Source: an uncultured Thiodictyon sp.
GTDB lineage: Bacteria; Pseudomonadota; Gammaproteobacteria; Chromatiales; Chromatiaceae
DNA length: 60,772 nt
Assembly (NCBI RefSeq): GCF_903946935.1
Contig: NZ_CAJAXH010000316.1
Location: forward strand, 1 to 60,772
Reading direction: 5' to 3'
This document shows positions 1 through 60,772 of this stretch, in pieces. The notes under the pieces were generated by a model, which ran no database searches, was not told the origin of the DNA, and saw only the letters and a program-made list of their open reading frames with translations. Each line of letters starts with the position of its first letter. Position 1 is the stretch's first letter. Position numbers and translations under genes: made by a program.

Positions 1-1774
1 ATCCCGCGACACCGTCGCCGCCACCATCCAGCGCCTGGCACGCAACGTCCGCCTGGTGTTCGACTACCTGGGCATGACCGAAAATTCCCGCCGTCGGCGG
101 GGACGGCCAGCCACGGCGGGCTAGAACGGATTTGCCGTGCGCAACGCGCCCGGTGTCCTTGCCCTGCCTCCCTTCATGGTCTACACTCTGTTCAGAGGGC
201 TTTGTTTGGTTGCTGGCGGCACTTGATGCAGGTCCCGTGGAATCCGGGACACCAGCACGGGCAAGGCCCTTGTTCGCTTCCCACCACGCATCAAGCCCCT
301 TGGCCGTGCCCTTGAAGTAGGTCACGACGTTTAGACGTTCCCCCCGGCTTCCGCTCGCGAAGGCCAACACCGCCCCATAACCTGTTCCATTCGACTCCAT
401 CCGCCGCACGATGATCCGTGGCGTCCGCGGGTCGCCTTCCACTCGCCCTGGTGCCGCGTCATCAAAACGATTCGTCACAAAAGGTAAACGCGCCCAATCG
501 TTGGACGTCATATCTGGATGGCCTTTCTGTGCATGAACAATATTGCTGGCGACGACCACTTCAATCGCCCGATCAATTGTCAATCCAGTCTTGCGGGATA
601 GCTGCTCTGCCGCATCCTTTCCGATGCGCCCCATCAACAATTTGGGCGGAACGGCGGCACCGCTGAGCACGGCACCGGCATATTTGGCGACGGTTTGGCC
701 GCGCCGGTCTAATTCAACGTCATCTTCGCTCTTGCTCGCTTGCTCCTTTCCGTCCGGACTCTGCGCATCGAACAGCGACTGCCGCCCCCGCGCAGCCAGC
801 TCGTCGGCCGGGCGGTCCGATCCGGTCAGGTTGAAGTCGCCCTGCTGCGCGTCGGTCGCGTCGCGGGCCTTGGCCTGGCGTTCGGCTCGGTCGGCCGCGC
901 GGCGCTCCTGTTCCATGCGGGCCAGGTCGGCGAGGGTTTCTGGGGTAAGGGTAAAGTCTTCTCCTTGGGAGGGCGGATGAGCCCCGACCCATTGCCCGGT
1001 GTCGGGGTGGCGGACACCGAGCACCGAGACCGAGCCGTCAGGATGGTCGAGGACGTAATAATCGCGATTGGCGCGCGCGGCGGCGACGGCCTCCGGTTTG
1101 GTGTAGGTCACTGATCGACCTGCCGCGAGATGTTCCGCCACCCGGCGATTCGCTCCCGCGGCGACACTCTGGGCCAGTGCGTCGGTCGCGGCGGCGATCT
1201 GCTCTGCGGTGCTCTGCTGCGTCGGTGCGGCGGCTACGGGGGCTTGGTCTGGCGCGGTATGCAACCGCTCCAGCTCATGCGCGCGCAAGGCCTCACCGGG
1301 GCGCCGATGGGTGCCGCCGCGCAGTCCGGCGCGCTTGGCCCAGGCTTGGCGCTGCGGGGCCTGCATGGCGTTCCAGGCGGCACGGATGGCGGGGGCGGCA
1401 GCGGCGGCCTCCTGCGCGACGCGCTCGGCCTCCAAGCGCGCGCCTTGCGCTTCCGCGCCATGGTGCGAAATGATCCGCTCGCCGCGCATGGCCGCTTGTA
1501 CCGCGTCCAGCAGGACACTGGAGTCATAGCGGCCCTCGGCATTGCGCACCGGGTAACCGTACTGGTCGAGGCGTCCGGCCAGGCCGTCGAAGCTGTCGCC
1601 GTCTTTGGTGAAGACGCCGCCGAAGCCTTGCTGCTTGAATGCGGCGGGGTCGATGCCTTGGGACCTGGCCTCCGCGCGGCCGATGCCGCCCAGTTTGGCG
1701 ATGGCTTTCACCAGGTCGTCTTGTTCCGTCGACCGGCGCCACGCCTGGCCGTGGTCGGCTGAATTTTCGCACAC
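1..1774 (-). CDS. Large plasmid/phage-type multidomain protein, partial at both ends
   Basis: One minus-strand frame (codons starting at positions congruent to 1 mod 3) has no stop from about 1798 down to position 1, over 590 codons. The order is: a segment beginning DDLVKAIAKLGGI and continuing through GYPVRNAEGRYD, typical of relaxase or MuF-like accessory regions; Ala/Gln-rich coiled stretches; RDYYVLDHPDG; the motif FNLTGSDRPADELAARGRQSLF; and a C-terminal domain ending VTYFKGTAKGLDAWWEANK, which resembles the barnase/EndoU/RelE-like nuclease domains of mobile elements. No convincing start is present: GTG at 1774 is only the first usable codon, 56 bases from the tRNA-Arg, so the N-terminus was probably lost at integration. 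Residues beyond about position 125 look unnatural, so the C-terminus may be cut by another insertion. The assignment rests on motif memory and the exact family is unknown. Confidence 0.6.
   Translation of the reverse strand, partial: MCENSADHGQAWRRSTEQDDLVKAIAKLGGIGRAEARSQGIDPAAFKQQGFGGVFTKDGDSFDGLAGRLDQYGYPVRNAEGRYDSSVLLDAVQAAMRGERIISHHGAEAQGARLEAERVAQEAAAAAPAIRAAWNAMQAPQRQAWAKRAGLRGGTHRRPGEALRAHELERLHTAPDQAPVAAAPTQQSTAEQIAAATDALAQSVAAGANRRVAEHLAAGRSVTYTKPEAVAAARANRDYYVLDHPDGSVSVLGVRHPDTGQWVGAHPPSQGEDFTLTPETLADLARMEQERRAADRAERQAKARDATDAQQGDFNLTGSDRPADELAARGRQSLFDAQSPDGKEQASKSEDDVELDRRGQTVAKYAGAVLSGAAVPPKLLMGRIGKDAAEQLSRKTGLTIDRAIEVVVASNIVHAQKGHPDMTSNDWARLPFVTNRFDDAAPGRVEGDPRTPRIIVRRMESNGTGYGAVLAFASGSRGERLNVVTYFKGTAKGLDAWWEANKGLARAGVPDSTGPASSAASNQTKPSEQSVDHEGRQGKDTGRVAHGKSVLARRGWPSPPTAGIFGHAQVVEHQADVACQALDGGGDGVAG
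2..124 (+). CDS. C-terminal end of an unidentified protein (off left edge)
   Basis: Frame 2 is open from the window edge to a TAG at 122-124 and encodes about 40 residues: an amphipathic stretch (TVAATIQRLARNVRLVFDYL) and then a basic tail ending RRRRGRPATAG. Only the end of the gene is visible. An Arg-rich tail and a stop abutting foreign DNA would suit a transposase, but no catalytic motif can be seen and the family is not identified. It lies antisense to the open minus-strand frame that also runs off this edge, so at most one of the two is likely to be real over 1-124. If this is an insertion-sequence gene, that element cut the minus-strand gene near position 125. Confidence 0.35.
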   Translation, partial: SRDTVAATIQRLARNVRLVFDYLGMTENSRRRRGRPATAG

Positions 1775-1829
1775 TGTGCGAAACGGCAGCCGCGCAAAGG
1801 AGATAAAAAACCGTAAGCATATGATTGTA

Positions 1830-1906
1830 TGGCGCGCCCGACAGGATTCGAACCTGTGACCCCAGCCTTCGGAGGGCTGTACTCTATCCAGCTGAGCTAC
1901 GGGCGC
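1830..1906 (-). tRNA. tRNA-Arg (anticodon CCG)
   Basis: The reverse complement folds as a 77-nt tRNA. The acceptor arm GCGCCCG pairs with CGGGCGC, a G discriminator is followed by an encoded CCA, the D arm is GCTCAGC..., the anticodon stem is CAGCC/GGCTG around loop CTCCGAA (anticodon CCG), and the T arm is ACAGGTTCGAATCCTGT. The 3' end faces the foreign DNA at 1-1829, which is the usual geometry for an element integrated at a tRNA 3' end. Confidence 0.97.
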
Positions 1907-2207
1907 TTAAAAAGCGGTTTGGGCCCTTGTGTAAGGACCTCGCGGGTCAAAGCGAGGCGGCATCGACAGTGCGAGCAGCCCCAACCGGCAAATAAGGATA
2001 CAGGGGAAGTGCGGCCACGTCCATGCCAGCGTGGGGTTGCCGATCCCTTGCCCGCCCGAGCGCCACCGGGTTGCTTCGCTGCGCGCGAGCCCCGATCTGC
2101 GGCTGAGAGCCGGTTTAGCAACGAGCGGCGGCGCCGATCGGGCGATCCAGACGTTGTTCGGCCCTCGCGCGCTACCGTCAAGACATTGCCGATTGAGGAG
2201 GAATTTC
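1907..2207. other. Intergenic region between tRNA-Arg and the DUF2092 gene
   Basis: No gene is supported here. It must hold the divergent promoters of tRNA-Arg (minus) and of the gene starting at 2208 (plus). I see no clear sigma-70 hexamers. The open frame running through it from 2031 is an in-frame upstream extension of the next gene without a ribosome binding site. Confidence 0.5.
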
Positions 2208-3044
2208 ATGCGACTGAACACGACCGGCCGGGCGGCCCTGGGGTGCGTGGCGCTGTTGAGTGGTCCGGTGCTGGCCGGCGCGCCCCCCGCGCAGGCCGCG
2301 CCGCCCGACCCGAACCAGATCGTAGCGCAGATGTGCGCCTATCTGAAATCGCTCGAGCAGTTCTCCTACCGCGCCGAGGTGACTGACGATCAGGTGTATA
2401 CCGGGGGCAAGAAACTGCAATTCGCCTTCACCACCGAGAACTTCGTGCAGCGTCCGGATAAGCTGAGGGTGAATGCCGTCGGCGATCTGTTCGATAAACA
2501 GTTCTTTTTCGACGGCAAGTCCCTGACCCTGTTCGACGCGGGAGACAAGGTCTACGCCACCGCCACGGTCGCCGGGGACATTGAGGGGGCGCTGGAGAAG
2601 GCGGACCGGCAACTGCGGTTCCGGGTCCCGCTCGGCGACCTGAGCAGCCCCAAGCTGTGCGAACACATGGGTAAGGGGCAGAGCCACGCGCTCTATGTCG
2701 GACCGAGCAAGGTGGGCGGGGTGGCGACTGACCACCTGGCCTTCGACCGTCCGGACATGCAATTTCAGCTCTGGGTGGCCACCGGCAAGCAACCGCTGCC
2801 GCTCAAGATCGTGATCAACCAGAAAACGCTGCCGGCCGCCCCACAGTGGAGCGCGACCTTAAGTGACTGGAAGACGAACCATAAAATCAAACCTGGCGTC
2901 TTTGTCTTTAGCCCCCCGGCGGGGGTACAGAAGATCGCGTTCGCACCGCCGCCCGCGCCGGCCAAGCCCCCCGCCGCGCCCCCTGCGGCGACCCCTGACA
3001 CGACCCCCGCCGCGACCCCTGAAGCGACCGGAGCAAGGCCATGA
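2208..3044 (+). CDS. DUF2092 family secreted protein
   Basis: This encodes a predicted periplasmic protein of 278 residues. The start at 2208 is chosen because a strong GAGGAGG lies 7 bases upstream and the protein then begins with a Sec signal (residues 1-30, [19 protein letters not shown] then AQA). An upstream in-frame ATG at 2031 would bury that signal. The body ([20 protein letters not shown], later [20 protein letters not shown] and [17 protein letters not shown]) matches the DUF2092 pattern, a beta-rich fold related to outer-membrane lipoprotein carriers. The last 35 residues are an Ala/Pro/Thr-rich tail. It overlaps the next gene by 4 bases (ATGA), so the two are translationally coupled. 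The substrate or partner is unknown. Confidence 0.8.
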
Positions 3045-3622
3045 CGACACGCCAATTGAAGATGCTGCGCGGGGCCGTGCTGGTCACCGCGGTGGTCGGT
3101 ATGGTCGGGGCCGGGCCGCTCGCCCTGGCGCGCGGCTTTGGCGGGGGAGGCTTCGGTGGCGGATTCCATGACGGCGGCGGTTTTCGCGACGACGGGTTCA
3201 GCGGCGGCAGTTTCCGCGATAACAGCGCAACCTTCGATGACGGCGGTTTCAACGACGATCGTTTTACCAGCGTCGATGTCAACCGTTACGGGGACAGCGC
3301 CGCGGCCGTGCGCGGGCCCGATGGCTCATTCGCCGCACGCGGACCGGGTGGCGATTATGTCGCGCGGGGTCCCGACGGCGGGATGGTGGCAGGCGGGTCG
3401 AGCCGCGGCTGGGGTGGCTATTACGGCGATGGCTGGGGCGGCGCGGTGGCGGCGGGGGCCGTGGCCAGACTGGCGGTCGGCGCCATGGTGAGCTCACTGC
3501 CGGTTGACGCGGAGCCGATCTATATCGCCGATCAACGCTACTACGTCGCCGACGACATCTATTATCAGCCCTGTTATCAGGGCGCCGTGGTGAATTACTG
3601 CGTGGTCGACAACCCGAATTAG
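3041..3622 (+). CDS. Gly-rich secreted protein, DUF6515-like C-terminus
   Basis: A 193-residue exported protein. Residues 1-31 form a signal peptide (hydrophobic core LVTAVVGMVGAGPLAL, cleavage after ALA). A low-complexity segment of Gly, Phe and Asp follows (FGGGGFGGGFHDGGGF), then repeats RGPDGSFAARGPGGDYVARGPDGG. The C-terminal 45 residues carry Tyr-rich motifs YYVADDIYYQPCYQG and VNYCVV with two cysteines, a pattern seen in small exported proteins of the DUF6515 type. It is coupled to the DUF2092 gene by ATGA, so the pair probably acts together at the cell surface. The function is unknown. Confidence 0.75.
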   Translation: MTTRQLKMLRGAVLVTAVVGMVGAGPLALARGFGGGGFGGGFHDGGGFRDDGFSGGSFRDNSATFDDGGFNDDRFTSVDVNRYGDSAAAVRGPDGSFAARGPGGDYVARGPDGGMVAGGSSRGWGGYYGDGWGGAVAAGAVARLAVGAMVSSLPVDAEPIYIADQRYYVADDIYYQPCYQGAVVNYCVVDNPN

Positions 3623-3718
3623 CGGGGCGCTGGGGGCGCTGACGCGGCGGCGCCCCCAGCGTTTGACAGCAACCGTAATGGCAAGGTCACGGGGCCGCCG
3701 CCCGGTGCCCGGTATCCG

Positions 3719-4645
3719 TCAGGCCTGGGCGGCCCAGAACTGATCCAACGCGGCCATGGTCTCGGGGAGTTTCTCCCAATGGGGAAGCCCCAGCGTCGGA
3801 CTGATCCGCTGCACCTGCCAGTTGGCCCGGCCGGGGAGGAAGGGGGCCAGGAGGTCGACATTGATGTTCGGGTCCCGGTCATAGAGGACCAGGGTGGGCT
3901 GTTTCACCTTCGCATAGATCCGGTTAACCGCATCCTCGGTGAATAGCTGACCCGCCAGGAAATAGAGCGGGGCGAAACGGGCACCGGGTTGGTGGGTGGT
4001 CGCATAGGCATAATCGACCATCGCCGGCGGCACCGAACCGAAAAACGACCGCCGCAGGAAGAAGCGGATGCTGAACTTGGTGGTCAGCAGGCTGTAGGCG
4101 CTCTGCCCCAGGGCCGGCACGCTGATCACGCGATGGGTGCGCATCCCCTTCTCACCGCCGGGGATGGTGCGGGTACTAAAGCCAGTGGGTGAAAGCAGCG
4201 TCAGTGAATTGACCAACTCCGGCGCCTCGACCGCCACTCGGGCGGCGAATTCGCCGCCCAGCGACAGCGCCACCACGTCCGCGGGCTGCACCGCCACCCG
4301 GCGCATAAACTCGATCAGGGCCTTGACATAGACGTCCGGTGTATAGTGGATGTCCGGCCGGTCGGTGAACCCGAAGCCCGGCAGGTCCGGCACCAAGACC
4401 GGCCGCTCGGCGCGATAGCGCTCAAATAGCGGCTTCATCTCATAGGCGCTGGGCGCGGCGTTGATGCTATGCACCAACACCAGCGGGCGGCCCTGGCCGG
4501 GTCCGGTGCTGTAGTAACTCAATTGCCCGAAATCCGGGACCCGGATACGGGCGCGTTGTGCATCCAGGGCCTCGGGCAGGGCGACACGGCGCGTGGCGCC
4601 GCTGGCACCTGGAAAATTCGTTGTTCGATCAGTGCTGAGGTTCAT
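3719..4645 (-). CDS. Alpha/beta-hydrolase fold protein
   Basis: A 308-residue soluble hydrolase. The oxyanion-hole region reads LVLVHSINAAPSAYEM (HS where most members have HG), followed by PDLPGFGFTDRP. The nucleophile elbow is ALSLGGEFAARV with Ser128. A candidate acid lies in LVLYDRDPNINVD and the catalytic His in GLPHWEKL near the C-terminus. This order fits the epoxide-hydrolase/haloperoxidase-like group, but the substrate cannot be told. It is monocistronic and divergent from the lipoprotein gene at 4843. An alternative role as a bacteriochlorophyll-related hydrolase is possible but nothing here supports it. Confidence 0.85.
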   Translation of the reverse strand: MNLSTDRTTNFPGASGATRRVALPEALDAQRARIRVPDFGQLSYYSTGPGQGRPLVLVHSINAAPSAYEMKPLFERYRAERPVLVPDLPGFGFTDRPDIHYTPDVYVKALIEFMRRVAVQPADVVALSLGGEFAARVAVEAPELVNSLTLLSPTGFSTRTIPGGEKGMRTHRVISVPALGQSAYSLLTTKFSIRFFLRRSFFGSVPPAMVDYAYATTHQPGARFAPLYFLAGQLFTEDAVNRIYAKVKQPTLVLYDRDPNINVDLLAPFLPGRANWQVQRISPTLGLPHWEKLPETMAALDQFWAAQA

Positions 4646-4842
4646 GAGCGACCTGTCGCGATGGCGCGATGAAGGAAAGAGTGTCCGGTCGGGATGGCAC
4701 CTTCGGGCGTCATCCCGACAGGAGAGTATAGCAACCTCGTTCGGCGAGCGTCGCGGCCCCGGACGCGCGACATGGCGAACGCGGGGACACCCAGCCAGTG
4801 GTGGCCGTGAAAAGCCCCGACCGCCCCCATCTTGGATTCACG

Positions 4843-5619
4843 ATGAACGCCCGACTGCACGCCCCGCTGCTCGCCTTCGCCCTCGTCGGTTGCTCCGGAC
4901 TGGCGCGCGACGGGGCCGCGGTGCCGCGTTGGTCCGGCGTCATGATCGAACGCGGCGTTTTCCGATCGGCGACTGGCTGTTTGCTCGACACCACGCGCTT
5001 TCAGCCCCGGCGGCCGCGTACCAGCGACCTGGCGATCCTGGCCCCGGGCTTTCTGCGCGACCAGCGCCAGTTGGCAGGGCTCGCGCTGGCCCTGGCGGGA
5101 CGCGGCATTCCAGTGGTGACACTAACCTTTTGCAATACCAGCGCCTGGGACGGCCGCCCGATCCGCAACGCGCTGGACATGATGGCGGTCGGCCGCCGAC
5201 TGGGGGCAACCGCGGTGGTGTATGCCGGTTTCTCGGCCGGGGGACTGGCCGCCCTGATTGCCGGCCGGTTGGACCGACACGCCGTGGGCGTCGTCGCCCT
5301 CGATCTGGTGGACGCGCAGGGCCTCGGGGTCGGCATGGCGCGCGCCCTCGACCGGCCGCTGGTCGGTCTTGCTGGGGCGCCGGCCGCGTGCAATGCGTAC
5401 AACAATGGACTCAAGGTCTTCGCCGTCGCCCCGCGGGCCAGCGTCACGCCCATCCCCTGGGCCAGTCACTGCGACTTCGAGTCGCCCACGGATTGGCTGT
5501 GTGAGTCGCTCTGCACCGGTGTGGACCAGGGCTCGGCGGCCCGCCGTCGGACGATCGTCGCGGCCACGGTGACGGCGGTGTCGGACCTCATCGGGCCGCT
5601 ACCACCCACCGGCCCCTAA
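4843..5619 (+). CDS. Lipoprotein with alpha/beta-hydrolase motif
   Basis: The start at 4843 gives a typical lipoprotein signal (MNARLHAPLLAFALVGC, lipobox LVGC, lipidated Cys17) and a protein of 258 residues. An upstream in-frame start at 4798 would add 15 polar residues before the signal. The core has LAILAPGFLRDQRQLAGLALALAGRG and YAGFSAGGLAAL, a Gly-x-Ser-x-Gly-type elbow as in chlorophyllase-like and dienelactone hydrolase-like proteins, and a late SHCDFESPT with a candidate His. The Ser elbow suggests an envelope esterase, but the substrate is unknown. The ribosome binding site is weak. It ends 69 bases before the NAD(P)-binding gene on the same strand. Confidence 0.75.
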   Translation: MNARLHAPLLAFALVGCSGLARDGAAVPRWSGVMIERGVFRSATGCLLDTTRFQPRRPRTSDLAILAPGFLRDQRQLAGLALALAGRGIPVVTLTFCNTSAWDGRPIRNALDMMAVGRRLGATAVVYAGFSAGGLAALIAGRLDRHAVGVVALDLVDAQGLGVGMARALDRPLVGLAGAPAACNAYNNGLKVFAVAPRASVTPIPWASHCDFESPTDWLCESLCTGVDQGSAARRRTIVAATVTAVSDLIGPLPPTGP

Positions 5620-5688
5620 TTGCGTATTTGCGATCGATTCATCTTAAACCGCCCCCCGGGGCTCAACCAAGAAGGAGCATTGAGAACC

Positions 5689-6303
5689 ATGAATATTGCC
5701 CTATTCGGCGCCACCGGCGGCACCGGCGGCCACGTCCTGCGGCAGGCCCTGGAGCAAGGACACCGCGTCCAAGTCCTGGTCCGCGATCCAGCAAAGCTGC
5801 CAGCCGACCGTCATGGCGTCACGGTGATCGTCGGTGATTGCCTGGACCAGGCCGCGGTCAATGACTGCGTCCAAGGGACCGATGCAGTCATCTGTATCCT
5901 GGGCACCCGCACTGGGGGCCGACCGATCGAGGCGGACGGCACCCGCACGATACTCGCTGCCATGTCGGCCGCTGGGGTGCGGCGGTTGATCGCAGTTACC
6001 TCCATGGGGGTCGGTGACAGCGCCGATCAGATGCCGTTCATCTTTAAGGTCTTCATGAAGATCACCCTGAAAAAGGTGATGGCGGCCAAGGAGGAGCAGG
6101 AGCAACTGATCCGCGCCAGCACGCTCGACTGGACCATCGTGCGACCGGGCGGTCTGACCGACGGCCCACGCACCGGCACCTATAGCGCGGGGGTAGAGAA
6201 GAGCATCCAGGCCCGGCGCGTCTCGCGGGCAGACGTCGCGCAATTCGTGCTTCAACAACTCACCGACGACCGCTTTGTGCGGCAAACCCCGGCCATTTCA
6301 TAA
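5689..6303 (+). CDS. NAD(P)-binding protein, NmrA/atypical SDR
   Basis: The start at 5689 is supported by AAGGAG about 13 bases upstream and by the nucleotide-binding motif sitting at the very N-terminus (MNIALFGATGGTGGHVLRQ). The protein has 204 residues. DAVICILGT and AVTSMGVGDSA follow the pattern of the NAD(P)H-binding atypical short-chain group (biliverdin reductase B/NmrA-like), and WTIVRPGGLTDGP is the conserved strand-6 segment. There is no YxxxK catalytic pair, so a sensor or non-classical reductase role is likely. A paralogue of the same type lies at 17446-18165. Confidence 0.85.
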   Translation: MNIALFGATGGTGGHVLRQALEQGHRVQVLVRDPAKLPADRHGVTVIVGDCLDQAAVNDCVQGTDAVICILGTRTGGRPIEADGTRTILAAMSAAGVRRLIAVTSMGVGDSADQMPFIFKVFMKITLKKVMAAKEEQEQLIRASTLDWTIVRPGGLTDGPRTGTYSAGVEKSIQARRVSRADVAQFVLQQLTDDRFVRQTPAIS

Positions 6304-6309
6304 CGCGAT

Positions 6310-6362
6310 GCGTCGCGGCCGGGGCCGCTCCTAGCGGGTAGGAGCGGCCCCGGCCGCGACGC
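6310..6362. repeat. Perfect 24-bp hairpin, REP-like
   Basis: Arms 6310-6333 and 6339-6362 are perfectly complementary over 24 bases, with loop GCGGG. The core of one arm is TAGGAGCGGCC. It lies between converging genes and could act as a bidirectional terminator. A near-identical hairpin at 32833-32884 shows it is a dispersed element. Confidence 0.9.
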
Positions 6363-6392
6363 GCCGGCGAATCATCCGACGGTATCTCAGGA

Positions 6393-6563
6393 TCAGTGAG
6401 CGGACTTCACCAATAGCTTGAAGATCTTATAATTAATGATCCAGAAGCGAACAAACTGCCAGACCACCGAGGTGCGCATATACCTGACGAAGCGGGTCGG
6501 CATCGGCGGATAATAGGCCTGTTGATAGGGCTCGCGGTTCTTTACGATCTTCTTGTCGGTCAT
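6393..6563 (-). CDS. 56-residue protein downstream of the SQR-like gene
   Basis: A short frame with ATG at 6563 preceded by GGAGGT 6 bases upstream, ending TGA at 6393. It encodes MTDKKIVKNREPYQQAYYPP, then FVRYMRTSVVWQFVRFWIIN and YKIFKLLVKSAH. The protein is basic and aromatic-rich with one amphipathic to hydrophobic stretch (residues 32-52) that could lie on or in the membrane. It starts 77 bases after the SQR-like gene on the same strand, so the two probably share a transcript. I do not recognise a family. A membrane anchor or partner for the sulfide oxidase is a guess from position only. Confidence 0.7.
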   Translation of the reverse strand: MTDKKIVKNREPYQQAYYPPMPTRFVRYMRTSVVWQFVRFWIINYKIFKLLVKSAH

Positions 6564-6639
6564 GGCATACCTCCACGGGCTGCAACGAACTTAAGGGGTT
6601 GGCGGATCGCCGGGATTGAATGGGTCCAAGCGTCGGTCA

Positions 6640-8100
6640 TCAGTCGGGCAGTATCGACCAACCGGGCTTGAGCTTGGCCTGATACATGAAGACGTAGTGC
6701 AGAATCCACTTCATCCAATGCCCGGCCAGACCGATCTCGCCAAAGGTCAGGTTCATGTCGCGACCGTATTCGGGATAGGTCTCATAGTCCGGCACCACCG
6801 GAAATACGGTCATGGTCGCCGCGGTCCCATTGAAGATGTCGGAACCGGTCGAGGCGACGCAGGCGGCGCCCATCTCGCCCATGGAGGCGGTGTAGACCGG
6901 CTCCTTGATCTTGCCCTTCACCAGATCGCGAATATTGGCCGCAACCGCCTTACCGATGGCGGCCGACGGCATCCCGGTACGCGGCGGCGTCGGGCTGATC
7001 TGAGTGCCATTCGGGCTCAACATCACCTTACTGATCGGGTGCGGCGGGGCGAAGGCGATACCGACCGCGAAGACGTTCTTATACTTGGGTGTCTGATAGG
7101 TCCGCGGCCAGTCGTGCTTGCTCCAGTCCTCATAGGGCTTGGGTTTGTAGTCCGCGTCCACCTTCATGAAACCGTTGGGGGCAAACACCTCGCTGGTGAT
7201 ATCGGCCCCGGCCTTATCGAATGCCTTGAGGCCCACCCCGGCGAACGGCGGGATCAGCATGGCGAAGTCGAAGTCCAGCTCGTGATAGGTCCCGTCCAGG
7301 GTCTCATAATGCATCTTGCCGGGCTCGATCTTATTGACCGCCGCGCGGGTGACCCAGCCAATACCGCGCTCCGCCATCAGTGACTCGCCAAACACCTTAC
7401 CGCTGGTGATATAGCCGCCACGGGTGATATGCACCCCGCCCATCCCGAAATCGCCCAACTCGTATTCATTGCTGATCCAGGTGAGATCGCCCAGCTGACG
7501 GACACCCGCCTGACGCAGCTCATGATCGATGTTATAGAGATACTCGAAGGCCGCCCCCTGACAGGTACACATCCCATGGCCGGTGCCGACCACGAAACGG
7601 CGCCGCTCGCCCTTCTTCATCGCCTGGATACACGCCTGTAATTGGGCGTTGGCCTCGAGTGCGTGTTCGGGGGTACAGACCGAAACGGTGTAGCCGCCCT
7701 CTGGGCCCAGGCCCGGGGTACCGGCAAAGTTGAGCTTGGGGCCGGTGGCATTGACCAGGAAGTCGTAGTCCACGTCCTCGGTTTGGCCGCTGCGGGCCGG
7801 ATCCGTGAACTCGATCCGCACAAAGGGGCGCTCTTGGCTGGCATCCCCTTCCGGGTGGGTGGAGAGCGCCCGCGCCTGCAGAAATTCAACGCCGGCTTTA
7901 TGGTAAATCGGCGCGAGCGGAAAGGTCACCTGGTCCACGGTCATCTGACCGCAGCCGACCCATATATTGGACGGGATCCAGTTCCACATGGGCTTGGGCG
8001 AGACCACCGTCACCCGATGCTTCTTGCCGAGCCAGAGGCTCAGATAGCGGGCCGTGGTGTGTCCGGACAGGCCGGCGCCGAGTATCACGATGCGTGCCAT
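6640..8100 (-). CDS. Sulfide:quinone oxidoreductase-like flavoprotein
   Basis: The start at 8100 is set by GAGGGGGATCAAAAATA just upstream and by the FAD-binding motif at the N-terminus (MARIVILGAGLSGHTTARYL). The 486-residue length suits the SQR family of FAD disulfide oxidoreductases, which oxidise sulfide at the membrane and pass electrons to quinone. MWNWIPSNIWVGCGQM, VNATGPKLNFAG and the second nucleotide motif are present. Cysteines at 50, 142, 157, 178 and 180 (MCTCQGAAFEY) include candidates for the redox and persulfide sites. The SQR type (I-VI) is not assigned. The gene lies upstream of a 56-residue protein, and sulfide oxidation fits a purple sulfur bacterium. Confidence 0.85.
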   Translation of the reverse strand: MARIVILGAGLSGHTTARYLSLWLGKKHRVTVVSPKPMWNWIPSNIWVGCGQMTVDQVTFPLAPIYHKAGVEFLQARALSTHPEGDASQERPFVRIEFTDPARSGQTEDVDYDFLVNATGPKLNFAGTPGLGPEGGYTVSVCTPEHALEANAQLQACIQAMKKGERRRFVVGTGHGMCTCQGAAFEYLYNIDHELRQAGVRQLGDLTWISNEYELGDFGMGGVHITRGGYITSGKVFGESLMAERGIGWVTRAAVNKIEPGKMHYETLDGTYHELDFDFAMLIPPFAGVGLKAFDKAGADITSEVFAPNGFMKVDADYKPKPYEDWSKHDWPRTYQTPKYKNVFAVGIAFAPPHPISKVMLSPNGTQISPTPPRTGMPSAAIGKAVAANIRDLVKGKIKEPVYTASMGEMGAACVASTGSDIFNGTAATMTVFPVVPDYETYPEYGRDMNLTFGEIGLAGHWMKWILHYVFMYQAKLKPGWSILPD

Positions 8101-8223
8101 TATTTTTGATCCCCCTCGCGGTTGATGTTGCCCAGCAACGCTAGCAAGCCGCGGGGAGGCTGTCAAACCTAACCTGGCTTGGTGGTTCAATGACCTTGCG
8201 GGTGGCCTCTGGTGCCACCGCCT

Positions 8224-11200
8224 TTACTCCTTCGGCCCCTCCAACCGGTCGCCCAGTAGTCGCTGCACCACCACATAGAAGACCGGCACGAACAGCACCC
8301 CGAGCAGGGTGGCGCCGAGCATCCCGCCCATGACGCCGCTGCCGATGGCGTGGCGGCTGTTGGCACCGGCACCGCTGGAAATGACCAGCGGGGTCACGCC
8401 CAGGATGAATGCGATCGAGGTCATGACGATAGGGCGCAGGCGCAGCCGGGCGGCCTCCATGACGGACTCCAGCACGGTGCGCCCGGACTGGTGCATGGTG
8501 TTGGCAAATTCGATGATCAGGATGGCATTCTTGGCCGAGAGTCCGATGACCGCGATCAAGCCGACCTTGAAATAGACGTCATTCTCCAGCCCCCGCAACC
8601 AGGTGAAGCTCAAGGCCCCCAATACCCCCAGCGGCACCACCAACATCACCGCCGCCGGGATGGACCAGCTCTCATAGAGGGCGGCCAGTGCGAGGAAGAC
8701 CACCAACAACGACAGCGCGAACAGGATGGGGGCCTGCTTGCCCGAGATGATCTCTTGGAGTGAAGAACCGGACCATTCATAGCCGATACCGGCGGGCAGG
8801 TTCTCCTTCACGATCTGCTGCATCGCCATCATGGCCTGGCCGGAGCTGTGACCCGGGGCCGGACCGCCGTTGATCTGGATCGCCTCGAACCCGTTATAGT
8901 GGTCGATGGCCGGCGGGGCCAAGGTCCAGTTCGGCCTGACCACCGCGCTCAGGGGTACCATGGCATCCAACCCGCCCTGCCGGCTGGGGATGAAGTAATG
9001 GCTCAGGTCCTCCGGACGGCTGCGAAACTGAGCATCCGCCTGTAGCATGACCTTGAGCACCCGCCCTTGATAGTTGAAGTCATTGGCATAGACCGGGGCC
9101 AGCATGAGCTGGATGGCGGCATAGATGTCCCCAAGATCGAGCCCCATGGCCTGCGCATGGAGCCGGTCGACGGTGAATTGGAGCTCGGGGCCGTCCTCCA
9201 GTTGATTGGGACGAACGCCTGCCAAATCCGGACTCTTGGCCGCCGCCCCCAGTAGGGCATTGCGGGCCTGCAACAACTGCTCATGACCCAGACCGGCGCG
9301 GTCCTGCAGCCGGAAGTCGAAACCGCCAAAGCGGCCGAGACCGCGCACCGTGGGCATGTTGACCACGAAGATGCGCGCCCCCTTAATCGACTGGAGCGCA
9401 CCATTGGCGGCCGGGATGAAGGCCTTGATCTGCTCGGCCGGCTTGGTGCGCAACCCCCAATCCTTGAGTCGGATAAAGCCCAGTCCGACATTTTCGCCCT
9501 GACCCACAAAGCTGAATCCAGCCACCATCAGTACCCGGTCCACCGCCGGATTCTTTTGGAGAATCGCCTCCATCTCCTGCAACACGGCACTGGTGCGCTG
9601 CATGGTCGCCCCCGGGGGCAACTGGATGATCGCGAAGGCATAGCCCTGGTCCTCCTCCGGCAGAAAGCTCGAGGGTAGTTGGGTGAAGAGGAAACCGGCC
9701 AGTGCCAGCAAGGCGAAGAAAGCGACCATCCAGCGAGGCGTGTGCCGGACGGCCTGGGCGATCCGCCGCAGATAGGCCCCGGCGAGCGCGTTGTAGCCCC
9801 GGTTGAAGCCACGCAGGAACCAGTTCGGCTCATGGACCGGCCGCAGCAAGGTGGCGCAGAGGGCCGGGGTGAAAGTCAGTGCCATGAGCGCGGAGATCGC
9901 CATGGAAATGACGATGGTGAGTGAGAATTGGCGGTAGATGACCCCGACGCTGCCGCCTACCAGGGCCATGGGGATGAAGACCGCCGCCAGTACCAGGGTC
10001 ATGGCGATGACCGCCCCGGTGATCTGGTCCATACCCTTGCGCGCTGCCTCTTTCGGCGAGAGCCCCTCCTCGGTCATGAGGCGCTCCACGTTCTCCACCA
10101 CCACGATGGCATCGTCCACCACCAGGCCAATGGCCAACACCAGTGCGAACAGGCTCAACACATTAATCGAGAAGCCAAACAGGAACATCCCGGCGAAGGC
10201 GCCGGTGAGTGCAACCGGCACCACCAGGGTCGGAATGAGGGTGGCGCGCAGGTTTTGCAGGAACAGCAGGATGACAAAGAAGACCAGGACCACCGCCTCG
10301 CCCAAGGTCTTGACCACCTCCTGGATAGAGATGCGCACAAACTGGGTGCTGTCATAGGGGCTGATCCAGGACACACCGGCGGGCAGGTAGCGCATCAGCT
10401 CGTCCATCTTGGACTGCACCGCCGCGGCCACCTCCAGTGCATTGGCCTCCGGGGCGAGCTGGATGGCAAAGCCGGCCACCGGGTCTTGACCTAAGTGAAC
10501 GTCGCGGCCGAATGACTCGGCCCCCAGGGCGATCCGCGCAACATCCTTTAATTGCACATGACTGCCGTCCGGGTTGGCGCGCAGGATGATATCGCCGAAC
10601 TCATCCGTACTCGTGAAGCGGCTGGCGGCGGCCACCGAGGCGGTGAAGCCCTGACCGGGCAGCGCCGGCATGGAGCCGATGGCACCGGCAGCCACCTGGA
10701 TATTCTGGGCGCGCACCGCCGCCAGGGTCTCGGCGGCGCTGAGCCCAAAACCACGAAGTTTGTCAGGGTCGAGCCAGATACGCATAGCATAGCCGGAACC
10801 GAACTGGGTCGCCCCGCCCACCCCGGGCAGGCGGCGGATGGGGTCCAAGACCTGGGCGGCGATCAGGTTGTCGAGTGCGTTGCTGTCGATGGCTGGGTCG
10901 CTGGAGCGCAGGGCCACCACCATCAGGAAGTCGGCGTTGGCCTTGGCCACCACCATCCCGTTTTGCACCACCTCCCGGGGCAGGCGCGGCTCGGCGATGC
11001 TCAGACGATTCTGGACCTGGACCTGGGCGATATCCGGGTTGGTGCCGGTCTGGAAGGTCAGCGTCACCTGGGCCTGGCCGACACCGCGGGAGACCGATTC
11101 GAAATAGAGCAGATTGTCCACGCCGGTCAATTGCTGCTCGATGACCGAGGTGACGGTCTTCTCCATGACCTCGGCGCTCGCCCCCGGATAGGAGGCGGTG

Positions 11201-11334
11201 ATGCTGATCTGTGGCGGGGCGATCGGCGGATAGGCCGATACCGGCAGGTTGAGCGCGGCGACACCGCCGGCCAGGGTGATCAGGATGGCAATGACCCAGG
11301 CGAAAATGGGTCGGTCGATGAAAAAACGTGGCAT
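8224..11334 (-). CDS. RND efflux pump, AcrB/MexB type (HAE1)
   Basis: A 1036-residue inner-membrane transporter. Its N-terminus (MPRFFIDRPIFAWVIAILITLAGG) matches hydrophobe/amphiphile exporters. The proton-relay aspartates are in LAIGLVVDDAIVVVENVERL and the relay lysine in IGLSAKNAILIIEFA. The length equals AcrB and two large periplasmic loops are evident. It lies 3 bases downstream of the adaptor gene in one operon. No outer-membrane channel gene is next to it, so it probably uses a TolC encoded elsewhere. No local repressor gene was seen upstream of the operon. Confidence 0.95.
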   Translation of the reverse strand: MPRFFIDRPIFAWVIAILITLAGGVAALNLPVSAYPPIAPPQISITASYPGASAEVMEKTVTSVIEQQLTGVDNLLYFESVSRGVGQAQVTLTFQTGTNPDIAQVQVQNRLSIAEPRLPREVVQNGMVVAKANADFLMVVALRSSDPAIDSNALDNLIAAQVLDPIRRLPGVGGATQFGSGYAMRIWLDPDKLRGFGLSAAETLAAVRAQNIQVAAGAIGSMPALPGQGFTASVAAASRFTSTDEFGDIILRANPDGSHVQLKDVARIALGAESFGRDVHLGQDPVAGFAIQLAPEANALEVAAAVQSKMDELMRYLPAGVSWISPYDSTQFVRISIQEVVKTLGEAVVLVFFVILLFLQNLRATLIPTLVVPVALTGAFAGMFLFGFSINVLSLFALVLAIGLVVDDAIVVVENVERLMTEEGLSPKEAARKGMDQITGAVIAMTLVLAAVFIPMALVGGSVGVIYRQFSLTIVISMAISALMALTFTPALCATLLRPVHEPNWFLRGFNRGYNALAGAYLRRIAQAVRHTPRWMVAFFALLALAGFLFTQLPSSFLPEEDQGYAFAIIQLPPGATMQRTSAVLQEMEAILQKNPAVDRVLMVAGFSFVGQGENVGLGFIRLKDWGLRTKPAEQIKAFIPAANGALQSIKGARIFVVNMPTVRGLGRFGGFDFRLQDRAGLGHEQLLQARNALLGAAAKSPDLAGVRPNQLEDGPELQFTVDRLHAQAMGLDLGDIYAAIQLMLAPVYANDFNYQGRVLKVMLQADAQFRSRPEDLSHYFIPSRQGGLDAMVPLSAVVRPNWTLAPPAIDHYNGFEAIQINGGPAPGHSSGQAMMAMQQIVKENLPAGIGYEWSGSSLQEIISGKQAPILFALSLLVVFLALAALYESWSIPAAVMLVVPLGVLGALSFTWLRGLENDVYFKVGLIAVIGLSAKNAILIIEFANTMHQSGRTVLESVMEAARLRLRPIVMTSIAFILGVTPLVISSGAGANSRHAIGSGVMGGMLGATLLGVLFVPVFYVVVQRLLGDRLEGPKE

Positions 11335-11337
11335 GAG

Positions 11338-12546
11338 CTATTTCGATCCCTGCGCGGCCGGCGCTGCGGCGTCGGCCTTGGGCTTGTCGGAACCGGCCAC
11401 CGGGACTCCAGCAGGCCCCGCCGCGATCCGCGCCTGGTCCCCCGGCTTGACCTTCTGGAGCCCGGCGACGATCACCTGCTCGCCATCCTTGATGTCACCG
11501 GTGAGGATCCACTCCTTGGGGGTCATACCGCGACTGACGACCCGGCGCTGGGCAACCTTACCGGTGCCGTCCACCACCATTAGATAGGCCCCCTGGGTGT
11601 CCCGGGCCAGGGCCGGCTGGGGCAGCAGGAAGGCCTGATCCACTGTGCCCACGGTGAGGCGCAGGGTGACGAACATCCCGGGCAATAGGACCTTGTCTGG
11701 ATTGGGCAGGGTGGCGCGGAGCGACACCGCGCCGGTGTTCGGGTCCACCGCCAGGTCGGAGAAGTCCAGGGTCCCGGTGCGGGCATAAGGGGTGCCGTCC
11801 GGCAACATTACCTCGACTTGGGGCTCGCTACCGCCCTTGGACCCGGGCGCTGCGGCCTTACGCAGGTCCGCGAGTTCGGCAAGCGACTGGCTGAAGTTGA
11901 CATAGAGCGGGTCGATCCGCTCGATCGTGGTCAGCAGGGTCGCCTCGCCCTGCCCCACCAAGGTGCCCTCGGTCACCAGTGCGCGACCGGCACGACCGGC
12001 AATGGGGGCGGTGACCGTCGCATAGCCCAGATCCAGTCGGGAAGTCTCCAGGTTGGCGCGCGCCTGCTTGACCGCGGCGGCGGTGGTACGCTCAGTCGCC
12101 AGGGCGTTGTCGAGGTCTTGTTGCGAGGTCGTCTTCTTTTCCCGCAACTCCACATAACGCTTGGCGATCAGCGCGGCGTTGGTGGCATCCGCCTCGGCCC
12201 GGACCAGGGCCGCGTCCTGCGCATTGACCTGGGCCTGCAAGCGGGCCGGGTCGATGCGAAACAGGACTTGGCCCGGCTTGACGTCGGTGCCCTCGGTGTA
12301 GACCCGCTCCAACAGGACCCCCGCGACCCGCGCCCTGACCTGCGCCACGCGGGTCGCGGCCAGGCGGCCCACCAACTGCCGGGTGAGCGGTACGGATTGG
12401 GCATGGGCCACCACCACCGACACCTCCGGGGGGGGCTTGCCGGCCCCCGGACCGGCGGCCGGGCTCGACCCGGCCGGCTTGTCGCAACCGCCCACCAGGG
12501 CAATGCCGATCAAGAGCGCGATCCCGCGCGAAACGATGGACTTCAT
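11338..12546 (-). CDS. RND periplasmic adaptor lipoprotein (AcrA/MexA type)
   Basis: A 402-residue membrane-fusion protein. A lipoprotein signal (LLIGIALVGGC) is followed by a Gly/Pro linker, a biotinyl-lipoyl half-motif (RVAQVRARVAGVLLERVYTEGTDVKPGQVLFRID), a helical hairpin, the second lipoyl half (LGYATVTAPIAGRAGRALVTEGTLV) and C-terminal beta-barrel and MP domains (VVSRGMTPKEWILTGDIKDGEQVIVAG). It is the first gene of the two-gene efflux operon and links the pump at 8224-11334 to an outer-membrane channel. The C-terminal 25 residues are Ala/Lys-rich. Confidence 0.95.
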   Translation of the reverse strand: MKSIVSRGIALLIGIALVGGCDKPAGSSPAAGPGAGKPPPEVSVVVAHAQSVPLTRQLVGRLAATRVAQVRARVAGVLLERVYTEGTDVKPGQVLFRIDPARLQAQVNAQDAALVRAEADATNAALIAKRYVELREKKTTSQQDLDNALATERTTAAAVKQARANLETSRLDLGYATVTAPIAGRAGRALVTEGTLVGQGEATLLTTIERIDPLYVNFSQSLAELADLRKAAAPGSKGGSEPQVEVMLPDGTPYARTGTLDFSDLAVDPNTGAVSLRATLPNPDKVLLPGMFVTLRLTVGTVDQAFLLPQPALARDTQGAYLMVVDGTGKVAQRRVVSRGMTPKEWILTGDIKDGEQVIVAGLQKVKPGDQARIAAGPAGVPVAGSDKPKADAAAPAAQGSK

Positions 12547-13124
12547 GGAGCAAACCCCGGACTCAAGGGCGGCGCGCCCCTGGCTGATGACTGAAACGGC
12601 CCGCGGGGAGGCGCCGTGGCGAGCGGCATCCGCTCCCTGGGGGCGGGCCCGCGGCAGGCGCGGGCAAGACCAAGTCGCCTATTCTGCCACTGTCGCGACC
12701 CGCGCGTCTGGAACCTCGACCATCGTGTGGCCGGTGGCCCGCACCTGCGGAGCGATGGTTTGGCACCGGGCCGGGCGACGCACCGCCTCCGCAATGACGC
12801 GCCGCTGGCGTTCAGCCCAGTGGCCCGACCACCGACCCCAACAGGAGCACCGCACTCGCCGCTAGCGTAATCAGAGGAGTTGGGGGTCGATGCGGGTGTG
12901 GATGTCCATGGGTTGCTTGGTGCCTCATTGATCAGCGTGACGCCCAGGAATGAACGCAAATGCGCGGCCAGGCGTCATCAGGGACGGCCAGCGCTGCGGC
13001 GGGCACACTATCAGACATTTGCTAGACTGTGTGGGACAAGGAAGGTGCGAAGGCGTCTGGACCGGGGGTCCCGCCGGACATCGGGCCCCCAACGCCACCT
13101 CCATCGCAGAGCCAAGGCCGCACC
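12547..13124. other. Intergenic region between the efflux operon and the flavoprotein gene
   Basis: It should hold divergent promoters. Open frames in it have no ribosome binding site and read as GC-rich noise. I found no operator-like palindrome that I would defend and no repressor gene. Confidence 0.5.
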
Positions 13125-13658
13125 ATGAAACACCATTATCCCATGCGGTTCGCATGGGCACTGACCGGTTCAGGCCATTATCTTCAGGAATGCATAGGAA
13201 TACTGGAGTCACACCCCGATGTGGACCTGTTTCTCAGCCGTGCCGCCGTCGAGGTACTCGCCATGTACGGCGTCGACCTGAAGCGATTGGGCAAACGCCT
13301 CCCCTGCTACCACGACACCGCCGCCAGCGCCCCCGCGGTCGGCCGCCTCTATCAGGGCGTCTACTCCCGGTTGGTGATCGCGCCGGCCACCGCCAACACC
13401 GTCGCCAAGATGGTTTGCGGGGTCTCGGACACCCTGGTGACCAACCTCTACGCCCAGGCCGGCAAGTGCCGGGTCCCGAGTATCGTCTTCGCCTGCGATA
13501 CCGCACCGGCCTTGGAGACCGCCGCCCCCGGCGGCCCGGTCATGGTCTATCCGCGCCGGATCGACCTGGCGAACGTGGAGCGCCTGCGCGGCTACGAGTA
13601 CACGACCGTGGTGGACAGCATCGCGGCCCTGGTGGCCGCCCTGGCGACGCCCCCATGA
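13125..13658 (+). CDS. FMN flavoprotein, DmrB/archaeoflavoprotein-like
   Basis: A 177-residue protein starting at 13125 (weak AAGG upstream); the in-frame extension to 13029 is Pro-rich and unlikely. FAWALTGSGHYLQECIGIL is the phosphate-binding start of the flavin mononucleotide fold of phosphopantothenoylcysteine-decarboxylase-like flavoproteins. The conserved SRLVIAPATANTVAKMVCGVSDTL segment follows. The subgroup resembles archaeoflavoprotein AfpA and dihydromethanopterin reductase DmrB. It heads a three-gene set with a DHPS-like and a DUF447 protein, a combination known from tetrahydromethanopterin loci of methylotrophs, so a pterin-related redox role is inferred. Confidence 0.75.
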   Translation: MKHHYPMRFAWALTGSGHYLQECIGILESHPDVDLFLSRAAVEVLAMYGVDLKRLGKRLPCYHDTAASAPAVGRLYQGVYSRLVIAPATANTVAKMVCGVSDTLVTNLYAQAGKCRVPSIVFACDTAPALETAAPGGPVMVYPRRIDLANVERLRGYEYTTVVDSIAALVAALATPP

Positions 13659-13668
13659 GGAACCACAG

Positions 13669-15066
13669 GTGAGCGAGCATCTCCTGTTACTCACCGGTCA
13701 ACTCGCCGAGGGTGCGCTGCGCCGCGTCATGGATGGCCTGGACTTGGGAGCGACGACCTGGTCCGTGCGCCCACTCGGGGTCAAGGTGGCCGCCCTGATG
13801 ACCGCGGACCTGATCCGGCGACGGCTCACCGACACCGCGGGGGCGGATCGGATCATCATCCCCGGGCGCTGCCGCGGCGACCTGGAGGCACTAAGCCGGC
13901 ACTTTGGTTGCCCGGTCGAGCGCGGACCGGACGAGCTGATGGACCTGCCGCGTTACTTCGGCCTGGCCGGGCGGGTGCCGGACCTGAGTGCCTATGACGT
14001 GCGCATCTTTGCCGAGATCGTCGAGGCCCCGCGGCTCAGTGTCGAGGCGATTCTGGAGCAGGCCGCCGCCTTCCGCGCGGACGGGGCCGACGTGATCGAC
14101 CTGGGGTGTCTGCCGGATACGCCGTTCGAGCACCTGGATGCCAGCGTACGGGCACTGAAGGCCACGGGCGTCCTGGTCAGCGTGGACTCGATGCAGCCCC
14201 AGGAACTGCTGGCCGGCGGGCGCGCCGGGGCGGATTTTCTGTTGAGCCTCCACGAAGACAACCTCTGGATTGCGGATCGGGTGGCGGCTTGCCCGGTGTT
14301 GGTCCCCAAACGACCCGGCGACCTGCCCTCGCTGGAACGGGCCATGGCGCGGCTGGAGGCGAACGGTCGGCCCTACCTGGCCGATCCCATCCTGGATCCG
14401 ATCCATTTCGGTTTCGCCGACTCGATCATGCGCTACCACCGGCTGCGGCAGTCGCACCCAACGGCGCCGATGCTGATGGGGGTCGGCAATCTCACCGAAC
14501 TCACCGAGGCCGACACCACCGGGATCAACGCCATCCTGATGGGCCTGGTCTCGGAGCTGCGAATCGGTAACATCCTCACCACCCAGGTGAGCCCTCATTG
14601 TCGCAGTGCGATCCGCGAGGCCGACCGGGCACGCCGTATCATGCATTGGGCGCGGCAGGAGTGTAGCCTACCTAGACAGATCGACGGCGGCCTCAGCGCG
14701 ATCCACGAGCGGGCGCCCTACCCTGCCGAGCTCGCAGACATCCGCGCGCTGGCCGCCGCCATCCGCGACCCCAATTACCGCATCCAGGTCAGCGCCGAGG
14801 GCATCCACTGTTTCAACCGGGACGGATTCCATACCAGCGACGATCCCTTTGCGCTCTACCCGCATCTGGGGGTAGAGCAGGACGCCGGACACGCATTTTA
14901 TCTAGGTGTCGAACTCGCCCGCGCCCAGATCGCCCAGCAACTCGGCAAGCGCTATGTCCAGAACCAACCGCTGCGCTGGGGCTGCGTCGTGTCGTCCGCT
15001 GCGACTGATTTGAGCCAGGACCACTCGGCGGGGACGACCCGCCAGAAGCGATCACACAAGCACTGA
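13669..15066 (+). CDS. DUF6513/dihydropteroate-synthase-like protein
   Basis: A 465-residue protein with a GTG start at 13669, GAGG 9 bases upstream and only 10 bases from the preceding stop. An N-terminal domain of about 120 residues precedes a pterin-binding TIM-barrel-like domain: DGADVIDLGCLPD, VLVSVDSMQPQELLAGGRAGADFLLSL, and ADPILDPIHFGF. Archaeal and methylotroph dihydropteroate-synthase-like proteins (MJ0107 type) share this layout and are linked to methanopterin biosynthesis. The terminal 25 residues (SQDHSAGTTRQKRSHKH) are polar and unconserved-looking. Its neighbours on both sides belong to the same known gene set. Confidence 0.8.
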   Translation: MSEHLLLLTGQLAEGALRRVMDGLDLGATTWSVRPLGVKVAALMTADLIRRRLTDTAGADRIIIPGRCRGDLEALSRHFGCPVERGPDELMDLPRYFGLAGRVPDLSAYDVRIFAEIVEAPRLSVEAILEQAAAFRADGADVIDLGCLPDTPFEHLDASVRALKATGVLVSVDSMQPQELLAGGRAGADFLLSLHEDNLWIADRVAACPVLVPKRPGDLPSLERAMARLEANGRPYLADPILDPIHFGFADSIMRYHRLRQSHPTAPMLMGVGNLTELTEADTTGINAILMGLVSELRIGNILTTQVSPHCRSAIREADRARRIMHWARQECSLPRQIDGGLSAIHERAPYPAELADIRALAAAIRDPNYRIQVSAEGIHCFNRDGFHTSDDPFALYPHLGVEQDAGHAFYLGVELARAQIAQQLGKRYVQNQPLRWGCVVSSAATDLSQDHSAGTTRQKRSHKH

Positions 15067-15087
15067 TACCAACGCCAGAATCTTTTC

Positions 15088-15666
15088 ATGATACAAGAAG
15101 TCATCATCACCACCCGCCACCCCGACGGCCGCCCGCACATGGCGCCCATGGGGGTCCGCCACACGGGGCGACACATCGTCATCGCCCCCTTCCGGCCCTC
15201 GACCACCCTGGACAATCTGCTGGCGGGGCGCGCGGCGGTCGTGAATTACACGGACGACGTGCGCGTCTTCGCCGGCTGCCTCAGCGGGCGCAGGGATTGG
15301 CCGCTGGTGGACGCACAGCACGTCCCGGTCTCCCGCTTGGCGGAGTGCCTGGCACATACCGAGGTGGAACTGGAGACGGTCAAAGAGAACCCGGAGCGTC
15401 CCCGCCTGATCTGTCGCCCGGTCTTCTCGCAGACCCACAGCCCATTTATGGGCTTCAACCGCGCCCAGGCCTCGGTGCTGGAGCTGGCGATCCTCGTGAG
15501 CCGACTGGACCGGCTACCAATGGAGCAAGTCCTGCGGGTGATCGACTACTTGCGCATCGCCGTGGACAAGACCGCCGGGCCACGGGAGCAAGACGCCTGG
15601 GACTGGCTGATCGAGCAGGTCGTGGCATTCCAGGCCAATGCCGCCAACCGGCAGGGCGGGACGTGA
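15088..15666 (+). CDS. DUF447 family protein (H4MPT-linked, FMN-fold)
   Basis: A 192-residue protein that opens MIQEVIITTRHPDGRPHMAPMGV, the split-barrel flavin-reductase-like start of DUF447, and continues TTLDNLLAGRAAVVNYTDDVRVFAGCLSG, the conserved block in which a phosphate-binding region is expected. A helical C-terminal domain includes MGFNRAQASVLELAILVSRL. DUF447 genes sit in the tetrahydromethanopterin clusters of aerobic methylotrophs and in archaea. It follows the DHPS-like gene by 21 bases, so the three genes form one operon. Confidence 0.8.
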   Translation: MIQEVIITTRHPDGRPHMAPMGVRHTGRHIVIAPFRPSTTLDNLLAGRAAVVNYTDDVRVFAGCLSGRRDWPLVDAQHVPVSRLAECLAHTEVELETVKENPERPRLICRPVFSQTHSPFMGFNRAQASVLELAILVSRLDRLPMEQVLRVIDYLRIAVDKTAGPREQDAWDWLIEQVVAFQANAANRQGGT

Positions 15667-15953
15667 CCGGCCTTGGATGACGGACAGAGCGCTCCTCAGA
15701 TGTGCCTTTCAGCAAGGTTGAGAGTTGAATTTCCTAGACGTTCAGGGCAAAATCTCGCGGGACGTCGGCGGCAGGGTCTTGCCCCACGGCGAGACGACCA
15801 GCGCAGTGGTGGGGACGGCGTTCAGCGGTTTTTCGCTGCGCCGACCCGGACGTCCAACCACTCACCTGGGATACCTACAGGAACAAGAGCCTAGGGCACC
15901 TGCCCGGTATCGTCTCGGCAACATGATCACTGACAAGACAGAAGGGGCGGACC
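15667..15953. other. Intergenic region
   Basis: About 290 bases after the three-gene operon with no supported gene. It contains no clear terminator hairpin and no recognised regulatory motif. Confidence 0.4.
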
Positions 15954-16259
15954 ATGGCTGAATTCTTTGCAAGCGGGCACAGCATCGAATTGGTCCTGTT
16001 CCTGATTGTCCTTGAGGCGATCGTGCTCATGGTGCTGTGGCGGATGCGCCGGTGCCCCTTGTCGCCGGCCGCAACCCTGATGATTCTCGCCCCCGGCACC
16101 TGTCTGTTGCTGGCCTCGCTCGCAGTCATCAATGGCGCCGGCTGGGTTTGGATCTCATCCCTGTTCCTGGTTGCGCTCGCCATCCACTTGGTCGATCTGC
16201 GGCAACGGTGGCTACGTGAGGCGCGTCACGACGCGGCCAAAGGTGTGCAAGGAAACTAG
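15954..16259 (+). CDS. Small three-helix membrane protein
   Basis: A 101-residue hydrophobic protein. The ATG at 15954 follows AAGGGGCGGACC. Three membrane segments are visible at about residues 10-29 (IELVLFLIVLEAIVLMVLW), 42-62 (LMILAPGTCLLLASLAVING) and 65-81 (VWISSLFLVALAIHLVDL), ending in a basic tail. I do not recognise a family. It lies 68 bases before the SDR gene on the same strand and may be co-transcribed with it. Confidence 0.65.
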   Translation: MAEFFASGHSIELVLFLIVLEAIVLMVLWRMRRCPLSPAATLMILAPGTCLLLASLAVINGAGWVWISSLFLVALAIHLVDLRQRWLREARHDAAKGVQGN

Positions 16260-16327
16260 CTTTTCTCGGCCGCCGGGGGCGCCGCGCCGGCCCCTGAAGC
16301 AATCGATTCGTTGGAGATCAATTGGTG

Positions 16328-17254
16328 ATGGCCTGGACCACTGTCAACATCCCGTCGCAAAGCGGGCGGCTCGCCGTCGTCACCGGAGCCACCGGCGGGC
16401 TGGGTTATGAGGAGGCACTCGCGCTGGCGGCGGCGGGTGCCGAGGTCGTACTGGCGGGCCGCAACGAGCACAAGGGCGCTGACGCGCTGGCACGCCTGCG
16501 CGCGGCCCATCCTGGTGCAACAGTGCGCTTCGAGCAACTCGACCTGGCCTCGCTCGACTCGGTCGCCGCCTGTGCGCAGAGGCTGCTCGCCGCGGGACAG
16601 GGTATCGACCTGCTCGTCAACAATGCCGGGATCATGGCGCCGACGCAACGGCAATTGACGGTCGACGGCTTTGAGCTACAGTTCGCCACCAACTATCTCG
16701 GCCATTTTGCCCTGACCGCCCAGTTGCTACCGCTGCTGCGGCGCGTCCCCGGCGCGCGCGTGGTCAACGTCAGCAGCCTGGCGGCGAACTTGGATTCGAT
16801 CGATCTCACCGACCTCCAGTCGGAGCGAAGCTATGTCCCGTTCCAGACCTATGGCATGACCAAGCTGGCGCTGGTAATGTTCGCATTGGAATTGCAGCGC
16901 CGCAGCGAGGCCGCAGGCTGGGAAATTGATGCCATGGCAGCCCATCCAGGCTATGCCCGCACTGACATCATCGGCAACGGACCCGCCGCGCGCGGCATAC
17001 GCGGGGCGCTATGGCGCATCACGAAGCCGTTCTTACTTCCGTTCAGCCCGCCGGCCGAGCTAGCCGTATTGCCGATCCTGTTCGCCGCGACCTCGCCGGA
17101 TGCGCAAGGCGGCGAGTTTTACGGACCGACGGGGTGGCGCGAGCTCAAGGGTCCAACCGGAACGGCCACGATGCCGGCCCGGGCATTGGACGACTCAGCC
17201 GCGGCCGGTCTCTGGGAGACATCGGAACGACTGGCCGGGGTGAGCTTCGCGTGA
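16328..17254 (+). CDS. Short-chain dehydrogenase/reductase
   Basis: A classical SDR of about 308 residues. The cofactor motif TGATGGLGYEEALALAAAGAEVVLAGRN, the NNAG motif in LLVNNAGIM, the catalytic Ser in VNVSSLAA and the pair YGMTK are all present, so it should be an active NAD(P)-dependent oxidoreductase. The sequence style (AHPGYARTDI, then a variable substrate loop) is that of retinol-dehydrogenase or light-dependent-protochlorophyllide-reductase-like SDRs of unknown substrate. TTG (16322), GTG (16325) and ATG (16328) are all in frame behind GGAG at 16313, and ATG is preferred. No pathway partner is adjacent. Confidence 0.9.
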   Translation: MAWTTVNIPSQSGRLAVVTGATGGLGYEEALALAAAGAEVVLAGRNEHKGADALARLRAAHPGATVRFEQLDLASLDSVAACAQRLLAAGQGIDLLVNNAGIMAPTQRQLTVDGFELQFATNYLGHFALTAQLLPLLRRVPGARVVNVSSLAANLDSIDLTDLQSERSYVPFQTYGMTKLALVMFALELQRRSEAAGWEIDAMAAHPGYARTDIIGNGPAARGIRGALWRITKPFLLPFSPPAELAVLPILFAATSPDAQGGEFYGPTGWRELKGPTGTATMPARALDDSAAAGLWETSERLAGVSFA

Positions 17255-17330
17255 GGGGCGTCGGGTCCGACGCAATCGTCCGTGCCCCACGCGCGAACGC
17301 ATGAGCTCGGGCGACCGAGTACCGTGAAAT

Positions 17331-17391
17331 TCGCGCCGGGAGCGCGCTCCAAATCTCCCCCTCCTATTAGGGGATGGCGGGGGTAGGGGAA
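17331..17391. repeat. Dispersed repeat, copy 1
   Basis: TCGCGCCGGGAGCGCGCTCC (17331-17350) followed by AA and a C-rich/G-rich hairpin. The first 22 bases are identical to 40441-40462, where the same C/G hairpin follows. GGAGCGCGCTCC is itself a perfect palindrome. It lies between convergent genes. Confidence 0.8.
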
Positions 17392-17445
17392 CGGCCAAGG
17401 CGCCCGCCACATTCATCATTCGGGATGATGCGGGCGCCTTGGCCG

Positions 17446-18165
17446 TTAAGCGGCCTGTGCCGAAGCGCTATCTGTCACAAAATCTCTTTCTGATATAGTA
17501 AGTTGTGACAAAACGACCGTCTCGCGCAGGTAGCGGCCAGCGCTTAAGACTTGGGCAATGAAGTCAGCCAGATCGACCCGGCTGACGGTTCGCTTGCGCC
17601 GATCGCCCGACGTGCTGGCCACCCAGCGCCCGGTGGCGGCACCGTCGGTCAAGCCAACCGGCTGGATCAGCGTCCAGTCCAGGCCACTGTCCTTGACCAG
17701 CTTCTCCTGCCGCTCCTTGTCGGCCAACTGCTCGCCCAGCTGCAGCACGCGGAACCACAGCCTGAACACTGGCGACAACCGCTCGCGCGTATCGCCAACG
17801 CCGTAGGACGTGATGCAGATCAAGCGCGAGACCGAGGCGGTCGCCATCGCGGCAATCACGTTGGCCGTGCCGACCTCACAGATGTTGGGCGGGGTGTTTC
17901 GTTTGACTCCCAGCTTCGCCCCCAGCTTCAGCACGACGGGGTTGAGTGAATCACCCAGGCTGACCACGACCGCGTCCTGACCGGCCACGGCGGACGCCAC
18001 ATCGGCGGCGTTCAGGGCATCGCCCACGATCACGGAAATCCCATTGTACGCGGGGAGTTTCGCGCGTTCGCGTCCAAAGGCGGTCACCTGATGTCCCGCG
18101 GCCAGCAGGGTCAACGCCACCGCGCGCCCGGCCTTGCCGGTCGCGCCGAAAACAACGACTTTCAA
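17446..18165 (-). CDS. NAD(P)-binding protein, NmrA/atypical SDR (TTG start)
   Basis: TTG at 18165 is chosen as the start: AGGAGG lies 8 bases upstream and the protein then begins at the nucleotide-binding strand (LKVVVFGATGKAGRAVALTL). The in-frame ATG at 18237 would add 24 residues in front of that site without a ribosome binding site. The 239-residue product has DAVVVSLGDSLNP, ICITSYGVGDTR and WTLIQPVGLTDGAATG, matching the same group as the gene at 5689-6303. It lacks the classical SDR Tyr-Lys pair, and the substrate is unknown. Confidence 0.85.
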   Translation of the reverse strand: MKVVVFGATGKAGRAVALTLLAAGHQVTAFGRERAKLPAYNGISVIVGDALNAADVASAVAGQDAVVVSLGDSLNPVVLKLGAKLGVKRNTPPNICEVGTANVIAAMATASVSRLICITSYGVGDTRERLSPVFRLWFRVLQLGEQLADKERQEKLVKDSGLDWTLIQPVGLTDGAATGRWVASTSGDRRKRTVSRVDLADFIAQVLSAGRYLRETVVLSQLTISERDFVTDSASAQAA

Positions 18166-18545
18166 AATAAGCCTCCTGATGTCTGGCCGAGGTGCAGGAC
18201 CCAAGACCGCTCCGCGCATCGCCGAAGCAGATCCCAACTGGCCCGCGTCGGCGCAAGCGGATCTTCGCGGTGCGCGACTTTAGCACAACGCACCCGAGCG
18301 CCGCCCAATTTTGCGACGGCGGACGCGTGATCGATTCCATTGCGCGTGATGAATTACAGCGAGTGAAAATACCTATCCCGCGCGCATAGGCGTCGCTACA
18401 ATGGTCGACTCGCAGTCCAGTTTTTGCCCACCCCAAGGTTACGTGTTCAGGTCGAGGCCGACGCATGTTCCGGACCACGCTGCCTAGGTCAGCGCCCTTG
18501 GGAGCGGCACGCTTCTGTCCTCTAGCCACACGGTGAACGTCAACC
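18166..18545. other. Divergent intergenic region
   Basis: It separates the NmrA-like gene (minus) from the DUF2269-like gene (plus). No supported gene and no TGT-N12-ACA box were found, although crtC lies one gene further. Confidence 0.45.
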
Positions 18546-19019
18546 ATGTATGCATTTTTTAAATCCATTCATATTTTAGGCTTTGTGTTAATGGCCGGAA
18601 ATGTCACGGTGACCGCCCTCTGGAAGGTGTTTGCCGATCGCACGAGCAAGACACAAATCATGGCGTTCGCCCAGTGGCTGGTGACTGTGACCGACTTTTC
18701 ATTTACCCTATCCGGCGGTTTTTTAATGGTTGTAGGCGGCTACGGCGCTGCCTACGTCGGTCACTTGGCGTTGTTCACAACCCCCTGGCTCGTCCTCGGG
18801 CAACTCATGTTGGCGGTGGCGGGGGCCGTGTGGCTGGGCATTCTCGTGCCGATTCAGATCAGGCAGGCACGCTGGGCGCAGGATTTTGCGATCATCGGCG
18901 AGGTGCCGGCGGCGTATCGGAAAGACAGCCGCACCTGGCTGGTCTGGGGCCTGCTGTCGACGGTACCCTTGCTGGCTGGCCTGTATTGGATGGTGGCCAA
19001 GCCGATGCATTACTGGTGA
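18546..19019 (+). CDS. DUF2269-like integral membrane protein
   Basis: A 157-residue protein with four predicted membrane helices: residues 5-22 (FKSIHILGFVLMAGNVTV), about 50-72 (FTLSGGFLMVVGGYGAAYV), 79-100 (LVLGQLMLAVAGAVWLGILV) and 134-150. The early HILGF and the TRT...W pattern fit DUF2269, a small membrane family sometimes next to heme or carotenoid genes. The local base composition near its start is AT-richer than its surroundings. It is 79 bases upstream of crtC on the same strand and probably co-transcribed, but its job is unknown. Confidence 0.7.
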   Translation: MYAFFKSIHILGFVLMAGNVTVTALWKVFADRTSKTQIMAFAQWLVTVTDFSFTLSGGFLMVVGGYGAAYVGHLALFTTPWLVLGQLMLAVAGAVWLGILVPIQIRQARWAQDFAIIGEVPAAYRKDSRTWLVWGLLSTVPLLAGLYWMVAKPMHYW

Positions 19020-19098
19020 CACGAGGCGCAAGACCGCTTGGCGAGATGCTGTTGAAAGCACTATCGGTACACTCTTTTACTGCATCGGAGATGGCGTT

Positions 19099-20118
19099 AT
19101 GCGAGGAATAGACGGTCTGCCACCCGGGGCCGGGGCGGGCCATAGCGACGAGATCGGGTTGGCTGGCGGCACCGCGCCTGGTTGCGGCCCGCTCTTCGAC
19201 GCGCCGGTGGCGCCCGGTGGCTATCTTTGGTGGTATGTGGATGGACTCAGCGACGACGGACGCCATGGGATTACGCTGATCGCGCAGGTCGGCAGTTGCT
19301 TCTCCCCCTATTACGCCCGGGCGCGGCGGCGCGGCGACAGTGATCCGCTGAACCATAACTCGCTGAATGTTGCGCTTTACGGGGAGGTCAAGGGCTGGAG
19401 CATGACCGAGCGGGGCCGCTCGGCGCTGCGGCGCGATGCCTCCCGGCTGGAGATCGGGCCGAGCGCACTGTCCTGGGACGGCACCTGCCTGACCATCCAG
19501 ATCGACGAGGTGACGGTGCCGGTGCCCAAGCGTATTCGCGGCACGGTCAAGCTGTATCCGCGCACGGTGGCCGGCCAGCCGTATTTCCTCGATGGTGCGG
19601 GGCACCATTGCTGGGCACCGATCGCTCCGGGCGCACGCGTCGAGGTGCAGCTCGACCGGCCGGCCTTGCGCTGGTCGGGCCACGGCTATCTCGATTCCAA
19701 CTGGGGCAACGAGCCGCTGGAGAAGGCGTTCCGCTACTGGGAGTGGTCGCGCGCCGAGCTGAGGGATGGCGGTACCGCAGTCCTCTATGACGCGGCACGG
19801 CGCGATGGGCACCGCACCGAGTTGGGCCTGCACTTCGATCCGGCTGGCGGCGTGGCACGGATCGAGATTCCGCCGCACGCGAAACTGCCGACCACCGCCT
19901 GGCGGATGAAGCGCGGCACGCGGGTGGACCCGCAACAGACGGCACGCGTGACCAAGACGCTGGAGAACACGCCGTTTTACACGCGCTCCGTACTGGCGAC
20001 GCATCTGCTCGGCGAGTCGGTTACCGCGATGCACGAGAGCGTGTGCCTCGACCGTTTCAGCACGCGCTGGGTGCAAACGCTGCTACCGTTCCGGATACCG
20101 CGGCGGGCACGGGACTGA
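19099..20118 (+). CDS. crtC: Carotenoid 1,2-hydratase (hydroxyneurosporene synthase)
   Basis: A 339-residue protein matching CrtC, which adds water to the psi-end of acyclic carotenoids on the way to spirilloxanthin- or rhodopin-type pigments. Diagnostic parts are PVAPGGYLWWYVDGLSDDGRHGITLIAQVGSCFSPYY (residues about 36-72), DPLNHNSLNVALYG, and WSGHGYLDSNWGNEPLEKAFRYWEWSRA. The ATG at 19099 begins just before the domain; the longer frame upstream overlaps the DUF2269-like gene and is rejected. CrtD and CrtF are not in the window. Hydroxylated acyclic carotenoids are normal in Chromatiaceae. Confidence 0.92.
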   Translation: MRGIDGLPPGAGAGHSDEIGLAGGTAPGCGPLFDAPVAPGGYLWWYVDGLSDDGRHGITLIAQVGSCFSPYYARARRRGDSDPLNHNSLNVALYGEVKGWSMTERGRSALRRDASRLEIGPSALSWDGTCLTIQIDEVTVPVPKRIRGTVKLYPRTVAGQPYFLDGAGHHCWAPIAPGARVEVQLDRPALRWSGHGYLDSNWGNEPLEKAFRYWEWSRAELRDGGTAVLYDAARRDGHRTELGLHFDPAGGVARIEIPPHAKLPTTAWRMKRGTRVDPQQTARVTKTLENTPFYTRSVLATHLLGESVTAMHESVCLDRFSTRWVQTLLPFRIPRRARD

Positions 20119-20475
20119 AGGAAGGCCGGGGCGGCGCTGACCCGCCGCTGCTGGAGGTCGACGACGCAGCACCTCGGCAAGACGGTCCTCGTGCGTACAC
20201 AACACATCCGGCCCAACGGATGTACTCGGCCGTCTTCGTGGCCACTTGCCCCATTTGACGCAAACTCTCGAGACCGCGCGAACGCAGGGCCATCGCCCAC
20301 CAGGACGAAACGCGCCTCGGGGCGCGCAACCAGAGCGGTGATATCTGCGTACGCTGTGAGGGCGCGTCCGGCGCCCGCCTGCGCCGCCGTCGGGCTGACC
20401 CCACTTACCCCCACTCACCCATCCAGCGGGGGCGCCAGGCGGGCGCCATGACCGCCGAGGCACGGGGTCGGGAGC
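20119..20475. other. Degenerate intergenic DNA
   Basis: About 350 bases between crtC and a transposase scrap. Several overlapping open frames exist on both strands but none has a ribosome binding site or a recognisable motif. It may hold decayed mobile DNA. Confidence 0.4.
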
Positions 20476-20733
20476 ACCCCAGCAAACTGCCTCTCCCCCG
20501 TCGAGCGAGACATGCTCCTGGTCGTGGCCAATTGGCCTGCGTTCGCGGACCGCTGTCCCCACCAGAGCGTCCCGGTCCTGGTGTCCGATCAAGGTCGCGA
20601 CCTGGCCTCGGACTCCACCTTCTACCGCGTCCTGCACGCAGCCAACCAACTCGCCCGCCACGGGAGACCAAAGGCGCTCGCGCGTCCATACCCCGTTCTC
20701 TTGGTGGCCAACGGGCCGAAGCAAAGACGATAG
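20476..20733 (+). pseudogene. IS3-family transposase fragment
   Basis: An in-frame stretch reads NCLSPVERDMLLVVANWPAF, ADRCPHQSVPVLVSDQGR, and DLASDSTFYRVLHAANQLAR, ending VANGPKQRR. This matches the N-terminal helix-turn-helix region of IS3-type OrfB transposases (their LSPAER..., PPSQIVPxLADxGxYxASESTFYRVLR and ...ATGPNQ segments). The sequence then stops before the DDE catalytic domain, so it is a dead fragment about 85 codons long. It abuts the AT-rich start of the replication origin and marks a past insertion or deletion. Confidence 0.75.
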
Positions 20734-20836
20734 GACCGATGCGACAACCGCCTTGACACTTACCGATTCCGCGCTGGCTTAAATTACTATCCTGTTTTCG
20801 GGGTCGACTTTAGGTGCCACGCAAGCAGTCTCCGGG

Positions 20837-20920
20837 GATTAGAAAAAATTTGAAAAAAGATTGGCGCGGCCACTGCCGCAGTACTAATTAAGTACTAAAG
20901 AGTACTAAGAAATACTAGGC
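20837..20920. promoter_or_regulatory. AT-rich direct repeats, probable DNA unwinding element
   Basis: An A-rich stretch (AGAAAAAATTTGAAAAAAGA) precedes four copies of GTACTA/ATACTA at 20881, 20892, 20902 and 20912, spaced about one helical turn apart. In this GC-rich window, such AT-rich repeats next to iterons and a DnaA box fit the melting region of a plasmid oriV. Confidence 0.65.
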
Positions 20921-20982
20921 GGCTCGGCGCGCGAAAAAAATAACGAAAAAGCAGAAGCTTACGGCGCTATTTTTTTTTGGTC

Positions 20983-22008
20983 CGTGGGAAAAGAGACGGA
21001 GTTTCGTGGGAAGGAGGACGGAAGAGCGTGGGAAGAAGGACGAGTCTAACGGGGAAAGAGGACGGTGCTCCGTGGGAAGGTGGGCGGTGCCTCTGTGGAT
21101 AAGTGGGTGTATCGGCCACTGCTGCGTGGGAAAAGGGACGGTGGAATCTGCCCTTCTCGATTGACTGGATTCCCCGATTGCTTGGGTTCTCGTTGCGATC
21201 ATGGGCGGTTACGAGGCTCGATGGTGCGCCCGACGCGGCGGGAAGCCCGTGATCTTTGGCGTGGAAGACGCGTCCATAAGGCATTGTCAAATATATAAAT
21301 GCTTCTGTTTGGTGGGAAAAGGGACGGTGCTAGGCGGTGAGGGAAGAGTCCGCGCTCGTCGGTGCTTGGGATGAACGATTGACTGAGATTGGGCTGATCG
21401 GGGCGTCCGTTTTGGCGATGACTGTGGGAAAGAGGGCGGCGTTCAACCGCGGTCGAGGGGCCGGGTCTGGGTGGCGAGCGGGGCGAGCAATGACGGCCTG
21501 ATCGGTTCGCGGGCAGAGGATTGAGGTGGTGGGGACGTTGGTCGGGGGTGCGCTCAACGGCTGCGTGGGCAGCAAAAGCGGCAGTGGGGAGGGGAAAACA
21601 GGATGGGGGCAGGGGGCGAAAGAGAAGGGCGGGGGCGTATGTCTTGGCCGGGCGCGTGGGCTGATGTCGGCGGGGTGGGTGCTACGTGGGCTGGAAAATG
21701 CAACCGGAAAAACAAAGTGATGGCTGGTAAAGCGTAACTATCTTGTGGGTTATCAGTCCGCGTCGGATCATCCGCACAAAGACTGTACAGAAGATGCGGG
21801 GAAATTCGTGGGAAAGAGGACGGTCGTAGGGCCTTTCCAGGGGGCAGACGCAGGTCTGGGTGCTCAGTGCCTGTCCGCACACTCGCTAGCGTGGGAAAGA
21901 AGACGGTGCGTCATTCCCCTGGCAGAGATGGGCGGTGGCGACGTGAGTCGCGAGCGGTCAGGGCTGACCCGGTGTCGGAACATGCGCCTTTCGTGGGAAA
22001 AGGGGCGA
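20983..22008 (+). repeat. Iteron array of a plasmid-type replication origin (oriV)
   Basis: Eleven copies of a 16-17-bp unit, all in the same orientation, start at 20983, 21005, 21027, 21050, 21071, 21125, 21311, 21423, 21807, 21890 and 21992. The consensus is CGTGGGAAAAGGGACGG with purine variation at positions 9-12. The first five are spaced about 22 bases (two helical turns). No gene in this kilobase is convincing. The array adjoins the initiator gene at 22031-23125, and iterons of this kind bind the initiator of theta-replicating plasmids. Confidence 0.85.
21094..21102 (-). promoter_or_regulatory. DnaA box
   Basis: TGTGGATAA, the exact complement of the consensus DnaA box TTATCCACA, lies between the fifth and sixth iterons. 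DnaA boxes accompany iterons in many plasmid origins. Confidence 0.75.
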
Positions 22009-22030
22009 CGCAACGGCTGATCCACGGGGC

Positions 22031-23125
22031 TTATGTTTGGTGCAGGAAGGTGACTTCCAATACCCAAGGCGTCCGGCGACCGGTTCCAGTAATCGCAAAT
22101 TGTTCCAGGAACTGAAGTGTCTTGAGTCGCTCAAGCTGCTGGATGGCCTCGCGCTTGCGGTCGCGCGGCTCGCCGAAGGCGCCGATGCTGGCGAAGAATT
22201 CGATGAGCGGAATGGAGAAGGTCCGATTGCTGCGTTGGCTGGCGAGTGAGCGGTGCATAGCCTTGCCCAACGGGGAAAGCTGGCGGCGGATGTCGAAGTC
22301 CAGGAAGGTGCGGTACTCCTCCAGCCACTGCGAGATCAAGGGGTGAAACTGGACGTAGTAACAGGCGTCCTCGGCGGTCACGACATACTCGATAAAGATC
22401 AGCTGAACCGGTTTGCCGTGGAAGGCGTTGTCACCCTTCGGCTTCTGAAACTTGAGCGTGATCGCGGCCAGGTTGTCCATGCTCTCGCGGCGCTTGGCGA
22501 TCGCCCTCCCCCCCCAACCGCGGGGTGGCGTGTAGCCCTGAATCACGGATTCGAGTTGGGATATCAGGCAGTACAGCGCATGCACGCGCACCGGATTGCT
22601 CGGGGCCAGTCCGCTGGTGGCGATGCTCGGTGGGGCGGCGATGGGTAGGCGATCGGCGGGCCCGGTCATGCCCTGCTGGCGCATGTTCATCAGGCCGAAC
22701 AGGGTGTCTTCGTCGTAGACCGTCAGCGCTGGTCCGGCCTTGAACACCCCTCCCCCGTCCCAGCGTGACTCCAAGGTAATCCAGTCCGACGCCGCGGCCA
22801 GCTCGCGGGCGGTACTGCGTTGGATCGGGGGAAAGAGGGGCAGGCGGGTCAAGGGCGTCGGGTACTCGGCGGAGGGAAAGAGTTCAAACTGTTCGACCCC
22901 CCGCTCGCGCAGAAAACGCTCCAGCCGGGCATTGGCCTCGGCGATGACCTTCGGTCCGGGGGCGCCGCTGCTGGTGGGGCGCGCCGACCGACCGCGGGGG
23001 TTGGCGGCCGGGGGTGCGGGTGCGTCAGGTTCCTTTTTGGCGGTGCGTTCCCGCGCCTGGCGCTCCAGACGTGCCAGGGTGCGCTGCAGGTCCCTGGTGC
23101 CTCCGTCGGGTGAGTCATCATGCAT
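22031..23125 (-). CDS. Plasmid replication initiator protein (RepA-like)
   Basis: A 364-residue protein (ATG at 23125; a GTG at 23170 is the alternative, neither with a good ribosome binding site). A charged, Pro/Ala-rich N-terminal arm of about 90 residues is followed by a folded part with TARELAAASDWITLESRWDG, ALTVYDEDTLFGLMNMRQQG, VRVHALYCLISQLE and, near the C-terminus, PLIEFFASIGAFGEPRDRKREAIQQLERLKTLQF. Tandem winged-helix-like modules with a C-terminal helix-turn-helix are usual for iteron-binding initiators. The exact family (RepA or TrfA type) is not recognised. The call rests mainly on context: eleven iterons next to its 3' end and divergent parAB at its 5' end. Confidence 0.7.
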   Translation of the reverse strand: MHDDSPDGGTRDLQRTLARLERQARERTAKKEPDAPAPPAANPRGRSARPTSSGAPGPKVIAEANARLERFLRERGVEQFELFPSAEYPTPLTRLPLFPPIQRSTARELAAASDWITLESRWDGGGVFKAGPALTVYDEDTLFGLMNMRQQGMTGPADRLPIAAPPSIATSGLAPSNPVRVHALYCLISQLESVIQGYTPPRGWGGRAIAKRRESMDNLAAITLKFQKPKGDNAFHGKPVQLIFIEYVVTAEDACYYVQFHPLISQWLEEYRTFLDFDIRRQLSPLGKAMHRSLASQRSNRTFSIPLIEFFASIGAFGEPRDRKREAIQQLERLKTLQFLEQFAITGTGRRTPWVLEVTFLHQT

Positions 23126-23195
23126 GGGATGTTGGGAAAAACGTGAAATTTCAGCCCATAAGATAGACACCTGAACCCGGTTTCGTCAAGTCGTG

Positions 23196-23235
23196 ATTGG
23201 CCAAATGTGAAGATAGTGCTCTAATTAGGCCAAAT
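23196..23235. promoter_or_regulatory. Repeated motif between rep and parA, candidate operator
   Basis: ATTGGCCAAAT (23196-23206) and TTAGGCCAAAT (23225-23235) are near-identical direct repeats centred 29 bases apart in the divergent rep-parA promoter region. ParA proteins with an N-terminal DNA-binding domain often repress their own operon, so these are candidate operators. Confidence 0.45.
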
Positions 23236-23258
23236 CCATTTTTTGGGAGCCGAAGCTG

Positions 23259-24416
23259 ATGCGTGCGAAGCGATCGATCGAAGACCTCCTGGGTCGTATC
23301 CAAGGGGTGCGGGATCAACTCAAGGATTACAACCTGGCGCCAGACCATGTGAAGCGCGATACCCGCCTTTATGCGATGCGTGAGGCGGCGGAGTTGATTG
23401 GCCGCAGCGATCAGACCATCCGTGATGCGGAGGCGGAGGGACGACTCCCGACCCCGGAGATCGGGCGTAACGGCAAACGGGTCGGCTACACCCTGGCCCA
23501 GATCAACTCGGCGCGTGATGTGCTTGGCACCCGTCTGCGGCGCGCGGAGGATGAGGAAACGGTGGTCATCGGGTGCCAATCCTTCAAGGGTGGGTCGGGC
23601 AAGACGACGACGGCGGTTCACCTGACTCAATACCTGGCGCGGCAGGGGCTGCGGGTGTTGCTGGTGGATTGTGATCCGCAGGCGTCCGCGACGGCGATCT
23701 TCGGTTATGTCCCGGAGGCGGACGTGGGGCCGGACGAGACGCTCCTGCCGTACCTGGAGGGGGATCGAACCGATCTCGCCTACGCGGTGCGTCCGACCTA
23801 CTTTGATGGGGTCTATCTGGTGCCGGCCAATCTGCATCTGTATCGCTCCGAATACACACTGGCCGCGGGAACCGCCAAGCTGGACCGCCTGAAAGATGGG
23901 ATCGACACGATTGCGGTGAACTTTGACGTGGTGGTGATCGACCCACCGCCCTCGCTCGGCATGATCAGCCTGAACGCCTTGTACGCCAGCAACGCGCTGA
24001 TCATCCCGATGTCGCTTGGGCTCCTGGACTTTTACAGCACCGTGTCGTTCATCCAGATGCTCAATGAGACGCTGGATGTGATCGAGCGTCGGGTGGGGAT
24101 CGTGCGCTCCAAGTTCGTCAAGGTGCTGATGACGCGGATGAACGAAGGCAAACCTGTGCATATCCAACTGGCGGATCATCTCCAGGCGAGCTTCGGCAGT
24201 TATTTGATGCAGGCACGGATGCACGACTCGGCCGCGGTGGACAACGCGGGCGTCATGATGAGAACGGTCTACGAGCTGGAAAAGACGTCGGCAAACAGAA
24301 AGACCCTGAACCGGGCGACGATGCTGTTTGACCTGGTGAATGCCGAGGTCCTGAATCTCGTGCGGGCGACCTGGCCGAGCCACCACAAGGCGCTGCGCGC
24401 CCAAGGGCTCATGTAA
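23259..24416 (+). CDS. parA: Plasmid partition ATPase ParA (type Ia)
   Basis: A 385-residue P-loop ATPase that would segregate the replicon by forming gradients on nucleoid DNA together with ParB. An N-terminal MerR-like helix-turn-helix covers about residues 36-80 (LYAMREAAELIGRSDQTIRD). It is followed by the deviant Walker A motif FKGGSGKTTTAVHL (109-122), Walker A' VLLVDCDPQASAT (133-145) and Walker B VVVIDPPPSLGMI. The N-terminal DNA-binding domain marks the type Ia class of plasmid ParAs, which also autoregulate, unlike chromosomal ParA/Soj. GGGAG lies about 12 bases upstream of the ATG. parB follows by 22 bases. Confidence 0.92.
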   Translation: MRAKRSIEDLLGRIQGVRDQLKDYNLAPDHVKRDTRLYAMREAAELIGRSDQTIRDAEAEGRLPTPEIGRNGKRVGYTLAQINSARDVLGTRLRRAEDEETVVIGCQSFKGGSGKTTTAVHLTQYLARQGLRVLLVDCDPQASATAIFGYVPEADVGPDETLLPYLEGDRTDLAYAVRPTYFDGVYLVPANLHLYRSEYTLAAGTAKLDRLKDGIDTIAVNFDVVVIDPPPSLGMISLNALYASNALIIPMSLGLLDFYSTVSFIQMLNETLDVIERRVGIVRSKFVKVLMTRMNEGKPVHIQLADHLQASFGSYLMQARMHDSAAVDNAGVMMRTVYELEKTSANRKTLNRATMLFDLVNAEVLNLVRATWPSHHKALRAQGLM

Positions 24417-24438
24417 TCAATTCGGTCTGGGGAAGTAC

Positions 24439-25452
24439 ATGGCAGCTAAAGGTTCTACTGGTGAAATGTTCAAGGCGCTCGCGGGCGGCCCCGTGAAGGC
24501 GAGTGAAATGGCGCCGATGATGTCGCCGGACGTGCCGCAACGGCAGGTCTCGGCACCGAGCGTTGGGATTCTGGCCGGGCGTGAAGGGGCGATTTGGGAG
24601 GTGTCATCGGGGAAGAAGATTACGCGGGTGGTGCGGCGCGTGGACCCCGATCGCTGCCGTATCTGGGCGCGTCACAACCGTCGCTACGATCTGCTGTCAC
24701 CCGAATCCTGTGGGGACCTGATCGAGGGCTTCAGACAGCAAGGCGGCCAGGAGTTTCCGGCGATCGTGCGGCGGATCGTCGGTGGCGGTGGGCATGAATA
24801 CGAGGTGATCTCCGGGGCGCGCCGGCATTGGACGGCGCGGTTCCTGAAATATGACTTCCTGATCGAGGAGCGGGAACTGACTGACCTGGAGGCCTTTCGG
24901 CTGTCGGATATCGAGAACCGACATCGGTTAGACCTCAGCGATTTTGAGCGGGCGATGGATTATCTGCATGCGCTGGACCTGTATTACGAAGGCAGCCAGA
25001 AGCAGATGGCGATGAATCTTGAACGCTCGGAAGGTTGGTTGAGCCGCTATCTGGACCTGGCGCGACTGGAGTCCGCAGTGGTGGCGGCTGTACGCGACGT
25101 GCGAGAAATCACGGTCAATCAGGCGCGGGTGATCAAGCCGCTGCTGGGTGGCAAAACGCGCGCGGCGGTGATCGAAAAGGCGCAGGAACTTGCGGCTTGG
25201 CCGGAGAAACCCAGTGCGCCCGACCTCGTGCGGATACTGACCAGCGCGGCAGCAGAACCGAAAGGTATCAGGGCCACGGCGACCCTGGAGACGGTGTCGG
25301 CAAAGGATACCGGTAAGGTGTGTGCCGTGGTTCGTCGGCATGGCCGAGGGGGGTTGGTGATCCAGGTGGACGCCAAGAGCGGGGCGGACGCGGCGGAGGT
25401 GGTGGCCGCGTTGACTGCAATCGTCGAACGTCACTATGCGCCGTCCAAGTAG
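24439..25452 (+). CDS. parB: Plasmid partition protein ParB
   Basis: A 337-residue centromere-binding protein. The N-terminal arm (MAAKGSTGEMFKALAGGPVK) resembles the ParA-contact region of plasmid RepB/ParB proteins. The ParB/Srx-like domain includes VISGARRHWTARFL and SDIENRHRLDLSDFERAMDY, and the helix-turn-helix follows (GSQKQMAMNLERSEGWLSRYLDLARL). The C-terminal part carries the dimerisation domain. It forms a two-gene operon with parA and should load on parS-type sites in the module. Confidence 0.9.
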   Translation: MAAKGSTGEMFKALAGGPVKASEMAPMMSPDVPQRQVSAPSVGILAGREGAIWEVSSGKKITRVVRRVDPDRCRIWARHNRRYDLLSPESCGDLIEGFRQQGGQEFPAIVRRIVGGGGHEYEVISGARRHWTARFLKYDFLIEERELTDLEAFRLSDIENRHRLDLSDFERAMDYLHALDLYYEGSQKQMAMNLERSEGWLSRYLDLARLESAVVAAVRDVREITVNQARVIKPLLGGKTRAAVIEKAQELAAWPEKPSAPDLVRILTSAAAEPKGIRATATLETVSAKDTGKVCAVVRRHGRGGLVIQVDAKSGADAAEVVAALTAIVERHYAPSK

Positions 25453-25472
25453 CTTGGCCTGTTTGCGGAGGC

Positions 25473-25492
25473 CAATTGTCAACTGACAATTG
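25473..25492. promoter_or_regulatory. Palindrome CAATTGTCA-AC-TGACAATTG after parB
   Basis: Perfect 9-bp inverted repeat with a 2-base centre, 20 bases after the parB stop. It is not followed by a T-run, so it is more likely a protein-binding site (candidate partition site) than a terminator. Confidence 0.5.
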
Positions 25493-25628
25493 TTATGCAA
25501 CATATTGGAAAATATGAAGTTATTTTGAAAATTGCGACCTTCTGCGAAGGGCCGGACAGCAGACGGAAAGTCATGCTGTTGCCCCTCTGCACTGCCCCTT
25601 CGCGGTCGCCCGGAAAGGGTGCGCTATC

Positions 25629-25655
25629 CCTGCCCAGGGTGTTTCCCTGGGCAGG
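25629..25655. terminator. Hairpin between convergent parB genes
   Basis: CCTGCCCAGGG (25629-25639) and CCCTGGGCAGG (25645-25655) form an 11-bp perfect stem with a 5-base loop between the ends of the two converging ParB genes. It is a probable bidirectional terminator. Confidence 0.65.
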
Positions 25656-25657
25656 TC

Positions 25658-26224
25658 TCAGCTCCGTTCTATCCCAAGGCGTCCGAGTATCGCCTCAAGC
25701 GCATTCCGGTCGGCAAAGGTCAGGATAATCCGTCCCCGCTGCTGGTTCTGTCTGCACTCGATCAACGCCGGCGCCCCGACCACTGCGCTAATCCGCTCTT
25801 CCAGTCGCATCGGATCAAACCCCAGAACCCGGCCTCCCCGCCCGTTCCGGCTTGCGGCGACCTCCTCGGCTGTGCGCACTGACGCACCCCGCTGTACGAG
25901 CAGCTCGACCATTGCGTCTTGCTCGGCCCCGGCAATAGCCGCTAACGCCTTGCCATGCCCGAGCGTCAGGTCCCCCCGCCGCAATGCCTCACGGGCTGGC
26001 GCGCGCAGCCGCCTGACCATACGTAAGCCGTGCGACAAGGTCGTGTAATTCACGCCCAATCTCTGCGCGACATCGCGTTGTGTGTAGCCGGGATTGCGAC
26101 CGCGCTCGTCCTCGATTTGCCGCAGCGCCACCTCCGCCCAGTCAAGCGGGTCTTGGTCAGGACGATCACCGCCACCGCCGCCCTGAGCCCGATGCTCAAT
26201 ATCAACTCTTGTTTCGCCGATCAT
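25658..26224 (-). CDS. ParB-like protein lacking the N-terminal domain
   Basis: A 188-residue protein with the central helix-turn-helix of ParB/KorB (YTQRDVAQRLGVNYTTLSHGLRMVRRL, about residues 47-73) followed by LTLGHGKALAAIAGAE, the conserved post-HTH helix of ParB, and a C-terminal dimerisation-like segment. The N-terminal ParB/Srx CTPase domain (GxxR box) is absent, so the protein could bind its site but not clamp or spread as ParB does. It converges on parB and starts 22 bases from a CACGTG-centred palindrome. It could be a degraded second partition gene or a dedicated regulator. Confidence 0.75.
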   Translation of the reverse strand: MIGETRVDIEHRAQGGGGGDRPDQDPLDWAEVALRQIEDERGRNPGYTQRDVAQRLGVNYTTLSHGLRMVRRLRAPAREALRRGDLTLGHGKALAAIAGAEQDAMVELLVQRGASVRTAEEVAASRNGRGGRVLGFDPMRLEERISAVVGAPALIECRQNQQRGRIILTFADRNALEAILGRLGIERS

Positions 26225-26245
26225 CCGATTCTCGTGCCCCTAAGT

Positions 26246-26259
26246 TTGCCACGTGGCAA
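26246..26259. promoter_or_regulatory. CACGTG-centred palindrome, candidate parS/operator
   Basis: TTGCCACGTGGCAA is a perfect 14-bp palindrome just upstream of the truncated parB-like gene. The CACGTG core is the core of chromosomal parS sites (TGTTTCACGTGAAACA), though the flanks differ. Confidence 0.6.
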
Positions 26260-26318
26260 TCATAGCCGAAAGGCCTTGTTGGTTCGTAGTAGGGCGGCCG
26301 CCCGACCGCGGTTCAGGG

Positions 26319-26336
26319 CGTGGCAAGTCGTGGCAA
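26319..26336 (+). promoter_or_regulatory. Two CGTGGCAA half-sites
   Basis: CGTGGCAA occurs at 26319-26326 and again at 26329-26336, exactly 10 bases apart and therefore on the same helix face. Each copy equals half of the 26246-26259 palindrome, so they are likely extra binding sites for the same protein. Confidence 0.5.
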
Positions 26337-26640
26337 TATCAGGCAGAAAGGGGAGGTAGGGCATCAAGACCATCCTGCTCGGCCTCCGTCGGTTTCCCTC
26401 TTGGAGCATTTGGTCTCCAGCACCACCCGTTACACCCTGCAGCTGTGCTCGATTTCTTTTCCATTGCACCTGCGCTCCGTCCTACAATCGCCTTGCACCC
26501 AGTCATCCAATCGAGCGGGCGTCTTGGTCGGGCTAACCCGATCTAGGTCTCCTTGCCCTGCGGGCCGCCGACTGATCGACTGAGCGACCGGCGTCCGCCG
26601 CGGCGGGCGACCACCAAGTCATCCAACTGAGGGCATACCC

Positions 26641-27201
26641 ATGTCGGAGAACACAACGCGGTCGGGCGCGGGGGGCCACCCCGGGGCCTCAACCTTGGCA
26701 CGCCTCGGTGCTGAGGTCCCGCACGCCGATTTTTGGATCTTTGTCGGTCTGTTAGTCCTTGCCATCGGCGGCGCTGCCGTCTCCCAAGCGGAGGACAGCG
26801 GCGGCCGTCTCTATTGGCTGGCCCTGGTCCTGGTCTATGGCCTGGTCAGCGTCGCGCGGAGTTGGTTCCAGGCCAAAGATCAGGGCGGGCCTGTATGGCC
26901 CATGGTCCGGTCCCAGGTCTTCCATTGGCTGGGCGCCCTGGTTGCGATCCAGATCGTCCTCCTGTTCGAGAGCAGTGGCATGACGGATCGTGGTCCGGCC
27001 GCGGACTACACCCTGCTGGTCCTCGCCCTGAGCGTCTTCCTCGCCGGGGTCCATTTCAATTGGACCTTCATGCTGCTGGGCGGCATCCTCGCCGCCGTTG
27101 CGGTTGCTCTGCAAGAATTGGAGCAGTTGACGGTTTACCTGGTGATCGTACCGCTCGCCTTACTGGCCATTTGGGTCGTCTACAAGCGCAAGTTCGGTTA
27201 G
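26641..27201 (+). CDS. Five- to six-helix membrane protein
   Basis: A 186-residue integral membrane protein. Hydrophobic segments lie at about residues 31-48 (FWIFVGLLVLAIGGAAVS), 58-72, 94-110 (LGALVAIQIVLLFESS), 122-138 (YTLLVLALSVFLAGVHF), 140-158 (LLGGILAAVAVAL) and 163-182. The N-terminal 30 residues are polar. I do not recognise a family. It ends 35 bases before the ClC gene on the same strand, which suggests a two-gene operon and perhaps an accessory role in ion homeostasis. Confidence 0.7.
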   Translation: MSENTTRSGAGGHPGASTLARLGAEVPHADFWIFVGLLVLAIGGAAVSQAEDSGGRLYWLALVLVYGLVSVARSWFQAKDQGGPVWPMVRSQVFHWLGALVAIQIVLLFESSGMTDRGPAADYTLLVLALSVFLAGVHFNWTFMLLGGILAAVAVALQELEQLTVYLVIVPLALLAIWVVYKRKFG

Positions 27202-27236
27202 GTCGGGGCAGCCGGGCGATCCGGGGGCGGCTGAAC

Positions 27237-29117
27237 ATGGACGATCCGCCGTCCCCGCGTCCCGTGAGTCCTGACTGTGTGGTGCGGCAGGGGGCCTTGG
27301 GGCGCTTTCTTGTGGCCGCGGCCCTGGTCGGTGCATTCGCCGGTTTAGTCGGCGCGGCCTTCCACGCCTTGCTGGACGAGGCCCAGCGGGGCCGGGACCT
27401 GCTCCACGCGGTCCTGGCGGATGGCCCGCTGCCCGGCTGGCTGGTCCTGATGGCCCTGGGCGCCATGGTGCTGACGCTCGCCATGTGGATGGTTCGACGC
27501 TTTGCCCCGGAGGCCGCCGGCAGTGGTATCCAAGAGGTGGAAGCGATCCTGGACGGTCGGCGCGACCTGCGCTGGCAGCGCGTACTGCCGACCAAGTTCA
27601 TTGCCGGGGTGTTGGCGGTCGGCTCCGGGCTGGTGCTGGGGCGTGAGGGGCCTACCGTTCACCTGGGCGGCGCACTGGGGAAACTCGTCGCCGTTGCAGG
27701 GCGCTTCAGCGCCGCGCAAGGTCGGACACTGATCGCTGTCGGGGCCGCGGCCGGGCTGGCCACCGCCTTCAATGCCCCGTTGGCGGCTATAGTTTTTGTC
27801 ACGGAAGAACTGCGCGAGCACTTCGCATACAGTTTCGCCTCCATTCAGGCGGTCATCCTGGCCTGCTGCTTGGCGGTGATTGTCAGCGGTTCGCTCCTGG
27901 GGCAGGGTCCGGCCCTGCCGATTCAAGACCTGGACCCTGCGCCACTGGCGGCACTCCCGGCGTTCGTGGTATTGGGCTTGCTGATCGGCGCCCTGGGGGT
28001 GCTCTTCAACCGGCTGCTCCTGGGTTCGCTGCGGCGCTTTCGGCTTCTGCAACTGGACCATGCCTACCTGGTGGCCGCTGCGCTGGGGCTGGCCCTGGGC
28101 GCCTTGCTCTGGTGGATGCCGCAAGCGGTCGGCGGTGGGGAAACCCTGGTCGAGTCGCTGCTCCAGAGCCCCGTGGGGCCCTGGTCCCTGGTGTTGCTGC
28201 TGGCGATACGCCTGCTGACCACGGTGGGCAGCTATGGGGCGGGGCTGCCGGGCGGGATCTTCGCCCCCCTCCTGGCCTTGGGCACGATTGCCGGGGCGGC
28301 CTTCGATCGCCTGGCGGGGATCTTGGTGCCAGGGTACGCGCTGGCGCCTGGGGTCTTTGCGGTGGCCGCGATGGGGGCACTCTTTGCGGCGACGGTGCGC
28401 GCCCCCCTGACCGGCATCGTCCTGGTGATCGAGTTGACCGGTGCCCTACCCCTGGGGCTGCCGATCATCCTGACCTGCATCAGTGCCACCTTTACCGCCG
28501 AGTGCCTGGGCGGCCAGCCTATTTACAGCCAACTGCTGGCCCAAGGGGAGCGGCCGCCAGTGGCCCTGAGCCGGCTCGGTTGGCGCCTCGCATTGGCCGG
28601 GTTGATCCTGGCGGCCTTGGTCATCCTGCACCAGATCGCGGATCATGGCGCACTGCGGTGGCCGGGCGGGGAGTCGGTTCCGGTACCGGCGCCGATAGCG
28701 GTTCATGCTCCGGCCGACCGCCCGGCCACCGCAGTGGTTGATGAGGCGCGGCCCGTTCCGGCATCGGTGGCCGCTGCGCAGGGGAGGGCGGATGAGCGAC
28801 GGCTAGCGCCGACCGACACGCCTGCCGAGGCTCCGGCGCCGTCCTCGGTGGTCCCCGACCAGGGACGCTACGTCATCCAACTCGTCAGCGTTCGCGACCC
28901 GGCGCGGCTGGCGCCCTTCGCCCGCCGCTTTGGCATTGAGGGACAGGTGAGTACCCTGGAGTCGGCGTCCGGCGGCTGGTATCCGGCACTCTTGGGCCGT
29001 TATCCGACGCGCGCGCAGGCGCTGGCGGCACGGGCTCGGTTGCCTGCCGGCCTGCGCGCCCGCGGGCCGATCGTGCGGACCTTGCCGACGGATGCGCGCC
29101 TGGTCCCCGTGCCTTGA
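27237..29117 (+). CDS. ClC-type chloride channel/antiporter with C-terminal SPOR domain
   Basis: A 626-residue protein (ATG at 27237, start of the conserved region). The ClC core occupies about residues 20-465 and carries the selectivity-filter motifs GSGIQEVEAIL, GREGPTVHLGG (gating Glu), FNAPLAAIVFVTEEL and LPGGIFAPLLALG, all typical of proton-coupled ClC exchangers. After the last helix, a Pro/Ala-rich linker of about 80 residues leads to GRYVIQLVSVRDPARLAPFA ... GGWYPALLGRYPTRAQALAARARLP, a SPOR-domain pattern that binds peptidoglycan denuded of stem peptides. A ClC-SPOR fusion is unusual and would anchor the exchanger to septal cell wall. No frameshift is seen at the junction. Confidence 0.9.
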   Translation: MDDPPSPRPVSPDCVVRQGALGRFLVAAALVGAFAGLVGAAFHALLDEAQRGRDLLHAVLADGPLPGWLVLMALGAMVLTLAMWMVRRFAPEAAGSGIQEVEAILDGRRDLRWQRVLPTKFIAGVLAVGSGLVLGREGPTVHLGGALGKLVAVAGRFSAAQGRTLIAVGAAAGLATAFNAPLAAIVFVTEELREHFAYSFASIQAVILACCLAVIVSGSLLGQGPALPIQDLDPAPLAALPAFVVLGLLIGALGVLFNRLLLGSLRRFRLLQLDHAYLVAAALGLALGALLWWMPQAVGGGETLVESLLQSPVGPWSLVLLLAIRLLTTVGSYGAGLPGGIFAPLLALGTIAGAAFDRLAGILVPGYALAPGVFAVAAMGALFAATVRAPLTGIVLVIELTGALPLGLPIILTCISATFTAECLGGQPIYSQLLAQGERPPVALSRLGWRLALAGLILAALVILHQIADHGALRWPGGESVPVPAPIAVHAPADRPATAVVDEARPVPASVAAAQGRADERRLAPTDTPAEAPAPSSVVPDQGRYVIQLVSVRDPARLAPFARRFGIEGQVSTLESASGGWYPALLGRYPTRAQALAARARLPAGLRARGPIVRTLPTDARLVPVP

Positions 29118-29309
29118 GTGGCAACCTCATAAGGTTCCGGGCGGGGCGCATACCTCGCCCGTGAGTCGCCAGCGATGACCGAACGGCGCCGAGCACCGGA
29201 CGCGCTTGACCCGGATCAAGGAGTGGCTTGGTGCGGTGGAGTCAACTGCAAGGGCTTGACGTGTGTGCGCCGCCGTCGGTCGCTGCGCCCACCGATACCG
29301 GAGGCCAAA

Positions 29310-29951
29310 ATGCTTACCGTTAAAGTCACAATGAAACTCGATCGTTCGCCCGTGAAACGTATGCCGGTCGCCCTGCGCCTGGACGCGGCGGATCAGGCCA
29401 CCCCGCCCGTCCTCACCGACCGGTCGGGGTGCGCGCACTTCGATCTACCACCTGCCAGCGGCACGGTCCTGGTGGATGGTCGAGAGCGTTACCAGGGGCC
29501 GTTGGTCGGTGAGATCCCCATCGAACTTTGGTCCATCACCCAGTCCAGCGACGACGCCCAAGGCGCGGCCGGTCGCCTCCCCGTTGGCAGCAATGCCTAC
29601 CCGGGAATGCAGCGGCGCCGCCTGCGGGTCGATGGCCGGGAGGTAGAGACCGACAGTGAGGGCTACCTGGTCAATCCGGCCGATTGGTCCGAGTCCTTCG
29701 TCCGGGCCCAGGCCGCCGCCGAGGGCCTGCCCCTGACCGACGCCCATTGGGACGTGGTGCGGTATCTGCGCGCGCATTTCACCCGCACCGGCACCCAGGC
29801 CTCGGTGCGGGAGATGATCAAGCATTTCCGGCGGGTCTGGACGGCTGGGGCAGGGGAGAGCGCGTCGCTGCATCGTCTGTTTCCGCGCGGGGGACCCCAG
29901 AAGCAGGGCAACCGCCTGGCGGGACTCCTGCGCACCAAAGGGGAGCACTGA
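29310..29951 (+). CDS. DsrC/TusE-like protein without cysteines, fused to an N-terminal beta domain
   Basis: A 213-residue protein. The ATG at 29310 follows GGAGG by 5 bases. Residues 1-75 look like a small beta-sandwich (MPVALRLDAADQATPPVLTD, RSGCAHFDLPP). Residues 114-210 match the DsrC fold (DSEGYLVNPADWSESFVRAQ, PLTDAHWDVVRYLRAHF, LFPRGGPQKQGNRLAGL). DsrC carries sulfur on two C-terminal cysteines, but here the positions are occupied by Gly-Asn after PQKQ and by GEH at the end, so it cannot transfer sulfur in the known way. It resembles the cysteine-free RspA group, for which a regulatory role has been proposed. It is monocistronic. Confidence 0.8.
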   Translation: MLTVKVTMKLDRSPVKRMPVALRLDAADQATPPVLTDRSGCAHFDLPPASGTVLVDGRERYQGPLVGEIPIELWSITQSSDDAQGAAGRLPVGSNAYPGMQRRRLRVDGREVETDSEGYLVNPADWSESFVRAQAAAEGLPLTDAHWDVVRYLRAHFTRTGTQASVREMIKHFRRVWTAGAGESASLHRLFPRGGPQKQGNRLAGLLRTKGEH

Positions 29952-30401
29952 GCGGGTCGTGCCGTGCGTCCTGGCGCGTTCATTGCCTCGCGGCGGCGCC
30001 ATCGCATAGCCGCGGATCAATGAAGGCGATTGAATAGCACCATCGACGCATCGCCGGGGGAGTCCATCGGGGCGGCGGCGCAAGGGCGGCCGGATCTCGC
30101 ATAACATAGCGCCAACCTAGGTTATGCGGCGGCGCCCTGGATAGTAGGATTGTGGCACTACTGGTGCCTGCGTCGGCTCGGGAAAACAGCCAAGCGCCAG
30201 CGGCGGGCTATCGCTCTGGGAGCCTGCCAATGCCCGACCCGTGGACGGTTACGAGACCTCTTGTGGGCCGCACGCAACCCGGCAAGTGAAACAGATCCAG
30301 GCGCGGTTCGTCAAACGGAGCTGCAACGGGACTGCAAGTCGTGCTAGCCTTATCAAGGGTCGATTTCAGACCCGCGGTTCACCATATTCTGGGGGTATTT
30401 T
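29952..30401. other. Intergenic region with one inverted repeat
   Basis: About 450 bases with no convincing gene. CGCATAAC (30098-30105) and GTTATGCG (30121-30128) form an inverted repeat with a 15-base spacer that could be an operator. The rest is unremarkable. Confidence 0.45.
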
Positions 30402-30959
30402 ATGCAGACTAATCGCTATGGCTTTCTCCGCCGCATCTTGCATTGGGTCGTGGCCCTGTCCACCCTGGGCCTGCTGGCTGTCGGTATGCTGTTCTTTTTC
30501 CTTGGTGTTGACGGTACTCAAAAGTGGTTCGGGGAAGACACGACCGGCATGCTCCTTAAGTACCACAAGAGTTTCGGCCTCGTCGTCCTGATTGGGGCGA
30601 TCTTGATCCTGCGCATGCGTCGGCGTGACGGGGTTCCGCCTTACGATCCGCAGCAGCCCTTGCTGGTGCGGTTCTTGGGCAAGATCGTTCATTGGCTCAC
30701 GCTCGTGGCGCTGATCGTCATGCCGATCCTCGGCGTGCTGGCAACGTCGTTCGCCGGGAAGCCGGTGCAGTTCTTCAACTGGAACCTGCCGGGCACGAGC
30801 CTCTTGGGCACGCATGAGCCGTGGGCCACGACGCTGTTCCAGTATCACAGCCAGATCGGTTTGCTGGTCTTGGCGCTGGTCCTGCTCCATCTCGCCGGGG
30901 TCTATGTGCATGGGCGCGTTGCGAATGACAATGTCAACTCCAGGATGAGCCTGCTCTAA
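30402..30959 (+). CDS. Cytochrome b561 family protein
   Basis: A 185-residue di-heme membrane cytochrome of the bacterial b561 (CybB-like) type. Four helices are visible, with candidate heme-ligand His residues in RILHWVVAL, LKYHKSFGLVVLIGA, KIVHWLTLVALIVMPILG and FQYHSQIGLLVLALVLLHLAGVYVH. Such proteins exchange electrons with quinones, sometimes with superoxide. The ATG at 30402 is followed directly by the conserved RYG...R start. It appears monocistronic. The quinone pool link would suit photosynthetic electron flow, but nothing specific ties it to that. Confidence 0.9.
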   Translation: MQTNRYGFLRRILHWVVALSTLGLLAVGMLFFFLGVDGTQKWFGEDTTGMLLKYHKSFGLVVLIGAILILRMRRRDGVPPYDPQQPLLVRFLGKIVHWLTLVALIVMPILGVLATSFAGKPVQFFNWNLPGTSLLGTHEPWATTLFQYHSQIGLLVLALVLLHLAGVYVHGRVANDNVNSRMSLL

Positions 30960-31320
30960 GCGGGTTCGTTGGACTAAAGCGGTCGGGGGTGACGCTGCTC
31001 GGTCAGCGTCTCCCGGCCGCCCGCGGAATTTGTGCGCGGGTGGGGTAGGGTGGCGATGCCACGGTCGTGGGGGGCCGTCAACCGCGACAACGACCGCGCC
31101 CCAGCCGATGGATCGTCGTACAATAGGCATTCATCGTTAGGTGACCGGAGCCATACCGGGACCTGGCGTCTTTCGGCCCCGCTCCCTCGGTGCTTTGGCG
31201 CCCATCGCGACCCGCTGACCACACCCGTAGCGCCGAACCACACCCGTAGCGCCGAACCAGCCCCGGTGCTCAGGGATGCGGAACCCCTGTTGGCAACTGT
31301 CCTACCACGATCATTCCTTC
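30960..31320. other. Intergenic region with a short tandem repeat
   Basis: No gene is supported. ACCACACCCGTAGCGCCGA occurs twice head to tail (31218-31236 and 31237-31255), about 65 bases upstream of the transporter start. Confidence 0.6.
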
Positions 31321-32751
31321 ATGAATCAAAGAGACGCTTACGCCCGCGCCTGGAACGAACTCCTGACGCGCTTTCTCCCGTTCGCCGATGTGGCGAGCGC
31401 CGACCTGCCGCTCAAGCGCCTGCTGCGGCTTTCACTCTTTCAGGTCTCAGTGGGCATGGCGATCGTCCTGCTCAATGGCACCCTCAACCGGGTGTTAGTG
31501 GTCGAAATGGGCGTCTCGGCCTGGCTGGTCGCCCTGATGGTATCCTTACCGCTGGTCTTTGCGCCGCTGCGCGCGCTGATCGGGCATCGCTCGGATTACC
31601 ACCACTCGGCCTTCGGTTTGCGGCGGGTGCCCTATCTCTGGATGGGTAGCCTGCTCCAGTTCGGCGGCTTTGCCATCATGCCCTTTGCCCTGGTCTTGTT
31701 GTCGGACGACGTCAACAAGCTGCATGTGTTGGGTCAAATATTCAGTGCCTTGGCCTTCCTGCTGGTGGGTGCCGGGCTGCACACCACCCAGACTGCCGGG
31801 CTGGCCCTGGCCACCGACCTGGCGCCGGAAGACGCCCGGCCGCGCGTGGTCGCGCTGCTGTATGTCACGCTGTTGGTCGGTATGGTGGTGAGCGCGCTAC
31901 TCTTTGGTCGGTTGCTGGAGGATTTCGACCAAGGCAAATTAATCTCGGTGGTGCAGGGCGCGGCAGTCGCCACCATCGTCTTCAATCTGATCGCCCTGTG
32001 GAAGCAGGAGGCCGTGGATCTCAAGCGCGCGGCGCAAGCCGAGGAACGTCCGCCCTTCGGCGAGGCCTGGCGCGACTTCATCCAAGGCGGGCAGTCGGGT
32101 CGGCTACTCATCGTAGTGGGCCTGGGGACCGCTGGATTCAGTATGCAGGATATTCTGTTGGAGCCCTTTGGCGGTCAGGTGCTGCACCTGAGCGTGGCCA
32201 ATACTACGGCCCTTACGGCCATCATGGCCGGCGGAACACTCCTGGCCTTTGGTCTGGCCGGGCGTTTCCTGGGACGCGGCGGCGACCCTTACCGTGTGGC
32301 CTCGTTAGGCGTGTTGGCAGGGCTCTTCGCCTTTGCCGCAGTCATTGCCGCGGCCGCCTTGGATTCGGCCTGGGTGTTCCGAACCGGGGCCGGACTGATC
32401 GGCTTCGGTGGGGGGCTGTTCTCGGTCGGCACCCTGATTGCGGCGATGGCCCTGGCCGAACGTGAGCACCGAGGGCTGGCGCTGGGCGCCTGGGGTGCGG
32501 TGCAGGCGACGGCGTCCGGCGCGGCGATCGCGGTGGGCGGTGCGCTCAAGGATGTGGTCGCTGGATTGGCTGCCCACCACGATTCATTCGGTTTGGCGAT
32601 CGGTGCGTCGTCCATCGGTTATGGCTTCGTGTATAGCACCGAGATCCTTCTGCTACTCGTTTCACTACCGGTGATCCTGCCGCTGGCCCTGCGTGCGACG
32701 GCGCGTCCTGCCATGGGCGATGTCCGCATTCGTCTCGATCAGATGCCGTGA
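31321..32751 (+). CDS. LhaA/PucC-family transporter, bacteriochlorophyll delivery
   Basis: A 476-residue, roughly 12-helix protein of the BCD/PucC branch of the major facilitator superfamily. The ATG at 31321 is preferred to the in-frame start at 31276. Landmarks are the N-terminal LKRLLRLSLFQVSVGMAIVLLNGTLNRVLVVEMG, PLRALIGHRSDYHHSAFGLRRVPYLWMGSLLQFGGFA, MQDILLEPFGGQVL and the long C-terminal half. LhaA/PucC proteins are needed to assemble light-harvesting complexes, probably by handing over bacteriochlorophyll. It lies near the pucBA genes, which run on the opposite strand, so it may serve LH2 or LH1. Which family member (LhaA, PucC or Orf428) cannot be decided. Confidence 0.88.
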   Translation: MNQRDAYARAWNELLTRFLPFADVASADLPLKRLLRLSLFQVSVGMAIVLLNGTLNRVLVVEMGVSAWLVALMVSLPLVFAPLRALIGHRSDYHHSAFGLRRVPYLWMGSLLQFGGFAIMPFALVLLSDDVNKLHVLGQIFSALAFLLVGAGLHTTQTAGLALATDLAPEDARPRVVALLYVTLLVGMVVSALLFGRLLEDFDQGKLISVVQGAAVATIVFNLIALWKQEAVDLKRAAQAEERPPFGEAWRDFIQGGQSGRLLIVVGLGTAGFSMQDILLEPFGGQVLHLSVANTTALTAIMAGGTLLAFGLAGRFLGRGGDPYRVASLGVLAGLFAFAAVIAAAALDSAWVFRTGAGLIGFGGGLFSVGTLIAAMALAEREHRGLALGAWGAVQATASGAAIAVGGALKDVVAGLAAHHDSFGLAIGASSIGYGFVYSTEILLLLVSLPVILPLALRATARPAMGDVRIRLDQMP

Positions 32752-32832
32752 TAGATTGCGTCCTGATCTTTTGGAGAGTCGATCAGGCGTGAGCTGGGCG
32801 CCGCTGCGGGGATGACACCATTCTCAGGCTCG

Positions 32833-32884
32833 CGTCGCGGCGGGGGCCGCTCCTACGCCGTAGGAGCGGCCCCCGGCCGCGACG
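32833..32884. repeat. REP-like hairpin, second copy
   Basis: Arms 32833-32855 and 32861-32884 are complementary apart from one single-base indel, with loop CGCCG. It shares the core TAGGAGCGGCCCC and the flank GGCCGCGACG with the hairpin at 6310-6362. Confidence 0.9.
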
Positions 32885-33065
32885 GTTTTAGTTACTCTGG
32901 ATCGCGTTCAGCTAGAGCCCTGTGTTATGCGGGCACGGGGTAGCGCGCCGCATCGGTCGCTGGCACAGCGTTGCGTCCAAACTGATTTGGCTTATGTGGC
33001 GCGTGAAAGTCAGGCCGGGGAGGTGCCTGATCTTGCTGGCATGGCCTTAGCCTAAAGAGTAGTTG

Positions 33066-33093
33066 TCACGCCAAGGCGCCAAGCTCGCCAAGG
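33066..33093 (-). repeat. Dispersed repeat (CTTGGCG-rich), copy A
   Basis: The reverse complement reads CCTTGGCGAGCTTGGCG followed by CCTTGGCGTGA, one mismatch from 52865-52892. A shorter inverted copy lies at 33167-33186 (TCTTGGCGCCTTGGCGTGAG), so the two halves could pair. Confidence 0.8.
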
Positions 33094-33282
33094 CTTTTCA
33101 GTGCGTTATCAGTATTGCGCCAGTTCCCCGGAGGGTGATTGGATAGTGACTCTACCCGATTGTATTTCTTGGCGCCTTGGCGTGAGCAATTCCCGGGAGG
33201 AGTTGAATGACTCGCCGAAGCCGCTGAGAGCTGGCAGGGCATGCGGATGAGCGGATGAATCCGCGGATACCCAGAAATGACA

Positions 33283-33346
33283 TCGGCCCGTCTAGTGAAC
33301 TCACCGGGACCTTAATAGATCACCGTTGAGACATTAGACGGGCCGA
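33283..33346. repeat. 12-bp inverted repeat enclosing 40 bases
   Basis: TCGGCCCGTCTA (33283-33294) is the exact complement of TAGACGGGCCGA (33335-33346). The enclosed 40 bases carry no gene. It could be a hairpin, or the ends of a decayed miniature element. Confidence 0.6.
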
Positions 33347-33372
33347 CATTGAGCCAGCGCTTACTATCTGTT

Positions 33373-33392
33373 ACGGATTAAAATGAATCCGT
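33373..33392 (-). terminator. Hairpin downstream of pucA, probable terminator
   Basis: ACGGATT (33373-33379) and AATCCGT (33386-33392) form a 7-bp stem with a 6-base loop about 80 bases after the distal pucA stop. No T-run follows in the minus direction, so intrinsic termination is uncertain. Confidence 0.45.
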
Positions 33393-33470
33393 TTCGACAA
33401 GTAAAATTACCAGTCCTTTTTCGCCAACTCAGAGGCCATCATCCCTAATGGCCAACCGCGCTGCGGTGCA

Positions 33471-33635
33471 TTACTTCCAGGCGAAGCCAGGCAGCGACAG
33501 CACGAACAGGTGGACCGCGATGGCGACCACGAGCACGGTCAGGAACCAGGGCATCAACCACGTGGAAGGATTGACAACCAGCCAAATCTTCCAATCGTCA
33601 TCGGGGTTCTTCGGCTTTGCGATGTTTTGGGCCAT
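33471..33635 (-). CDS. pucA: LH2 antenna alpha subunit (second pair)
   Basis: A 54-residue single-helix protein: [20 protein letters not shown], then [20 protein letters not shown] and [13 protein letters not shown]. The conserved His after AIAV ligates B850-type bacteriochlorophyll, and [10 protein letters not shown] is the alpha-chain signature. The ATG at 33635 follows GAGGTAAC. It has no Ala/Pro tail, unlike the proximal alpha gene at 33951-34187. It lies 24 bases after the second pucB and ends the puc operon. Confidence 0.92.
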
Positions 33636-33659
33636 TTGAGTTACCTCAGAGAATTCAGT

Positions 33660-33776
33660 TTAAAACCAGGGCTTGGAGGCGAACACCAACAGGTGCGCAA
33701 CGGCGGCCAGGCCGACGAATGCGCTGTAGGTCACCTTGAACTGCTCATGAAATTCTTTTGCTTGGTCGGGAGTCAT
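33660..33776 (-). CDS. pucB: LH2 antenna beta subunit (second pair)
   Basis: A 38-residue beta chain beginning MTPDQAKEFHEQFKVTYSAF and ending VAHLLVFASKPWF, identical in protein to the first pucB. The His in EFHEQF may bind B800 and that in VAHLL binds B850 bacteriochlorophyll. The start at 33776 has AAGGTGAG about 5 bases upstream and equals the start of the other copy. The frame stays open upstream to 33911 and would add 45 residues (MAEPRMADPRPAAPKMAAPA and more). An ATG at 33866 has a weak AGAGG, so a longer form is possible. Confidence 0.9.
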   Translation of the reverse strand: MTPDQAKEFHEQFKVTYSAFVGLAAVAHLLVFASKPWF

Positions 33777-33950
33777 TTCTCTCACCTTCGTTTCGGCCTG
33801 CTTCGGCGCGGGCGCTGCCATTTTTGGCGCAGCCGGGCGTGGATCGGCCATTCTGGGTTCCGCCATCGGTTTTGCCTCTGGTCGGTTATCTGGACTATGC
33901 CGCTTTGCCATTATCGTTCGGCGTGGCGGATACCGCCGCTACCGACGCGT

Positions 33951-34187
33951 TCAGCCAGCCGGAGTGGCGGCGACGGCAGGAGCTTCCACGGCGACCGGAG
34001 CGGCCTTGTGGTTGGTCCAGGCGCGACCAGGAATCGAGAAGGCAACCGTGTGAACCGCGATGGCCAGAATGGTCAGGGCGATGAACATCGGCATCAGGAA
34101 GGTGGAGGGATTGATGACCTGCCAAATCAGGTAGTCTTGACCGGCCGCATCGTATGCCCAAGGCGAGCGATGGAAAGGAGTTTGCAT
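33951..34187 (-). CDS. pucA: LH2 antenna alpha subunit with Ala/Pro tail (first pair)
   Basis: A 78-residue alpha chain. After an unusual N-terminus (MQTPFHRSPWAYDAAGQDYL) comes IWQVINPSTFLMPMFIALTI, LAIAVHTVAFSIPGRAW with the bacteriochlorophyll-ligating His, and a periplasmic tail of about 20 residues rich in Ala, Pro and Val. It lies 46 bases after the first pucB. The alpha chains of the two pairs differ clearly although the beta chains are the same, which may tune LH2 spectra. Confidence 0.92.
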   Translation of the reverse strand: MQTPFHRSPWAYDAAGQDYLIWQVINPSTFLMPMFIALTILAIAVHTVAFSIPGRAWTNHKAAPVAVEAPAVAATPAG

Positions 34188-34233
34188 TTGTTTTACCTCT
34201 AAGTAAGAGTCAGAGCGTTCCTGAAGCTAGGCT

Positions 34234-34350
34234 TCAGAACCAGGGCTTGGAGGCGAAGACCAGCAGGTGCGCAACGGCGGCCAAGCCGACGAACGCGCTG
34301 TAGGTCACCTTGAACTGCTCATGAAACTCTTTTGCTTGGTCAGGCGTCAT
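34234..34350 (-). CDS. pucB: LH2 antenna beta subunit (first pair)
   Basis: A 38-residue beta chain with the same amino-acid sequence as the copy at 33660-33776. The ATG at 34350 is preceded by GGAGGT with 5-base spacing, the strongest ribosome binding site of the cluster. It is the first gene of the pucBABA operon, and two TGT-N12-ACA boxes lie about 135-175 bases upstream. The His residues in EFHEQF and VAHLL are the expected pigment ligands. Confidence 0.93.
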   Translation of the reverse strand: MTPDQAKEFHEQFKVTYSAFVGLAAVAHLLVFASKPWF

Positions 34351-34483
34351 AATAGACCTCCGTAGGGGTTAGCAACATCCGCTGCCGATTATTCGGCGGC
34401 GGGGTATCGTGGCAGATGCCGCGAATCTGGGTTGGCTGCCTGGCGTCTGGCCCGGTGGCGTTTCGTCAGTGCCGTTCGATGGG

Positions 34484-34501
34484 TGTCATTCTAGCCTGAC
34501 A
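34484..34501. promoter_or_regulatory. PpsR/CrtJ-type box upstream of puc
   Basis: TGTCATTCTAGCCTGACA, a TGT-N12-ACA palindrome. PpsR/CrtJ binds pairs of such sites to repress photosynthesis genes under oxygen in purple bacteria. Confidence 0.75.
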
Positions 34502-34509
34502 CAGAAGAT

Positions 34510-34527
34510 TGTCAAGCAGAAGATACA
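34510..34527. promoter_or_regulatory. Second PpsR/CrtJ-type box upstream of puc
   Basis: TGTCAAGCAGAAGATACA, TGT-N12-ACA, 8 bases from the first box. Tight spacing of two boxes is the arrangement used for cooperative binding. Confidence 0.65.
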
Positions 34528-35021
34528 CCTCAACCCGAAAAAATCTGGCAGCGGGATCCATTCGGAATATAAGCCATAAAAAACAATAGTATAGCGGGAT
34601 GGTATTGGCGGGTGCGGTCGCTGGCGTGAGTCCGGTTGACCCTCGTGCGCCGTGGCGGTGTATCCGCGGTGTATCCATAGAGTCGGGAGAGTCGGGCGCG
34701 AGGCCGAGTTCTTGGAGCGCGTTGGCGCTGGGTTTGATCGCGGGAGGGATGGCGGGTGCGGCCCGGGCCCTTCCCTGGTTGGCCGAACGCAGCGCACTGG
34801 GTGAGATGCTTGGGGTCGATTTCCAGGCCGTTGGCCCGCTGGTGGCGATCAACCGGGGCACTGCCGAGGCGGCCCACCTCGACTCACGGCTACCCCACCC
34901 TGTGTCGCGGGGAGGTCGGCCTGAGCGTTGAGCCGAACCCCGCCCGCACGGCGCAGAAAACCATGACTGAGTTCGGCGTCGCGGCGGGCGCTGCGGTTCT
35001 TGAAGATTGGGCCTGCGTTGG

Positions 35022-35420
35022 TTAGCCTGGTTCGCCGGTCAGGCCAAAATATTTGAGGACAATGATGATGGCGACCATGACTGCCACGGTGAGCCCAGTG
35101 ACCTTGAACATGTAAAAGCCGAATGACATGGCGGCACCCGCGAATGGCGGCGCAGCAGACGGGGGGGCGGCTTGCGCTCCGGCTTGCGCATCGGCGTGTG
35201 ACTCGACGGGTCCCAGGGTATAGGGGATGGTGCAGACGACCCGGAAGGGTACCAATGCAGCGTCGTCCGAGTCCTTGTCGAGCACCTCGAATTCGCTGCC
35301 CACCCCGAGCCCGTGCTCGGCGGCGAAGGTGAGTGCAAAGGCCTCGATGGTCTCGGCCTCGCCCTGGTGCTCCCAGGCCTTCGGACGGTCGGGCCAGGTT
35401 CTCTTTGCGGCATATCTCAT
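35022..35420 (-). CDS. Small protein with C-terminal membrane anchor
   Basis: A 132-residue protein, ATG at 35420 preceded by AAGAGGAATTTTCG. Residues 1-60 are soluble and acidic (PKAWEHQGEAETIEAFALTF, AAEHGLGVGSEFEVLDKDSD), then come VPFRVVCTIPYTLG, an Ala/Pro-rich linker and one transmembrane helix near the end (VTGLTVAVMVAIIIVLKYFG). I do not recognise a family. It lies 50 bases after the DUF3482 GTPase gene on the same strand and could be the last gene of that operon. Confidence 0.7.
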   Translation of the reverse strand: MRYAAKRTWPDRPKAWEHQGEAETIEAFALTFAAEHGLGVGSEFEVLDKDSDDAALVPFRVVCTIPYTLGPVESHADAQAGAQAAPPSAAPPFAGAAMSFGFYMFKVTGLTVAVMVAIIIVLKYFGLTGEPG

Positions 35421-35470
35421 CGAAAATTCCTCTTATTATCAGGTCGGCGCCGCTGGCGCCTCGACATTGT

Positions 35471-36913
35471 TCACAGATTGGCGCGGCTGTCGATGCGGGC
35501 CTCCGCCACGTCGCGCAGTATCCCCTTGATGAGCTCCCGGCAACTGTCTTCCCGGTCATAGAATTTGCCACGCCGGGCGGCGCTGAAAAAGCGCGCCAAT
35601 TCCCGCTGCTGCGGCAGACTCAATGCCTCGGTAAAGCCCTTGGCAGTAATCTCCTTGTCCGCTACCCGATCCGGCGCATCCTCATCGGCCGCCTGGCGTC
35701 CGTGCGACCAGTTCATCGCCCGGGCACTGTACAGGATGATCCGATCAAGCAGTATAAACGGGAACTTGGGGTTGGCCACCGGGCCCACGGTGAAACGCTG
35801 GGTGCCGGCGTCCTTTTCAATATCGAGTTTGGCCAGGGCGCGTCCGCCCATATAGCCCAAGGCGCCGCCGGCGGCGGCCCCGAGGAAGGCCGCTGCACCG
35901 AGCGAAGTCCCGGCGGTGGCCAGATCGATGGTGGCCCCGGAGGCGGCCCCCGCGGCGATTCCCGCCAGGGCAAGCTGACTGCGGGAGATCCCCAGCGCCT
36001 TGTTGACCTCCTCCGACAGCAGGTCCTGGCCGAGGATCGAGTCCGGCGCCAGGTTCCAGACATTGTGGCGGAAGTTGGCCCGGATTTGTCCCTGGGCCTT
36101 CGCCTCCAAGGCGCGCAGACCGTCGCCGAAGGACTGCATGACCTGGGCCTTGGCCCGCGCCTGGCCGCTCTTGAAGACCAACAGGCTGTTCTTGATGCAC
36201 TGGCTGTAGCGGTAACCGAGGCTCTCCCGCAAGAGCTCCAGGATGGTCGTGGCGGCCTGGTCGGTGCGACGCTCCCAGTCGCGCGCGAAGGCGTCGATCG
36301 TCTGCTCCAGCCGGGGCTCCCAGCGCTGATCGATGTTTTTCAGTGCGCTCAGGAGCTTGATGCGTTCGGCATAGGTGGCGCGATGGGCATTGAACTCGCG
36401 CACCGAGTTGAACGCCTTGTTGAGTGCGTCCTGCCATTGGTGCAGGTGGCGCGGCTGATTGGTGAGGTTGTTCAGGATCGCCATGCGCGGGCGGGCGGTG
36501 AGGCGCAGCAGCTCGATCTCGATCCGGTCCTTCTCCTTGATGCGCTTTGATCCATCCACCACCAGGATGATCCCGGCCCCGGCGCCAACCGGCGCGAGCA
36601 GGGCGCAGTCGTGGGCAAACAAGGGGTCGTCGCGATGGGCCTGGACGAAGGCCCCGGCCAGGTCCGGCAGGTCCCCATGCGCCTGAAACCACTCCAGGAT
36701 CGCGCTGGGGTTCTGAAAGCCCGGGGTGTCGATGAACTCGATGACCGTCTGGCCGTCGATGATCACCGGGTAAAAGTCTGACTCGGTGGTGGTGCCGGCC
36801 CGCTTGTCGATGGCGATGCGGTCGTTCTCGGTGAGGGTCGCGACCACCGAGGACTTACCGGCGTTGGGGTGTCCCATGATCGCCAGTCGGGGGATATCGA
36901 TCTCAAGCGCCAT
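35471..36913 (-). CDS. DUF3482 family GTPase
   Basis: A 480-residue protein. The second of two adjacent ATGs (36913) is chosen: its A is the last base of the upstream TGA, and GGAGAGG has better spacing to it. The GTPase domain is at the N-terminus: P-loop GHPNAGKSS (14-22), TTTE switch I (41-44), DTPG switch II (62-65) and NNLTN as a variant base-recognition loop. The C-terminal half has a Gly/Ala-rich segment (GIAAGAASGATIDLATAGTS) that could insert in membrane, as in DUF3482 proteins. The family usually follows a DUF2868 membrane protein, as here. The cellular role is not known. Confidence 0.85.
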   Translation of the reverse strand: MALEIDIPRLAIMGHPNAGKSSVVATLTENDRIAIDKRAGTTTESDFYPVIIDGQTVIEFIDTPGFQNPSAILEWFQAHGDLPDLAGAFVQAHRDDPLFAHDCALLAPVGAGAGIILVVDGSKRIKEKDRIEIELLRLTARPRMAILNNLTNQPRHLHQWQDALNKAFNSVREFNAHRATYAERIKLLSALKNIDQRWEPRLEQTIDAFARDWERRTDQAATTILELLRESLGYRYSQCIKNSLLVFKSGQARAKAQVMQSFGDGLRALEAKAQGQIRANFRHNVWNLAPDSILGQDLLSEEVNKALGISRSQLALAGIAAGAASGATIDLATAGTSLGAAAFLGAAAGGALGYMGGRALAKLDIEKDAGTQRFTVGPVANPKFPFILLDRIILYSARAMNWSHGRQAADEDAPDRVADKEITAKGFTEALSLPQQRELARFFSAARRGKFYDREDSCRELIKGILRDVAEARIDSRANL

Positions 36914-39213
36914 CATGCCTCTCCTGCGCCGTCTGCGGGGGTCAAGGGTTCCAGACGCAGATAGGGATCGACCAGTTGGTCGATCTTGCGCCGCCAATCG
37001 GTGAAGTCGAAGGCACGGATCGGGGGCAGGGGGTCGTCGTCCTGGGGGTCGCCCACCAGGGCCAGCAGGATCTGGGCCTGGGTGCCGGCGGCCGCGCGCA
37101 GTTCACGCAAGAAGCGCAGGTTCTCGGTGATCGGCGGTTGCGACCCGTCCATGATGAGCGCGACCCGCGCCGGTGGGTCCTGCCAGCGTTGGCCCTCCAC
37201 CCAGTCCACCACGCCCGCGGTCATGGCGCTGCCGGAGCCGAAGGAGGCGGACGCGGCAACCTGCCAGCCGGTGAGCGCATGGACCAACTCCGCCAGGCGG
37301 GGTCGGTCGGCCGCCTCGATCAGTTCGTCCACGTCGAGCTGAACCAGGAGCAGGCAGGCCGCGGCGGCGATGCCGCCGGGTACCTCGCCGCCGCCAATTG
37401 CCAAGGGTTCCGGTGCGGGCGCTGGCTCAGGCGCCGGTTCAGGTTCCGGCTCAGGCGTCGGTTCGGGTTCCGGTTCGGGCTCAGGCACCGGTTCGGGTTC
37501 CGGTTCCAGCGCTGGCTCGAGTGTGGGCGCCGGTATCCGCTCGGGCTCTGGTGCGACGGTCGGCCCAGTGGCGTGGTCGGGGATCGCGGCGGTTTGGGGT
37601 TGGGGCGGCCGCTTCGCCCAGTCTCCCGTAACCGGCTCAACGCTGCGATCATGCGCCGGGCCTTGATCGTCGTCCCGGCCTTGCCCTCTATTCTGCGCGT
37701 CCATACCCGCTGAGAGATTGCCGTCCGTGGCCTGGATTCCGGCGTCCCGGCCGGAGTGACGGTCAAGGTCATACGCCGATATCACCGCGTGGGCCGGCGG
37801 TGGCGGTTCTGCCGGGGGTGCTGCGCTGGGGATGGCGACTGCCACGGGCAGGGGCGTGCCTGGATGCTCGATCGCTTCGGCCTCAGGCCCCGCAGCGGAT
37901 TCGGGTGCGACCTCGCGGGCCTCGCTCGGCGGTGGTGTCATCGGCACTGGTGCGGCCGCGGCCCGAGTCGCGGACCCCGCGATGGGCCGTGCCAGGGGAC
38001 CATGGTGGGTCACGGGCGCCGGGATCGGCATCTCCGGTCCATGTCCGCCCCCGTGGGTGGCGATGGCCACCTTCGGGGTGAGCAGTCGGGCGTAAAGTGC
38101 CTGGGTGCGGCCTTGGGTGAAGGGCAGCCGTGCCAGCAAACGCCGCTGGGCCAGCAGCGAGGCGCCGAGCAGCAGGAGCCGTGGCAACAGGCCATAGGTG
38201 AACACGGCGAGCATCAGGAACCAGCGCCACGAGCGCAGATGGGCGGCGTTGAGCACGAACAGCGGGTCCTTCAGGAGGCTGCGGGAGCCCGCGACCTGCT
38301 CCACGGTCGGATAGCCGATCCCCTCGCCGAACAGCCAGCGCCAGGGCCAGGCGATGGCGCGGGCCAAGTCATGGATGAATGCCGGGGTGAGGTCCAAGGC
38401 GGTGCCCCAGCCAAAGGCGAGGTCCGTGAACGACTCCAGGGCGATCGTCGTTAAGATCACGCCGACATTGAAGGCCACCCCGAACACCTGAGCCGGGATC
38501 AGCATGGGCAGGAAGGCGACCGGACCATAGAGTACATATTGGGACCGCAGACGACCGACCTGGCTGGCCGTCCGGTCGGTGACCTCCTGGCGTGTGGCCG
38601 CGAGGTGTTGGCGCAACAGCCAGTGGCTGACCCGGGTGATCAGGGGTCGGATCAGCCGCCCGAGCAGGGTCAGGTCCTGGCTCATGCGGTCGACCGGTCG
38701 GGAGCGGCGGACCAGCCAGCCGAGCGTGGCCCCGCCGATCAGCAGGAACTGCACAAAGACCAATAAGAAGAGATACCAGGCCACATTGATGGGGCGCTGG
38801 CCGTCGTAGCTCAACAAGGCGGAGGCCGCGCCGCTGCCGATCAGGACCCCGATGACGGCCAGGCCCAGCATGGTGAGTCGCTGGGCTTGAGTGAAGGTGC
38901 TGCCGGGCAACAGCAGCCGCTGTTCCGGGGGTTCCGCGGCACGGCGCTCGTGCAGCCACCGCCGCAGGCTCAGGCGCCGGTGGCCCGTGGTATGGGGCGC
39001 GGTGGTGCCGATGGCCGGGGCGATCCGCTCGAGATAAAGTGTGCGGTCACGCTCAGTCAGCGCGTTGCGGGCCGACGGGTCGGTGCGCAGTGCGTCCTCG
39101 TCCTCGCCGAGGTAATACTCCAGGTCGATGAGGTCCGCGACCGTCCAGCGGTCGGTCTCCCGCCCGTCGGTCGCGGCGCCGTGGTTCGGAGGGTCTGAGT
39201 GCCCGGGGTTCAT
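36913..39213 (-). CDS. DUF2868 family membrane protein with Glu-Pro repeat linker
   Basis: A 766-residue protein. The N-terminal DUF2868 part ([20 protein letters not shown]) is followed by two hydrophobic helices ([20 protein letters not shown] and [18 protein letters not shown]), further membrane segments near [19 protein letters not shown] and the tail of the DUF2868 region. A long Pro/Ala/Glu-rich segment contains a near-perfect PEPEPEP tract (about 37410-37540). The C-terminal domain of about 170 residues ([20 protein letters not shown]) looks folded. It overlaps the GTPase gene by one base (TGATG). It diverges from crtE. Confidence 0.8.
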
Positions 39214-39398
39214 GGCGTTGATGTTGCGCTATCGATCGAAAAAGTAGGGGGGTGGCGGCGCGTCGCGGTGACCACCGGGGTGCCGGCGGGCCAGTCGCCC
39301 CGGTCGTCGTGGACTTCGGCGCCGACGACGATCGCCCGTGTTCTTGACCTGGCAACTAACATAATTGGGGGGAAATGGATTGACTGGGTAGGACGGAA

Positions 39399-39416
39399 TG
39401 TCTATTTTACATGACA
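39399..39416. promoter_or_regulatory. PpsR/CrtJ-type box upstream of crtE
   Basis: TGTCTATTTTACATGACA, TGT-N12-ACA, 67 bases before the crtE start in an AT-rich promoter region. Confidence 0.75.
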
Positions 39417-39424
39417 CACGCGAG

Positions 39425-39442
39425 TGTCAACCAACAAATACA
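39425..39442. promoter_or_regulatory. Second PpsR/CrtJ-type box upstream of crtE
   Basis: TGTCAACCAACAAATACA, TGT-N12-ACA, 8 bases after the first box. This is the same spacing as at the puc operon. Confidence 0.65.
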
Positions 39443-39482
39443 GATCACTCTAAACCTTGTCGATATAGAGGGCTAATAAACC

Positions 39483-40352
39483 ATGGATCCCACGCAGCGT
39501 ATTGAGCAGGCACTGGATGCGGCCATTGTCTCCGCCCAGGGGCCGGGTTGCCCCCCCGGCTTTGCCCAGGCCTTGCGGTACGCGGTGTTCCCCGGTGGTG
39601 CCCGGATCCGCCCGCGCCTGTGCCTGGCCGTCGCCTGGGCCTGCGGCAACAGCGACCCGGAAACCACGGATGCCGCCGCCGCGGCCATCGAACTGCTGCA
39701 TTGCGCCTCGCTGGTCCATGACGATCTGCCCTGCTTCGACGACTCCACCCTGCGGCGCGGCCGGCCATCGGTCCACTGTGCTTACGGGGAGCGCCTGGCG
39801 GTCTTGGCCGGGGATGCACTGATCGTACTCGCTTTTGAGATTGTCGCGCGACGGATCGTCGCGGCGCCGCACAACGTCAGTCGGGTGATGGCCACGATCG
39901 CGCGCTGCACCGGTGCGCCGGTCGGCATCTGTGCCGGTCAGGCGTGGGAGTGCGAGTCCGACGTGGTGTTGGAGGATTATCACCGCGCCAAGACCGGGTC
40001 GCTGTTCGTGGCCGCCACCGTCGCCGGGGCCGAATCCGTGGGGGCGCCGACCGAGGCCTGGCGCCTGGTCGGTGAGCGCCTGGGCGAGGCCTATCAGGTG
40101 GCCGACGACCTGGGCGATGCGATGGCCTCCAGTCGGGAGATGGGCAAGCCGCTGGGGCGCGACAGTTCGCTTGGGCGGCCCAATGCGGTCCAGGAGTTGG
40201 GGATCGAGGGGGCGGTGCGCCGGCTCAAGGATTTGGTCGCGAGTGCCACCGATGCCGTTCCCGCTTGCCCGGGGGCGCCCGCGCTCCAGGCGCTGATCGC
40301 CGCCGAGTCCCGGCGCATCCTGCCGGAAGAGCTTGCCCGGCTGGCCGCCTGA
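39483..40352 (+). CDS. crtE: Geranylgeranyl/polyprenyl diphosphate synthase
   Basis: A 289-residue prenyl transferase that condenses isopentenyl diphosphate with allylic diphosphates, supplying C20 precursor for carotenoids and the bacteriochlorophyll tail. The first Asp-rich motif is HDDLPCFDD (D80, D81, D86), preceded by the GGARIRPRL substrate loop. The second is VADDLGDAMASSREMGKPLGRD. The length matches CrtE/IspA. Its position at the head of the bch-puf superoperon behind two PpsR-type boxes favours CrtE over the housekeeping IspA. The ribosome binding site is weak. Confidence 0.9.
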   Translation: MDPTQRIEQALDAAIVSAQGPGCPPGFAQALRYAVFPGGARIRPRLCLAVAWACGNSDPETTDAAAAAIELLHCASLVHDDLPCFDDSTLRRGRPSVHCAYGERLAVLAGDALIVLAFEIVARRIVAAPHNVSRVMATIARCTGAPVGICAGQAWECESDVVLEDYHRAKTGSLFVAATVAGAESVGAPTEAWRLVGERLGEAYQVADDLGDAMASSREMGKPLGRDSSLGRPNAVQELGIEGAVRRLKDLVASATDAVPACPGAPALQALIAAESRRILPEELARLAA

Positions 40353-40440
40353 CGGTTCCCGGTGGGCGCCGGTGGGGCCGGCAGCGCGGCTGGCTCAAGC
40401 CACGTGATCGCGTCCGGGCGCTCCGGCGCTACCGGGAAGG

Positions 40441-40500
40441 TCGCGCCGGGAGCGCGCTCCAATTTTCCCACCCCCCCCCTTGGGGGAGGGCGGGGTGAGG
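40441..40500. repeat. Dispersed repeat, copy 2
   Basis: TCGCGCCGGGAGCGCGCTCC followed by AA is identical to 17331-17352 and is again followed by a C-tract/G-tract hairpin (CCCCCCCCCTTGGGGG). It could terminate crtE messages. Confidence 0.8.
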
Positions 40501-40562
40501 GGCTTCTCACGTTCGCCCCCTTGTCGATGGGTCTGCCGATCCCCGCTACCTGAAAAGGTAGG

Positions 40563-40580
40563 TGTCAATACTAGTTGACA
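40563..40580. promoter_or_regulatory. PpsR/CrtJ-type box upstream of bchC
   Basis: TGTCAATACTAGTTGACA, a highly symmetric TGT-N12-ACA site. A second, degenerate site (AGT-N12-ACA, 40589-40606) follows 8 bases later. Confidence 0.75.
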
Positions 40581-40664
40581 TTCTATGCAGTCAGGCTAGA
40601 CTGACACCAGTTTCGCGGCTTCCCCTTGGCCACCCTCGCGTTCCTAACGATCGAGCATCTGTCA

Positions 40665-41603
40665 GTGACTATCACAACCACCGCCGTGGTCTTCGCGCAG
40701 CCCGGGCAATTGAGCCTGGAGCAGCTCGAGCTCACCCCTCCCGGACCGGGAGACGTGGTGGTTGAGATCGACTGGAGCGGCATCAGCACCGGCACCGAGC
40801 GGCTGCTTTGGACCGGGCGCATGCCCAGCTTCCCGGGGATGGGCTATCCGCTGGTCCCGGGCTACGAGTCGGTCGGTCGGGTGACGGCGGCGGGCGCGCA
40901 ATCCGGGCGGCACGAGGGCGAGACCGTGTTTGTGCCGGGGGCCAGTTGCTACACCTCGGTGCGCGGGTTGTTCGGTGGCGCCGCGGCGCGTGTCGTGGTG
41001 CCGGGGGCGCGGGTGGTGCCGATCGCCGCCGGGATGGCCGAGCGGGGCGTGCTGTTGGCCTTGGCGGCCACCGCCTGCCACGCGGTAGCGGCGCAGGCGC
41101 CGCAGCTCATCGTCGGGCACGGGGTGCTCGGTCGGTTGGTCGCGCGTTTGAGTGTATTGAAGGGCAGTGAGCCCCCGGTGGTATGGGAAACCAATGCCGA
41201 GCGGGTGCATGGCGCTGAGGGTTATACGGTGGTTCACCCGGACGCCGATCCGCGCCACGACTACGGCGCCATCTGTGATGTGAGCGGCGATTCCACGCTG
41301 CTCGATCGCCTGATCGCCCGGCTGGCCCCGCAGGGCGAGATCGTACTCGCCGGCTTCTACCATGAGCCGCTGTCGTTTGCGTTTCCGCCGGCCTTCAAGC
41401 GCGAACCGCGCATCCGGGTGGCGGCCGAATTTAAGGAGCCCGACCTGCGCGAGGCCAAGGGCCTTGCGGAATCGGGCGCGTTGTCGCTCGACGGTCTCAT
41501 CACCCATCGCCATCCGGCGCGGGAGGCCGCGGCGGCCTATGGGACCGCCTTCGGCGATCCCAGTTGCCTTAAGATGATTCTCGACTGGAGGCCTGACGCA
41601 TGA
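40665..41603 (+). CDS. bchC: Bacteriochlorophyllide dehydrogenase BchC
   Basis: It oxidises the 3-hydroxyethyl group of the chlorin ring to the acetyl group of bacteriochlorophyll a. GTG at 40665 gives TITTTAVVFAQPGQLSLEQL at the start, like other BchC proteins of about 312 residues. A TTG at 40626 is the longer alternative. The medium-chain-dehydrogenase-like pattern (DWSGISTGTERLLWTGRMPS, FPGMGYPLVPGYESVGRV) and the IVGHGVLGRLVARL cofactor site are present. Zinc-ligand cysteines of classic MDRs are absent, as in the BchC family. It overlaps bchX by ATGA. Confidence 0.93.
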   Translation: MTITTTAVVFAQPGQLSLEQLELTPPGPGDVVVEIDWSGISTGTERLLWTGRMPSFPGMGYPLVPGYESVGRVTAAGAQSGRHEGETVFVPGASCYTSVRGLFGGAAARVVVPGARVVPIAAGMAERGVLLALAATACHAVAAQAPQLIVGHGVLGRLVARLSVLKGSEPPVVWETNAERVHGAEGYTVVHPDADPRHDYGAICDVSGDSTLLDRLIARLAPQGEIVLAGFYHEPLSFAFPPAFKREPRIRVAAEFKEPDLREAKGLAESGALSLDGLITHRHPAREAAAAYGTAFGDPSCLKMILDWRPDA

Positions 41604-42619
41604 CTATCCCGACCGGCCAGACCAACCCCGTGCTCGCCCAGCGTGAGCAGGGCGATGGCCGCAGTGGTTCCGGCCGGCCCGTCAGCGCGCCGGTGAGCGT
41701 GCAGACACCCGGTCGCTCCACCCAGATCATCGCGATCTACGGCAAGGGCGGAATCGGCAAGAGCTTCACCCTGGCCAACCTGTCCTACATGATGGCCCAG
41801 CAAGGCAAGAAGGTCCTGCTGATCGGTTGCGACCCCAAGAGCGATACCACCACGTTGCTGTTCGGTGGGCGGGCCACCCCCACCATCATCGAGACCTCCG
41901 CCGCGAAGAAGGCGGCCGGTGAGCCGGTACGCATCGGCGATGTCTGCTTCAAGCGCGATGGGGTCTTTGCCATGGAGTTGGGCGGGCCTGAGGTCGGCCG
42001 TGGCTGCGGCGGGCGCGGCATCATCCACGGCTTTGAGATCCTGGATAGCCTGGGCTTCCACGAGTGGGACTTCGACTATGTCCTGCTCGATTTCCTAGGC
42101 GATGTGGTCTGTGGCGGCTTCGGCCTGCCGATCGCCCGTGACCTGTGCCAAAAGGTCATCGTGGTCGGCTCCAACGACCTGCAATCGCTCTATGTCGCCA
42201 ACAACGTGTGCAACGCCGTCGACTATTTCCGCAACCTAGGCGGTAACGTGGGCGTGGCCGGTATGGTGATCAATAAGGACGATGGGACCGGCGAGGCGCA
42301 GGCCTTCGCCCAGGCCGTCGGCATTCCGGTGCTGGGCTGCATCCCCGCCAATGAAGAGATTCGCCGCAAGAGCGCCAGCTACCAGATCGTTGCCGAGCCT
42401 GGCAGTACCTGGGGGCCGCTGTTCGAGGCGCTCGCGCTGAATGTCGCCGAGTCCCTGCCGCAGCGTCCCAAGCCGCTGACGAACGAGGGGCTCTTGGACC
42501 TCTTCAAGTCCGATGACGTGGGCCGCCATGTGGTCTTGGAGCCGGCGACCATTGAGGACATGCGCGGCCAGTCCTATGCACCGAAGCCCTCACTCGAAGT
42601 CATTTACGACGACGCCTGA
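41600..42619 (+). CDS. bchX: Chlorophyllide a reductase iron protein BchX
   Basis: A 339-residue homodimeric ATPase that feeds electrons to BchYZ for reduction of ring B. The P-loop is GKGGIGKS (48-55), and the [4Fe-4S] ligands lie in GRGCGGRGI and DVVCGGFG, as in nitrogenase-type iron proteins. The N-terminal 40 residues (MTIPTGQTNPVLAQREQGDG and on) are a polar extension. It follows bchC with a 4-base overlap and precedes bchY by 60 bases. Confidence 0.97.
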   Translation: MTIPTGQTNPVLAQREQGDGRSGSGRPVSAPVSVQTPGRSTQIIAIYGKGGIGKSFTLANLSYMMAQQGKKVLLIGCDPKSDTTTLLFGGRATPTIIETSAAKKAAGEPVRIGDVCFKRDGVFAMELGGPEVGRGCGGRGIIHGFEILDSLGFHEWDFDYVLLDFLGDVVCGGFGLPIARDLCQKVIVVGSNDLQSLYVANNVCNAVDYFRNLGGNVGVAGMVINKDDGTGEAQAFAQAVGIPVLGCIPANEEIRRKSASYQIVAEPGSTWGPLFEALALNVAESLPQRPKPLTNEGLLDLFKSDDVGRHVVLEPATIEDMRGQSYAPKPSLEVIYDDA

Positions 42620-42679
42620 GACGCACCGGCCAGGTTCCGATAGCAAACACTAACACCAGGCGCAGAGCCCACCAGCCCA

Positions 42680-44131
42680 ATGACCCAGACCTTGTCCAAG
42701 TTCGTCGGTACCAACGACTCCGATCGCCCCATCGGCGCACCGGACGGGTTGGGTGCCGTGCGGCAGGTGGCATTGGGCGCCAAGATCGGCGGGGAGCCCG
42801 AGGTGCAGGTCGCCGGTGCCCACGACCAGCCCCAGAGCATGTGCCCCGCCTTCGGCGCCTTGCGGGTGGCCTTGCGGATGCGCCGCACCGCCAGTGTCCT
42901 GGTCGGTTCGGCCTGCTGTGTCTACGGACTCACCTTCACCTCCCATTTTTATGGTGCGCGGCGCAGCGTCGGTTATGTCCCCTTCGACTCGGAGACGCTG
43001 GTGACCGGCAAACTCTTCGAGGACGTGCGCGAGGCCGCTTATGCCCTCGCCGACCCCGAGCGCTATGACGCCTTGGTCATCATCAATCTGTGTGTCCCGA
43101 GCGCCTCCGGGGTGCCGCTGCGGCTGCTGCCGGAGTCGATTAACGGTGTGCGTATCATCGGGATCGATATCCCCGGATTCGGCGTCCCGACCCATGCCGA
43201 GGCCAAGGATGTGCTGGCCGCCGCCATGTTGTGGCGCGCCCGTCAGGAGGCGGAGCTTGGTCCGGTGCAGGCCCCCCGCGGCGGGCGTTCGACCCGGCCC
43301 ACCGTCGCCCTGATCGGCGAGATGTTCCCGGTCGATCCGGTGACGCTCGGCATGTTGCTCGAGCCCCTGGGGTTGGCCGCCGGGCCGGTGATCCCGACGC
43401 GGGAGTGGCGTGAGCTCTATGGTGCGCTGGCCGGTGTCGCCGCCGCCGCCATTCATCCTCAATATACCGGTGTCTGCAACGAGTTTGCGGTCGCCGGGCG
43501 GCCCGTGGTCGGTTCGGCCCCGGTCGGCTACGACGGCACCGCCGCCTGGTTGGAAGGGATCGCGGCCGCCTGCGGTGTCAGCGCCGCCAACCTGGATGCG
43601 GCCAAGAACCGCTGGCTGCCGGCCACTCGGGATGCGCTCGCCGGGGCGCCGATCAAAGGCCGGATTACGCTGTCGGGCTACGAAGGCTCGGAGCTCCTGG
43701 TCGGTCGCCTGTTGGTCGAGAGCGGCGCCGATCTACGCTACGTGGGTACCGCCTGTGGGCGTACCCCTTGGTCCCAGGAGGATTGCGACTGGCTCCAATC
43801 CAAGGGTGTGCAGGTCCAGTACCGCGCGACCCTCGAGCAGGATTTGGCGGCCATGGCCGAGTTCGCGCCCGATCTGGTGGTCGGGACCACCCCGGTGGTG
43901 CAAGAGGCCAAGGAGGCCGGGACCCCGGCACTGTATTTCACCAATCTGATCTCGGCGCGTCCGCTGATCGGACCCGCCGGGGCCGGTTCGCTGGCCCAGG
44001 TCATCAACGCCGCCTTGGCCAGCCGCCCCCGTTTCGATGCCATGGACGCCTTCTTCGGCGCGGCCCACGGGTTGCCTGTGGCCTTGCCTGTGCGCGCCAC
44101 CACGGCGAAGGGGGGCCTGACAGCATGTTGA
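42680..44131 (+). CDS. bchY: Chlorophyllide a reductase subunit BchY
   Basis: A 483-residue catalytic subunit. Cys55 ([10 protein letters not shown]), Cys80 (GSACCVYGL) and Cys138 ([10 protein letters not shown]) keep the 25 and 58 residue spacing of the three cluster ligands known for COR (C62, C87, C145 in Rhodobacter), so this subunit should provide three ligands of the [4Fe-4S] cluster. [16 protein letters not shown] and [16 protein letters not shown] are other conserved parts. It overlaps bchZ by 7 bases. Its long antisense frames are GC artefacts. Confidence 0.97.
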
Positions 44132-45588
44132 TTCAAGACCTGGATCGGGCTGGCGGCTACTGGGGCGCGGTCTATGCCTTTGCCGCCATCGACGGGCTGC
44201 AGGTGATCATCGACGGCCCGGTGGGCTGCGAAAACCTTCCGGTTACCGCGGTGTTGCATTATACGGATGGCCTGCCGCCGCACGCCCTGCCGGTCGTCGT
44301 GACCGGATTGGGCGAAGAAGAATTGGGCCAGACGGGGACCGAGGCCGCGATGCGTCGCGCCCATGCGACCCTGGACCCGAATCGGCCGGCGGTCGTGGTG
44401 ACCGGCTCCATTGCCGAGATGATCGGCGGCGGTGTCATCCCCAACGGCAAGAACATTCAGCGCTTCCTGCCGCGGACCATCGATGAGGATCAGTGGCAGT
44501 GTGCCGACCGCGCACTGTTCTGGCTGTTGAACCAGTACGGGCGTCCGGCCGCTGCCAAGTCCAAGGCTGCCATTGGGGCGCGCCAGCCCGGGGATAAGCC
44601 GCGGGTCAATATCGTCGGCGCCATGTACGGTACCTTCAATATGTGGTCCGATCTGGCCGAGGTGCGACGCCTGGTCGAGGGGATTGGCGCCGAGGTCAAT
44701 CTGGTCTTTCCCTTGGGTTGTACCCTGTCTGAAATCCCGCGCTTGCGCGAGGCGCACGCCAGCGTTTGTCTCTACCGTGAATTCGGTCGCCTGTTGTGCG
44801 AGGCGTTGGACCAGCCGTACCTTCAGGCCCCCATTGGGCTGCACAGCACCACCCGTTTTCTGCGCACCCTCGGCGAGACCCTGGGGCTCGATCCGGAACC
44901 CTTTATCGCAGAGGAAAAGCGCACGACCCTGGCCCCGATCTGGGACCTGTGGCGCTCGGTGACCCAGGATTTCTTTGCCACTGCGAGCTTCGCGGTGGTT
45001 GCCAGCGAGACCTATAGCCGCGGCCTGCGCCACTATCTGGCCGACGAATTGGGCCTGCCCTGCAATTTCGTCGTCGCCCGCCGCCCGGGGGTCAAGCCGG
45101 ACAACGATGCGGTGCGCCGCCAAGTCCATGAGCGGACCCCGCTGATCCTGTTCGGCAGCTATAACGAGCGGATGTACCTCGCCGAAATCGGGGCGCGGGC
45201 GGCCTATATCCCAGCGTCGTTCCCGGGGACCATCATCCGTCGCCACACCGGCACGCCGTTTATGGGTTACTCGGGGGCGGCCTATCTGGTGCAGGAGGTC
45301 TGCAATGCACTCTTCGATGCCCTGTTCCATATCATCCCGTTAGGGACTGACCTGGACCGCACCGACCCGACCCCGGCGCGTGTCTATGAGGAACTCGCCT
45401 GGACCGATGAGGCCAAGGCCGCCTTGGATGCCGAGGTGGAGAGCCAGCCGGTGCTGGTGCGTATCTCCGCGGCCAAGCGGTTGCGCGATGCGGCCGAGCA
45501 GGCGGCGCGCAAGGCCGGTGAGTCGACCGTAACACTGGAGCGGCTGCGTCGTGTGCAAGGCCGGTTGCCGGAGGCCGCACCGGCATGA
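44125..45588 (+). CDS. bchZ: Chlorophyllide a reductase subunit BchZ
   Basis: A 487-residue partner of BchY. The ATG at 44125 places Cys35 ([10 protein letters not shown]) exactly where the fourth cluster ligand is known in Rhodobacter COR, which supports this start. [35 protein letters not shown] and the C-terminal DUF-like helices ([20 protein letters not shown]-type region) are typical. It overlaps bchY by 7 bases and the next small gene by 4. The COR reaction yields the bacteriochlorin ring. Confidence 0.97.
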
Positions 45589-45716
45589 GCAAATTCACAC
45601 CGGATTTCCGCGACGTCGCAGTCGGCGCCCACCTGGGTGCCGTCCGCCCGCCCGCAACGACCAAAGTATTTGAACTCGTTTATCGGTGCGAAGCCGCACC
45701 GGAGTCGCCGCGATGA
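45585..45716 (+). CDS. 43-residue open frame between bchZ and pufQ
   Basis: The ATG at 45585 overlaps the bchZ stop (ATGA) and the frame ends in CGATGA, overlapping the next ATG at 45713. It encodes [20 protein letters not shown], then [15 protein letters not shown] and EAAPESPR. Overlapping at both ends is the classical sign of a coupled small gene, although the protein has no recognised family. It might simply allow ribosomes to reach pufQ. Confidence 0.5.
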
Positions 45717-45934
45717 CTACGTTGACCCAGACCTCCGCCCTGTGGGCGCAGGAGCGCCGCCAGTATCGTCTGATTTTTGCTCTGACCTTTGCGGTCATTC
45801 TGGTGATTGCCCCGTTAGCGCGGCTGTTGCCATTGCGCCTGCGTCCCTGGCCACCGGTCGGTGACGCGCGCCTGTCTTTAATCGCCGAGGCGCGCGCGGT
45901 GACCCAGCGGGTCCTGCCGTTCGCCTTCCTGTGA
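45713..45934 (+). CDS. pufQ: PufQ-like membrane protein
   Basis: A 73-residue protein with one membrane helix (residues 20-40, RLIFALTFAVILVIAPLARL) and the C-terminal motif AEARAVTQRVLPFAF, close to the EARAITPMIF end of PufQ. PufQ lies between bchZ and pufB in many purple bacteria and influences bacteriochlorophyll formation, probably by binding intermediates. The position and size fit. The N-terminus is divergent, so the symbol is given with moderate confidence. Confidence 0.72.
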   Translation: MTTLTQTSALWAQERRQYRLIFALTFAVILVIAPLARLLPLRLRPWPPVGDARLSLIAEARAVTQRVLPFAFL

Positions 45935-46065
45935 CGGAACGTCAACGCCTGGCGGACACCGGGCAAGAAGCGAGATGCGTCCATTGGTGACGGGTCTCAA
46001 CCGATTCGCGCGGTGACGCGCGTTAACGGCCGTAAGGCCATTTTCATGATCTGGAGGTAAATCTC

Positions 46066-46212
46066 ATGGCCGAAAACACTAAGGGTCTGACTGGACTCTC
46101 CGATGACGAGGCGAAGGAGTTCCACGCCGTCTTCCTGTCGAGCTTCTCCGGCTTCGTCGGGGTCGCGGTAGTCGCCCACGTCCTGGCTTGGGGCTGGCGC
46201 CCCTGGCTGTAG
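46066..46212 (+). CDS. pufB: LH1 antenna beta subunit (first pair)
   Basis: A 48-residue single-helix protein: [20 protein letters not shown], then [20 protein letters not shown] and AWGWRPWL. The His in VVAHVLAW ligates bacteriochlorophyll and the WxWRPW end is the LH1-beta signature. The ATG at 46066 follows GGAGGTAAATCTC. It starts the puf structural block 131 bases after pufQ. Confidence 0.96.
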   Translation: MAENTKGLTGLSDDEAKEFHAVFLSSFSGFVGVAVVAHVLAWGWRPWL

Positions 46213-46257
46213 TCCAACGCCCGCAACGTCACATCAACTGATTTAGGAGTTACACCA

Positions 46258-46590
46258 ATGGCATCCGCTCAAGCTGACATGTACAAGATTTGGAAGATCT
46301 TCGACCCCCGTCGTGCGCTGATTGCGCTCTTCGGATTCCTCGGCGTGCTCGCCGTCCTGATCCACCTGATCCTGCTCAGCACCGCCAACTTCAACTGGCT
46401 CGATACCGCCTATGCCAAGGCGCCGATCTCGCATCCGGTTGTAGCCCCGGTTGCGGCGAAGCCTGCGGCCGCCCCGGCTGCCGCGAAGCCTGCGGCCGCC
46501 CCGGCCGCCGCGAAGCCGGCCGCCCCGGCCGCAGCGAAGGCCCCGGAAGCGGCGAAGCCCGCAGCGCCGGCAGCAGCCCCGGCGAAATAA
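46258..46590 (+). CDS. pufA: LH1 antenna alpha subunit with long Ala/Pro/Lys tail
   Basis: A 110-residue alpha chain. The antenna part ([40 protein letters not shown]) is normal, with the ligand His in LIHLILLS. After about residue 58 comes a repetitive tail of roughly 50 residues built from AAKPAAAP units. LH1-alpha chains are usually 55-65 residues. The second alpha copy (50125-50319) has the same antenna part without this tail. The ATG follows TAGGAG. The tail lies on the periplasmic side and may be processed. Confidence 0.95.
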
Positions 46591-46609
46591 GCGTCCATCG
46601 CCAAGGGCA

Positions 46610-46644
46610 GCGGACGGGAGCCTATTCCAATAGCTCCCGTCCGC
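46610..46644 (+). terminator. Stem-loop between pufA and pufL
   Basis: GCGGACGGGAGC (46610-46621) and GCTCCCGTCCGC (46633-46644) form a 12-bp stem. In Rhodobacter an intercistronic hairpin at this position protects the pufBA segment of the mRNA from decay and gives the excess of LH1 over reaction centre. The same role is inferred here. Confidence 0.8.
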
Positions 46645-46701
46645 CACTGGGCACCGTGGGGATGTTACCGCAACGGTAACTCCCGACTAGAGGGTTGAAC
46701 C

Positions 46702-47526
46702 ATGGCCATGCTGAGCTTTGAGAGAAAATATCGCGTTCGTGGGGGAACGCTGATCGGCGGAGACCTTTTTGACTTCTGGGCGGGGCCGATCTATGTCGGC
46801 TTCTTTGGCGTCACCGGGTTTTTTTGCGCCGTGCTGGGTACTCTATTGATTGTTTGGGGGGCGGCCATGGGGCCGACCTGGAATCTGTGGCAGATTAGCA
46901 TCGCGCCGCCGGACCTGAGCTACGGGCTCGGGATGGCCCCGATGGCAAAGGGCGGTCTGTGGCAGATCATCACCATGTGCGCGATCGGCGCATTCGTGTC
47001 TTGGGCGCTCCGCGAGGTGGAGATCTGTCGCAAACTGGGTATCGGGTTCCACGTACCCTTTGCGTTCGCCTTTGCGATCTTCGCCTATATCACCCTGGTG
47101 GTGATTCGCCCGATCCTGTTGGGGGCTTGGGGACACGGCTTCCCGTACGGCATTCTCAGTCATTTGGATTGGGTGTCGAACACGGGTTACCAGTTCCTGC
47201 ACTTCCATTACAACCCGGCGCACATGCTCGCGATTGCGTTCTTCTTTACCAATGCCCTGGCGCTGTCCATGCACGGGTCCCTGATCCTGTCGATGGTCAA
47301 TCCGCCGAAGGGTGAAGAGGTGAAGACGTCGGAGCACGAGAACACCTTCTTCCGGGACGATATCGGCTACTCCATCGGTGCCTTGGCTATCCATCGCCTG
47401 GGCTTGTTTCTGGCCTTGTCCGCCGTCTTCTGGAGCGCCGTGTGTATCGTCATCAGCGGTCCCTTCTGGACCCGCGGCTGGCCGGAATGGTGGTTGTGGT
47501 GGCCTAACCTTCCGATCTTCGGCTGA
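46702..47526 (+). CDS. pufL: Photosynthetic reaction centre L subunit
   Basis: A 274-residue protein with five membrane helices, the usual PufL length. Landmarks are [20 protein letters not shown] at the start, [27 protein letters not shown] (special-pair and accessory pigment His residues), and [17 protein letters not shown] with the iron/quinone-site His. It forms the type II reaction centre with PufM and PufC. A second hairpin-like element (TTACCGCAACGGTAA) lies just upstream of it. Confidence 0.98.
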
Positions 47527-47541
47527 TCCAGGAGTACCACT

Positions 47542-48516
47542 ATGGCTGAATACCAAAACATCTTTACCACGGTACAAATCCGTGGGCCGGCCTATCCTGG
47601 GGTTCCCCACGAAGAGGGGCAGCGCGATCGGATCGGCAAGCCGTTTTTCAACTATTGGGTAGGTAAGATTGGCGATTCGCAGATCGGGCCTATCTACCTC
47701 GGCGTTTCCGGTGTGTTGTCGGTGCTCTGCGGCTTTATTGCCCTGTTTATCATCGGCTTTAACATGGGGGCCTCGGTCGGCTTTAGTCCGATGAAGTTCT
47801 TCCAGCAGTTCTTCTGGTTGGCACTGGAGCCGCCGAGCGCCGAGTATGGGCTGCATATCCCACCCTTGGCGAAGGGCGGGTGGTGGCTGATTACCGGCTT
47901 CTTCCTCACCGTGTCGATCCTTCTGTGGTGGGTGCGCACCTACCGTCGGGCGGTCGCCCTGCGGACCGGTACGCATATGGCGTGGGCCTTCGCCGCGGCC
48001 ATCTGGCTGTATCTGGTGATTGGCTTCTTCCGCCCGCTGCTGATGGGTTCCTGGTCCGAGGCGCCGCCGTTCGGGATCTTCCCGCACCTGGATTGGACCT
48101 CCGCGTTCTCCATTGCTTACGGTAACCTGTACTACAACCCGTTCCACATGCTCTCGATCGCCTTCCTGTATGGATCGGCCCTCCTGTTTGCCATGCATGC
48201 AGGGACGATCCTGTCGGTCACCCGGTATGGTGGAGACCGCGAAATCGATCAGATCGTGGATCGTGGCACCGCCGCCGAGCGTGCTGCACTGTTCTGGCGC
48301 TGGACCATGGGCTTTAACGCCTCCATGGAATCCATCCATCGCTGGGCCTATTGGTTCTCGGTGTTGGTCGTGATCACTGGCGGTATCGGCATCCTGTTGA
48401 CGGGCACTGTGGTCGACAACTGGTATCTGTGGGGCATCAAGCACGGGCTGGTTCCTCCGTACCCAGTCACGGGCGTGCCGGTTCCCGATCCAGCTTCACT
48501 CCCGGGGGCACTGTAA
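47542..48516 (+). CDS. pufM: Photosynthetic reaction centre M subunit
   Basis: A 324-residue, five-helix protein of normal length. [20 protein letters not shown] and [20 protein letters not shown] carry the special-pair and accessory-pigment histidines. [20 protein letters not shown] and HRWAYWF hold the iron-site Glu and His. It begins 16 bases after pufL and shares one base with pufC (TAATG), so L, M and C are translationally linked. Confidence 0.98.
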
Positions 48517-49679
48517 TGAGAACCACGTTGTTTGCAAAGCATAAGGCGCTGCCGCTGGCAGCGGTCGGCGTGGCCTTGCTGATGGCCGGGGGGTGCGAGC
48601 GTCCGCCACCGCAGAGCACCCAGCTGGGCTATCGGGGGGTCGGTCAGATCGCCTTCGTGAATCCCCGCACCCTGGCCGCCCTGCATGAGGCGAACATTGC
48701 GCCCGAGTCGCTGGCTCCGGCGGTGCCGATCCCGGTAAACGCCGGTTCTGTCTATCAGAACCTGCAGGTGCTGGGTGATGTGCCGATCACCGAGTTTACC
48801 CGCCAGATGTCCGCCATCGCCGAGTGGGTGGTGCCGAAGGATCAGTGGGTCAATGGTCAGGGTTGTGTCTATTGTCATGACCTGAATAACATGGCGGCCG
48901 ACACCAAGTACCAGAAGGTGGTCGCGCGCTCCATGATCAAGATGACCAAGCGTGCCAATGTGGATTGGAAGGCGCATGTGGCGCCCTCCGGCGTCACCTG
49001 CTACACCTGTCATCGCGGCAACGCGATCCCGCAGTATGTCTGGACGACGAACCCGGGTGAAAAGCCGCGGGCCAGCGGCTATGTGGGCGACCAAAACCGG
49101 CTGTCCCCGGTGCCGGCCTTCGCGTCGTTACCTTATGACCCGCTGACCACGTACTTCGACCAGGAGAAAGTTGTCGCCCTGACCCCGAAGACCGCGGTGT
49201 CGCCGATCGATCCCAAGACGGTGAATACCAAAAACGCGGAAGGGACTTATGCGCTGATGAACTACATCTCCAAGTCGCTTGGCGTCGGGTGTAATCATTG
49301 CCACAACAGCCGGCAGTTCGCCGACTGGGCGCAGAGCTCGCCGGCGCGTGTGAAGGGCTGGTACGCGATCCGGATGGTGCGGGAGGCGAATAAGAACTTT
49401 ATTATGCCGCTGACCGATATTCTCCCGGCGTCCCGTAAGGGCCCCTTGGGCGATCCCATGCGGGTGGCCTGCGAGACCTGTCACCAGGGTGTCAACAAGC
49501 CGCTGTTCGGTGCCGAGATGGCCAAGGACTACCCGGCCCTGCTGACGCCGCCTGCACCGTCGCCTGCTCCGGCGGCAGCGCCTGCTGCGGCCGCGCCGCC
49601 ACCGGCTCAGGTCGAGGCCGTACCGGCGTTGGAGCCCAAGGTGACTGGGGTGGCGGGAACCGCGTCAGCGGTCATGTAA
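48516..49679 (+). CDS. pufC: Reaction-centre tetraheme cytochrome c subunit
   Basis: A 387-residue lipoprotein (signal ending LLMAGGC, Cys27 as lipidation site) on the periplasmic face of the reaction centre, re-reducing the special pair. Four heme-binding sites are present: GCVYCHD, CYTCHRG, CNHCHNS and CETCHQG, with Met-rich axial-ligand helices ahead of the first three (for example KVVARSMIKMTKRAN). The C-terminus has an Ala/Pro-rich tail after the fourth heme. It is coupled to pufM by a 1-base overlap. Confidence 0.98.
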   Translation: MRTTLFAKHKALPLAAVGVALLMAGGCERPPPQSTQLGYRGVGQIAFVNPRTLAALHEANIAPESLAPAVPIPVNAGSVYQNLQVLGDVPITEFTRQMSAIAEWVVPKDQWVNGQGCVYCHDLNNMAADTKYQKVVARSMIKMTKRANVDWKAHVAPSGVTCYTCHRGNAIPQYVWTTNPGEKPRASGYVGDQNRLSPVPAFASLPYDPLTTYFDQEKVVALTPKTAVSPIDPKTVNTKNAEGTYALMNYISKSLGVGCNHCHNSRQFADWAQSSPARVKGWYAIRMVREANKNFIMPLTDILPASRKGPLGDPMRVACETCHQGVNKPLFGAEMAKDYPALLTPPAPSPAPAAAPAAAAPPPAQVEAVPALEPKVTGVAGTASAVM

Positions 49680-49700
49680 GGATCGGCGAGGCCGACGCCA

Positions 49701-49739
49701 ACGCGGGGCGCCGGGGGTACTCCCGGCACCGCCCCGCGT
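49701..49739 (+). terminator. GC-rich hairpin after pufC
   Basis: ACGCGGGGCGCCGGG and CCCGGCACCGCCCCGCGT can pair with small bulges, 21 bases after the pufC stop. TATAAT follows directly (49741-49746), so the site may terminate or stabilise the pufBALMC message ahead of a promoter for the second pufBA. Confidence 0.6.
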
Positions 49740-49926
49740 CTATAATGGGCCAAGGTCTTAGGAGCGCGGATCGGCCGATCGGGTCCGTGCATGGGGGGGA
49801 CCGCTGGCGCTGCTGCGGCGGAGATCGGATTCATGCGGTCGTGACCGCTGAGGTCACGGCAATTTAGATCGCGCAACGTGCGCAAAGTCGGCCTTCACGG
49901 CCATCTTGATACGAGAGGGTAATTCC

Positions 49927-50076
49927 ATGGCTGAGAACAAGAGCACTAGCATGACGGGTCTGACGGACGACGAGGCGAAGGAGTTTCACGCCGTTTTCAT
50001 GTCGAGCTTCGGCGGTTTCGTCGGGGTCGCGGTGGTCGCCCATGTCCTGGCGTGGGGCTGGCGTCCCTGGCTCTAG
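49927..50076 (+). CDS. pufB: LH1 antenna beta subunit (second pair)
   Basis: A 49-residue beta chain, [20 protein letters not shown] followed by [20 protein letters not shown] and LAWGWRPWL. It differs from the first copy mainly at the N-terminus and by Met/Gly changes in the helix start. The ATG at 49927 has GAGAGGGTAATTCC upstream. Two or more pufBA sets around pufLMC are normal for Chromatiaceae. Confidence 0.96.
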
Positions 50077-50124
50077 TAGCCGGACGTTCACGACCGTTCC
50101 ATCAACTGATTAGGAGTTAAACCA

Positions 50125-50319
50125 ATGGCTGAAAACATGTACCAGATCTGGAAGATCTTCGATCCCCGTCGTAGCCTGATCGCCCTGTTCGGCTTCCTCG
50201 GTGTGCTGGCCGTGCTGATCCACCTGATCCTGCTCAGCACCGCCAACTTCAACTGGCTCGATACCGCCTATGCCAAGGCGCCGATCTCGCACCCGGCCCC
50301 GGCCGCGCTGAAGAAGTAG
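50125..50319 (+). CDS. pufA: LH1 antenna alpha subunit (second pair)
   Basis: A 64-residue alpha chain. It shares the antenna core with the first copy ([40 protein letters not shown]) and ends [10 protein letters not shown], so the long repeat tail of the first copy is absent. GATTAGGAGTTAAACC provides the ribosome binding site. It is followed by a rho-independent terminator, so the puf operon ends here. Confidence 0.96.
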
Positions 50320-50408
50320 ATACCAGATCTGCGCAGCGGTCCGGCCAGGCTCGGCGACGACCGGGCCGGTCCGCTCTGACGGCGGGTCTCGGCGCAGACC
50401 ATTTGCGT

Positions 50409-50442
50409 CCGGAGCGTCTGATTGGACCTCCGGTTTTTTTTT
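50409..50442 (+). terminator. Rho-independent terminator of the puf operon
   Basis: CCGGAG (50409-50414) and CTCCGG (50428-50433) form a stem followed immediately by nine T residues (50434-50442), 90 bases after the second pufA. Confidence 0.85.
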
Positions 50443-50503
50443 GCAGAAGAGTTATGCCGCCTGGCTTAGTGCGTAGGTTCTCTGTCGCCTTGGAGATGAA
50501 AAC

Positions 50504-51085
50504 GTGAAGGCAGCGATCGTCCCACAGCCCCCGGAGGGCGCCGTGCCGGCCGGGCAGCAGGACGCCGACGAGCGCGTCATTCTGGTGGATGGCGATGACC
50601 GCCCCTTGGGGGATGGCGACAAGTTGGAGGTACATCGGCTTGGGCAACTCCACCGGGCCTTTTCTATCTTTATTTTCAATGCCAAGGGCGAGGTCTTGCT
50701 GCAGCGCCGCGCGGCGGTCAAATATCACTTCGCCGGTCACTGGTCGAACAGTTGTTGCGGCCACCCCCGCCCGCGTGAGCAGACCGCGCCCGCGGCGGTG
50801 CGACGCTTGGGGGAAGAACTCGGGTTTCAGACCGCGCTCACCGAGCAGATGCAATTGGTCTATCGCGCCGAAGACGCGTGCTCAGGGCTCATTGAGCATG
50901 AATATCTGCATGTGTTTCTGGGGCGCTATGACGACGATCCACGCCCCGATCCCGCGGAGGTGGGGGCTTGGCGCTGGAGTTCGGTCGGCGCAGTCAGGCG
51001 TACCCTCGTCAAATCCCCACACCTGTTCACCCCCTGGTTTCAATTGATTGCCGAGCGCGTCTTGGACGCCGCGTCCGCCGACTGA
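50504..51085 (+). CDS. idi: Isopentenyl-diphosphate delta-isomerase, type I
   Basis: A 193-residue Nudix-fold enzyme interconverting IPP and DMAPP, which feeds CrtE. LGQLHRAFSIFIFN, WSNSCCGHPRP (catalytic Cys at 84 or 85), a Nudix-like block (AAVRRLGEELGFQT) and EHEYLHVF (catalytic Glu) are all present and in order. Metal-ligand histidines are at HW and CCGH. It sits right after the puf terminator as the first of three coupled or closely spaced genes. The GAGATG-type site upstream is modest. Confidence 0.93.
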   Translation: MKAAIVPQPPEGAVPAGQQDADERVILVDGDDRPLGDGDKLEVHRLGQLHRAFSIFIFNAKGEVLLQRRAAVKYHFAGHWSNSCCGHPRPREQTAPAAVRRLGEELGFQTALTEQMQLVYRAEDACSGLIEHEYLHVFLGRYDDDPRPDPAEVGAWRWSSVGAVRRTLVKSPHLFTPWFQLIAERVLDAASAD

Positions 51086-51115
51086 CGCCCGACCATTGGG
51101 CCAGGAACAAGCCAA

Positions 51116-51541
51116 ATGCAAATCGTTTCTCGAACGCTCACGCTCGAAACCACGCAACCGATTGAGTTGATCGATATCACCGCGCTGGTAGTGGACGTGT
51201 TTGACGCTGCCGGGCTGCGCGACGGCTTGCTCAGTCTGCACTCCCCGCACACCACTGCTCACATCAATCTCAATGAGCGTGAGCCGCAGTTGCAGCTCGA
51301 TATGCTGGACTATCTGGCCCGCCTGGTGCCGCGCGACGGCGATTACCGTCATAACCGCGAACCGATCGACGGCCGGGATAACGCCCATGCCCACCTGATG
51401 GGGCTCGCGATGAATGCCACCGAGACCATTCCCTTTGCCGATGGCCGTCTGCTCCTGGGAGGCTGGCAATCGGTCTTCTTCGTCGAACTCGATGGGCCGC
51501 GTGCGCAACGCCAGGTTCACGTGCAGTTGCTCGGCCGATGA
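51116..51541 (+). CDS. YjbQ/UPF0047 family protein
   Basis: A 141-residue protein of the YjbQ family (secondary thiamine-phosphate synthase fold). The conserved parts are [54 protein letters not shown] and [16 protein letters not shown], which include the His/Asp metal-site pattern. It lies 30 bases after idi and overlaps the RuBisCO-like gene by 4 bases (ATGA). Its role with that protein is not known; the tight coupling suggests a common pathway. Confidence 0.85.
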
Positions 51542-52848
51542 CCCCCGCTGACCTGCCCGGCTTTTTCGCCCGCCGTGAAGACCTGAACGCGGCGGACTTC
51601 ATTGAGCTCGACTACGCCTTCGAGTGCTACGGCGATCCACGCCTGGCCGCCGCCCACCTGTGCAGCGAGCAATCCACCGCGCAATGGCACCGGGTCGGGA
51701 TCGACGAGGATTACCGGCCCCGCTTTGGTGCTAAGGTGTTGGATCTACAGGTCGAGGGCCGACGCCCCGCGCCGAGCTATGCGACCGGGGCGACCACGGG
51801 TGCCGGCGCCGGTGAGGTCTCGGTCTGTCGGGTGACCATCGCCCACCCCCATGGTAACTTCGGCCCGCGCATTCCCAACCTGCTCTCTGCGGTGGTCGGC
51901 GAGGGCGTATTCTTCGTCCCTGGTATCCCGCTCATCAAGCTCTTGGACCTGCGGATGCCGGACGGCTTTTTGAGCGCATTCCCCGGGCCGCGCTTCGGCA
52001 TTGCCGGTATTCGCGACCTGCTCGGTGTTCACGACCGCCCGATCTTCTTCGGCGTCATCAAGCCCAACATCGGACTCCCGCCGGAGCCTTTTGCCGAACT
52101 CGCGTATGAGGGTTGGCTCGGCGGACTCGACGTGGCCAAGGACGACGAGATGCTGGCGGATGCGCCATGGTGCCCGTTGGCGCAGCGCTCGGCCCAGCTC
52201 GGGGCAGCGCGCCGACGCGCCGAGACCGTCACTGGGGTGACCAAATGCTATATGGCCAATGTCACCGATGAGGTCGATCGGTTGATCGAACTCCACGACC
52301 TGGCCGTTGCCAATGGCGCCAACATGTTGTTGATCAACGCCCTGCCGGTGGGGCTGAGTGCCGTGCGGATGTTGAGCCGGCACACCCGGGTCCCGCTGGT
52401 CGGGCACTTTCCCATGATCGCCGCCCTGAGTCGGTTGCCGGGTTACGGGATCCATACCCGCGTCATCACCAAGCTCCAGCGACTCGCCGGGCTCGACGCC
52501 ATCGTCATGCCCGGTTTTGGGGGGCGGATGGGGATGGATGAGGCGGAGGTTCTGGAGAGTGTTGCGGCCTGTGTCGACCCCATGGGTGGACTCGCACCCA
52601 GCCTGCCCATTCCCGGAGGGAGCGATTGGGCCGGCACCCTGGAGGGCGTTTACCGCCGGGTCGGCAGTGTCGATTTCGGCTTCATCCCGGGGCGGGGCGT
52701 ATTCGGCCATCCAATGGGGCCCACGGGCGGGGCGGCGAGCCTGCGCCAGGCGTGGGAGGCGATTGCGCAGGGGGTCAGTATCGACGAATACGCACAAACC
52801 CATCCGGAACTGAGCGCCGCCATTGCGGCGTTCGGGGGTAGGGGTTAG
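51538..52848 (+). CDS. Form IV RuBisCO-like protein (RLP)
   Basis: A 436-residue RuBisCO homologue. The carbamylation-site Lys is at residue 201 in LDVAKDDEM (KDDE at 201-204, the numbering of plant RuBisCO). [20 protein letters not shown] replaces the canonical loop with its second Lys, [11 protein letters not shown] takes the place of the loop-6 approach, and several RuBP-binding residues differ, so it should not fix CO2. The pattern suits the IV-Photo clade found in phototrophic sulfur bacteria. It is coupled to a YjbQ protein and follows idi. A sulfur-compound or stress-linked role is known for Chlorobium RLP; the reaction is unknown. Confidence 0.88.
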
Positions 52849-52864
52849 CGAGCCTACTCAAACA

Positions 52865-52892
52865 CCTTGGCGAGCTTGGCGTCTTGGCGTGA
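52865..52892 (+). repeat. Dispersed repeat (CTTGGCG-rich), copy B
   Basis: CCTTGGCGAGCTTGGCG followed by TCTTGGCGTGA, one mismatch from the reverse complement of 33066-33093. It lies just after the RLP stop, between converging genes. Confidence 0.8.
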
Positions 52893-52902
52893 GATATTCG
52901 GG

Positions 52903-53058
52903 CTAGGGTGCCGGCGGCTCCCCTCGGGTGGGCTGAGGCGCCGCCTCCGACCCCGCGCCCCGGTCTGTGCCGGGGTCTTTACGCAGGGCGGCGCGTTGGG
53001 AGGACCAGAACCAGCCCAATAGAGCGACGATGAACAGCAGTTCGATCAGTCCTCCCAT
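52903..53058 (-). CDS. 51-residue membrane protein after crtB
   Basis: A short gene with AGGAGGT 6 bases before its ATG at 53058, starting 12 bases after the crtB stop. It encodes MGGLIELLFIVALLGWFWSS followed by QRAALRKDPGTDRGAGSEAA and PQPTRGEPPAP: one N-terminal membrane helix and a polar, Pro-rich tail. I do not recognise a family. The strong ribosome binding site and close linkage to crtIB suggest a real third gene of this operon, perhaps an anchor or small partner for the carotenoid enzymes. Confidence 0.7.
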   Translation of the reverse strand: MGGLIELLFIVALLGWFWSSQRAALRKDPGTDRGAGSEAAPQPTRGEPPAP

Positions 53059-53070
53059 CGCGTGACCTCC

Positions 53071-54261
53071 TCAGTCAACGGACACGGCAGACAGCGAGCT
53101 CCCCAGGGGGGAACGCATGCCGCTGTATTGCTGACGACGCTCGCGGTCACGCTCCTCCAGCCGCTGGAACAGGTCCGCGACGAACAGGACACGACTCGCA
53201 ACTGTCGCCGGCGGGCGATCGATCTGGATGGGGCTGGTCGGTGTCAGCACGCCTTGGGGGTTGATCGACATGGGCTTGATCGATGTGGGCTTGATCGATG
53301 TGGCGTTGATCGACTGACCCAGCGGCTGGGCCTTGATCGCCTCGATCAGGAAGCTGGTCTCCGGCAGCGGCGGCAGTGAGCCGAGCCGGCGGGGCAGGGT
53401 GGCGGCCAGCACCCGCGGCAGCAGTTGGGCCTTGCGACTCGGCGAGACCACGGCGCGGCTACAGATCGAATCCATGCCACGGCGACCGACCTCATGCCCA
53501 ATCTCGGCATAGAGATGACGGGCGGCACCGATGCCGGCGCGGCAGCGCAGGGGCAGACGGGAAATCCCCTCATCCGAACGGGCGTAGAGTTCTTCCGCTG
53601 CCGCCAGCAGGCGGGCGACCACCCGTCCCAGGGCCGGATTCCAGACCGGGTTGGCCAGCCAGGCGTCCGGGTCAAGACCCTCTTCGCGCAGCCACTGCCG
53701 GGGCAGATAGAGTCGCCCGTTGGCGGCATCCTCACCCACGTCCCGGGCGATATTCGACAGTTGCATCGCCACGCCCAGGTCACAGGCGCGCGCCAGCAGA
53801 GTGGGGTCACGCACCCCCATCAGGAGGGTCATCATGGCCCCCACGGCGGCGGCCACGCGGGCGGAATAGGCATAGACCGAGGAGATATCCTCGTAAATCC
53901 GGCCCTCCGCATCCCACGCAAAGCCTTCAATCAACGCATCCAATAGAGTACGGGGAACAGCGAACTGGTGGACCACATCGGCCAAGGCGCGGTCAGCGGG
54001 AATCTGCATGGGACGGCCGGCATACACGGCATCGAGCCGCTGACGCAGTGCGATCACGGCGTCATGGGGGCGGGTGGCGAGATCGATCTCGTCATCGGCG
54101 ATCCGGCAGAAGGCATAGAGGGCCGTGGCCGGTTCGTAGACCCGTCGCGGCAGCAACAGGGAGGCAGCATAGAAGGAGCGGGAACCCCCGCAGAGCAGGT
54201 CGCGGCAGGCGACCTGATCGGCGGGGGTCGAGAATCGCAGATTAAGCGAAGGTTGACGCAT
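53071..54261 (-). CDS. crtB: Phytoene synthase
   Basis: A 396-residue squalene/phytoene synthase that couples two geranylgeranyl diphosphates. The ATG at 54261 overlaps crtI by 20 bases; the longer frame to 54429 is antisense-like inside crtI. SFYAASLLLPRRVYEPATAL, YAFCRIADDEID (first Asp motif), YAYSARVAAAVGAMMTLLMG and QLSNIARDVGEDAANGRLYLP (second Asp motif) are all present. The last 90 residues exceed the family length and include a tandem repeat SINATSIKPTSIKPMSINP (53262-53317, 15-base DNA units). Confidence 0.93.
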   Translation of the reverse strand: MRQPSLNLRFSTPADQVACRDLLCGGSRSFYAASLLLPRRVYEPATALYAFCRIADDEIDLATRPHDAVIALRQRLDAVYAGRPMQIPADRALADVVHQFAVPRTLLDALIEGFAWDAEGRIYEDISSVYAYSARVAAAVGAMMTLLMGVRDPTLLARACDLGVAMQLSNIARDVGEDAANGRLYLPRQWLREEGLDPDAWLANPVWNPALGRVVARLLAAAEELYARSDEGISRLPLRCRAGIGAARHLYAEIGHEVGRRGMDSICSRAVVSPSRKAQLLPRVLAATLPRRLGSLPPLPETSFLIEAIKAQPLGQSINATSIKPTSIKPMSINPQGVLTPTSPIQIDRPPATVASRVLFVADLFQRLEERDRERRQQYSGMRSPLGSSLSAVSVD

Positions 54262-55771
54262 CGGGCACCACCGTATCGAGTACACGGGCGGATGAAATGA
54301 CACCGGGTACCCCGGCGCCGGGATGGGTCCCCGCCCCCACCAGATAGAGGTGACGCACCTCCTCACTGGCGTTGTGTGGACGGAACCAGGCACTTTGCCA
54401 GAGCACGGGCTCCAGGCTGAAGCCGGCACCCTTGAAGGACAGGAGCCGGTTTTGGAAATCGAGCGGGGTAGTCACCTTGGAGGTGACGATATTCTCCGAT
54501 AGCCCCGGTAACAGGCTCTGCTCCAGATAGGCGCAGACCGCCTGACGGAAGGGCTCGGCCTGCGTCGTCCAGTCGGTGCCGCTATCCAAGTGCGGAACCG
54601 GGGCCAGGGCGTAGAAGGTGTCGCAGCCGGGCGGCGCCACCGACGGGTCGGTGGCGGTGGGCCGATGCAGGTACAGGCTGAAGTCCTTGGCCAGAATCTT
54701 GCGTTTGAAGATGTCTTGCACGAGCTCTTTGTAACGCGGCCCCATCAGGATGGTGTGGTGTAGCACGTCCTGGTGTTGACACTTGGTGCCGAAGTACCAG
54801 ACGAAGAGCCCATTGGAATATTGCGAGCGCTTGATCCGCCAGTCCGGCCAGTGGTGGCGCTTCACCGAGGGGATCAGGTTCTTGTAGGTGGTGGCCGGGT
54901 CGACATCGGAGACGACGATGTCGGCCGCGATCTCCTCCCCGTTCGCCAGGCGGACCCCGCGGGCCGTGCGGTTGGCGGTCAGGATCTCGGCCACCTGCGC
55001 CCCGCAGCGGACCTGGTTGCCCTGGCCCTCGATCAGGCCGACCAGGCCAGTCACGATGGCGCCGGTCCCGCCGATGGTCGAATGCACCCCCCATTCGCGC
55101 TCCAGGAAGGAGATCAGGGCGTAGATCGAGGTCACCGTAAACGGATTGCCCCCGATCAGCAGGGGGTGGAAGGACATGATGGTCCGCATCCGCTCGTCCT
55201 TGATATAGGACGACACCAGGCTGTATACGGAGCGGTAGCTCTGAAGCTTCATCATGGCCGGGACGATCCGCACCATGTCCATGACGGTGTTGAAGGGCTT
55301 GTGGGCGAGTTGCTCGAAGCCGACCCGGAAGATCGCCTCGCTTTTTTTCAGGAAGCGCTGGTAGCCGTCCAGCTCCCCGGGGGCGAAGCGCAGGATCTCC
55401 GCGCGATTGCGCTCGGGGTCGCCGCTGTAGTCGAAGTGCTCGCCATTATCGAAGCGGATGCGATAAAAGGGCTCCATCGCCCGCAGCTCGACCTCGTCGG
55501 CAAAGCGCTTGCCGCACAGCGCCCACAGCTCATCGAGCAGGAAGGGGGCCGTGATGATGGTGGGGCCGGCGTCGAAGCTGAAGCCGTCCTGGTGGTGGAC
55601 ATAGGCCCGCCCGCCGGGGGCGTCGAGCCGCTCCAGCACCGTCACCCGGTAGCCCCGCGCGCCGAGCCGCACCGCGGCGGCCAGGCCGCCGAAGCCGCTG
55701 CCGATGATGACCGCATGGGGCTGGCGACCGTGGGAGGTGGACGGGGAGGCTTTACCGGGCGCGACTGTCAA
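54242..55771 (-). CDS. crtI: Phytoene desaturase
   Basis: A 509-residue FAD-dependent desaturase making lycopene or neurosporene from phytoene. The dinucleotide motif VIIGSGFGGLAAAVRLGARG and SFDAGPTIITAPFLLDELW open the protein, and the C-terminal FAD motif LYLVGAGTHPGAGVPGVISSARV closes it. A TTG at 55771 is the first available start with no clear ribosome binding site, and no ATG precedes the FAD motif, so the true start is uncertain. A PpsR-type box lies 20 bases upstream. It is transcribed with crtB and a small membrane protein. Confidence 0.93.
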   Translation of the reverse strand: MTVAPGKASPSTSHGRQPHAVIIGSGFGGLAAAVRLGARGYRVTVLERLDAPGGRAYVHHQDGFSFDAGPTIITAPFLLDELWALCGKRFADEVELRAMEPFYRIRFDNGEHFDYSGDPERNRAEILRFAPGELDGYQRFLKKSEAIFRVGFEQLAHKPFNTVMDMVRIVPAMMKLQSYRSVYSLVSSYIKDERMRTIMSFHPLLIGGNPFTVTSIYALISFLEREWGVHSTIGGTGAIVTGLVGLIEGQGNQVRCGAQVAEILTANRTARGVRLANGEEIAADIVVSDVDPATTYKNLIPSVKRHHWPDWRIKRSQYSNGLFVWYFGTKCQHQDVLHHTILMGPRYKELVQDIFKRKILAKDFSLYLHRPTATDPSVAPPGCDTFYALAPVPHLDSGTDWTTQAEPFRQAVCAYLEQSLLPGLSENIVTSKVTTPLDFQNRLLSFKGAGFSLEPVLWQSAWFRPHNASEEVRHLYLVGAGTHPGAGVPGVISSARVLDTVVPDASTFA

Positions 55772-55790
55772 CTTAGGTATACTCTTGGGG

Positions 55791-55808
55791 TGTCAAGACT
55801 GGTTGACA
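55791..55808. promoter_or_regulatory. PpsR/CrtJ-type box upstream of crtI
   Basis: TGTCAAGACTGGTTGACA, TGT-N12-ACA. A second near-match (TGT-N12-ACT, 55766-55783) overlaps the assumed crtI start, again 7 bases away. Confidence 0.72.
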
Positions 55809-55910
55809 GTATAACACCCAAGGGCTTTGTGTCGCCTGCTTTTGGCCCGCCAACCGCGCGACGGCTGAGGTCCGGCGCGACGACGCCCCCTCCCTCTCGC
55901 GACCCCGCTT

Positions 55911-55952
55911 CAGCGGTGCCACGCGTGTGTCAGGCGCCCTGCGCCGCGAGCG
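55911..55952 (+). repeat. Direct repeat left of the ATPase/nuclease gene
   Basis: GCGGTGCCACGCGTGTGTCA and the following 22 bases resemble 57674-57715 (about four fifths identical by eye), in the same orientation on the other side of the gene at 56046-57590. Confidence 0.5.
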
Positions 55953-56045
55953 CCGACGACCGGATGATGGTCGAGTCCGTTTGGCTGAAGGGGGTAACAG
56001 GCGGTCGTGAGACAGCCCGTAGGGTCCGCTGTGCGGACCAGCGAT

Positions 56046-57590
56046 CTACAGTGTCTCGACCTCGAAGCCGACGACGCCGCGCCGCTCGCGGCTGAATTCG
56101 ATCCCGATCAGATGGATCGGCTGCTCAAGCGCGCGGTAGGGGTCGGCATAGCCGCGATCCTTGATCTGTTGCAGTGCGCGGCCGTCCGGCTCCAGTTCGA
56201 CCACCTTGAACTCGAACAGCCAGACGCCGCCGTTGAACTTCAGCGTCAGGTCGATGCGGCCGTGGCGGCTGGCCTCCTCGGCCGTCAGGTCCAGTCCCAA
56301 CGCGGCCAGATGGCTGTAAAAGACGCTGGCGTAATAGCCCTCATAGCGGGCAATCGGATTGCCGGTGTGCCACTGATACGGGATCGCCGCGAACAGGCTG
56401 TCGAGATGGGCGCGCAAGCCCGCGAAATCCGCCGCTACCAGCACGTCATAGAGCCGGGCGACGGCGCGCTCCGCCTGCATGGGATCGCCCATTAGCGCTT
56501 TGAGCAGGGCATCGTTCAGGGCGCTCTCCACCTCAAGGTTGGGATAGCCCAAACGGTATTCGAGCCGGGCGCCGACCCGTCGCGAGCCGGCAAAGGTGAG
56601 ATAGCCGGTCTGCCAGAGCAGGGCCTCGGACGAGATGTTCTCCACATCGAAGGTCGACAGCAGCGCCTCGGATGCGTGCAACTGGCCCAGCGCGGGCGTG
56701 AAATAGCCGCGCGCCATGAGGAGCTCGACCAGAAAGGTCGGGGTGCCGGTCTCGAACCACCAGGTTCTGAATTCGCGCTCCAGAAAAAGTAACAGCAGGT
56801 CGAAGGGGTTATAGACCGCCTCGCCGGTCCAGTTGTAACCGTTGTACCAACGCCGGACCTCGTCCCGTTCGAGCCCAACGAGCTCCGGTGCGAAGACGGT
56901 TTCCAAATCCATGTCGGTATACCCGCACAATGCCGAATAGTCCGCGGACACAGTGATGTCACGCAGATTGTTCAACCCGGAGAAGATGCTCACCTTGCTG
57001 AACTTGCTCACCCCGGCGATGAAAACAAAGCGGACATGGGCGTCATTGTCCTTGATGACCGAATAGAGATTGCGCAGGCCATCGCGCAAGGCGCGGGCGA
57101 CTTCGGGCGTGGTCAGGTTGTCGAGAATCGGCTTGTCATATTCGTCGACCAGCACCACCACCCGTTGGCCGGTCGCGGCATGGGCCAGCCGCATCAGCTC
57201 CGCGAAGCAGCCCCCGCTCCCCACCTCGGTGCAACGCAACCCCAGCGCGGCCAGATTGATCCGCAGTTGCTCCCCGATCTTGTCCTCCAGCTCCGCGGGA
57301 TCCTGCACCCCGCCGCCGCCGAAGCTGATCCGGATGACCGGGTGCGGCGTGCTCCAGTCCCACTGTGGGTGGATCGCGAGCCCCCGGAACAGCGGCTCGT
57401 TACCGGCGAAGAGTTCACCCAAGGTGTCGAGCAACAGCGACTTGCCGAAGCGGCGCGGGCGCGACAGGAAATAGTGGGTGCCTTCATCGAGCAATTGCCG
57501 GATGAAGCCGGTCTTGTCCACATAATAGTGGTCGTCCGCGCGGATCTTGGCGAAGGTCTGGATGCCGATGGGGAGTTTGCGGCGGTGCAT
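56046..57590 (-). CDS. AAA-ATPase-like/PD-(D/E)XK nuclease protein (DUF1703)
   Basis: A 514-residue protein of a family common in bacterial accessory DNA. The ATG at 57590 directly precedes the conserved start MHRRKLPIGIQTFAKIRADD. The AAA-like part follows with YVDKTGFIRQLLDEGTHYFLSRPRRFGKSLLLDTL (Walker A variant RRFGKS) and VVVLVDEYDKPILDN (Walker B). The C-terminal part holds a PD-(D/E)XK nuclease-like core: GRIDLTLKFNGGVWLFEFKV. The biological role is not established; the family is often seen in multiple copies near mobile DNA. Direct repeats flank it on both sides. Confidence 0.85.
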   Translation of the reverse strand: MHRRKLPIGIQTFAKIRADDHYYVDKTGFIRQLLDEGTHYFLSRPRRFGKSLLLDTLGELFAGNEPLFRGLAIHPQWDWSTPHPVIRISFGGGGVQDPAELEDKIGEQLRINLAALGLRCTEVGSGGCFAELMRLAHAATGQRVVVLVDEYDKPILDNLTTPEVARALRDGLRNLYSVIKDNDAHVRFVFIAGVSKFSKVSIFSGLNNLRDITVSADYSALCGYTDMDLETVFAPELVGLERDEVRRWYNGYNWTGEAVYNPFDLLLLFLEREFRTWWFETGTPTFLVELLMARGYFTPALGQLHASEALLSTFDVENISSEALLWQTGYLTFAGSRRVGARLEYRLGYPNLEVESALNDALLKALMGDPMQAERAVARLYDVLVAADFAGLRAHLDSLFAAIPYQWHTGNPIARYEGYYASVFYSHLAALGLDLTAEEASRHGRIDLTLKFNGGVWLFEFKVVELEPDGRALQQIKDRGYADPYRALEQPIHLIGIEFSRERRGVVGFEVETL

Positions 57591-57673
57591 GCTGATGCCT
57601 CTTGGACGGGAATCGTCCGGAGAAAAGTAACGGGGCGTCGTCGGTCTGTAACTTACCCTCGTGACACCGTTGC

Positions 57674-57715
57674 GCGGTATCACGCCTGTGTGAGGCGCTG
57701 TGCGCCTCGAGTACC
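57674..57715 (+). repeat. Direct repeat right of the ATPase/nuclease gene
   Basis: GCGGTATCACGCCTGTGTGA and the following 22 bases are the right-hand partner of 55911-55952. Confidence 0.5.
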
Positions 57716-57751
57716 GGGTGTGATGACCCGACCAAACCGGAGGCCGAGGCT

Positions 57752-58342
57752 TCAGCCGGTGGAGGCTTGGCGCACTGTCTCAATCCCGGCAGTCACCCCG
57801 CGCTCCGTGGCCTCGCGCGTTGCCACAAAGCCGACCAAGGCCAGGAGTTTGTCTCTGGCTGGCCCGTTCAGGTCCCGCCCATAGCGGCTGTCATAGTGCG
57901 CGCAGTCCTCGACCGCGAGGCGATAGCCGTCCGCTGGCGCAGCGAGCGGGTCGAGGTAAAGGGCTAGGCCCTCCTCTATGAGCATTAGGTCATGGTCCGC
58001 GATGATACGGATCGGCCCCCACTGTTGGCGGGTGAATTGGTTCTGAATATTCTGAAAGGCGCGGAGCCGTCGGTAGAGCAACTCGGTCGCCCCCAGCTCC
58101 GGCCCGGCCGCCGGTTGCTGCAGCAGGACTGCTCGAGCCAGCGCAAACAGGTCCGCGGCCTCGCCGGTGGCGGCGGAGCCGCGTTCGGCCGCCCGTTCCG
58201 CGACCCAGAGCCCGAACGCACGCAGGCGTCCGGGGTGTTTGAACCACTTCTTGAGCACCGTGAGGCGCAGCACGTCCGCATGGCCGGTCAGATCGATCTC
58301 GGCGATGACCGAAGAGAGCTGAGTTTGGAGGGAAGGGGGCAT
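57752..58342 (-). CDS. Unidentified 196-residue protein
   Basis: A soluble protein of 196 residues with the ATG at 58342. The N-terminal part (EIDLTGHADVLRLTVLKKWF, RAFGLWVAERAAERG) reads as helical, the middle has LLYRRLRAFQNIQNQFTRQQW, and the C-terminal part has DHDLMLIEEGLALYLDPLA and HYDSRYGRDLNG. No motif I can name. Acidic and basic residues are balanced and codon use matches the neighbours, so it looks like a real gene. It lies upstream of the ATPase/nuclease gene on the same strand with a 160-base gap. Confidence 0.65.
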   Translation of the reverse strand: MPPSLQTQLSSVIAEIDLTGHADVLRLTVLKKWFKHPGRLRAFGLWVAERAAERGSAATGEAADLFALARAVLLQQPAAGPELGATELLYRRLRAFQNIQNQFTRQQWGPIRIIADHDLMLIEEGLALYLDPLAAPADGYRLAVEDCAHYDSRYGRDLNGPARDKLLALVGFVATREATERGVTAGIETVRQASTG

Positions 58343-58692
58343 ATTGGCGGTCCTCCAGCGATCCGGGGTTGAGGGCTGTCGGTCGGGTTAGTCGCTCGCG
58401 ACAACCCGACGCAGAGTCTGCGTATGTCGGGTTACGTTGCGCTAACCCGATCAACGGGCCGTCAGCGCTACCATGCGCGCCCGCAACTCGCCATCAGTGC
58501 GCCTTTCTCACCATCACCCGGGCGGTTAAGATTGGGGAGAGTTCTTATGGTCCTCTTTATCCGCTTCCGCGTATTGTGTTTAAGCGAAGCATACGAGGTT
58601 ATCTTGATCGTCGGTCCCCGGATAGCCTTTGGTAGGTTGGCGTTCAGGCCGATTGAGCGAAGCAAGGGGTTCGGAAACGCGAGTGGGCTCGG
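58343..58692. other. Intergenic region with palindromic GTCGGGTT repeats
   Basis: 58382-58449 contains GTCGGGTTA, AACCCGAC, GTCGGGTTA and TAACCCGA in alternating orientation, a compound inverted repeat of the type dispersed in Chromatiaceae intergenic DNA. The other 200 bases fall in AT content toward the low-GC gene. No gene is supported. Confidence 0.6.
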
Positions 58693-59415
58693 TCATTTGT
58701 ATTCATAGCGACTATAGGTTATTGATGTAATATAGCTGCAGTCCTTGCCCCATGAATCTTCCGCCCAAACATCAATGCTACTTCCGTCATCGTAGGAATA
58801 TTCGTAGGTCCTGCTACGATCAAACGAATGACTCGTCTTTAATTGGCCATGGATCTCAGGCAGATCAACTTTTCTTAAAATCTGATTAATGTCACGAGTC
58901 AAGAATGATGCGTCAATTTTTGGTCGATCAAATTTGCAGGTGAACTGATGAATGTTTTCGCTACACTCATTGTTTGGTGCATCTGTTCTTAAGAAGCGAT
59001 AAACACGCCCAAAACTCCTTTGCGAGGCAGCTCCTTTCTTAGGGCCGTTATAACCCGGGCAAGCATAAGCAGCGCAATCAACACTTCTCCACTTCGATTG
59101 CGGGCCGTCCGGTGACTGTGTGTAGTGCCATCGCTCGGGGTCGTACGAAGCTAACGCTTGTTCGCACGGAGATTTTTGGTTGGCGGTAAGTGTTTTTGCT
59201 TTTCGGTCCGCTTTGTTTGTAGGTAGTAACAGATAAACAACAATTGCCAGAACGACAAAAGCGCCAGCGACATCTTTCCTGGTGATCTTTCTATCCAGCT
59301 TTCTTAGCGCGCGGTCGCGCCGGCTAATCTTTACCAGAAGCCTCCAAAAAAAATACAGCCCAATGCCGAGAAGCAGCGCAAATGCACCAATTGCCAATAA
59401 TGCTTCAATGTTCAT
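58693..59415 (-). CDS. AT-rich gene for a membrane-anchored, Cys-containing protein
   Basis: A 240-residue protein with two N-terminal membrane helices (IEALLAIGAFALLLGIGLYFF at 3-23 and VAGAFVVLAIVVYLLLP at about 49-65) separated by a basic stretch, followed by a soluble domain of about 170 residues with seven cysteines (SPCEQAL, DCAAYACPGYN, NECSENIHQFTCKF, DCSYI). I do not recognise it. Its base composition is much more AT-rich than the rest of the window, which indicates recent acquisition. Confidence 0.75.
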   Translation of the reverse strand: MNIEALLAIGAFALLLGIGLYFFWRLLVKISRRDRALRKLDRKITRKDVAGAFVVLAIVVYLLLPTNKADRKAKTLTANQKSPCEQALASYDPERWHYTQSPDGPQSKWRSVDCAAYACPGYNGPKKGAASQRSFGRVYRFLRTDAPNNECSENIHQFTCKFDRPKIDASFLTRDINQILRKVDLPEIHGQLKTSHSFDRSRTYEYSYDDGSSIDVWAEDSWGKDCSYITSITYSRYEYK

Positions 59416-59557
59416 GGTTTACGCGTAACTCCTAACAGTTTCCTGGCTGCCAGTGCGTCAAAAATCAAACCCAACATCGCGCCACCCCACAGCCGTTTCG
59501 CACTGCTCCGCTCCTTAAGCCTGAACAGGCTCCGACGCGCGTCGGACCTGGGTCCAC

Positions 59558-60451
59558 TCAGGCGGTCTCCTTGAGCAGCCCGATCCGTTCGGCGATCCCA
59601 CGGATCAGGCCGGCGACGATCCCAGGTGCCTCCTCATGCGCCAAATGGCCAAGCCCGGGGATGATATCAATCTCGGCGGATGGCACCATTTTACGCACCC
59701 GCCGTGCCTCCGCCGGGCGGACGGTGCCGTCGTTTTCGGCGACCATGAGAAAGAGTGGCGTGGTGAGTTGCGGCAGGTCCTGCCCCAGGGGTCCCAGGTC
59801 CCAGTTGGCCATCATCTCGATGGCGGCGCCGGTGTGGCCGGGGGTGGTGACCAGGCGGCGGTAGAGGTCGACGCCGCGGCGGTCCAGGCTGGAGCCGGTG
59901 CTGGCGACCAGGCGCTCGACCACGCTCGGGTCGCGGCTGCGCCAGGCGAAGAAGCGGGTCAGCAGCGGATGGGTCGCAAACAGCCGGGCGGCGGGGGCAA
60001 ACCATTTCCCGGCCGCGCCGCGCAGCGGCAGCAGTGCGCCGTTGAGGCTGATGAGTGCCCGCGGGGCGATGCGCCCGTCCAGACACATGCGGATCAGGAT
60101 GGCAGCCCCGGCGGAGTGGCCCAAGACCAGGTCGGGCTTGACCCCCAGGGTGTCGAGCAGGGCGGCGAGGCTGGCGGCCATGCCCGGCAGTGAAAGACCC
60201 TGGCCGCCGGGGGCCTGGGTGAAGCCATGGCCCGGCAGGTCCGGGGCGATGACGGTGAAGTCGCGGGCCAGGAGCGGCATCAGGTCACGCCAGGAGTGGG
60301 TGGCGGCACCGGTGCCATGGACCAGCAACAGGACTGGTCCAGTGCCCATCTGCTGGACGTGCCAGCGCAGGTCGCCGACCTCAATAAATTGGCTGGCCTC
60401 GCGATTTGGCCAGTCGCGTCCTTCTTTGTTCCAGTCAGGTCGTCGGTGCAT
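59558..60451 (-). CDS. bchO: BchO, magnesium-chelatase-associated hydrolase-fold protein
   Basis: A 297-residue alpha/beta-hydrolase-fold protein linked to Mg-chelatase in purple bacteria, where bchO follows bchI-bchD. The start at 60451 gives MHRRPDWNKEGRDWPNREAS, the typical BchO opening, then VGDLRWHVQQMGTGPVLLLV, HGTGAATHSWRDLMPLLAR and DLPGHGFT. The elbow GHSAGAAILI carries Ser and the C-terminal GLGHLAHEE carries the His. Its reaction is unproven. bchD would be expected upstream on the minus strand, but the 320 bases visible there do not look like it. Confidence 0.85.
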   Translation of the reverse strand: MHRRPDWNKEGRDWPNREASQFIEVGDLRWHVQQMGTGPVLLLVHGTGAATHSWRDLMPLLARDFTVIAPDLPGHGFTQAPGGQGLSLPGMAASLAALLDTLGVKPDLVLGHSAGAAILIRMCLDGRIAPRALISLNGALLPLRGAAGKWFAPAARLFATHPLLTRFFAWRSRDPSVVERLVASTGSSLDRRGVDLYRRLVTTPGHTGAAIEMMANWDLGPLGQDLPQLTTPLFLMVAENDGTVRPAEARRVRKMVPSAEIDIIPGLGHLAHEEAPGIVAGLIRGIAERIGLLKETA

Positions 60452-60772
60452 GGCGATTCGTAACTCGAAGAAACATTGTCCGCTAATGAACGCGAATGAA
60501 CGCAAATGAAGAAAAAAGCGTCCAGTCCTTCCGCCTGAGTAGGCGCCCGACGCGCGCTAGAGTCCCATCGCGGCCTCACCGGCGCGGGAGTCGAACCGCG
60601 TAGCGGGTGCTACGCATGGGTTGTCCCCAGAGGCGTTGATCATAACTCCGGCCACCCGACCTCTCGTGACCCAGCTCCAGAGGCTGGGCAAGTATTCGCA
60701 GACACCAAACCTCGCCGCGCCTGGGAGCGCCGACATTCTGTCGGCGACGGCGCGAAGCGCCGTTGGACCCTC
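60452..60772. other. Region upstream of bchO to the window edge
   Basis: No supported gene. A 59-codon minus-strand frame (ending CTCTAG at 60558) lacks a ribosome binding site and a recognisable product. A T-arm-like stretch near 60590 does not close into a tRNA. GGAGCGCCGACATTCTGTCGGCGACGGCGC-type inverted repeats lie at the right edge. Confidence 0.45.

Follow-up and report, generated by a model that had tools for sequence, protein, structure and literature searches.

Plasmid pTs485 of 'Thiodictyon syntrophicum' Cad16T was described as the first plasmid of a purple sulfur bacterium found to carry a photosynthesis gene cluster, PGC (Luedin 2018, PMC5944118), and a plasmid-borne PGC is already known in this group from that one strain. 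The text of that paper states that pTs485 has no RNA or housekeeping genes, and one passage puts the puf genes on the chromosome; contrary to this passage, pufLM are located on pTs485 according to both its sequence record and our own search. In the Roseobacter clade, PGCs are found on extrachromosomal replicons, 8 of 13 of which were called chromid-like by codon usage (PMC6739100), and a further paper also treats such replicons (PMC6052148). Extrachromosomal location of the PGC is the feature shared with the locus described here, but the Roseobacter replicons are alphaproteobacterial. Sinorhizobium meliloti, also an alphaproteobacterium, is the host of the chromid pSymB, whose essential tRNA-Arg has the anticodon CCG and which, to our knowledge, bears no PGC. 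As given in PMC4207669, pSymB is indispensable through an essential tRNA-Arg gene (together with engA) and has a stretch moved from the chromosome; its replication is described as RepABC-type (PMC11837538). Similar to the Thiodictyon replicon, it is a plasmid-type replicon with a tRNA-Arg and a chromosome-derived stretch; it differs in the RepABC-type replication, and its essentiality is experimental, whereas we infer that of the Thiodictyon replicon.

The window (the whole analysed stretch of 60.8 kb) has a replicon unit at 20,866-26,259 consisting of an origin, an initiator gene, parAB, a second short ParB gene, and palindromes. A crtC-like carotenoid 1,2-hydratase gene (18886-20118, +), 50% identical to a pTs485 stretch with the same annotation, is located on one side of it. 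On the other side is the PGC (31276-55771), with pucC-like and light-harvesting genes, bchCXYZ, pufLMC, and crtBI, followed by bchO (59558-60505, -), 74% identical to pTs485 294310-295242. This is the order of crtC, replicon, and pucC/bch/puf genes reported in the first-pass annotation. An orthologous unit with the same divergent gene order adjoins the PGC on the complete plasmid pTs485 (484,824 bp). The size of 485 kb is that of the plasmid of Cad16T. The unit was recognized also in four further Thiodictyon/Lamprocystis-type assemblies, giving six lineages altogether. Initiator, iterons, parAB, candidate parS, and PGC are common to the window and pTs485, but no tRNA and no second ParB were found on pTs485 and its gene order is different. 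It is quite likely that from this block a secondary replicon of the pTs485 type, carrying photosynthesis genes, is actively replicated and partitioned.

Eleven iterons GTGGGAARRRGGACGG, the putative binding sites of the initiator, were counted at 20984-22008 (allowing up to 2 mismatches), exactly the number previously claimed. All copies are on the plus strand, the first five in tandem with 22 bp spacing, and none occurs elsewhere in the window; there are 10 on pTs485 at the same threshold. Chance occurrence was ruled out: when the 1.2-kb region was resampled 300 times by a first-order Markov model, a mean of 0.04 and a maximum of 1 copy resulted, versus the 11 seen. The DnaA box TTATCCACA at 21094-21102 (-) is the single perfect one in the entire window. 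At least one perfect box appeared in 12 of 100 shuffles, so it is weak evidence on its own; a perfect box is present on pTs485 and is kept in all six homologous origins. The AT-rich repeats of the first-pass annotation were found as well. The GCGGCCACTGCCGC box (20866-20879) is unchanged in 6/6 origins and is followed by four TACT(AA/AG) repeats at intervals of 10-11 bp (20882-20918), three of which read TACTA(A/G) in all six, while the third is reduced to TACT in two origins. Together (20866-20918), these largely invariant repeats could represent a putative DNA unwinding element. As for the suggested GC-skew switch at about 20-22 kb, the skew of the window is flat up to 18 kb and rises after it; the test is weak and no proof. 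The cumulative skew of pTs485 is weak too, with the minimum at 468,820, about 12 kb away from the iterons.

The putative replication initiator of 364 aa is encoded by an intact ORF at 22031-23125 (-). Comparison with plasmid proteins agrees with its initiator-like nature: its pTs485 orthologue is 83% identical, and distant relatives with 27-32% identity are located on plasmids of Methylomonas, Bermanella, and Tenderia. Synteny and these distant plasmid relatives are the basis on which the function is assigned. Assignment to a known Rep family was rejected, as searches of Pfam, NCBIfam, PHROGs, and PDB sequences yielded none; the PDB-sequence search gave three unrelated matches only (E 0.38-2.1). 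Membership in Rep_3 (PF01051) is not indicated, with 0 Pfam families recognized in the window protein, and the Rep3_N match of one distant relative (E 0.022) is under the cut-off. The family is thus without description in the curated libraries searched. The AlphaFold model of the protein is poor (mean pLDDT 43); its C-terminus alone (residues ~281-364, ten-residue means 57-86) appears winged-helix-like by secondary structure, and we assign no fold to the protein. The divergent promoter region between rep and parA (23171-23258) contains GATTGGCCAAA and TAATTRGGCCAAATC, both found in 6/6 homologous origins, and is a putative operator.

The partition genes agree with the type Ia parAB that had been proposed. 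ParA (23259-24416, +) is SopA-like and matches the SopA model (E 2.6e-69) and the RepA model (E 1.1e-81), with scores under the equivalog cut-offs; its N-terminus has a weak MerR-like HTH match below the Pfam cut-off. It is 91-97% identical across five of five related replicons (94% to pTs485). ParB (24439-25452, +) has a SopB-type HTH and 73-92% identity in the same five (78% to pTs485). The SopAB system of the F plasmid is similar in its SopA/RepA-type ParA, HTH-like N-terminus, and SopB-type ParB HTH, but its origin and initiator differ from those of the Thiodictyon unit. The second ParB-like protein (188 aa; 25658-26224, -) has the ParB HTH and a C-terminal domain without ParB_N, which confirms that it is truncated; it is present in 2/6 replicons, with 60% identity. 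The parS-like sites of the first-pass annotation correspond to two palindromes, both of them candidate sites. CAATTGTCAACTGACAATTG (25473-25492), beside parB, has an 18-bp core unchanged in 6/6 replicons and is the candidate parS to which ParB may bind. TTGCCACGTGGCAA (26246-26259), which lies 21 bp upstream of the gene for the second ParB, is a candidate parS or operator; in the alignment of six replicons it is perfect in two, with one mismatch in three, and with three mismatches in one.

Similarity to pTs485 extends far beyond the unit. To the left of the origin, genes at 2031-17254 (alpha/beta hydrolases, FAD oxidoreductase, RND pump, DUF6513 and DUF447 genes, SDR) have 73-86% DNA identity to pTs485 (Cad16T contig C3) in their best blocks. 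Altogether, 39 non-overlapping ORFs of the window were matched, 31 of them strongly, covering 72% of bases, versus six matches, one strong, in 71.3 kb from four stretches elsewhere in this genome (the dnaA contig included); a stretch of contig C154 gave one match and none strong. These numbers, together with the orthology of the unit, support the claim that a plasmid or chromid carries the PGC. No pTs485 match was found at 1-2 kb, in most of 27.2-30.2 kb (with a CLC channel gene), and at 56.1-59.5 kb, and the match at ~33-35 kb is weak. The gene order of the two replicons differs, and crtC lies beyond the unit in the window and inside the PGC, at 29 kb, on pTs485. This position of crtC, separated by the unit from the rest of the PGC, would be accounted for if a small plasmid had entered a chromosomal PGC between crtC and the puf/bch genes. 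Such an insertion is nevertheless very improbable and was rejected: pTs485 genes are located both to the left (2-17 kb) and, with gaps, to the right (26.6-60.5 kb) of the unit, and the DUF5368 membrane protein gene (26641-27201, +), a conserved neighbour, is found with a cytochrome b gene near the unit in 4/4 related loci, and RND pump genes in 3/4. Because pTs485 matches flank the origin on both sides, the block is best taken as part of a rearranged pTs485-type replicon and not as a plasmid that landed in a PGC on the chromosome, the other possibility named in the first-pass annotation. pufL and pufM are single-copy, on this contig in this genome and on pTs485 in Cad16T. In Lamprocystis, rep and PGC are on separate contigs of the assembly. 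Genome G035, from the same genus, has pufLM, and no initiator match was found in it.

When this genome was compared with Thiodictyon MAG D14_bin-1308, dN/dS was 0.187 for rep, 0.041 for parA, and 0.085 for parB, similar to the 0.080 and 0.059 of the photosynthesis genes pufL and pufM. No internal stops were found in rep, parA, and parB of this pair. In this comparison of two species, all three genes are under purifying selection, and a dead integrated plasmid is disfavoured. The assembly is a draft of 321 contigs, 99.96% complete, in which no closed molecule is seen, and the replicon is presumed to be a separate molecule. A contig with dnaA and rRNA operons would have spoken for the main chromosome; dnaA is located on contig C311, and Rfam finds just a tRNA in the window. 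The G+C content of the window is 64.6%, and that of four other stretches of the genome 61.1-65.7%.

The tRNA-Arg(CCG) gene at 1830-1906 (-) is the single tRNA and single Rfam match of the window. There are 44 tRNA-family matches in the assembly, 42 of which were typed by ARAGORN, with exactly one Arg(CCG), the one in the window; the two not called are a fragment on contig C269 and C20:9343. The earlier remark that this tRNA favours a chromid or an integrated plasmid proved right. No tRNA was found in the 11 stretches composing pTs485, and the tRNA-Arg(CCG) of Cad16T is on the chromosome contig only, at 1.09 Mb. The 3' end of the gene adjoins the end of a phage/plasmid-like mobile element (1-1829), the other end of which is at C269:1-4652, and the 3' 50 nt of the tRNA are repeated at C269:4653-4702. 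The C269 ORF at 103-3648 matches a DarB-like PHROG (E 3e-135), while the window ORF at 2-1774 has no Pfam match. In MAG D14_bin-1308, the tRNA is uninterrupted between window-type and C269-type genes. Evidently, a phage-like element entered the 3' end of tRNA-Arg(CCG) here, and the MAG represents the uninterrupted site.

On C269 and on the contig of the MAG, chromosome-type genes are found next to the tRNA, and their Cad16T orthologues are chromosomal, at 3.55 and 4.33 Mb. These genes, the position of the Cad16T tRNA, and a draft in which separate circles cannot be seen would agree with integration of a pTs485-type replicon into the chromosome of an ancestor shared by D14_bin-1308 and this species. 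The tRNA would then be an ordinary chromosomal gene, and the replicon genes would be passengers or serve as a second origin. This integration seems unlikely, as the tRNA and its patch of ~4 kb, drawn from three far-apart Cad16T loci, have pTs485-type genes on both sides with no chromosomal insertion site, and purifying selection still acts on rep, parA, and parB, while the origin has kept all its elements. The tRNA and a few neighbouring genes appear instead to have come from the chromosome to the pTs485-type replicon. Two features of chromids are found on the replicon: plasmid-type replication and partition genes, and a core gene, the sole tRNA-Arg(CCG) found, that is chromosomal in the relative Cad16T.

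Because the sole tRNA-Arg(CCG) gene found is on the same DNA, the photosynthesis replicon is probably indispensable, a probable chromid. Another explanation agrees with the secondary photosynthesis replicon and departs from it in the chromid step only: the replicon would be dispensable, and a second tRNA-Arg(CCG) would have been missed by the draft of 321 contigs. Ile(GAT) and Ala(TGC) are indeed absent among the 42 typed tRNAs, and Chromatiaceae ppb02 has two tRNA-Arg(CCG) copies, both on a single contig. We consider this doubtful, with a single tRNA-Arg(CCG) among 42 typed tRNAs at 99.96% completeness; also, D14_bin-1308 has one match with 100% identity to the tRNA, on the replicon-type contig, and its four others, with types not assigned, have 72-81%.

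From the anatomy of the replicon, a mode of maintenance can be proposed. The divergently encoded initiator would bind the eleven iterons and, together with DnaA of the host on the one conserved box, would open the AT-rich TACT-repeat element, where theta replication would start. Copy number may be set by the iterons and the initiator level. ParA as ATPase and ParB on the palindrome beside parB would distribute the copies to daughter cells. In this species and D14_bin-1308, the replicon would hold the sole tRNA-Arg(CCG) found; CGG is used 11 times in dnaA and 14 times in parB, and after loss of the replicon CGG codons would be unread. The replicon would therefore be a chromid, and photosynthesis would be bound to viability.

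In the open-access library searched, nothing was found on chromids in purple sulfur bacteria or on iterons in Chromatiaceae, pTs485 was named in PMC5944118 only, and no paper on PGC, chromid, and tRNA concerned Chromatiaceae by its title. In the main text of PMC6739100, neither 'tRNA' nor 'Thiodictyon' occurs. The sole tRNA-Arg(CCG) found lying amid pTs485-type genes, in this species and D14_bin-1308, is apparently new. With somewhat better than even confidence, we suggest that in one Thiodictyon lineage a plasmid with photosynthesis genes turned into an obligatory, chromosome-like replicon by capturing the sole tRNA-Arg(CCG), convergent with pSymB of Sinorhizobium, that phototrophy can no longer be lost there by plasmid loss, and that the initiator belongs to a family undescribed in the libraries searched. 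As the replicon unit was traced through six Thiodictyon/Lamprocystis lineages, it has the appearance of a lasting genome feature and not of one plasmid. The closed genome of Cad16T would represent the state before, and this species with D14_bin-1308 the state after, a natural plasmid-to-chromid transition, by which the question of how secondary replicons turn essential would become testable in a gammaproteobacterium, through the type of gene that pSymB carries as well.

The window is one entire contig (C316, 60,772 bp) of the draft genome of uncultured Thiodictyon sp. (5,995,245 bp, 321 contigs, 99.96% complete). All replicon elements named in the first-pass annotation (repeats, DnaA box, eleven iterons, initiator-like ORF, parAB, and a second ParB) were found. 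Iterons were counted at up to two mismatches to the consensus GTGGGAARRRGGACGG and start at 20984, 21006, 21028, 21050, 21072, 21126, 21312, 21424, 21808, 21891, and 21993; the rest of the window contains none at the same limit, and 300 resampled sequences contained one copy at maximum. A perfect DnaA box is at 21094-21102, and the initiator ORF of 364 aa at 22031-23125. The parA and parB genes lie next to the initiator gene, divergent from it, and their products match SopA/RepA-type models and the SopB HTH, respectively. A second ParB-like protein of 188 aa (25658-26224) has an HTH and a C-terminal domain and lacks ParB_N. It was identified in two of six replicons, this one and that of the Thiodictyon MAG D14_bin-1308, with a palindrome upstream.

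When the six origins were aligned, GCGGCCACTGCCGC, TACT repeats, a tandem iteron array, and CTGTGGATAAG were all kept. The number of iterons under the same criterion is 11 in the window, 10 in pTs485 of Thiodictyon syntrophicum Cad16T, and 11, 10, 11, and 11 in loci L023-L026 from the species collection. The 18-bp core of the palindrome located 3' of parB is identical in all six. Between the window genome and D14_bin-1308, dN/dS is 0.187 for rep, 0.041 for parA, and 0.085 for parB, compared with 0.080 for pufL and 0.059 for pufM; the second ParB (0.340) is under weaker constraint. By these values, selection acts on the unit today. The initiator gene beside iterons, DnaA box, and AT-rich repeat element fits iteron-controlled theta replication, and type Ia parAB with the conserved palindrome fits active partition; we infer both steps from anatomy and conservation.

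Seven of 72,556 plasmid records matched the 22031-23125 product in tblastn, with pTs485 as the best match (83% over 98%). The plasmid pTs485 is 484,824 bp long and carries the initiator, ParA, and ParB in identical order, spanning the record start, followed by the photosynthesis gene cluster (PGC). In the description by Luedin et al. (2018, PMC5944118), it is the first PGC on a plasmid in a purple sulfur bacterium and is circular, whereas its topology in PLSDB is linear. A gene annotated as ftsZ is at 261090-262181 of pTs485.

Thirty-nine non-overlapping ORFs of the window matched pTs485, 31 of them strongly (at least 60% identity over at least 60% of ORF length). The matches span 2.0-60.5 kb, interrupted around 27.2-30.2 kb and around 56.1-59.5 kb; at 33-35 kb they are only weak. 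Gene order differs from that of pTs485 by rearrangement. Four other stretches of the same genome (71.3 kb, dnaA contig included) served as control and gave six matches, one strong; a stretch of contig C154 gave one, none strong. In DNA comparison with Cad16T, the best blocks for window 1-20 kb are on pTs485 and the tRNA is on the chromosome, where weaker matches are paralogues and short repeats. Window 26.6-36.5 kb has long matches on pTs485, and its chromosomal matches are short repeats; the CLC channel gene there has no long match in Cad16T. Short repeats at 6305-6369, 17320-17448, 32833-32888, and 33054-33196, putative miniature or REP-like elements, recur on the Cad16T chromosome, where copy numbers range from several to several dozen.

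When the 84,980-species collection was scanned for the initiator by pattern, eight loci in four assemblies came up. Four are paralogous (42-49%); the other four belong to Lamprocystis purpurea (80%), Chromatiaceae ppb02 (80%), and two MAGs of Thiodictyon (89 and 84%). In ppb02, pufLM and the initiator are probably on one contig, as both contigs are 91,536 bp long. Coverage there, as given in the record titles, is 658 for the PGC replicon contig (L026) and 256 for the paralogous one (L027). Among 116 family genomes, three matched, all of one genus (the window genome, Cad16T, and G107). No initiator match was found in the 3.0 Mb assembly of G035, the fourth genome of that genus, despite pufLM being present in pTs485-like order; the replicon may have been lost, the PGC may have moved, or the assembly may have a gap. 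Distant relatives of the initiator on Tenderia and Methylomonas plasmids are likewise divergent from parAB, and one on a Bermanella plasmid is annotated as a replication initiation protein. Two more paralogues in the window genome (C154:14436-15518 and C23:1903-2967, 45-46%) suggest that one cell has as many as three replicons of the initiator family. An ORF on contig C23 resembles, by eye, DNA polymerase IV, whose gene is also near the pTs417 locus. On pTs417 (NZ_CP020371.1, 160072-160473) the initiator homologue is only a fragment, so this plasmid may use another initiator.

The tRNA-Arg(CCG) gene is at 1830-1906. The assembly has 44 tRNA-family hits. ARAGORN, run on every one, typed 42, exactly one of them as Arg(CCG); other Arg tRNAs are TCT, CCT, and ACG. 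The two weak hits left without a call include a fragment on contig C269. By established decoding rules, CGG requires the CCG anticodon when the remaining Arg tRNAs are ACG, TCT, and CCT. CGG codons are common in dnaA (11) and parB (14), and each of the five further genes counted contains some. In the pTs485 stretches, ARAGORN called no tRNA; tRNA-Arg(CCG) of Cad16T is chromosomal (1,092,398), with no match on pTs485. Strong pTs485 matches around this gene number zero in Cad16T, G107, and Lamprocystis, and one in ppb02. The two replicon-borne copies (window and D14_bin-1308) share CAGCTGG, consistent with one move; the corresponding sequence is CAGATGG in Cad16T, G107, Lamprocystis, and ppb02.

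On C269, 50 nt from the 3' part of the tRNA are repeated without mismatch next to a DarB-like phage-type ORF, the signature of a mobile element inserted at the tRNA 3' end. The element, which is phage/plasmid-like and encodes a DarB-like polyvalent protein, covers window 1-1829 and C269:1-4652, with the tRNA repeat at its far end. Beyond it, C269 encodes pTs485-type genes (pterin dehydratase, TRAP transporter, 120-127 kb region). It also holds a short patch of three genes that have chromosomal orthologues in Cad16T, located at 3.55 and 4.33 Mb. On D14_bin-1308 contig C192 the tRNA is uninterrupted: window-type genes flank it on one side, and C269-type genes, including the patch, on the other. 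In ppb02, two tRNA-Arg(CCG) copies lie 7 kb apart on one contig (G117:C221:47223-47299 and 54533-54609), possibly due to element insertion.

PGC replicons of Roseobacter were classed as plasmid-like or chromid-like from codon usage, as described in PMC6739100. A closer parallel than any other is the Sinorhizobium meliloti replicon pSymB, described in PMC4207669 and PMC11837538 as a chromid carrying an essential tRNA-Arg and engA.
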